A stretch of DNA of 25,579 bases from positions 1 through 25,579 of the IMG/VR virus record IMGVR_UViG_3300042879_000309; one strand, written 5' to 3'. Source of the stretch: a virus. A program made the translations under genes and the position numbers. The notes below the pieces were generated by a model that was given only the letters and a program-made list of their open reading frames with translations, had not been told where the DNA came from and made no database searches. Shown one piece after another: positions 1 to 25,579 of this stretch (its first letter is position 1; every line of letters begins with the position of its first letter).

Positions 1-32
1 TTGCGGCGAAAGTTGCAAATCTTAATGGTTAA
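1..32 (+). CDS. 3' end of an upstream phage gene (partial; possibly major capsid protein)
   Basis: The frame starting at base 3 reads AAKVANLNG and stops with TAA at 30-32, two bases before the next start codon. Spacing and frame fit the tail of a gene in the same operon. In podovirus-like phages the major capsid gene normally lies just before the head-tail connector, so capsid protein is the natural guess. Nine residues cannot establish this, so the product is inference from position only. Confidence 0.45.
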   Translation, partial: AAKVANLNG

Positions 33-34
33 TC

Positions 35-673
35 ATGGCAGATACGCTGTCTGGCTACATTACGCAGACCCGCCGTTTATTGCATGACGTTAATGCGAAC
101 TTCTGGACGAATGCAGAGTTAACGGATTACATAAACGATGGGCGCAACACCCTTGTCCGTGACACAGGGTGCAATCGCGTTTTGCAGAATCACACTGCAC
201 CATACAACGTAGAAACTATTGATTTTGCTGACCTGCCTGAAGGCAACAATACCGTTGATGTCTTGAATGTCATCCTGTATTGGGGCAATTCTCGCATCCC
301 GCTGTACTACTTGCCTTGGACTGACTTCAATGCTCAGTTACGTTACTGGCAAGACTATACTGGACGCCCTGTTGGGTTCTCCATGTATGGGCCTAAAAAG
401 ATTTTTATTGGCCCGAAACCCGATCAAGCCTATCAAATGGAGATCGACACAGTAGTGTTGGTTGATCCAATGGTTGATGGCGCTGATGTTGAAGTGCTAC
501 CAACGCCATTTACAGAAGCTGTGCCGTTTTATGCTGCTTACATTGCCAAGTATCAGGAGCAATCCTATGGCGAAGCCGAGATATTTAAGCAAGAGTACAG
601 TAAGCATGTGATGGAAGCCCTGAATACGACCTTTACTCGCAGACTACCCACACCTTACACAGCGGGGTACTAA
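35..673 (+). CDS. Head-tail connector/adaptor-type structural protein
   Basis: This 212-residue protein opens with a helical stretch (SGYITQTRRLLHD, then FWTNAELTDYINDGRNTLV) typical of small phage connector proteins that sit under the portal ring. The middle is beta-rich and aromatic (YLPWTDF, YWQDYTG, PKKIFIGPKP), followed by a helical C-terminus. It lies between what may be the capsid gene and a long tail protein, the usual place for such an adaptor, and ends one base before the next gene. Role: joins portal to tail during virion assembly. The family is inferred from sequence style, length and position rather than from a catalytic motif. Confidence 0.6.
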   Translation: MADTLSGYITQTRRLLHDVNANFWTNAELTDYINDGRNTLVRDTGCNRVLQNHTAPYNVETIDFADLPEGNNTVDVLNVILYWGNSRIPLYYLPWTDFNAQLRYWQDYTGRPVGFSMYGPKKIFIGPKPDQAYQMEIDTVVLVDPMVDGADVEVLPTPFTEAVPFYAAYIAKYQEQSYGEAEIFKQEYSKHVMEALNTTFTRRLPTPYTAGY

Positions 674-674
674 T

Positions 675-2405
675 ATGGCTGCGGCAGAGCAAAAGAAAAG
701 TTATGCCGTAGTAAAGGACTTCAAAGGCGTAAACACGAAGAACAACCGCACCGTGATTGGTGATGGCGAGTTTAGCTGGCTTCAAAACATACAGCCAATC
801 GGCTACGGCAATTTAAAGACAATCCCCGGTAACAAAGCTCTTCCCGGTGTTGCATTTGGCGCAAATGTGACATTTATGGGATCGGTCAACATCGACAATA
901 ATGAATATGTACTGGCGTTTCAGGACGATGGTTCTGCGCAGTACGTCAACATTACGACGGGTTCGCAAGGAAACATAGCGCCAGCAAATACATTCTCAAA
1001 CTCTAACGTCATGATTACGCAGTGGCGTAATGAACGCGCACTGATTATTGATCCTGCCAAGGGGTATAAGACTTGGGATGGCACAGACCTGCATTCGATT
1101 GGTAGCGTGAACTCTGTCACGATTAACAATCGTGGAAGCGGTTATCTTCCAAGCAACACGACCGTGACTTTTAGTGCGCCCAATCAAGCCAATGGTATTC
1201 AGGCCACAGGTACGGTAACGATAGTGGCAAATGCAGTATCTGAAGTAATTGTGACTGAAGCTGGCACGGGTTACACCTCCACGCCAACCGTTACGATTTC
1301 AGGCGCTGGCAGCAATGCCAATGTCACTTGCACAATTCTTAACCAAAGCGGTTCCGACATTGCAACTTTCTCAGGACGCACTTGGATTGCGCAAGACCGA
1401 ACAGTCTATTACACAGCCGCAGATACTTACAATGACTTTGTAAATCTGACTGCTGGCTTTATCACAATCAGTGACTCAACCTTGCGCACAGTCATTACCC
1501 GCATTCTGTCAGCCAATAACTTTCTGTATGTGTTTGGCGAAGACAGCATCAACGTGTTTTCTGATGTGCGGATTGATTCAACGCTTGGCACAACGCTGTT
1601 TACCAACACCAACGTGTCTGCGTCGGTGGGTTCCAAGCTGAAACATGCCATCTTCCCGTACTTCCGTTCGGTGTTGTTCATGAACGAATACGGCGTGTAC
1701 GCGCTGGTAGGTGCAACGACTACCAAGATTAGCGATCCGCTGGATGGCATTTTTACCGCCATCAACTTTAATGAAGATATTACCGGCGGTCAGTGCTTAA
1801 TTAATAACATTCTGTGCGCAGTCTTTAACTTCAAGTTTAATGACGATGGCACTGAGCGTTGGATACAGGCGGCATTCTTTGAGCGTAAGTGGTTTTTTAC
1901 CGATCAGCTAACTAATAGCATTTATGTTGTGCCTGCATTCAAGGACGGGTTTTTGAACTTGTATGGCACTAGCGGCACCAACCTGATCCAGTTTTACGAG
2001 GATGATGCCAACCCTGTTGATATGGTTTTGGAAACAGCTTTGCTGCCGATGGGTGATCCAATCCGAGACAAGCAGGCGTTAAAGATTGGCATTGAGGCAA
2101 CACTTGGGAACACCCCAATTATATTCACGGCCTACGTTGATTCAGAGTCTCAGCAGTCGCCTGCAATTGACTTTTCAAACTCGGTTAATTGGGTTAATAA
2201 TTCAGGAAATGTAATCTCTTGGAGCAATAACGCGAGTACCATTATTGGGTGGTCTGGCCCTGCAAGTTCCGGTGCTGGTTATTATTTGTATAAGAGTGAC
2301 GCCAAAATGTTTGGCAAGTATCTTGGTATAACGCTAACAGGAAGTGTTACGCCATTTACAATAAATGGGTTTGAGTTTGAACATGAATTGAGAGCGAGGT
2401 TCTAA
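675..2405 (+). CDS. Tail tube / DNA-stabilisation-type protein (beta-rich)
   Basis: A 576-residue beta-rich protein. The N-terminus (DFKGVNTKNNRTVIGDGEFS, then NIQPIGYGNLKTIPGN) is of the type seen in podoviral packaged-DNA stabilisation proteins (P22 gp10-like) and tail tubular protein B-like proteins, which form the nozzle under the connector. Residues about 145-220 hold an inserted beta domain with two GxGY..(P/S)..TVT-type repeats. Near residue 505 are two ten-residue repeats starting W-x-N-N, a motif that recurs in the fibre gene at 6151. It starts right after the connector gene and ends directly before a fibre-type gene. The tail role is fairly secure; the choice between gp10-like and tube B-like is not. 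Confidence 0.6.
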   Translation: MAAAEQKKSYAVVKDFKGVNTKNNRTVIGDGEFSWLQNIQPIGYGNLKTIPGNKALPGVAFGANVTFMGSVNIDNNEYVLAFQDDGSAQYVNITTGSQGNIAPANTFSNSNVMITQWRNERALIIDPAKGYKTWDGTDLHSIGSVNSVTINNRGSGYLPSNTTVTFSAPNQANGIQATGTVTIVANAVSEVIVTEAGTGYTSTPTVTISGAGSNANVTCTILNQSGSDIATFSGRTWIAQDRTVYYTAADTYNDFVNLTAGFITISDSTLRTVITRILSANNFLYVFGEDSINVFSDVRIDSTLGTTLFTNTNVSASVGSKLKHAIFPYFRSVLFMNEYGVYALVGATTTKISDPLDGIFTAINFNEDITGGQCLINNILCAVFNFKFNDDGTERWIQAAFFERKWFFTDQLTNSIYVVPAFKDGFLNLYGTSGTNLIQFYEDDANPVDMVLETALLPMGDPIRDKQALKIGIEATLGNTPIIFTAYVDSESQQSPAIDFSNSVNWVNNSGNVISWSNNASTIIGWSGPASSGAGYYLYKSDAKMFGKYLGITLTGSVTPFTINGFEFEHELRARF

Positions 2406-2951
2406 ATGCCAGTACCTAATACATTTGCTAACGCCACAGCTACGATCCCCTTATCGCAGCTTGATGCGAACTTTAACACGGCTATCACCATTGGCAACAC
2501 AGCAATTCAGCTTGGTAATACTGTTACCACTCTGAACAATATGACGTTTGCCAACGTCACTGTCAGTAGTGGCGCGGTGACAGGCACAGTATCTAACGCA
2601 ACTACCAATAGCGCCAATGTGGTTGGTTACATGGGCATTCCTCAGAATAGCCAGAATGGAGCTTACGACGTCGTGTTGGGGGATGCTGGTAAACATATTT
2701 ACCACCCAACAGGTCAGGCTGCGGCAACTTATACGTTCCCGGCTAACTCGAATGTGTCTTTTACAGTGGGTTCGGCAGTCACGATCATCAATGGTTCCGC
2801 GAATAACGTCACCATTTCGTTGACTAGCGATACTCTTTACTTGTCATCCAACGGTGCTACTGGCAGCAGAACGCTGGCTCAATGGGGCGTAGCCACTGCG
2901 GTCAAGATTGAAAACACCGCTTGGGTTATTTCGGGGTCGAATATCACATGA
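2406..2951 (+). CDS. Short tail-fibre-like protein
   Basis: This 181-residue protein is rich in Asn, Thr, Ala and Val. A brief N-terminal helix (ATIPLSQLDANFNTA) of the kind used for attachment to the tail is followed by a repetitive beta region (TVTTLNNMTFANVTV). The C-terminal beta domain (YTFPANSNVSFTVGSAVTII, later WVISGSNIT) resembles terminal modules of many aquatic phage fibres. The ATG follows the previous TAA immediately. The stop overlaps the next start as ATGA at 2948-2951, so translation is probably coupled. Appendage protein is likely; the exact place on the virion is unknown. Confidence 0.55.
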   Translation: MPVPNTFANATATIPLSQLDANFNTAITIGNTAIQLGNTVTTLNNMTFANVTVSSGAVTGTVSNATTNSANVVGYMGIPQNSQNGAYDVVLGDAGKHIYHPTGQAAATYTFPANSNVSFTVGSAVTIINGSANNVTISLTSDTLYLSSNGATGSRTLAQWGVATAVKIENTAWVISGSNIT

Positions 2952-4603
2952 CAGGCATACTTCAAGCATTGTTAATGGGTAGGGTCGCCACCGGCGGCGG
3001 CGGCTTCTCTGTTGTCCAGACCTTTACCGCCTCTGGTACTTGGACTGCGCCTACTGGTGTGACCGAGGTTGAGTACCTAGTAGTTGCTGGTGGTGGTGGC
3101 GCCGGAAGAACAGATGGGGGCTATACAACAGGTGGTGGCGGTGCTGGTGGATTTAGAACCGGCACGGCTTTATCTGTTACAGCAGGAACCGAATACACAA
3201 TTACCGTAGGCGGCGGCGGAACCGGAGCAACAATAAATAATTCTGCTGGTGCAAGCGGCAGCAATTCTGTGTTTTCCACCATAACAAGTAATGGCGGTGG
3301 CGCAAGCAATGGCGCTTCGCCGGGAACTGGATTAAGTGGTGGGTCTGGTGGTGGCGGCACTTTATATTCTAATCCCGGCGGCTCTGGCGGTGCTGGTAAT
3401 ACACCATCTACTTCGCCAAGTCAGGGAAATAATGGTGGTAGTGCTGCCGGTAGCAACACAACAATAGCTCCATACGCTTCTGCTGGTGGTGGCGGCGCAA
3501 GTGCTGCTGGCGGCAACACAACTAGCGGAGGGAACGCTACTGCTGGCGGTAATGGTACGGCATCATCCATAAGTGGTTCTAGCGTTACGTATGCTGGAGG
3601 AGGTGGTGGGGGGTCTTATGCGCCGAATCCCGGTGGCTCCGGTGGAGCCGGAGGTGGGGGCAATGGTGGGTCTGGTGTTATTGGTTCAAATGGAACGGCC
3701 AATACTGGTGGCGGTGCTGGTGGTGGATGGTACGGCACCAACGGCGCATCAGGAGGTTCCGGCATTGTCATCCTCAAGTACAACGTAGCATCACAGACTG
3801 TATTCACCTTCAAGTCATCGACTAGATGGGTTGCTCCAACAGGTGTGACCAGCGTGGATTATTTGGTCGTGGCTGGTGGTGGGGCTGGAGGTTCTAACAT
3901 TGCTCCGAGTGGTGGATTTGGTACGGGAGGCGGCGGTGCTGGTGGGTTCAGAACAGGCACATCTTTTTCAATAACCGCCGGAACTGAATACACCATTACT
4001 GTTGGCGGTGGCGGTGCTGTTGTTGGAGGCGCAAACGGTGGCAATGGTAGTGATTCTATATTTAGCACTATCACATCTACTGGCGGCGGTGGTGGCGGCG
4101 CATCAAGGTCAGATGCTGCCAATGCAGGTTCTAACGGTGGCTCTGGTGGTGGTGGTGGAGTCCGTTATAACGCTGCTGGCGGTGCGGGTGGAACGGGAAA
4201 TACACCATCAACATCACCAAGCCAAGGCAATAACGGAGGCGCTGGAAATACTGTTAGTGGCAACAACGATTCACAAATCAATGCCGGTGGAGGTGGCGGT
4301 GCAACTGGAGCGGGTGCCGCCGGTACTAATGCCGGTGCCGGTAATGGCGGCGCTGGCACGGCCTCATCGATTTCCGGTTCATCAGTTACTTATGCAGGCG
4401 GTGGGGGTGGCGGTGCTTTTAATCAACCTCTTGGGTCTGGTGGCGCTGGTGGTGGGGGTGCTGGCGCTCAAGCAACCCCTGCAACAAGCGCAGTTTCTGG
4501 AACCGCAAACAGAGGCGGCGGTGGTGGTGGTGGCTCAGAAAGTAATGGCAGCACCACAGGCGCTGGCGGTTCTGGCATTGTGATAATCAAACTCAACCAA
4601 TAA
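2948..4603 (+). CDS. Glycine-rich appendage protein with an internal tandem duplication
   Basis: A 551-residue protein built mostly from poly-glycine runs, of the glycine-rich domain class found in phage adhesins and tail-tip proteins. It contains two tandem copies of one module, about 258-267 residues each. Both open with a W-x-A-P-T-G-V-T beta segment followed by YLVVAGGG, share GFRTGT, NTPSTSPSQGNNGG and ASSISGSSVTYAGGGGGG, and end in GSGIVI(L/I)K. The start at 2948 is preferred over a TTG at 2921 because it forms an ATGA overlap with the preceding stop. Poly-glycine II type packing at a receptor-binding tip is a reasonable inference. Strong GGN codon bias creates long false open frames in other registers. 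Confidence 0.7.
   Translation: MTGILQALLMGRVATGGGGFSVVQTFTASGTWTAPTGVTEVEYLVVAGGGGAGRTDGGYTTGGGGAGGFRTGTALSVTAGTEYTITVGGGGTGATINNSAGASGSNSVFSTITSNGGGASNGASPGTGLSGGSGGGGTLYSNPGGSGGAGNTPSTSPSQGNNGGSAAGSNTTIAPYASAGGGGASAAGGNTTSGGNATAGGNGTASSISGSSVTYAGGGGGGSYAPNPGGSGGAGGGGNGGSGVIGSNGTANTGGGAGGGWYGTNGASGGSGIVILKYNVASQTVFTFKSSTRWVAPTGVTSVDYLVVAGGGAGGSNIAPSGGFGTGGGGAGGFRTGTSFSITAGTEYTITVGGGGAVVGGANGGNGSDSIFSTITSTGGGGGGASRSDAANAGSNGGSGGGGGVRYNAAGGAGGTGNTPSTSPSQGNNGGAGNTVSGNNDSQINAGGGGGATGAGAAGTNAGAGNGGAGTASSISGSSVTYAGGGGGGAFNQPLGSGGAGGGGAGAQATPATSAVSGTANRGGGGGGGSESNGSTTGAGGSGIVIIKLNQ
3011..4600 (+). repeat. Two tandem diverged modules (about 790 bp each) within the glycine-rich gene
   Basis: Module 1 runs from about 3011 to 3784 and module 2 from about 3799 to 4600. 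They share landmarks in the same order: the W-x-APTGV opening, YLVVAGGG, the FRTGT/EYTITVGGGG block, NTPSTSPSQGNNGG, ASSISGSSVTYAGGGGGG and the GSGIVI ending. Bases have diverged, mainly at third positions, and the glycine linkers differ in length, so this is an old duplication rather than an assembly artefact. Confidence 0.75.
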
Positions 4604-4605
4604 CT

Positions 4606-4860
4606 ATGGAAACTAAAGTCTATCGATTCATGGGCATCGACACAGCAATGCAGTTGCTACGTCCGGGTGCTAAATGGGAAATCTCAAACAACGTCTTTAC
4701 CCGTTGGGAAGACCCAAGACCTTGCCCATCGATTGAGGAAGTGTATTGGGTGATGGACAGAATCAAAGAGTTTGAGGAAAGCATCCCGACCATGTGGCTA
4801 CCAGAGCAATTAGAGCAGATGGGCGTTCAGATGAAAGAGATTGAGGAAGCCATCGGATGA
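4606..4860 (+). CDS. Small phage protein of the tail module, unknown function
   Basis: An 84-residue acidic protein. It has an N-terminal beta segment (KVYRFMGIDTAMQLLRPGAK), a Trp-containing middle (FTRWEDPRPCPSIEEVYWVM) and a helical Glu-rich C-terminus. Small proteins of this make-up occur next to fibre genes in many aquatic phages, sometimes as putative fibre-assembly helpers, but nothing in the sequence proves that. It starts 2 bases after the glycine-rich gene, and its stop overlaps the oxygenase start as ATGA (4857-4860). I do not recognise a named family. Confidence 0.6.
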   Translation: METKVYRFMGIDTAMQLLRPGAKWEISNNVFTRWEDPRPCPSIEEVYWVMDRIKEFEESIPTMWLPEQLEQMGVQMKEIEEAIG

Positions 4861-5459
4861 ATATGCACAACCTTTTTCCAACGCCTGTCGGGATGTTTGA
4901 CCTTGACCGTCCGTTGACCGACGAAGAAATGTTGTTCGTGCGTGGTCAGGAAACTAGGCCGAATGAGGGCAACACGACCAGCAAGAATAACTTTGTGCTG
5001 CGTGACCCTACGATGACTTCTTTGCGTGGTTGGCTTGAGGATTGTGTGGCTGAATACTTCAAGGCTACGAGCAATCCAAAGCACGACGTTGACCTGCGGA
5101 TTACGCAAAGCTGGTTCAACTATTCAGAGCAGGGGCAATGGCATCACAAGCACGCGCATCCGAATAGCTTTGTGTCTGGTGTGTTCTATCTGAACACCAA
5201 TCCTGACGATAAGATTTTCTTCTATCGCTCTGGCTGGCAGCAGATTAAATTCCCTCCTGAAGATTGGAACTTGTACAACTCTGAATCTTGGTGGTTCGAA
5301 GCAATCACGGGGCGGTTGATTCTGTTCCCATCGTCGCTAGAGCATAACGTGCCGACGGTGACGGGTGACGATGTAAGGATAAGTATGTCGTTCAACACAT
5401 TTCCTGTCGGCGTGGTGGGAGATGAGATGCAACTAACTGGATTAAAACTGGAGGCTTAA
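4857..5459 (+). CDS. Putative 2OG-Fe(II) oxygenase
   Basis: A 200-residue protein matching the small phage/bacterial 2-oxoglutarate/Fe(II) dioxygenase group that begins with a LFPTPVG-type segment. It contains QSWFNYSEQGQ followed by H-H-K-H-A-H-P at residues 96-102 and SGVFYLNT, a distal H163 in FPSSLEHNV, and R174 in VRISMSFN, which would bind 2-oxoglutarate. His99/His101 and H163 are the likely iron ligands. These enzymes hydroxylate protein side chains or small molecules; the substrate is unknown. Its place among fibre genes suggests a virion protein or a host surface component, which is inference. It overlaps the previous gene by 4 nt. Confidence 0.75.
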   Translation: MNMHNLFPTPVGMFDLDRPLTDEEMLFVRGQETRPNEGNTTSKNNFVLRDPTMTSLRGWLEDCVAEYFKATSNPKHDVDLRITQSWFNYSEQGQWHHKHAHPNSFVSGVFYLNTNPDDKIFFYRSGWQQIKFPPEDWNLYNSESWWFEAITGRLILFPSSLEHNVPTVTGDDVRISMSFNTFPVGVVGDEMQLTGLKLEA

Positions 5460-5822
5460 ATGGCGCACTTCGCTGAACTCGACGCAAACAATGTGGTGTT
5501 GCGCGTCATTGTGGTTGACAACAAAGACACAGCCGATGCCAACGGTGTAGAAAAAGAACACATTGGCGCAGCTTTCTGTGAGCGTCTATTTGGCGGCACG
5601 TGGAAGCAAACCAGCTACAACGGTAATATTCGTAAGCATTATGCAGGCATTGGTTATACCTATCGTTCTGATATTGATGCGTTTGTGCCGCCACAGCCTT
5701 ATCCATCATGGGCGCTAGACGATGACGCTAATTGGCAACCACCTGTAGCGATGCCAACTGACGATCAAAGATACTCATGGAATGAGGCAAATCAGGCTTG
5801 GGAGGTGTTAGATGGGGCTTAA
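5460..5822 (+). CDS. Small phage protein next to fibre genes, unknown function
   Basis: A 120-residue protein starting MAHFAELDANNVVLRVIVVD, an opening familiar from many aquatic phage genomes, where this kind of protein sits beside tail fibres. The middle is GGTWKQTSYNGNIRKHYAGI, and the C-terminus is Pro/Trp-rich (PQPYPSWALDDDANWQPPVA, later YSWNEANQAWEVLD). The start codon follows the oxygenase stop directly and has a strong GGAGG ribosome-binding site at about -9. Its stop lies inside the next gene (11-nt overlap). Probably a virion or fibre-associated protein; no enzymatic motif is visible. Confidence 0.65.
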   Translation: MAHFAELDANNVVLRVIVVDNKDTADANGVEKEHIGAAFCERLFGGTWKQTSYNGNIRKHYAGIGYTYRSDIDAFVPPQPYPSWALDDDANWQPPVAMPTDDQRYSWNEANQAWEVLDGA

Positions 5823-6141
5823 CGCTTTTACCAAAACAGGTAATACGGTTGTTTTTACTGCAAACACAACCGCGCCAACGCCTGTTCAATGTGCTTCAAC
5901 AACACTTGGCGGCAATCAGTATCGTGTGATTAACGCTGGCACAGGCATTGTGTTTCTAGGTTATGGCAGCACAGCGGCTGAAGCTAGTAACAACGCTGTG
6001 GCAGTAACGAGCAGTCAGGCTGCATTTCCGTTGTTGCCAAGCACGGATGAGATTTTGACATTTGTACCAAATGCTTATTTTACTGGCGTCACTATTAGCG
6101 GTACTGCGACTGTGTACATCACTCCGGGCGACGGTCTGTAA
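5812..6141 (+). CDS. Small beta-rich virion-type protein; paralogue of the protein at 18056
   Basis: A 109-residue Thr/Ala/Val-rich protein, almost certainly a small beta-sandwich. It ends YITPGDGL, while the 115-residue protein at 18056-18403 ends YITPGEGL. The two also share AF...GN.VV, NQY.V.N and F..YG.TA in the same order, so they are diverged copies of one family. It overlaps the previous gene by 11 nt and is followed by a strong AAGGAG site for the fibre gene. A capsid-decoration or fibre-accessory role fits the composition but is not proven. Confidence 0.6.
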   Translation: MGLNAFTKTGNTVVFTANTTAPTPVQCASTTLGGNQYRVINAGTGIVFLGYGSTAAEASNNAVAVTSSQAAFPLLPSTDEILTFVPNAYFTGVTISGTATVYITPGDGL

Positions 6142-6150
6142 GGAGCAATC

Positions 6151-7368
6151 ATGCTAAAGGTAGCTGGTGGGGGCATATCTGGTTCGTTAAATTACCAAGG
6201 CACTTGGAATGCCAACTCCAACTCGCCTATGCTTGCTTCTGGCGTCGGTGTCAAAGGTTATTACTACGTTGTTAGCACCGCTGGCACAACCAATCTGGAT
6301 GGCATTACTGATTGGCAAATAGGTGATTGGGCAGTCTTTAACGGCACTGCTTGGCAAAAAGTTGACAACTCTGATGCTGTTGTTTCCGTCAATGGTCAAA
6401 CCGGCGTTGTTGTCCTTAATGCGGCAAATGTAGGCGCTACACCCAATACAGCGTATGTGCTGACTACTGGTTTGCTTTCAGGTGGCGGTCAACTTACGGG
6501 GAATGTCACCGTTGACCTGACCTCAGTACCAATCGCCAACGTACCGGGCGGGGTTGCCAATACAGTTACAATCATTGCTGGTACTGGATTAGCTGGTGGT
6601 GGTAACTTGTCGAGCAATGTCACGATTGGCATGGCTAATACGGCAGTTGCTCCCGGCAGTTACGGTACGGCATCGTCTGTCGGTCAGTTCACTGTTGATC
6701 AGCAAGGCAGACTAAGCAGCGCAGCTAACGTAGCAATCGACATTGCTGTTGCTAATGTATCTGGTGCAGTTGCAAACACCACCACAATTACAGCAGGAAC
6801 AGGCTTAAACGGTGGCGGCAACCTTGCAAGCAATGTCACTATCAATCTTGCTGATACAACAGTCGCGGCAGGCACTTATGGCAGCAATACTCAAGTTGCT
6901 CAAATTACCATTGATGCACAAGGTCGCGTTACTAGCGCATCCAATGTTGCTATTACTGGCGGTGGTGGCGGTTCTGGTGGCAATGTAGTTACTGCTATTG
7001 CTACCATTACCAGTGGCACAGAAATTGGCTGGTCAAACAATAGTGCAGCCATACTGTCTTGGGAAAATAACAGCAGCCAGATTATTGCTTGGGCAAATGC
7101 ACAATATGCAGTCAGCGCAAACAATGCAACGATTCTGGTCAATTATCCTTCTGCGCCATTTGGTGTCGTTTTGCCTACTGCTGCGTCACTTACAGGCCAA
7201 CAGTATAAAATTAAGAAAATTGACAGTTCGGCAAATGCTGTGACGGTCAGTACAACTTCTTCGCAGACAATTGACAACGCGCTGACGTATCCATTGTCAA
7301 CTCAGTACCAAAGCGTCACGCTTCAGTCGGATGGTTCAAATTGGTGGATAACAGCAAAAGTCACATAA
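6151..7368 (+). CDS. Tail fibre protein
   Basis: A 405-residue fibre protein. The N-terminal part has SLNYQGTWNANSNSP and a segment with GDWAVFNGTAWQKVD and VSVNGQTGVVVLNAANVGA, standard fibre-attachment and shaft motifs in Caudoviricetes. The shaft contains three TGLxxGGGxLxxNVT repeats (TGLLSGGGQLTGNVT, TGLAGGGNLSSNVT, TGLNGGGNLASNVT) and two longer copies ending in D.QGR(L/V)(S/T)SA(A/S)NVAI. A pair of W-x-N-N decapeptides follows at 7021-7098, then a beta C-terminal domain ending WWITAKVT. The ribosome-binding site AAGGAGCAATC is strong. Role: host recognition or adsorption. This is the clearest fibre gene in the window. Confidence 0.75.
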   Translation: MLKVAGGGISGSLNYQGTWNANSNSPMLASGVGVKGYYYVVSTAGTTNLDGITDWQIGDWAVFNGTAWQKVDNSDAVVSVNGQTGVVVLNAANVGATPNTAYVLTTGLLSGGGQLTGNVTVDLTSVPIANVPGGVANTVTIIAGTGLAGGGNLSSNVTIGMANTAVAPGSYGTASSVGQFTVDQQGRLSSAANVAIDIAVANVSGAVANTTTITAGTGLNGGGNLASNVTINLADTTVAAGTYGSNTQVAQITIDAQGRVTSASNVAITGGGGGSGGNVVTAIATITSGTEIGWSNNSAAILSWENNSSQIIAWANAQYAVSANNATILVNYPSAPFGVVLPTAASLTGQQYKIKKIDSSANAVTVSTTSSQTIDNALTYPLSTQYQSVTLQSDGSNWWITAKVT

Positions 7369-7386
7369 AAGTTACGGAGTCTGAGA

Positions 7387-7608
7387 GTGGAACCGCAATT
7401 CCTGATCAACATTCTTTTTGCAGCCGCAGGAGCCGCTTTTGGGTGGATACTGAACAGTATCTCGCGCTCAATCGTCAGGATCGAAGACAGAATTGCAGAG
7501 ATGCCAATGACCTATGTCAACCGTGATGACTACCGGTCTGACATTGGTGACATTAAGAACATGCTAGGCAAAATCTTTGATCGCTTAGAAAAAAAGGCTG
7601 ATAGATGA
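7387..7608 (+). CDS. Small membrane protein with one helix and a helical tail
   Basis: A 73-residue protein starting at GTG with ACGGAG upstream. Residues 5-24 (QFLINILFAAAGAAFGWILN) form one transmembrane segment. The rest is charged and helical (SIVRIEDRIAEMP, then KNMLGKIFDRLEKKADR) and could form a coiled coil. Similar short N-terminally anchored proteins occur in many phages and have been suggested as spanin- or holin-like partners; the sequence does not settle this. The stop overlaps the next start (ATGA, 7605-7608), placing it at the head of the cassette with the ACP-like and ketosynthase genes. Confidence 0.6.
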   Translation: MEPQFLINILFAAAGAAFGWILNSISRSIVRIEDRIAEMPMTYVNRDDYRSDIGDIKNMLGKIFDRLEKKADR

Positions 7609-7952
7609 GCCTGAACATGGACGCACTGGCTACCCCGATCTTTGGGGAGCCAGACAGCCTCCGTGACTTCCTCTTTGAGAATGGCATACAGCATCAAGTC
7701 TTTTGGGAAAGACTGACGGATGCTGGCTTCTATGTGCCACGCTACCCCATCATTGATGCCGACCCGCAGGACTTGGATGATTGGCTGTTAATACACCAAC
7801 AAGAACACCAAGCCTACGCCACTATTCTTAACTTGAATGACCCCTTTAATCTGCTAGACTTGGATTTCAACCAAGAAGATGACTTTTACGATTGGGTAAA
7901 TAGTCATTTGTTAATTCATGAGCAGATTGCGCGTACTTTGGGGGTGACATGA
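7605..7952 (+). CDS. Protein with three D-[FW]-H helical repeats, unknown function
   Basis: A 115-residue acidic protein whose body holds three 19-residue units that align without gaps: LRDFLFENGIQHQVFWERL, LDDWLLIHQQEHQAYATIL and FYDWVNSHLLIHEQIARTL. Asp at unit position 3, Phe/Trp at 4, His at 12 and Leu at 19 are constant. The pattern suggests stacked amphipathic helices with a line of histidines that could bind metal or pack internally. It overlaps its neighbours by ATGA on both sides, so it is tightly coupled to the ACP-like gene downstream. No named family is recognised. Confidence 0.65.
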   Translation: MSLNMDALATPIFGEPDSLRDFLFENGIQHQVFWERLTDAGFYVPRYPIIDADPQDLDDWLLIHQQEHQAYATILNLNDPFNLLDLDFNQEDDFYDWVNSHLLIHEQIARTLGVT

Positions 7953-8242
7953 TTTCCGATGAGGACTTCTTGCGGCTGTTTAATGTGGCTATGGCGCTGG
8001 CTAAACCTGTCGGAAAAGCGACACTTAAGGCCGAGTCAATAGATGATCGCTTTGAAAACATTGAAGTTGATAGCTTGGATTTATTAATTATCGGCATGTA
8101 TCTCTGTGATGCCTTTGTTGTTTCAGAAGAGAAAGGCAAGGAGATGAGGCCGGAAACTGTTGGTCAAATGAAAGAGTTTCTGGTGGCTAATGCCGGAAAA
8201 CCGACAATTGATGTCGATGCTATGTTGCAGGTGATGGTATGA
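7949..8242 (+). CDS. Acyl carrier protein-like protein
   Basis: A 97-residue acidic helical protein with the hallmarks of an acyl carrier protein. F-E-N-I-E-V-D-S-L-D-L-L at residues 35-46 matches the (G/V)-D-S-L-D signature, so Ser42 is the expected 4'-phosphopantetheine attachment site, at nearly the usual position (Ser36 in bacterial ACP). A helix-2-like stretch (IIGMYLCDAF) follows, then ETVGQMKEFL, which matches the (T)VG-x-x-x-x-(Y/F)(I/L) segment before ACP helix 4. The start has GGGGGTG upstream and overlaps the previous stop; the stop overlaps the ketosynthase start (ATGA). Role: carries acyl chains as thioesters, probably as partner of the adjacent enzyme. A host phosphopantetheinyl transferase would have to activate it. 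Confidence 0.8.
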   Translation: MISDEDFLRLFNVAMALAKPVGKATLKAESIDDRFENIEVDSLDLLIIGMYLCDAFVVSEEKGKEMRPETVGQMKEFLVANAGKPTIDVDAMLQVMV

Positions 8243-9363
8243 GCCTATTCATTACACATGGGCATACCGTATCCAACACTGAAACCACACTTTTCCAAGA
8301 CATTCTGCACCCACAGCGCACCCATTTCATACCGGAAAGCTACCAAGGTGCGAAACATGGCTTTAAATACCCACCGCATAACCTAGCTAATATGGTGTTA
8401 GCCCCTGCAACGGTAGAGTGGCTAAAGCAAAACCCTTCCCTTGGCAAAACTGCATTCATCCTAGCCAGCGGTAACGCCCATTTTGCAGGCATTAACCCGC
8501 GCAGTAGCCAAACTCACACCCAACTGCACTACGAATACAAGTTTCTGCCCTTTACTTTGACGCAAGTCATGGCTGGCAGGCTGGCAAACATGATCTGTGA
8601 GCCTGATTACATAGCTACAGACGCTTCTGCCTGCGCTTCTAGCCTTAAAACCCTGATGGATTGCCTGATGCTGGAAGCATTTGGCTTTACTCGCTTCCTG
8701 ATCCTAACGGTTGAGGATGCGGTATCCAATTCAGTGTTGCAGTTCTTTGGCGATTCTGGCGCTTCCCTGACGCTGGCAGAAGAAGAAACCAAGGGTATCG
8801 TGCCAAGCGCTTTTGATAGCAAGAATGGTGGCTTCTATGTAGGCCAAGGCGCTGCTTTTACGGTGCTGATGGCTGAAGGTGAGGTCAATTACTACGGCCT
8901 AACCCCTAAAGCTAGGCTGGTGGGTGCGTATCACGCCGCTGAGAAGTGGAATAACGCCATAGGTCAGCGCCCGGACGGTAAGGGTTACGTTGACGCCATT
9001 GAAGGTGCCATGATGTATGGCGGTGTGTTCGGTCAAGACATTAGCATTGTGAAAACACACGGCACTGGCACAGAATCCAATAACTTGGCAGAAAAGAACG
9101 CTTTAGTCACCACTTTGGATAGCTTTGTTGCAACGTCATTTAAGCCAAAAATAGGTCACACAATGGGCGCTTCGGGCTTGCTAGAAACGCTACTTTTGCT
9201 TGACAATCTGGTTTATGGTGTTGTACCTGCTATTCCTAACCGGACGGAAAAAGACAGCATTTTCTTGTCCGAGGACTGCGAGACTCCTGATGGGCTGATC
9301 TTAAGTCTTGCTGCTGGAATGGGGAATGTTTACACAGCAGCAATCTTTGACCCTGTGAGGTAA
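8239..9363 (+). CDS. Beta-ketoacyl-ACP synthase-like enzyme (KAS I/II, thiolase fold)
   Basis: A 374-residue ketosynthase with every key active-site residue. Nucleophile Cys132 lies in TDASACASS. His274 lies in VKTHGTGTES, the HGTGT motif. Lys302 and His307 lie in FKPKIGHTMGASG, with the same K-x4-H spacing as FabF. The glycine-rich end is SLAAGMGNVYTAAIF in place of the usual GFGGTN turn. It is shorter than bacterial FabF/FabB (about 405-415 residues). The family joins malonyl-ACP to an acyl chain by decarboxylative Claisen condensation. The gene overlaps the ACP-like stop by 4 nt, with AGGTG spaced for its own initiation. The pairing argues for a working acyl-chain system, perhaps fatty-acid extension or acyl supply for a modification. 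Family assignment is secure; substrate and purpose are inference. Confidence 0.85.
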   Translation: MSLFITHGHTVSNTETTLFQDILHPQRTHFIPESYQGAKHGFKYPPHNLANMVLAPATVEWLKQNPSLGKTAFILASGNAHFAGINPRSSQTHTQLHYEYKFLPFTLTQVMAGRLANMICEPDYIATDASACASSLKTLMDCLMLEAFGFTRFLILTVEDAVSNSVLQFFGDSGASLTLAEEETKGIVPSAFDSKNGGFYVGQGAAFTVLMAEGEVNYYGLTPKARLVGAYHAAEKWNNAIGQRPDGKGYVDAIEGAMMYGGVFGQDISIVKTHGTGTESNNLAEKNALVTTLDSFVATSFKPKIGHTMGASGLLETLLLLDNLVYGVVPAIPNRTEKDSIFLSEDCETPDGLILSLAAGMGNVYTAAIFDPVR

Positions 9364-9365
9364 TT

Positions 9366-9815
9366 ATGGTTGAGATGGTGGACAGCCAGCAAGAGGAATT
9401 AAGTCCAGAAGACATCGTTGCGATTGCCGCAATGAATACCGATGCTAATGTTGATCGTGCAAAAGCTATTGCCATGATCAATGCTGAACTGCAAATTGAC
9501 GATACCTTGTTTATTCGACAAGGCAATACCTTATTTATCATCCACAAGGCTGCGCCCGGTGTTGGTTGGTTTCGTGCATTAAACGCTGACACCGCACCAA
9601 ACTTCTTAGCCAATAGCATGGAATTTATTAAAGCCTGTTACAAGTTGGGCTTTGACACAATGGCATCAACTTTCCGTGATCCTACCATTCTGTCTGTTTT
9701 CCGCTATATATCAAAAAACCCGCCAAATCCTGAGATGGGTTACAACGTGCGAAAAACAGCAGACGGTGGCTTCATGGCAACTGTTAAAACGGGGCCAGCG
9801 CGGGGAGGCGAATAA
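9366..9815 (+). CDS. Small GNAT-like protein
   Basis: A 149-residue protein. Residues about 45-140 follow the strand/helix order of the C-terminal half of a GNAT acyltransferase: paired strands (DTLFIRQGNTLFIIHK), a strand with GWFRALNAD, a long helix (NFLANSMEFIKACYKLGF), a strand (DTMASTF), a helix (DPTILSVFRYI) and two closing strands (YNVRKT, GFMATVKTG). T7-like phages carry a GNAT-like small virion protein near their internal virion proteins, so a structural role is possible. Lying right after ketosynthase and ACP genes, an acyl-ACP-using acyltransferase is also possible. The canonical Q/RxxGxG/A acyl-CoA loop is not clear. GAGGTAATT precedes the start; the stop overlaps the next ATG by one base. 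Confidence 0.5.
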   Translation: MVEMVDSQQEELSPEDIVAIAAMNTDANVDRAKAIAMINAELQIDDTLFIRQGNTLFIIHKAAPGVGWFRALNADTAPNFLANSMEFIKACYKLGFDTMASTFRDPTILSVFRYISKNPPNPEMGYNVRKTADGGFMATVKTGPARGGE

Positions 9816-12097
9816 TGGGTGCTGTCGTTGATTTTGTTGCAGACGTTGGTGGCGCAATACTTGGCGCTGTTGGTGATGTAGTCGAAGCGGTTGGCGACGT
9901 TGTTGCTGACGTAGCTGATGCCGTTGGTGACGTAATTAGTTATGTTGCTGAAAACCCTATCGTTGTTGCAGTAGCAATAGCCGCGCCTTATGCTGTGTCG
10001 GCTGTTGGCACAGCCATAGGCGCATCCCAAGCAGCAATTAGTTTAGCCACAGCGCCCGTTACTGCCGGTGCAATTACTGCGGCACAAGGCGGTGATTTAG
10101 GAGACATTGGTCGATCAGCGGTTGGCGCATTTGTTGGTAACGTAGCAGGAAGTTTTGTTGGACAGCAAGTTGGTGCAGCCGTTGGTGCAAGTAACGGTGC
10201 GCAAGCAGCACTCGCAAGCGCGGCAGGCGGTGCCACTGCCGGTGCTACGTCCGCATTGGCTACGGGTGGTGATGTTGGAACATCAGCACTGTTAGGTGGT
10301 GCTGGTAGCTTGGGTGCAAACCTTGTTCGTAATCAAGTTGCGCAGCAGTTTGGTCTTGATCCTCGCGGCAGAGTTGCTGAAGTGGCTGCGGATATTGGTG
10401 AAGCGGTTGGAAGAACGGCTGCTGGCGGTAATCTTGGTGAAGAATTAACTGGCGCTGCATTTACTACGGCACAGCGTGAAGGTGATATTGCAATCAGAGG
10501 CATGAGAACGCCCTCTGACGCCGAGATTGCAAGAGCAGTGGCACAACCAGCGCGTACTGAACAAAGCGCTGCTGTCGAAATTAACGATGACATTTACAAT
10601 GCCATTACTGACCGAAAGAATGCAGTACAAGTTGCGTTCCAAGGCCCGGTTACACCAGAACAAATTCAACAATTAGCGCGTAATGCTTCGCTTGACCTGA
10701 TCGAAACATGGAAAGCTAAAGCTGCTGCTGATCCCACTTTTGCTAGAGAACTAGCCAAGCCTGAAAACTTAAATGCAATTCGCACGGCTGGCTTGGTTGA
10801 ACTTGCTACCGCTGTAACGACGCTAACTTCTGTTGCTGCTGGTGGCCTCGGCGCAACTGCACTGGCTGCTGGACAACTTGCAGCGCCGGGTTCGGAAGTA
10901 TTGCGTCAAGCTATGCAGGAAAACCCGATGCTTGGCGCTATGGGTGGCGATGCCTCTTTTGCCGGTGCGCTCATTGATGTTTGGGCTGGAACGCCAACGC
11001 GCCCATCCGTAGATACAACTCGTACTTTGCCTGAAGTTGTAGTTGAAGCACCTAGAATTGAACCATCATTAAGTCCACAAGAATATGGTCAAGCGGTTAA
11101 GCGCTACATTGGCGACTTTGCAGAGACTCAAGCAGCAAAAGCACCTGTTACTACTGATGTTATTCGTGTTGCTCAAACCCTTGGCATTACCAATGAACAG
11201 GCAGCGGCGCTTAGAAACTCGCCTATTTTCGACTATCTGACGAATCAATCAGTTCAGTCTAAGTCGATTGATATTGACACTCTGCCGCTAAGAGAACGTG
11301 CGCTGATTGAGTATGCTGCCGCTAATCGTCAAGGCGGCGTAAGTGTTAACGAAGACTTTAACGTCATCATTCCCGGTAAGAATGCAGCAACAGCCGCTGG
11401 TGATGCGCGTAGAACAGCCACTCAAACCGCAACACAAAGACAAGCGACTGAAGCTGAAACAGCGCTTGATAGTCGCCGTTCTGCTACGCAACCTGCCGGT
11501 TCCCCTAGAACTCAAACTCAAACACAAACTAGAACTACACCGTTTACTGGAACGCTGGCAGACACCGTTACGCGAACCGGCATTTCTACTGAGACTGAAG
11601 CTGGCCCGAGAACTGATACTGAACAAGCAGTTAGAACGCCAACTGGAACTGATGTAACTACAGGAACAGCAACAACGGGTGGTGGTGAGCCAAGATTGCC
11701 GGTGTTGCCAGACACAACAAAACCGGTCGAGGACATGACCGGTAGAGATTTGCTGGCTACAGAAGGTGGTGGGCGTACTGGTGGTGAAGGAGAGGGCGGC
11801 GAGGAAGCGCTAGTTGAGCAGCCTGTTGATTTGTCTTCTATGACTACGGATGAGTTGATTGAGTACCTGAATCAGCAGTTCCCACTAACGCCGCCAGATA
11901 CTCAGTTGCCCATTGATGTTGCGCCAGCAAACGTGCGTAATCGTCGCGCACAGTCTATTAGCCCCCGTGTGGTGGGTGTTGCGCCAGTTGCAGCAATTAT
12001 TGGTGAGAAAGAACCGATCTTTGGTGGTGAGCCTGATCCACAGAGCGATGTTTGGAATGTACGATCTTTGCGCCTTAGAAGGGCATTAGGACTTTGA
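9815..12097 (+). CDS. Large internal virion / ejection-type protein
   Basis: A 760-residue protein. The first 200 residues are extremely rich in Ala, Gly and Val. They begin with short repeats (GAVGDVVEAVGDVVADVADA), then hydrophobic or membrane-prone stretches (IVVAVAIAAPYAVSAVG) and glycine-zipper-like GA/GG runs. Residues about 520-660 are a low-complexity Thr/Gln/Arg/Glu linker (TQTQTQTRTT). The C-terminus is SRR-type basic. Such proteins are typical of podoviral ejectosomes, which enter the cell envelope during DNA injection. No lytic transglycosylase motif is seen. Function is inferred from composition, size and operon position. Confidence 0.55.
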   Translation: MGAVVDFVADVGGAILGAVGDVVEAVGDVVADVADAVGDVISYVAENPIVVAVAIAAPYAVSAVGTAIGASQAAISLATAPVTAGAITAAQGGDLGDIGRSAVGAFVGNVAGSFVGQQVGAAVGASNGAQAALASAAGGATAGATSALATGGDVGTSALLGGAGSLGANLVRNQVAQQFGLDPRGRVAEVAADIGEAVGRTAAGGNLGEELTGAAFTTAQREGDIAIRGMRTPSDAEIARAVAQPARTEQSAAVEINDDIYNAITDRKNAVQVAFQGPVTPEQIQQLARNASLDLIETWKAKAAADPTFARELAKPENLNAIRTAGLVELATAVTTLTSVAAGGLGATALAAGQLAAPGSEVLRQAMQENPMLGAMGGDASFAGALIDVWAGTPTRPSVDTTRTLPEVVVEAPRIEPSLSPQEYGQAVKRYIGDFAETQAAKAPVTTDVIRVAQTLGITNEQAAALRNSPIFDYLTNQSVQSKSIDIDTLPLRERALIEYAAANRQGGVSVNEDFNVIIPGKNAATAAGDARRTATQTATQRQATEAETALDSRRSATQPAGSPRTQTQTQTRTTPFTGTLADTVTRTGISTETEAGPRTDTEQAVRTPTGTDVTTGTATTGGGEPRLPVLPDTTKPVEDMTGRDLLATEGGGRTGGEGEGGEEALVEQPVDLSSMTTDELIEYLNQQFPLTPPDTQLPIDVAPANVRNRRAQSISPRVVGVAPVAAIIGEKEPIFGGEPDPQSDVWNVRSLRLRRALGL

Positions 12098-12098
12098 C

Positions 12099-13322
12099 AT
12101 GAGAATACTTGAGATGATTGCTGGTAGCCGTGGCATGGGTGATGCTCGTTCTATGGGTGAAATGCTACGCCGCATGGGTAGGCGTGGTGACACCATGCTG
12201 GCACACATTACGCCTGAAGAGGCTGACATGTTAATGCAGGCTGGTGGTTCAGGAACGACAAACCCTATGACGGGATTGCCTGAGTTTGCCCCTCGTTACA
12301 GTAGTTTTGATGATGATGCCGGTGATTTTGTACGCAATACGCAATCAGATGTTTTGCGCACGATTCAAAGCCAGCCAGTTAGCAGCACAGCTAGAGGCGA
12401 GTCTGTACCAATGGACTATGGGTTTGAGACAGAAAGATATACACCTGCTGGCAATCAATTTGATTTACTAGCTGGTGGTCGCACTCCGAATGTGCGCACT
12501 GGCGGCTATGATGTTCCTGATATGCCTGCCCAACAGCGTGTGTATGAAAACGTCGACTTTGCCAACTACCTGCCAAGACTAAGCCCTGACAGCGCATCCA
12601 TTGCTAATTTTACTGACTTGCCAAGAGCAGAAGGTTTGCGTAAGCCAGATCAAGACATTGGTCTAACTGCCAGAGCAATATCACAAGCACCAGAACCTTA
12701 CTTTTCTAGTGCGTATCGTCAACCATTAGCTGAAGTGCAACCCCTGCAAGATCAAACTGCGGCTGGTGAACCAAGCATGGCGCAACGTGCAGAGCGCGGG
12801 TTACAGGAACTTCAAGACGTACTAAATCGTTACCCGAATCTCACACGCGCAGGTACAGCCGGTGCAAGCATTTTGGCGCAAGCCTTGATGTTTAGTCAGG
12901 CCAACAAAGCAATGCAGCGTGATATTGAGGCTACCCGTTCTGCTGCACAACCTTTCCGTGAAGCGCAGCAAGAAGCGATGAGCCGCGCTACTGGTGAAGG
13001 CATGACACCTGAACAACAGCAGGAACTTGAGATTGCTCAATCCCGTGCGCGTGAAGCGCTAGGCCAACGTGGTACGCCAACAGGTAGCGCAGCCGCAGGC
13101 ATCTTGGCAGCACAGCAGCGTCGTGCGCGTAGTCTTGCAAGACAAGAAAGTTTCAGTGAAGCATTGCGCTTGGCGAACATTGCTGATCAGTATGACCGTC
13201 GTGCTTTGGAGATGGAGTTGTCGCGTGATCAGCAGTTGGCACAGTTGTTTGCTGGCATCCTAGGCCGTGAAGTGCAGCAAGCACAACGTACTCAAGCGCC
13301 AGTAACGCAACCTGCGAGGTAA
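12099..13322 (+). CDS. Putative virion protein, unknown function
   Basis: A 407-residue protein. The N-terminus is Met/Arg-rich (MRILEMIAGSRGMGDARSMG), followed by HITPEEADMLMQAGGSGT and NPMTGLPEF, a Gly-Thr-Gly segment that recurs in structural proteins of aquatic podovirus-like phages. The middle is low in order. Residues about 225-400 are strongly helical and rich in Gln, Ala and Arg (EEAQ-type coiled coil). AGGA lies at suitable spacing before the ATG. Position between two internal virion-type genes suggests a virion component. No enzyme motif is visible. Confidence 0.5.
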   Translation: MRILEMIAGSRGMGDARSMGEMLRRMGRRGDTMLAHITPEEADMLMQAGGSGTTNPMTGLPEFAPRYSSFDDDAGDFVRNTQSDVLRTIQSQPVSSTARGESVPMDYGFETERYTPAGNQFDLLAGGRTPNVRTGGYDVPDMPAQQRVYENVDFANYLPRLSPDSASIANFTDLPRAEGLRKPDQDIGLTARAISQAPEPYFSSAYRQPLAEVQPLQDQTAAGEPSMAQRAERGLQELQDVLNRYPNLTRAGTAGASILAQALMFSQANKAMQRDIEATRSAAQPFREAQQEAMSRATGEGMTPEQQQELEIAQSRAREALGQRGTPTGSAAAGILAAQQRRARSLARQESFSEALRLANIADQYDRRALEMELSRDQQLAQLFAGILGREVQQAQRTQAPVTQPAR

Positions 13323-13324
13323 AT

Positions 13325-14704
13325 ATGGCAACTCAAGCATTAAGTGATGCGCTAGGAACTACCCCGTCATTGATGCGGGGTTTTGGTCAACAAGGCGGCA
13401 TGAAGCAACGTGCTGACTTCGGGCGTCAGAAACTGCCTGAAGTCTTTGAAGAAGGCGCAAGAGCCGAAGAGCAAGCAGCTAGATCGCAGTTTGACATTGA
13501 GCAAGGCCAGATTGGTAAACAAGCTGCCGCAGAACGTGACTTAGCAGCCAAGTCTCGCGCAGCAGCTACCGAGATGGAAACTGGCATACAAGGGTATCAA
13601 ACCTTTGAAGCGCCGCAGATCAGTGCGTCAGACTATGCCAAGAATGCTGGCATGCGTTTGCTGTCAGCTTTGGTCGTTGGTGGCATTGGTGGTGCTTCCG
13701 CAAGAGCGCAGTTAGTTGCTATTCGTGAAATGCAGGATGCTGAAGACCGTGTGCAGCGTGAGCGCTTTGATGCAGCAAAGCTAAAGTTTGATCAGGAAGA
13801 CAAGAAGCGCCAAGAGCATAACGCTATGCTCAAGGATCGTTTCGAGCGCATGTTGAACCTTCTTTCCAAAGATCGAAACGCTGCAATGGTAGAAGCGAAG
13901 CTGATTGAGGCTTCTACTGGCAATGGTTTGATTTCTGCGCAGCTACGCAAAGGAAACTATCAGAAAGCCTATGAGTTATTTACAAAAGCTATTGAGGCTT
14001 CTGACAAGGCTGATGCTGAGTTAGCAAAGCAACAGGCAATCTTTGCTCAGAAGGTAGCGCTGAAGCAAACTCCCGGCGCTGGTGGCGGCACTAAGGAAGG
14101 CAAGATTCAGCAATTGCCTGCGCAGCTTGAGAAAAAGCTGGATGACATTGGCACAACCTTTGTTACGCTGAATCGTGCTAACCAAACTCGTAAGCCACAG
14201 TATTTTGGCATTGCGCCTTCTGATGACGTTGCTAACCTGATTATTGCTGGTGTTGAGCGTGGCTTGCCAGTGGGCGACATTATGGCGTCGGTAGGTTCCA
14301 AGGCTCCAAAAGTAACGCCTGAGACTGTGAACTGGTGGAAAGACTATCAATCGTTTGTTGCGCAGGTTCGTAACAAACTGTTTGGTGCGACCCTGACACC
14401 GCGAGAAGCTGAAGACTTCCGTAAGTTCACATTAAGTCCAGCTACCGCCCCTAACGTCGCTGATAACTACTTTAACAACCAGATTCAGATTATTCGTGCA
14501 GCTATTGAGCGTGAGCGCGGCAAGGCTAGAGCGCGTGGCGTCACGGATGAAACTATCTCTGCTTACTTGGATGTGCCACAAGATGCGACAGGTGGGCCAA
14601 GAGTGCCAACCATTAATACCCCGGCAGAGTTTGATGCGTTGCCTCCGGGTGCTGAATACATTGATGCACAAACTGGTAAGCGCGGTAGAAAACCACAGAG
14701 GTAA
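13325..14704 (+). CDS. Putative internal virion protein with coiled coil
   Basis: A 459-residue protein. Residues about 25-90 and 135-185 are charged helical segments (EEGARAEEQAARSQFDIEQG; DAEDRVQRERFDAAKLKF). Between them is a short Gly/Ala hydrophobic stretch (LLSALVVGGIGGASA). The C-terminus carries NTPAEFDALPPGAEYIDAQT followed by a basic GKRGRKP tail, a short ending seen in several phage structural proteins. It sits two bases after its neighbours on both sides with GAGGTAAAT for initiation. Likely a virion or ejection component; inferred from context. Confidence 0.5.
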   Translation: MATQALSDALGTTPSLMRGFGQQGGMKQRADFGRQKLPEVFEEGARAEEQAARSQFDIEQGQIGKQAAAERDLAAKSRAAATEMETGIQGYQTFEAPQISASDYAKNAGMRLLSALVVGGIGGASARAQLVAIREMQDAEDRVQRERFDAAKLKFDQEDKKRQEHNAMLKDRFERMLNLLSKDRNAAMVEAKLIEASTGNGLISAQLRKGNYQKAYELFTKAIEASDKADAELAKQQAIFAQKVALKQTPGAGGGTKEGKIQQLPAQLEKKLDDIGTTFVTLNRANQTRKPQYFGIAPSDDVANLIIAGVERGLPVGDIMASVGSKAPKVTPETVNWWKDYQSFVAQVRNKLFGATLTPREAEDFRKFTLSPATAPNVADNYFNNQIQIIRAAIERERGKARARGVTDETISAYLDVPQDATGGPRVPTINTPAEFDALPPGAEYIDAQTGKRGRKPQR

Positions 14705-14706
14705 TC

Positions 14707-17070
14707 ATGGCTAGAGATCGTTTTGGTGGTGAGACTGTAGCTGAAGGCCAGACTGATCGTTTTGGCGGCAGTCTGGTTGAGCAGATTCCCGGCGCTTCTG
14801 AACAAGAGAAACGTGCTGCTGCGGCTATTCCAGAGTCAGAGCGCATTCGCACCAAGTCACCATTTGAAACTGGCTTAGAAGCTATTGGTGCTATACCCGT
14901 GCTTGCTGGTGCATCAAGACTGTTTCAGCTTGGCACGGCTGGTGGCAAGTTGGCACCGTATGGCGCACGATTCGCAGAGACTTTCATCCCTAGAACTGGC
15001 GCAGAGTTAGCCAAGGTTACTGGTTTAACTGCTGCTGGTGGTGCTGCCGGACAAGCCGCAGAGAATCTACTGCCTGCTGACGCAAGTCCTACCACAAGGT
15101 TTTTGGTAAGTAGTGGCGCTGGCATTGGTACTGAAGCTGGCTTGCGCAGTCTGCGCACAGCTATGCGTGGCTTCCGTCCTGTAACTCCCGGCGGTACTGA
15201 ACGCGCTGCCGAGCGTGTCGTGCGTCAAATGACGCCAGAGCAAATCTCGACACTGCCACAAACCGTAGAGTCCAAGACAGCAATGGTTCGTGCTGCGCAA
15301 GAAAGACTGCGTGGCAAACCAATTGATCAGCCACTGGATGCGGCAGATGTAGCAACATTGCTAGGTGCTGAGTCCACAGCCATCAGACAGCGTGGTGGCA
15401 AGCTAGGTGAGCAACTGGCTGCTGGCACGGAACAGCGTTTGGCTGCAATCAGTCAGCCTCGCACGATGGAAGCTGTGGGTGCTGATGCTCGTAAGCTGGC
15501 AGCAGACAGGCTCAAGGTATTGCGAGATCAGCGTGAAGCAGCTACCACCGCTAACAAGCAGGATATGCTGAATGAAGCGCGTACTAAGGAACTTGCAGGC
15601 CAAGGCGTTGAAGGTACTCGCGCTTACAAAAATTTAGAGCAAGCATTAACTGCATTTGAGCGTGATCCAGTAACAGGTCGTGAACGGATTACGGGGAAAA
15701 CAAAAGATCAATTTAATGAGGTTAGACGCGAAGCGCTTGGAATTACTTATGACGCGATGACGGGTCAAACTTTCAAGGCAAAGGTTGGATTTGAACGCCT
15801 TGAACAATTACGCCGCAAATTAGGTGATCGTGCTGCTGGTTTGCCTGAAGTTGGTTTTGATGCGATAGGTCAGCAAGATGCTAAAGAGTTAAAGAAACTT
15901 GTGGAAAACATCATGTCTGAGTTTACAGGCAAGAAGTTTGATAAGTACATCAAGGATTACGAGCAACTTAGCCAACCAGTTAATCAGTTTGCCACTTCTG
16001 TCGGTGCTGCTTTGGTTGCGCCAAGCCCTGCTGTGCGTGGTGAAATGGTGACACAGGCATCAGCTTTGCCTAAGAAAATCTTCAGCACACCAGAGAACAT
16101 TGACAACTTTACAGCATTGATCGGTGGCGACAAAGCATCCGTTGAGGGTTTGGCGCGTAACTATGCCAGCGCAGAGTTAGCTGAGAAGTCACCACAACAG
16201 ATTCGTACTTGGCTGAAGACCAACGGTGAGTGGCTGTCTCGCTTCCCGCAACTTAAACAAGACTTTACTGACTACGCTACCAAGCTAGAACAGACGGGCC
16301 GTGTCACTAAGAAGCTGGAAGCGAGAACGACTGAACGCGCTGAAGCGATGAACCTTGGTCGTACTCAGACTGAGCAGGCTGATAACTTCAAGCGTTTGAT
16401 TTTGAGTCCTGCTAATGCCAATGACTTGACTGCTGCGGCTAGAGTGCTTGGCAAGACACCTGATGGTGCTAACGCATTCAAGTCGAGTGTGCGTGATTTG
16501 ATTGGCACCCTGCCTCCCGGACAGATTACCACTGCCTACCGTGATCGCATCAAGCCAGCTATGCAGGCAAGCGGCCTGTATCGTCCTGATGAGATCAAGT
16601 TTGTGGATGATGCTATTGCCGATATTGCAAACATCCAGAATGCAATCAGCCGTGCATCACAGAACATTGGCAGAACTCCCGGCGTTGAGTCTTCTGCACA
16701 GGAACTAACCCGCCTGATTAACAATGAGATGTCGCAAGTTAAGAAGGGTGGCGCTGTGGCTGGCTTGTATGCTGCTGGCCTAGCTGCCCTTGGCTCTCGC
16801 TTTGGTGTGCCATTAGAGGTTGGTGGCGCGGCAAGCGTTGGCGGGGCTGTTACTGGCGCATTTGCTATTGATCGTTATCGTCAGTATGTTGCCAACATCC
16901 GTGCGGCAGTTAGCGACATCGTGACTGATCCGGTAAGGCTTCAACAAGTATTGAAGTCGCCGCCTGAGAAGCGGCAAGGCGTTATTGCCAGCATGATCCG
17001 TCAGACTATTGGTACGCAAATAGGTGCAGAAGCGCCAGAAAGGATTGAAAATGCCCCTAATGAAAGGTAA
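14707..17070 (+). CDS. Large internal virion-type protein with DRFGG repeats
   Basis: A 787-residue protein. The N-terminus has two DRFGG motifs (residues 4-8 and 17-21), then Ala/Gly-rich hydrophobic segments (GLEAIGAIPVLAGASRLFQL; LTAAGGAAGQAAENLL). The body is long and helical. A second Gly/Ala hydrophobic stretch lies near the end (GGAVAGLYAAGLAALGSRFG; GGAASVGGAVTGAFAIDRY). Paired membrane-prone regions flanking a long helical body fit a podoviral ejection protein. AGAGGTAATC precedes the start, and its last 20 bases overlap the small gene at 17051. No peptidoglycan hydrolase motif was found. Confidence 0.5.
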   Translation: MARDRFGGETVAEGQTDRFGGSLVEQIPGASEQEKRAAAAIPESERIRTKSPFETGLEAIGAIPVLAGASRLFQLGTAGGKLAPYGARFAETFIPRTGAELAKVTGLTAAGGAAGQAAENLLPADASPTTRFLVSSGAGIGTEAGLRSLRTAMRGFRPVTPGGTERAAERVVRQMTPEQISTLPQTVESKTAMVRAAQERLRGKPIDQPLDAADVATLLGAESTAIRQRGGKLGEQLAAGTEQRLAAISQPRTMEAVGADARKLAADRLKVLRDQREAATTANKQDMLNEARTKELAGQGVEGTRAYKNLEQALTAFERDPVTGRERITGKTKDQFNEVRREALGITYDAMTGQTFKAKVGFERLEQLRRKLGDRAAGLPEVGFDAIGQQDAKELKKLVENIMSEFTGKKFDKYIKDYEQLSQPVNQFATSVGAALVAPSPAVRGEMVTQASALPKKIFSTPENIDNFTALIGGDKASVEGLARNYASAELAEKSPQQIRTWLKTNGEWLSRFPQLKQDFTDYATKLEQTGRVTKKLEARTTERAEAMNLGRTQTEQADNFKRLILSPANANDLTAAARVLGKTPDGANAFKSSVRDLIGTLPPGQITTAYRDRIKPAMQASGLYRPDEIKFVDDAIADIANIQNAISRASQNIGRTPGVESSAQELTRLINNEMSQVKKGGAVAGLYAAGLAALGSRFGVPLEVGGAASVGGAVTGAFAIDRYRQYVANIRAAVSDIVTDPVRLQQVLKSPPEKRQGVIASMIRQTIGTQIGAEAPERIENAPNER

Positions 17071-17242
17071 AAGTGGCAAGACCATTAGCAAGAACATTGG
17101 CGAGATGGTTCGTGGTTTCAAGGAATCCGGCAAGATTGGTACGAGTAAGCCTTCTAGCGTTCGTAAAGCTGTCAAACAGGCTGCGGCGATTGCGTACTCA
17201 AAAGCCGGTAAGTCGCGTATGAAGAGAGGATCTAAGCGATGA
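17051..17242 (+). CDS. Small basic phage protein (DUF6496-like)
   Basis: A 63-residue Lys/Arg-rich protein with the layout of a small phage/bacterial family (DUF6496): MPLMKGKSGKTISKNIGEMV followed by a K-Q-A-A-A-I-A-Y-S-K-A-G-K-S segment. The start at 17051 is chosen over one nine codons upstream because the family begins here and AAGGATT lies just before it. The high positive charge suggests nucleic-acid or membrane binding, but no role is established. The stop overlaps the next ATG (ATGA). Confidence 0.65.
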   Translation: MPLMKGKSGKTISKNIGEMVRGFKESGKIGTSKPSSVRKAVKQAAAIAYSKAGKSRMKRGSKR

Positions 17243-17412
17243 ACTATGACAATGGCGGCAATTCTGACAAGATGAACAACGGCGTAGAAGAACTACGCAA
17301 GTTGAAGGAAGCGGCAAAGCAGCAGGCCGACAAGCGCGGTGCGCCTATGCTGATTGGCAACCGCATTACGTTGATGCGCCAAAAGCGTGAAAGCAGAAAG
17401 ATGGAGAGATGA
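17239..17412 (+). CDS. Small charged protein (57 residues), unknown function
   Basis: A short gene linked by ATGA overlaps at both ends (17239-17242 and 17409-17412), with GAGAGGATCTAAGCG upstream as a ribosome-binding site. The product begins MNYDNGGNSDKMNNG and continues as a helical charged stretch (VEELRKLKEAAKQQADKRGA), ending in a basic tail. The double overlap is strong evidence of real translation. No function can be read from the sequence. Confidence 0.6.
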   Translation: MNYDNGGNSDKMNNGVEELRKLKEAAKQQADKRGAPMLIGNRITLMRQKRESRKMER

Positions 17413-17615
17413 AGAAGCAAAAGGGGCTGAATCCTGAACTTGAGCAGGCTATTTATGATTTACTCAAGGCAACAATGAATGACTCTACCGCATCACTAAC
17501 TGACAAAACCAAGGTGCTTGACCGAGTTCTGAAGCTAGAACAGATCAAGCAGAAGATCAGCGATGACGAGTGGGGCAAAGGGTTTTTTAATCCAGACGAT
17601 GAGGGAGATGACTGA
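17409..17615 (+). CDS. Small acidic-tailed helical protein, unknown function
   Basis: A 68-residue, mostly helical protein (LEQAIYDLLKATMNDSTA; KTKVLDRVLKLEQIKQKI) ending in DDEWGKGFF and an acidic tail. The DDEWG.GFF ending recurs in small proteins of podovirus-like phages, but I know of no assigned function. It overlaps the previous gene by ATGA and the next by one base, in a chain of short late genes leading to the lysis genes. Confidence 0.6.
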   Translation: MKKQKGLNPELEQAIYDLLKATMNDSTASLTDKTKVLDRVLKLEQIKQKISDDEWGKGFFNPDDEGDD

Positions 17616-17827
17616 TGGTTGAAGGGGCTGCAATTAAAATTATTAACATGGCAATGGACATACTGTCTCACAGAGCGCTGACGTTCCTAGCCTTGTTTTT
17701 TTGTTTCGTGTTGGCTTGCTGGACGATGATCGTGCCAACATGGGAGAGGATGGGGATGGCAGCATTCTTTGCCGTTTTCATTTATTTGCCGTGCATCTTC
17801 AAGGAAAGGACTCAAAATGAAACTTAG
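17615..17827 (+). CDS. Small two-helix membrane protein, holin candidate
   Basis: A 70-residue protein with two hydrophobic segments, at about residues 21-42 (ALTFLALFFCFVLACWTMIV) and 46-61 (MGMAAFFAVFIYLPCI), joined by a short PTWER turn and ending in a charged KERTQNET tail. Two close transmembrane helices in under 75 residues, upstream of an endolysin, fit a class II holin. Another candidate lies at 18400, so one of them may be an antiholin or unrelated. The ATG overlaps the previous TGA. Confidence 0.5.
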   Translation: MVEGAAIKIINMAMDILSHRALTFLALFFCFVLACWTMIVPTWERMGMAAFFAVFIYLPCIFKERTQNET

Positions 17828-18056
17828 CATCAGCAAGACCAGCATGACTGTCATGGAAGCCAATAACAACAACAAGCGCGGCAGTGCAGGCGAAGCCTAT
17901 CGCTGCGCCTCAGTTGCTGATACCTATGGCATGGGCAAGCCTACTCGCACTAATCCTATGGGTTTCATGGGCATGCAGTGCTTCTCTGGCTCCCCTGATC
18001 AGCGCAAGTCGCCTACTTCGAAGCCCGGTAATGCCGGAGGAAAGGACATTATCTAA
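17817..18056 (+). CDS. Small phage protein, unknown function
   Basis: A 79-residue, low-hydrophobicity protein rich in Asn, Ser, Gly and Lys, beginning MKLSISKTSMTVMEANNNNK with a GMGKPTRTNPMGFMG segment. The start at 17817 is preferred over an upstream in-frame codon because AAGGAAAGGA lies 5-9 bases before it. It overlaps the membrane protein gene by 11 nt and the next ATG by one base. Possibly a minor virion or packaging factor by position; no motif supports a function. Confidence 0.55.
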   Translation: MKLSISKTSMTVMEANNNNKRGSAGEAYRCASVADTYGMGKPTRTNPMGFMGMQCFSGSPDQRKSPTSKPGNAGGKDII

Positions 18057-18403
18057 TGGCTAACAATATTGCCTTTCAGCCGATGGGCAACTGTGTAGTT
18101 GCAGTTGCTTCATCTTCTAATACTCAAGGAAATGTTGTTTCTATTACGGCTGTTAGTCCGGTAAACCAATACTTAGTGTTTAACACAAGTAAAGACTATC
18201 CTGTGTTTGTTGCTTACGGACAGACTGCAAATATTACGGCAAGCATTCCAACTGCCGCTGGCGCACCGGTAGTTGCAATTCCTCCATATACGGAAAAGGT
18301 TTTTACAGGGCCACAGGTAAGCTCAACTAAAACAGTTTACGTTCGCATTATTGCTCCACACAACAATGCTGAGTTGTACATTACACCGGGGGAGGGTTTA
18401 TGA
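18056..18403 (+). CDS. Small beta-rich virion-type protein; paralogue of the protein at 5812
   Basis: A 115-residue beta-rich protein whose ending YITPGEGL and internal order (AF..MGN.VV, NQYLVFN, VFVAYGQTA) match the 109-residue protein at 5812-6141. Both are probably one small beta-sandwich family used twice in the virion, for example as decoration or fibre-accessory proteins. This copy lies about 12 kb away among the lysis genes. The stop overlaps the next start (ATGA). Confidence 0.6.
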   Translation: MANNIAFQPMGNCVVAVASSSNTQGNVVSITAVSPVNQYLVFNTSKDYPVFVAYGQTANITASIPTAAGAPVVAIPPYTEKVFTGPQVSSTKTVYVRIIAPHNNAELYITPGEGL

Positions 18404-18573
18404 GACAGTACATTCTTGATCGTGTAAGAGAACCATCTACTTGGCGTGGTGCCATTCTGTTTCTGACTGCGATTGGTGTGCCTATTGCCCCACAACTGGC
18501 AGACGCCATCGTAACGGCTGGCCTAGGCATTGCTGGCTTAGTCGGTATTCTGACGCCTGATCGTCGTGATTGA
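18400..18573 (+). CDS. Holin-like small membrane protein (57 residues)
   Basis: A 57-residue protein beginning MRQYILDRVREPSTWRG, then two hydrophobic stretches (AILFLTAIGVPIA and AIVTAGLGIAGLVGIL) separated by PQLAD and ending TPDRRD. This arrangement is common among short phage holins next to peptidase endolysins. It starts in an ATGA overlap with the previous gene, has GGGGGAGG upstream, and ends 2 bases before the endolysin. Together they form a compact lysis unit. Confidence 0.6.
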   Translation: MRQYILDRVREPSTWRGAILFLTAIGVPIAPQLADAIVTAGLGIAGLVGILTPDRRD

Positions 18574-18575
18574 TC

Positions 18576-18947
18576 ATGGATTGGAAAAAGTATCCTAACT
18601 TTACTGCTGCTGAGTTTGCATGCAGTCATTGCGGTGCCAATGAAGTTAAGGAATCTTTGCTAGAGAAACTTCAAGTCTTGCGTACTAAGTATGGCAAGCC
18701 CATGAAGATTACTTCTGGCTACCGTTGCCCCAAGCATCCTATTGAGGCAAAGAAGACTGCACCCGGTGCGCATGCAAGTGGCTTGGCCTGTGATGTTGGC
18801 GTCACTGGCGCTGATGCGCACGAGATTCTAAAGCTGGCTTTGGAGTTAGGCTTTACTGGCATTGGCGTTCAGCAAAAGGGAACGGGCAGGTTCATCCATT
18901 TAGACCTGATGACTAGCCCCAATCGCCCTACTGTCTGGAGTTACTGA
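18576..18947 (+). CDS. Endolysin: zinc D-Ala-D-Ala carboxypeptidase / M15 peptidase
   Basis: A 123-residue M15-type peptidase. The zinc site is visible: H66 and D73 in GAHASGLACD, and H108 in RFIHLDL. MKITSGYRCP marks the usual substrate-cleft strand. A short Cys pair (CSHCG, residues 15-19) is typical of the M15_3 subgroup. These enzymes cut peptidoglycan cross-link peptides and release progeny. ATG 18576 is chosen because the alternative at 18570 is a TTG overlapping the holin stop. Only a weak ribosome site is seen, so coupling to the holin gene is likely. Confidence 0.85.
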   Translation: MDWKKYPNFTAAEFACSHCGANEVKESLLEKLQVLRTKYGKPMKITSGYRCPKHPIEAKKTAPGAHASGLACDVGVTGADAHEILKLALELGFTGIGVQQKGTGRFIHLDLMTSPNRPTVWSY

Positions 18948-19210
18948 TGGCTAAGAAGGGTGTCAGCCTAGCAATAGGTCGCGGTGAGAAGCTGCCGGTC
19001 AGCAAAGGTGCTGGCTTGACTGCCAAGGGCAGGGCTAAGTACAACCGCGAAACTGGCAGCAATCTCAAGGCACCAGCGCCTAATCCTCGCACTAAGAAGG
19101 AAGCAGGCCGCAAGGCTAGTTTCTGTGCGCGTATGGCTGGCGTAGTGAGGAAAGCCAAGGGGCCAGCTACCAGAGCAAAAGCGTCGTTGCGGAGGTGGAA
19201 TTGCAGATAG
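18947..19210 (+). CDS. Small very basic phage protein (DUF6321-like)
   Basis: An 87-residue protein, strongly Lys/Arg-rich, with GEKLPVSKGAGLTAKGRAKY, NRETGSNLKAPAPNP and KASFCARMAGV, ending RRWNCR. This pattern is that of DUF6321-type proteins, common in marine and freshwater phages. It is probably nucleic-acid binding by charge, but no function is established. The ATG overlaps the endolysin stop by one base. It is one of three very basic small proteins in the last part of the late operon. Confidence 0.7.
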   Translation: MAKKGVSLAIGRGEKLPVSKGAGLTAKGRAKYNRETGSNLKAPAPNPRTKKEAGRKASFCARMAGVVRKAKGPATRAKASLRRWNCR

Positions 19211-19755
19211 AAGATGACGATGTGATGGAAGCGATGCAGGAAGAACGCGCACCAGACTTCTTATCCCAAGCGCAAGAATCTTTCCCCTATCTTAAAGGGA
19301 AAGACTTGGATGTGGTTTACACCCCGCGCCCCAAAGAAAATAGGCTTTTAGAGTTCTACCCACCGGATGAGCCGGGAGCGCCTGAAGCCCCACGCCCTAA
19401 GACCTTGCCAATGGGTAGAGTAGGCATCGAAGTCTTCAGCCCAAAGGTTAGACCTATCGACATCTTAGGTGACTATGTATCTCACTACGGTGTGCAAGCT
19501 GATCCAGAGTTGAAGAAATACTATGGTCAGTTCCAGCAGGCGCTTGATCCAAAGGCTATGCAAGAGCGTTATCGTTACCACCAAGAAAACTTTGGTGAGA
19601 CACGGCCTTTTGAACAATGGTATGAGAGTACAGGGGTGCCAGAGATATTTCGTGGCTACACCTTTAATCAGTTTGGCGACAACGCAGCAGAGATTTACAC
19701 ACCAGAACAGCTAATGATTTTGGATCAAGTAAGAAACTACTTGGGAATCAAATGA
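19201..19755 (+). CDS. Phage protein, unknown function
   Basis: About 184 residues, acidic and Pro-rich. Possible starts are GTG 19195, TTG 19201 and ATG 19225. TTG 19201 is preferred because GGAGG at 19191-19195 sits five bases before it. The protein has a Pro-rich N-terminal half (EFYPPDEPGAPEAPRPKTLP), a GRVGIEVFSPKVRPID segment and a helical C-terminal half (LDPKAMQERYRYHQENFGET). It overlaps the previous gene and ends in an ATGA overlap with the methyltransferase. No family recognised. Confidence 0.55.
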   Translation: MQIEDDDVMEAMQEERAPDFLSQAQESFPYLKGKDLDVVYTPRPKENRLLEFYPPDEPGAPEAPRPKTLPMGRVGIEVFSPKVRPIDILGDYVSHYGVQADPELKKYYGQFQQALDPKAMQERYRYHQENFGETRPFEQWYESTGVPEIFRGYTFNQFGDNAAEIYTPEQLMILDQVRNYLGIK

Positions 19756-20264
19756 GTCATCAAGCACAACTAGATTTCGTTGCAATAGTACGCGCCATGT
19801 ATCCAGATTATTTTATCCGCAAGCAGGTGCTTGAGATTGGTAGTCTAAACATTAACGGTTCTATCAGACCATTCTTTGAGCAATGCGTATATGTTGGGGT
19901 TGATCTTGGCGAAGGACGCGACGTTGATGTGGTGGCTAAAGGTGAAGACCTCACCTATGCTGATGGTAGCTTTGACGTTGTGGCAAGCTGTGAGTGTTTT
20001 GAGCATAATCCTGAATGGGTGGCTACGTTAAACAACATGATCAGGATGAGCAGCGGCTTAGTCTTTTTCAGTTGTGCAACTACCGGCAGACCTGAACATG
20101 GCACACCACGCACCAGCCCACACGACGCACCGTTCTGCGGAGAGTATTACCGCAACCTGACTGAAGAAGATATAAGAAGTGCAATTGATTTGTCAGTCTT
20201 TGAAGACTATCAATTTCTAACCAATGATACGGTTCACGACTTATACTTTTGGGGGATCAAATGA
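19752..20264 (+). CDS. SAM-dependent methyltransferase (class I)
   Basis: A 170-residue Rossmann-fold methyltransferase. Motif I is VLEIGSLNINGS (residues 26-37), a variant of the glycine loop with few glycines. YVGVDLGEGRDVD gives the motif II acidic residue (D51), then DLTYADGSFDVVASCECFEH covers motifs III-IV (residues 67-85). No target-recognition domain or DNA-methylase (D/N)PP(Y/F) motif is present, so a small molecule, sugar or protein is a likelier substrate than DNA. It overlaps both neighbours by ATGA. The glycosyltransferase across the terminator could be a partner in surface modification, but it is in the opposite operon. Confidence 0.75.
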   Translation: MSHQAQLDFVAIVRAMYPDYFIRKQVLEIGSLNINGSIRPFFEQCVYVGVDLGEGRDVDVVAKGEDLTYADGSFDVVASCECFEHNPEWVATLNNMIRMSSGLVFFSCATTGRPEHGTPRTSPHDAPFCGEYYRNLTEEDIRSAIDLSVFEDYQFLTNDTVHDLYFWGIK

Positions 20265-20404
20265 AAGAAGGACTGTACGCCAACATTCATCAGAAACGTG
20301 CCAGAATCAAATCTGGCAGTGGTGAAAGGATGCGCAAGCCCGGAAGCAAAGGCGCACCCACAGCAAAGGCTTTCAAGCGGTCTGCAAGAACTGCTAAACG
20401 ATAG
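20261..20404 (+). CDS. Small very basic phage protein (47 residues)
   Basis: The last gene of the rightward block. The product begins MKEGLYANIHQKRARIKSGS and has GERMRKPGSKGAPTA and a KRSARTAKR tail. The MKEGLYANI..KR opening with RKPG.KGAPTA is a recurrent small protein in aquatic phages, of unknown function. About one third of residues are Lys or Arg, so nucleic-acid binding is plausible. It starts in an ATGA overlap with the methyltransferase stop and is followed within 40 bases by the terminator. Confidence 0.7.
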   Translation: MKEGLYANIHQKRARIKSGSGERMRKPGSKGAPTAKAFKRSARTAKR

Positions 20405-20418
20405 AGTTGATCGCAACG

Positions 20419-20438
20419 GCCTAGTCTTCTCCCTAGGC
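20419..20438 (+). other. Short inverted repeat just before the terminator
   Basis: GCCTAG (20419-20424) pairs with CTAGGC (20433-20438) around an 8-base loop. It lies between the last rightward gene and the main terminator and is followed by CTTTC, too short a T-run to terminate by itself. It may help terminate or stabilise the 3' end. Confidence 0.45.
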
Positions 20439-20441
20439 TTT

Positions 20442-20470
20442 CCCCCGTCTAATCAGCGGGGGTTTTTTTT
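20442..20470 (+). terminator. Rho-independent terminator of the rightward operon
   Basis: CCCCCG (20442-20447), a nine-base loop and CGGGGG (20457-20462) are followed by eight T (20463-20470). This is a textbook intrinsic terminator for the rightward transcript. The final bases overlap the stop codon of the leftward glycosyltransferase gene, so it marks the convergence point. On the minus strand the hairpin is not followed by a T-run, so it should act mainly rightward. Confidence 0.9.
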
Positions 20471-21203
20471 ACTCACTCGGCAGCAAGCCACCTTCAAACA
20501 GATACGTTCCCATGTGACCTAAGTGGCACCAAGGTGCTGCATATATCTTGCCGCCAATCTTGCGCCACTGGTGACAGAAGTAGTAATCCTCTGACAGCAA
20601 GCGTCTGCTTTCAGGATCAATGGGATCAAGGTAGAACCCATAGACTTCCTCGCCAGACAGGTAGTTCATGTCACTCACAAACTTTGGTGTGTGCGGCATC
20701 AACTCATCAAACACTCGGCGCTTGATCAGCATGAAACCCGTGCCAATAGCTGACACTTCACACGGCTGATCCACCGGCACAGTGATAGCAGGATCGTTAG
20801 TCAGTAAGTTGACTACAAAGCTACCAGTGTGTTTCTTAAGCTGATCAACTGGCTTGCCCTCAGTCACAGCTTGATGCACTGTCTGCCAATTGATTTCCTT
20901 TTTTGGATAGATTCCACCAATAACATCTACGTCAGCTTCAAGCATCTTGATAGCATCGTCTGGCCTAAAGGCAATGTCGGCATCAATCCAGAAAAGGTAA
21001 TCGGCACCACTCTTTAGGAACTCATGCGCCATATTGCAACGTGCGCGTGTCACCAGTGATTCGTTAAACATCAACGACACAGAAGTTTTGTAGCCCTTGT
21101 TAGACAGAACGCCAATCAGGTTCATCAACGACTGAGCGTACACGCCAGTACACTGACCACCATACATAGGTGTTGCTATAAAAACATGCTTTTGGTTTTC
21201 CAT
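20469..21203 (-). CDS. Glycosyltransferase, GT-A fold (GT2-like)
   Basis: A 244-residue protein with a nucleotide-sugar site and metal motif. An N-terminal strand (KHVFIATPMYGG) and NESLVTRARCNMAHEFLKS lead to YLFWIDADIAF, whose D74-x-D76 is the DxD that binds the divalent metal and UDP/GDP-sugar. VIGGIYPKK, GTGFMLIKR and SEDYYFCHQWR (acceptor-site region, likely catalytic base) follow, with a closing HLGHMGTYLF. Phage enzymes of this type glycosylate virion proteins, modified DNA bases or host surface sugars; the target is unknown here. GGAGATCAC precedes the start. Last gene of the leftward operon. Confidence 0.8.
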   Translation of the reverse strand: MENQKHVFIATPMYGGQCTGVYAQSLMNLIGVLSNKGYKTSVSLMFNESLVTRARCNMAHEFLKSGADYLFWIDADIAFRPDDAIKMLEADVDVIGGIYPKKEINWQTVHQAVTEGKPVDQLKKHTGSFVVNLLTNDPAITVPVDQPCEVSAIGTGFMLIKRRVFDELMPHTPKFVSDMNYLSGEEVYGFYLDPIDPESRRLLSEDYYFCHQWRKIGGKIYAAPWCHLGHMGTYLFEGGLLPSE

Positions 21204-21220
21204 GTGATCTCCGTAAAAGT

Positions 21221-21248
21221 GGGGCGTGTCAGAGTGACGCTGCGCCCC
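21221..21248 (-). promoter_or_regulatory. Stable hairpin in the glycosyltransferase leader
   Basis: GGGGCG (21221-21226) pairs with CGCCCC (21243-21248). Inside, GTCA (21228-21231) pairs with TGAC (21235-21238) around a three-base loop, leaving small bulges. The element fills the 54-base gap between the nuclease stop and the glycosyltransferase ribosome site. On the minus strand it is followed by ACTTTTACGG, a poor terminator tail. A mild attenuator, an mRNA processing/stabilising element or translational control are all possible. Confidence 0.5.
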
Positions 21249-21257
21249 GCAACGCTC

Positions 21258-21596
21258 CTAAACATCCTCTGACTGATGGGGGAATTCGTTACCAAGAAGT
21301 GCTAACAAGTCTGGCAAGCGCAACACTGCCAGTGATTTACCACCGTCTTCACGCATGATCACAATGGGCGTTTGACCTATCTCGCAGGCTTTCTCTGCCT
21401 GTTCCATAAAATCATACACTGCGATCTTGCGCCTGCGTTTGCACTCAATGAGATATTTCCCAAGGATCAAGTCACCTTCCTCGGATACCTGATACTGCTT
21501 CAGGTTGCGCCTGATGCGAATACCAAGCACATCAAATATCTCATTGGCTACTTCACGCTCGTAGTTAGCGCCACGTTGTCTTGCTAGTTTGCTCAT
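21258..21596 (-). CDS. Holliday-junction-resolvase-like nuclease (PD-(D/E)XK fold)
   Basis: A 112-residue nuclease resembling the archaeal-type Hjc family. MSKLARQRGANYEREVANEI holds the first acidic residue (E13). RRNLKQYQ is followed by D42 in GDLILG, then the catalytic I-E51-C-K53-R core strand. These are the hallmarks of the PD-(D/E)XK fold. It would cut branched DNA, consistent with the nearby exonuclease and annealing protein. ATG 21596 is preferred over GTG 21620 because the family starts here, and it lies in an ATGA overlap with an open frame ending at 21594. No own ribosome site is visible, so it may be coupled. Confidence 0.7.
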   Translation of the reverse strand: MSKLARQRGANYEREVANEIFDVLGIRIRRNLKQYQVSEEGDLILGKYLIECKRRRKIAVYDFMEQAEKACEIGQTPIVIMREDGGKSLAVLRLPDLLALLGNEFPHQSEDV

Positions 21597-21670
21597 AAGA
21601 AGGTGGGGTACTCGCTGCACTGCCTTTGCATTTCAGCTAACTGGTCAGCATCCGCTTTCCCCCAAAAAAA
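21594..21670 (-). other. Coding-like frame tail between the Cys-rich gene and the nuclease
   Basis: Directly after the Cys-rich stop (TAA) the same frame stays open over T7G5 and reads FFWGKADADQLAEMQRQCSE then YPTFL, ending with TGA in an ATGA overlap with the nuclease start. No ATG, GTG or TTG precedes it in frame except one giving 12 residues. The sequence looks like a real protein end. It may be a remnant, or be reached by recoding or through a homopolymer error. See the matching finding. Confidence 0.3.
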
Positions 21671-21697
21671 TTAATAGCAGTTTGTGTTGCAGCTATT
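21664..21697 (-). terminator. Weak terminator-like hairpin at the end of the Cys-rich gene
   Basis: On the minus strand AATAGC and GCTATT can pair (plus-strand 21692-21697 with 21673-21678), followed at once by AA and seven T (21664-21670). The stem is short and AT-rich with a 13-base loop, so it is at best a partial terminator. It overlaps the last codons of the Cys-rich gene and would reduce expression of the nuclease and glycosyltransferase downstream. Confidence 0.35.
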
Positions 21698-21817
21698 TCC
21701 GTAGCAGCAGGTGGTGCAAGTTACACACCGGCCTGAATCACAGTAGGTGTTGTAGGTGCAAGTTGCGTACACCAGCGGTGCGGTAATAGCCAACCATAGG
21801 GCAAATAGATAACGCAT
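21671..21817 (-). CDS. Secreted Cys-rich mini-protein (48 residues)
   Basis: A short gene with a strong ribosome site (GGGAG, spacing about 5). The product has a signal-peptide-like start (MRYLFALWLAITAPLVYA, cleavage expected after the VYA at residues 16-18). The mature part has only about 30 residues, eight of them Cys (positions 20, 26, 31, 34, 37, 38, 43, 47), rich in Tyr, Thr and Asn. Exported and disulfide-bonded is the expected state, in the periplasm or outside the cell. Function is unknown: superinfection exclusion, envelope interference or a toxin-like activity are all conceivable. It begins 12 bases after the SSB-like stop. Confidence 0.65.
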   Translation of the reverse strand: MRYLFALWLAITAPLVYATCTYNTYCDSGRCVTCTTCCYGNSCNTNCY

Positions 21818-21829
21818 GATTGTCTCCCA

Positions 21830-22105
21830 TTAGAAAGGAATATCCCCATCTTCCTTGCGCTTGCTAGGAAAAGGGTTCACATTGCCGGGGCTTTGAGCGC
21901 TTGTTGGTTGCCAAGTGTCTTCCTTCAAGCTAATCAAGGCACCGCCCTTAGTGTCCTTAGTCCATGCTGCCAGCTTGATTGTGTCACCCGGCGCATAGTG
22001 TTCAGACACTTTCAGTTCCCCCCGCCAATCGGGGCTTGAAACATTCTTTTTGTTGCGGTTGCTGAGTAGTACGCCAGTTCCCATCTTACGTTCAATTTGA
22101 TCCAC
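21830..22105 (-). CDS. SSB-like single-stranded DNA-binding protein candidate
   Basis: A 91-residue protein starting at GTG with AAGGAGCAATCAA upstream. The core is short and beta-rich: GVLLSNRNKKNVSSPDWRGE, later LAAWTKDTKGGALISLKED, a layout recalling the DUF736-like small OB-type proteins. A Pro/Asn-rich linker then ends in DGDIPF. The acidic-IPF end copies the SSB C-terminal tip (DDDIPF in E. coli), which recruits replication and repair partners. It lies next to annealing, exonuclease and resolvase-like genes, as a phage SSB would. OB fold and ssDNA binding are inference; the tip is directly visible. Confidence 0.55.
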   Translation of the reverse strand: MDQIERKMGTGVLLSNRNKKNVSSPDWRGELKVSEHYAPGDTIKLAAWTKDTKGGALISLKEDTWQPTSAQSPGNVNPFPSKRKEDGDIPF

Positions 22106-22325
22106 TTGATTGCTCCTTCACTAATAAATAACGTGCGACATCCTTATCACCAACACGCACCATTTGAGTCAAAATTGTATGCCCCTCTTTTCTTAGGTCT
22201 TCAATCCGTGCCGCCAGCCGAAGCACACCGTACAACCTAAGAGAATCTAAGGCAGTGATACCACTACCTAGGCGCAAATGATCAAGGATCATCTGGCTTT
22301 GGTTCTTGCCGCTGGCTGGCTTCAA
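22092..22325 (-). CDS. Helix-turn-helix protein
   Basis: A 77-residue protein whose residues about 8-50 follow the small HTH family (HTH_39-like) in phages and prophages: NQSQMILDHLRLGSGITALD, then SLRLYGVLRLAARIEDLRKE and GHTI. The IT..(D/E)(A/S)L..YG...LAARI.(D/E)LR..G pattern is the family signature. A small DNA-binding or regulatory role is likely. The start is a TTG forming a TTGA overlap with the annealing-protein stop, so translation is probably coupled; an internal ATG would cut into the domain. Confidence 0.65.
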   Translation of the reverse strand: MKPASGKNQSQMILDHLRLGSGITALDSLRLYGVLRLAARIEDLRKEGHTILTQMVRVGDKDVARYLLVKEQSSGSN

Positions 22326-23170
22326 CCCTTTTTTATCAGGTGATCTAGCCTTTCTTTCGCTTGCTTAATTGCCTTAGTCCAGACTTCAAACAGCACAGGT
22401 TTGTCAGCTTCCACCATGCCAAGCACAAAGTCATTAGCACCCTCTAATGCCGTGATCTTGGATAGCTTCTCAGCAGCGTTCAGCTTCTGGCTTTCCATAA
22501 TCTGATCCACCATTGCCAAGTAACCATCAACGAATTCCTCATCATTGGCAAAATACTTGTAGGCTTTGTCAGTGTTTGGCAGCATGAAAGCAATGCCTGT
22601 TGTGGTTATTGGCTCTGGCTTTTCCTCGACTGCTATGGGTGCTGGCGTTTCAGTTACCACCATCGGCTCGACACGCGCTTGCGGGATGGTTTCAACTTCA
22701 GTCTCATCAAGCATTCCGAGTCCACAATGTGCAAGAACCGACCGCCGTATCGCTTTCGTAGTTGCCTTAAGGATGGCATTAGCCAATCTCTCGCCGACAA
22801 GGTTTCCGACATCCACCGCGCCTTGATTCTCTGAAACTCTACCGTCACTGCCCGTGACTCTGACGGAGACAAGGTAAATTCCATCCACACGTTCCCGATG
22901 CGTAATCTGAGTGGATAACTTATGTAAGGCACAGAGTTGTTGTGTTGCACTAGCGTTGGCGTAAAGGATTTGTTTTCCATTGAGCGTTAGCAGGTCAAAG
23001 GGTTTAGCAGCAGGATCAAGACCGACTTGTTTACAGCGGTACAGATAGTATTGTTTCTTCTGATCTTCGTTTAGACCAGACAAGTCACCCCGTAACACAA
23101 TGGATGATTGGATAGCAGGATCAAGGGTTGCGACTGCACCTTCACTTCCCATACTGATTACGTTACTCAT
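22322..23170 (-). CDS. Single-strand annealing (recombination)-type protein
   Basis: A 282-residue protein. The N-terminal 160 residues carry YLYRCKQVGLDPAAKPFDLL, GKQILYANASATQQL, GRVSENQGAVDVGNL and NAILKATTKAIRR, then CGLGMLDETEVE. The N-A-x-(L/M)-K-A-x-T-K-A-x-R-R...GLGMLDETE segment is typical of phage annealing/recombination proteins of the Erf/RecT/Rad52-like groups. A Pro/Glu-rich linker and a helical C-terminus follow. The gene lies directly downstream of a lambda-type exonuclease, the classic partner. ATG 23170 is chosen over 23182 because GAGGG is correctly spaced before it. Subfamily is uncertain. Confidence 0.65.
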   Translation of the reverse strand: MSNVISMGSEGAVATLDPAIQSSIVLRGDLSGLNEDQKKQYYLYRCKQVGLDPAAKPFDLLTLNGKQILYANASATQQLCALHKLSTQITHRERVDGIYLVSVRVTGSDGRVSENQGAVDVGNLVGERLANAILKATTKAIRRSVLAHCGLGMLDETEVETIPQARVEPMVVTETPAPIAVEEKPEPITTTGIAFMLPNTDKAYKYFANDEEFVDGYLAMVDQIMESQKLNAAEKLSKITALEGANDFVLGMVEADKPVLFEVWTKAIKQAKERLDHLIKKG

Positions 23171-23178
23171 GATTGCCC

Positions 23179-24072
23179 TCATTTCAAAAGGAAGCGACGA
23201 GCGCCGGGTTGTTCAACGACAAACTTTTCATACATCTCAGGCATGGCATTGCGGAACAGGTCTTTGCTGAAGGACTTGGTAGTTTTGCTGGCTTTCCAAG
23301 TGGCGAGGATTTTGCCATCGTAGGTAGCAAGCTGGCTGGACTCCATCATGTAGCCCTGAATCTTGGCTGTTAGCGCGTCCTCTTGCGCTTCCAAGGCTTT
23401 GCGCTGCGTCTTAATGACTGACAGCATCTCGCAGGCTTGCTCCAGTTCTGACGTAGCTAACAGACTGCTGCCGTTGTCTTGCTTGTAAACAATCTTAGCA
23501 GCATCACCCATTGTTTCAGGGTCAAAGCGTCTGGCCTGAATTCGGCCCCAAAACTGCGCCATCTCTCTGGCATGCAAATCCCATTGTTCAGGCGTAAACG
23601 TCAGCGGATAGTGGGTAATCTCTTGACCACCAAAGCAGACAACCAGTACCACGTTAGGAATGCGGTGAACTAAGGATTCGTGCAGGCACTGGACGCGATA
23701 GCCGGTATCAATGTCAGCCGTGCCATCGTCGCCGTACTTCTTGCGCTGGTGAATGCCTAGGTTCTTGACTTCATAGAGTGTCTGCCCATCCTCGGATATG
23801 TAATCAAAGTGGGAAGCTAGGAAGGTATGTTGCGGATGATGCAGAGCATAGTCAGCGTCTTTGAAGTTGATGCGCTTGCGCCGTGCAAACTCTTTCATGA
23901 TGGGTTCTTGCATGACTAAACCCATTTGCACAGCTTCAACGTCAGACAGATCGTCTAAAGGTTTGACGCCAATCTTTTCGGCATAGACTTCACCGCCACG
24001 GCCCTCAACGAATCGTCGTGCATCGTTAGACCATAGCGCTGTGTTGCGCACTTCGGGAGAAAAATCACTCAT
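23179..24072 (-). CDS. YqaJ / lambda-type recombination exonuclease
   Basis: A 297-residue nuclease of the YqaJ viral recombinase family. WSNDARRFVEGRG and G51-L-V-M-Q-E56 match the family's N-terminal motif. D90 in FLASHFDYISEDG and E101-V-K103 in LYEVKN give the PD-(D/E)XK catalytic centre, followed by the Y-R-V-Q-C-L-H-E helix (residues 125-132). It degrades one strand of linear duplex DNA to give single strands for the annealing protein encoded next. The C-terminal 90 residues are helical. The leader carries AGGGG and the TTAATCCATTTA / GGGGCTGAT element shared with the gene at 25504. Confidence 0.8.
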   Translation of the reverse strand: MSDFSPEVRNTALWSNDARRFVEGRGGEVYAEKIGVKPLDDLSDVEAVQMGLVMQEPIMKEFARRKRINFKDADYALHHPQHTFLASHFDYISEDGQTLYEVKNLGIHQRKKYGDDGTADIDTGYRVQCLHESLVHRIPNVVLVVCFGGQEITHYPLTFTPEQWDLHAREMAQFWGRIQARRFDPETMGDAAKIVYKQDNGSSLLATSELEQACEMLSVIKTQRKALEAQEDALTAKIQGYMMESSQLATYDGKILATWKASKTTKSFSKDLFRNAMPEMYEKFVVEQPGARRFLLK

Positions 24073-24103
24073 ATCAGCCCCTGATTATGGATAAATGGAT
24101 TAA
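24073..24103 (-). repeat. Leader element copy A, before the exonuclease gene
   Basis: On the minus strand the leader reads TTAATCCATTTA (plus-strand 24092-24103), nine extra bases, then AGGGGCTGAT (24073-24082) abutting the ATG. The same two blocks precede the gene at 25504 without the nine-base insertion. The AGGGG block acts as the ribosome-binding site. The first block overlaps the stop of the small gene upstream. Confidence 0.5.
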
Positions 24104-24216
24104 TGATCGGCCTCATCAAACAACATCAAGACTACCGTTACGAGGCCACACACGGCAACAAAACAACCTGCACCGATAAGGGCAATGCCCATAAAGATTA
24201 GCAGACTTGAACTCAT
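24100..24216 (-). CDS. Small membrane protein (38 residues)
   Basis: Product MSSSLLIFMGIALIGAGCFV followed by AVCGLVTVVLMLFDEADH: nearly all one or two hydrophobic segments with an acidic tail, so a short integral membrane peptide. The start lies in an ATGA overlap with the preceding small gene (24213-24216). It is the third in a chain of three tightly coupled tiny genes upstream of the exonuclease. Function unknown. Confidence 0.5.
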   Translation of the reverse strand: MSSSLLIFMGIALIGAGCFVAVCGLVTVVLMLFDEADH

Positions 24217-24344
24217 TTTGTAATCGCTAGGTACTTAAGTAATGCCTGTTGGACTGCTTGCTCGAACGTAATGTTTGCACACATGGCAAGGCAAGCAATC
24301 TCACAGGTTAGGTTCCAAGGTAGTTTGGTCAGTTCTTCATTCAT
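24213..24344 (-). CDS. Small protein (43 residues), unknown function
   Basis: Product MNEELTKLPWNLTCEIACLA then MCANITFEQAVQQALLKYLA and ITK: a short helical protein with three Cys. It begins in an ATGA overlap at 24341-24344 and ends in another at 24213-24216. Frame conservation through both overlaps is the main evidence that it is translated. No function can be assigned. Confidence 0.5.
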   Translation of the reverse strand: MNEELTKLPWNLTCEIACLAMCANITFEQAVQQALLKYLAITK

Positions 24345-24508
24345 GGCATAGCAACCCACAAGTAACGAGCAATACCAATAATCAGCAATGGCGCACCAAT
24401 GATACTCATGATGCCGCTAATGCCTGATAGCTTTTTGTTGGCAAATACCTTTGCAACGCCTGCCAGCACAAGGCCGTGCATGAATAACAAGAAACCAATT
24501 GAAGTCAT
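24341..24508 (-). CDS. Small two-helix membrane protein (55 residues)
   Basis: Product starts MTSIGFLLFMHGLVLAGVAK and continues with VFANKKLSGISGIMSI and IGAPLLIIGIARYLWVAMP. Two hydrophobic segments flank a KKLSG turn, so it should cross the membrane twice. The start lies in an ATGA overlap with the larger gene upstream (24505-24508) and the stop in another with the 43-residue gene. Possibly a membrane-interfering or exclusion protein; no evidence beyond topology. Confidence 0.55.
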   Translation of the reverse strand: MTSIGFLLFMHGLVLAGVAKVFANKKLSGISGIMSIIGAPLLIIGIARYLWVAMP

Positions 24509-24732
24509 GGCGCACCCCTTTCACGAATAGCTAGCGCTGCCACTGTGTAGTAATTGGTCAACTTGTCTTTTGCTGCCATCTCATCCAACAGTTCGGCGCA
24601 GGCTTCACGTTCATGCTCTGCTACCAGCTTGGCAAAGGCTTCCAGACTGCGCCATTGGCTCTCAGTAGCGCCCCAATCAGGCGGCATGATGGCAGCTTCC
24701 TGCGCCCATTTAACAATGTCATCCCTAGTCAT
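24505..24732 (-). CDS. Small phage protein with EREACAELL helix, unknown function
   Basis: A 75-residue protein. MTRDDIVKWAQEAAIMP leads to LEAFAKLVAEHEREACAELL and ends ALAIRERGAP. The (L)V..(A/H)EREACA and A(I)R.RG pattern is common in accessory phage proteins of unknown role. Start 24732 is chosen because AGAGGA precedes it and it forms an ATGA overlap with the upstream stop (24729-24732); a TTG five codons earlier has no such support. Confidence 0.65.
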   Translation of the reverse strand: MTRDDIVKWAQEAAIMPPDWGATESQWRSLEAFAKLVAEHEREACAELLDEMAAKDKLTNYYTVAALAIRERGAP

Positions 24733-24923
24733 AGTTTCCTCTGGCAAGTGAAGGCTTGGATGTCCACCCTGAAGGCCGCAGCAAACCGGCAGTCGGCAGC
24801 TATTCTGCTTTCAGTTTGAGCAACACCAGCGTAGTAGGCAAAGGCGGCAATGGCAAAGGTAATCGCAGACTTAGCCCACCAATCATTGATTACCTCAAGC
24901 ATCTTGCGCCCCATTTGCGCCAT
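24729..24923 (-). CDS. Small single-helix membrane protein
   Basis: A protein of about 64 residues. Residues 18-34 (SAITFAIAAFAYYAGVA) form one hydrophobic segment after a short WW-containing helix; the C-terminus holds two Cys and a basic end. The start is uncertain: ATG 24923 follows the previous gene by ten bases without a clear ribosome site, and ATG 24902 is an alternative. The stop overlaps the next gene as ATGA. Function unknown. Confidence 0.45.
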   Translation of the reverse strand: MAQMGRKMLEVINDWWAKSAITFAIAAFAYYAGVAQTESRIAADCRFAAAFRVDIQAFTCQRKL

Positions 24924-24933
24924 CAAAGCGCGT

Positions 24934-25209
24934 TCAGAAGGGGCTATCACGCATGGCCTCCTCAAACTCTTGCCTACGCTTTTCACGGGCAATCTGTGTG
25001 TCTTCGTTCAGCATCCAGTGTCTGCCCTTGTCACCGCAGTCTTTGTCACTGTGGCTAGTACGTTGCACAAAAGCAAGTGGATAGATTTCATTACCATGCA
25101 CTAGGTCAAGGCTAGTCACGGAAGGATTTAGACAACGGTCACGTTGTCCGTGTGGTGTGCCAAAGAAAACACAATCAACACATAGTTTGATGTCTTTAAG
25201 ATAAGTCAT
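24934..25209 (-). CDS. Small zinc-ribbon-like phage protein
   Basis: A 91-residue protein with C10-x2-C13 (KLCVDCVFFG), C26 (RDRCLNP) and C58 (DCGDKGRHW), the layout of a frequent small phage protein with a four-Cys zinc site ending in CG..GRHW. The C-terminus is a charged helix (AREKRRQEFEEAMRDS). Start 25209 is preferred over a codon at 25332 because GGAGGGG sits about eight bases before it and the domain begins here. It overlaps the upstream gene by 14 nt. Probable metal-binding accessory protein, role unknown. Confidence 0.6.
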   Translation of the reverse strand: MTYLKDIKLCVDCVFFGTPHGQRDRCLNPSVTSLDLVHGNEIYPLAFVQRTSHSDKDCGDKGRHWMLNEDTQIAREKRRQEFEEAMRDSPF

Positions 25210-25504
25210 TTGGAATCCCCTCCCCGTATGCTTTAGCAATAGCTCGTCGTGCGTTTTGTACACCTTTCCAAGTGTCTGGAACGCCCTGAACAACTGCTTC
25301 AAGCGCCATGAGTAAATCAGGTGCAGCAGCAATCAAAAGCGCGTTGGCTTTTCTCTCTTCGTCGGAAATGGTCTTGCGGTTAGGGATATTTGCAATAGTT
25401 GCAGAATGAACACCAAACTTACGGCAGGTTATGGAGTACGGATTTGTAGTCCAGCCGTGTTTTGTATTGTCATTGAATCGCCAAGTGTTTTTTAAAATTC
25501 TCAT
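25196..25504 (-). CDS. Small phage protein with ANA.LIAAAP.LL motif
   Basis: A 102-residue protein. The N-terminal half resembles a small beta domain (HGWTTNPYSITCRKFGVHSA then TIANIP). The C-terminal half holds ERKANALLIAAAPDLLMALE, a motif repeated in many phage proteins of unknown role, followed by NARRAIAKAYGEG. AGGGGCTGATCC is the ribosome site, and the ATG overlaps the stop of an open frame entering from the right edge. Function unknown. Confidence 0.65.
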   Translation of the reverse strand: MRILKNTWRFNDNTKHGWTTNPYSITCRKFGVHSATIANIPNRKTISDEERKANALLIAAAPDLLMALEAVVQGVPDTWKGVQNARRAIAKAYGEGIPNDLS

Positions 25505-25579
25505 GGATCAGCCCCTAAATGGATTAAGCGTCGAGTTCTACCAACTGGAAACGTCTTTCGCGTAGCCGCAAGACAGAAG
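25501..25579 (-). CDS. 3' end of a gene entering from the right edge (partial)
   Basis: From the edge this frame reads FCLAATRKTFPVGRTRRL then IHLGADP and ends with TGA at 25501-25503, in an ATGA overlap with the gene at 25504. The coupling style matches the other leftward genes, which supports real coding. It is too short to name; the start lies outside the window. Confidence 0.5.
   Translation of the reverse strand, partial: FCLAATRKTFPVGRTRRLIHLGADP
25507..25527 (-). repeat. Leader element copy B
   Basis: On the minus strand TTAATCCATTTA (plus-strand 25516-25527) runs directly into GGGGCTGAT (25507-25515), two bases before the start codon of the 102-residue protein. The same blocks, separated by nine bases, lie before the exonuclease start (24073-24103). 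Here the element also lies within the partial frame 25501-25579. Confidence 0.5.

Follow-up and report, generated by a model that had tools for sequence, protein, structure and literature searches.

Acyl carrier proteins (ACPs) have been reported in phages before, with an unclear function (PMC5463345). Roseobacter prophages carry a fabG-acpP-fabF cassette (PMC8224337), and fabF is also present in viral AMG lists, there without the context of an ACP, a ketosynthase and a GNAT gene. Acylation of proteins or amines that depends on ACP has precedents, because CdiC, a homologue of the RTX toxin-activating acyltransferases, attaches 3-hydroxydecanoate to a lysine of CdiA (PMC8510554), because long-chain acyl-ACP is the substrate of N-acyl amino acid synthases (PMC8762209) and because acyl-ACP is preferred by some LuxI enzymes (PMC4234381). 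As for proteins that travel with phage DNA, gp14 of T7 is the first to be ejected, and it inserts into the outer membrane (PMC8954989).

The window, as we call the stretch analysed here, spans 25,579 bases and is a virus record of IMG/VR. In it, a carrier protein is encoded together with a condensing enzyme of its own and a GNAT-fold protein; this module is conserved across hundreds of phage contigs, at a fixed place beside probable DNA-injection genes (Table 1). In our searches of open-licence PMC papers we found no description of the ACP/ketosynthase pair. The enzymes are of known kinds; what is new, in that we did not find it described, is their arrangement, with a virus-only branch of ketosynthases beside ejection-type genes.

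Table 1. Features of the module and its surroundings (positions in the window).
Feature	Positions	Strand	Length, marks and basis
Upstream ORF, no assigned function	7605..7952	+	115 aa; near-identical in L124 and L141
Acyl carrier protein, viral, dedicated	7949..8242	+	97 aa; 4'-phosphopantetheine site Ser42 in DSLD; ORF and family profile
ATGA overlap, ACP stop/ketosynthase start (translational coupling)	8239..8242	+	4 nt; sequence; kept across loci
Beta-ketoacyl synthase, virus-specific, KAS I/II fold	8239..9363	+	374 aa; Cys132, His274, Lys302, His307; PF02801, NCBIfam, PDB, AlphaFold2
GNAT-fold protein, probable acyltransferase	9366..9815	+	149 aa; AlphaFold2, Foldseek, VIA; follows the ketosynthase in 80/80 loci
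Candidate acceptor, opening the probable ejection cluster	9815..12097	+	760 aa; MGAVV N-terminus, then amphipathic helix
Three large ORFs, probable ejection/internal virion proteins	12099..17070	+	407, 459 and 787 aa; position only

The carrier protein and ketosynthase pair

A preliminary description, made from the letters of the window, had proposed that an ACP-like protein and a ketosynthase, joined by an ATGA overlap, form a working pair. Both reading frames and the overlap are indeed there, and the viral pair is real and conserved. At least 431 IMG/VR stretches encode a relative of the ketosynthase. Conservation was followed in the 80 loci that are free of truncation by a contig end, with 70 distinct ketosynthase sequences: in all of them the ACP gene, the ketosynthase gene and a third gene succeed one another in unbroken order, the third starting between -10 and +8 nt from the ketosynthase end, while the 4-nt overlap (ATGA or GTGA) is found in 76. 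This spread, with constant neighbours, supports the proposal, and the pair is very probably active as an enzyme system, its catalysis being predicted from the genes. The short frame upstream is not part of the pair, since the two loci with a near-identical copy of it have neither ACP nor ketosynthase.

The ketosynthase is recognized from its sequence taken singly. It matches PF02801 above the gathering score (E 4.7e-14), FabF chains among PDB sequences (E 1e-18) and the FabF family of NCBIfam (E 1e-21), the last with 76.9 bits where the equivalog cut-off stands at 493.75. The best NCBIfam score goes to AmcF, an acyltransferase subunit. An AlphaFold2 model built with 42 relatives (pLDDT 92) has the thiolase fold of the KAS I/II enzymes. 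It superposes on FabF from Streptococcus pneumoniae (2rjt) with a VIA Z of 42.5 and an rmsd of 2.7 over 357 aligned residues, and on the type II polyketide ketosynthase AntD (6smp) with the same Z of 42.5. Cys132, His274, Lys302 and His307, which had been proposed as an intact catalytic set, align with the Cys-His-Lys-His residues of E. coli FabF; each is present in 80/80 loci, and the four are also found in the farthest copy examined (L184, 47% identity). Pairwise dN/dS against the window copy is 0.02-0.10: the viral ketosynthase is under purifying selection.

Around this invariant core the enzyme departs from FabF. The GFGGTN loop with its gatekeeper phenylalanine is absent, AAGMGNV standing instead with Met361 at the position of that residue, and the HGTSTP motif has become HGTGTxSNN. 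These two replacements, together with the top score of an acyltransferase subunit, would suit a protein that does not condense at all, but acts, for example, as a malonyl-ACP decarboxylase or a direct acyltransferase and in this way loads the ACP with a short acyl chain destined for the GNAT-fold protein. We find this quite improbable, the four residues that condensation requires being all invariant.

The carrier protein asked for a less direct approach. Alone, the window ACP has no significant match in Pfam and reaches an E-value of 0.036 in NCBIfam; PF00550 is matched singly by 18 of the 57 members of the family, with E-values up to 0.5. The profile of these 57 members, by contrast, matches PDB sequences with a best E-value of 5.8e-5, and each of the 60 matches listed is an ACP or the ACP subunit of a respiratory complex I. 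With hhalign, the viral ACP family aligns with E. coli AcpP at E 1.6e-5. Because of the family profile, the identity of the protein is firm where the lone sequence gave a weak case, and the ORF at 7949-8242 is, as judged from its relatives' sequences, a member of a diverged ACP family. Thus profile searches led to both an ACP and a thiolase fold, the former through its family and the latter singly.

Divergence among the viral ACPs is considerable, identity to the window copy dropping to 22-30% across the family. Only L10, D41, S42, D44 and K64 are conserved at 95% or more in the 80 loci, and D41, S42 and D44 in every one of them. Ser42 of the DSLD motif therefore stands as the attachment serine that the preliminary description had seen in it, and it is kept among the homologues, as are Cys132, His274 and His307 of the partner enzyme. 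Pairwise dN/dS of the ACP against the window (0.05-0.29) places it, too, under purifying selection. A chance origin of the pair is far excluded, because Ser42 is found in 80/80 loci despite such low identity, and the four ketosynthase residues in as many.

Where do these enzymes come from? A KAS tree of 18 viral and 16 cellular sequences, the cellular sample being limited to E. coli and, mostly, the phylum of a Balneolaceae MAG considered below, sets the viral ketosynthases on one side of a branch, as a separate clade with 100/100 support. The stems that flank the split are long (5.75 and 2.33 changes per column). The viral enzymes are 18-23% identical to the cellular KAS I/II enzymes compared. 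Among 148 genomes from the phylum to which that MAG belongs, the best true cellular match has an E-value of 7e-27, when the phage copy has 9e-199. Recent capture of a host fabF-acpP pair is ruled out by the roughly 20% identity, by the fully supported viral clade and by this gap in E-values. The same data uphold the earlier views that the ketosynthase is no stray host gene and that its short length and AAGMGNV end mark a distinct branch; by tree and alignment, it belongs to an old viral one.

The carriers are a large group of aquatic, uncultured, tailed phages, probably podovirus-like. One of them is in GenBank (MW202545.1, Manatee Spring), with a ketosynthase 57% and an ACP 31% identical to those of the window. 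The sole relative in genome_contigs (L103, JAGYJQ010000016.1) sits on a 37.6-kb contig of the Balneolaceae MAG; this contig is probably itself a phage, and the MAG possibly hints at a phage host. Other GenBank phage records, from Listeria, Enterococcus and others, gave FabF-like matches of 22-28% identity over parts of the query; they are unannotated, look bacterial and were set aside. Besides, the ketosynthase gene is split by both ends of a record of 37,514 bases (IMGVR_UViG_3300047551_000808; L052 and L055), which suggests that the genome of this close relative is circularly permuted and measures about 37.5 kb.

The GNAT-fold gene and the loci without the pair

The preliminary description had seen a two-gene system. 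The pair stood, but the third gene, tightly coupled to it and with a GNAT fold, had been overlooked. Searches of the Pfam, PHROG and PDB sequences gave nothing usable for this family, and it is a fold search alone that found a match. The AlphaFold2 model (48 relatives, pLDDT 90) has the helix and strand order of GNATs; it matches GNAT enzymes over nearly its complete length in Foldseek (E 6e-5), and superposes on HP0935 with a VIA Z of 11.7 (rmsd 2.8, 125 residues aligned) and on RimI with a Z of 10.8-11.5. The RTX toxin-activating acyltransferase family had no Pfam match among 51 members of the GNAT family. Pairwise dN/dS against the window, where defined, is 0.01-0.11. GNAT folds are sometimes non-catalytic. 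Going by its modelled fold, we predict that the protein is probably an acyltransferase.

A feature of the protein bears on its donor. The R/Q-x-x-G-x-G/A motif that binds CoA is not present; in its place is N-A-D-T-A-x-N, and N73, D75 and N79 are invariant. The missing loop suggests that the donor is not free CoA, or else that there is no catalysis, and an acyl group borne by an ACP would suit a GNAT protein without this loop. We also considered, and dropped, a role as a malonyl-ACP decarboxylase in the manner of MadA, whose activity is carried by its hot-dog domain, not its GNAT domain (PMC8666670).

Searching from the GNAT gene, rather than from the pair, brought up loci in which the pair is missing (L124, L141/142/143/145, L156 and L158). 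A ketosynthase accompanies 97 of 102 distinct GNAT sequences, and the five others need three changes on the GNAT tree. They lie nested in groups that have the ketosynthase, which reads as three losses (in L124, in L141/143 and in L156/158). Direct evidence of deletion comes from remnants: L124 retains at 3039-3136 a degenerate 3' piece of the ketosynthase gene, 98 bp long and 79.6% identical to window positions 9139-9236, and L141 a shorter one, while none was found in L156 and L158. The L124 remnant has the 115-aa ORF on one side and the GNAT gene on the other. These three lineages and their remnants tell us that ACP and ketosynthase are lost jointly and that the GNAT gene is able to outlive them.

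The three lineages are natural controls, and they do not all behave alike. R/K70 (arginine or lysine), F103 and F112 are conserved in 96-97 of the 97 GNAT rows with a ketosynthase. In L141/L143, a clade with a long stem (0.47), they have become Q or D, L and Y, respectively, and the protein that follows begins with MSWLKK in L141 and MSIFHK in L143. L124, L156 and L158 retain the three residues; two of the three lineages keep most GNAT invariants as well as the N-terminal motif of the next protein, described below. That GNAT and N-terminus change after the loss of the pair is thus suggestive, in one lineage out of three. Since the GNAT gene persists without ACP and ketosynthase, it must have a role independent of them, and this counts against an acylation module made of the three genes.

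In T7, this slot ahead of the internal virion proteins is taken by gp13 (L104:308-724), whose sequence looks GNAT-like by eye. Homology of the viral GNAT protein to gp13 was tried with hhalign and found no support, which leaves the likeness of slot as a lead only.

The slot matters for another explanation, namely that the proteins of the module are structural or chaperone-like leftovers, enzyme folds devoid of catalysis. A small protein precedes the internal virion proteins of T7 in just this place, and Pfam labels the gp13 family a probable scaffold protein. Against such a fate stand the absolute conservation of Ser42, Cys132, His274, Lys302 and His307 over 80 loci, the low dN/dS and the lack of sequence similarity between the GNAT protein and gp13. 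We deem it very improbable.

A possible acylation module beside the probable ejection genes

The gene that follows the GNAT gene, at 9815-12097, opens a cluster of large proteins ahead of the lysis genes. The three frames after it have no family match. In the GenBank relative L022, an SLT domain is present in a later protein of the cluster, which also matches 'internal virion protein with endolysin domain', as one would expect of an ejection protein; from their position and from this match, the genes downstream of the GNAT gene are probably those of ejection proteins. The first of them is variable, except that in 71 of 95 loci it starts with M[GS][AG][VI], a start shared by none of the 393 other long ORFs in these loci; it then runs on as an amphipathic helix. 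In the window its N-terminus has a hydrophobic moment of 1.70, over all 2000 shuffles (mean 0.39). A strict acceptor of the N-myristoyl type, at Gly2, is ruled out, residue 2 being serine in 50/95 loci and glycine in 34/95, and there is no universal acyl-acceptor residue in this protein. An acylated N-terminus followed by an amphipathic helix would form a membrane anchor; the conserved N-terminus may instead serve assembly.

Several other genes of the window deserve mention. A 2OG-Fe(II) oxygenase (4857-5459; PF13759, E 5e-21; phrog_81, E 1e-45) lies amid the structural genes. A very glycine-rich ORF (2921-4603) is made of two similar halves, each starting like TFTASGTWTAPTGVTEVEYLVVAGGGG, and looks like a duplication in a tail fibre or adhesin. 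A SAM-dependent methyltransferase (19752-20264; phrog_32762, E 5e-60) is found close to where the forward gene block ends, and a glycosyltransferase-like protein (20469-21203, reverse strand; phrog_1574, E 3e-51; weak Anp1) where forward genes give way to reverse ones. Finally, 22322-24072 (reverse strand) has a RecE/YqaJ-like exonuclease beside a protein that weakly matches Rad52-like ones, probably a phage recombination pair.

What the pair could do unaided is constrained by the absence of its usual companions. In 25 large related phage records, many of them probably incomplete, we found no ACPS-family pantetheinyl transferase (PPTase), with positive controls, and no FabG-type reductase (adh_short_C2, PF13561), which 13 of 14 control genomes match. 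With no PPTase found, the host must arm the viral ACP; with neither enzyme found, the phage pair makes no full elongation cycle. Either the host completes its product, or the product is passed on, in which case the GNAT gene is the evident recipient.

With the computed gene identities, folds, intact catalytic residues, co-conservation, purifying selection and joint loss of ACP and ketosynthase as a basis, we give a probability of roughly 0.4 to a three-gene acylation module, in which the pair would supply acyl-ACP and the GNAT-fold protein would acylate a virion protein. A host pantetheinyl transferase would arm Ser42. With an acyl starter and malonyl-ACP or malonyl-CoA drawn from the host, the viral ketosynthase would then make or extend an acyl (beta-ketoacyl) thioester on this ACP, and the GNAT-fold protein would move the acyl group from the ACP to an amine of a virion protein. 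What we infer is the catalysis, this hand-over and its target. The leading candidate for an acceptor would be the 9815-12097 product, at its small N-terminal residue (Gly/Ser-Ala-Val); after acylation there, its N-terminal amphipathic helix could enter the host envelope while the DNA is delivered. The complete scenario, a virus-encoded, ACP-dependent lipidation where the phage makes its own acyl-ACP by means of a dedicated ketosynthase and the GNAT protein without the CoA loop puts a fatty acyl group on an ejection protein's N-terminus to drive membrane insertion during DNA entry, is tentative and, as a whole, rather doubtful. If the acyl group does go to a virion protein, we would have here a viral route of lipid modification with its own carrier protein; and if the scenario is true, it explains how some phages get their injection proteins into membranes.

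The preliminary description had hesitated between two roles, the acyl modification of some molecule of virion or host and elongation of fatty acids with a change of the host envelope. The former fits better, as a predicted role; the latter is not favoured, considering that a FabG-type reductase is found in 0/25 records and that the pair has a fixed place before ejection-type genes. Elongation would be a case of auxiliary metabolism, the pair boosting or redirecting host fatty-acid synthesis while the GNAT gene is an ordinary member of the virion cluster. The intact KAS I/II active site agrees with it, the roseobacter prophage cassette has been interpreted in this way (PMC8224337), and joint loss of ACP and ketosynthase with retention of the GNAT gene is what it would lead one to expect. 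Yet, besides the missing reductase and a position held in 80/80 loci, boosting host synthesis needs no separate, diverged ACP, and a virus-only clade at about 20% identity to cellular KAS enzymes fits it poorly. It is an unlikely explanation, if one to be taken seriously.

There is also the possibility of a small secondary product. Ketosynthase and ACP would build a beta-ketoacyl (polyketide-like) chain that the GNAT protein joins to a free amine, from an amino acid, a polyamine or a nucleotide, and the resulting N-acyl signal or inhibitor would be directed at the host or at competing phages. The ketosynthase model is as near AntD as it is FabF, and an acyl-ACP donor has precedents in the LuxI-type enzymes and in the synthases of N-acyl amino acids. 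This is improbable, however, when the fixed site beside virion genes and the persistence of the GNAT gene without the pair indicate a role in the virion.

Comparison with known systems

Bacterial type II ACPs (AcpP, PF00550) have the DSL(D) attachment serine and a profile similarity in common with the viral ACP, which is longer (93-98 aa) and, unlike them, so diverged that its lone members mostly miss Pfam. FabF and the type II polyketide ketosynthases share with the viral enzyme the thiolase fold (350-357 residues aligned) and the same Cys-His-Lys-His set. The viral enzyme differs in its length (374 aa, against about 410), its identity of about 20%, its AAGMGNV in place of GFGGTN, its HGTGTxSNN and its separate, long-stemmed clade. 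The same ketosynthase family is already represented in databases by UOF78413 of MW202545.1 and by UniProt A0A6J7X0R1 (57-58% identity to the window), annotated automatically as 3-oxoacyl-ACP synthase or FabB with no function proposed; the ACP and GNAT genes of MW202545 are annotated as hypothetical proteins. As to GNAT acyltransferases (HP0935, RimI, AAC(6')-Ii, the acyltransferase domain of NcdE), the fold is common over nearly the whole length, with Z of 10-12, whereas identity is mostly below 13%, the RxxGxG/A loop is gone and N73, D75 and N79 are unique to the viral protein.

For CdiC and the RTX acyltransferases, neither a dedicated ACP gene nor a ketosynthase gene is reported, and no sequence link to the viral GNAT protein was found; they belong, nevertheless, to a family using acyl-ACP and place a fatty acyl group on a delivery protein encoded next door, which makes them a precedent for the module proposed here. 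The roseobacter prophage cassettes (PMC8224337), like the window, have a phage ACP beside a KAS II-type enzyme. They copy the host gene order and include fabG, when no FabG-type reductase was found with the window module; this module, by contrast, has a GNAT-fold gene after the ketosynthase and ejection-type genes downstream.
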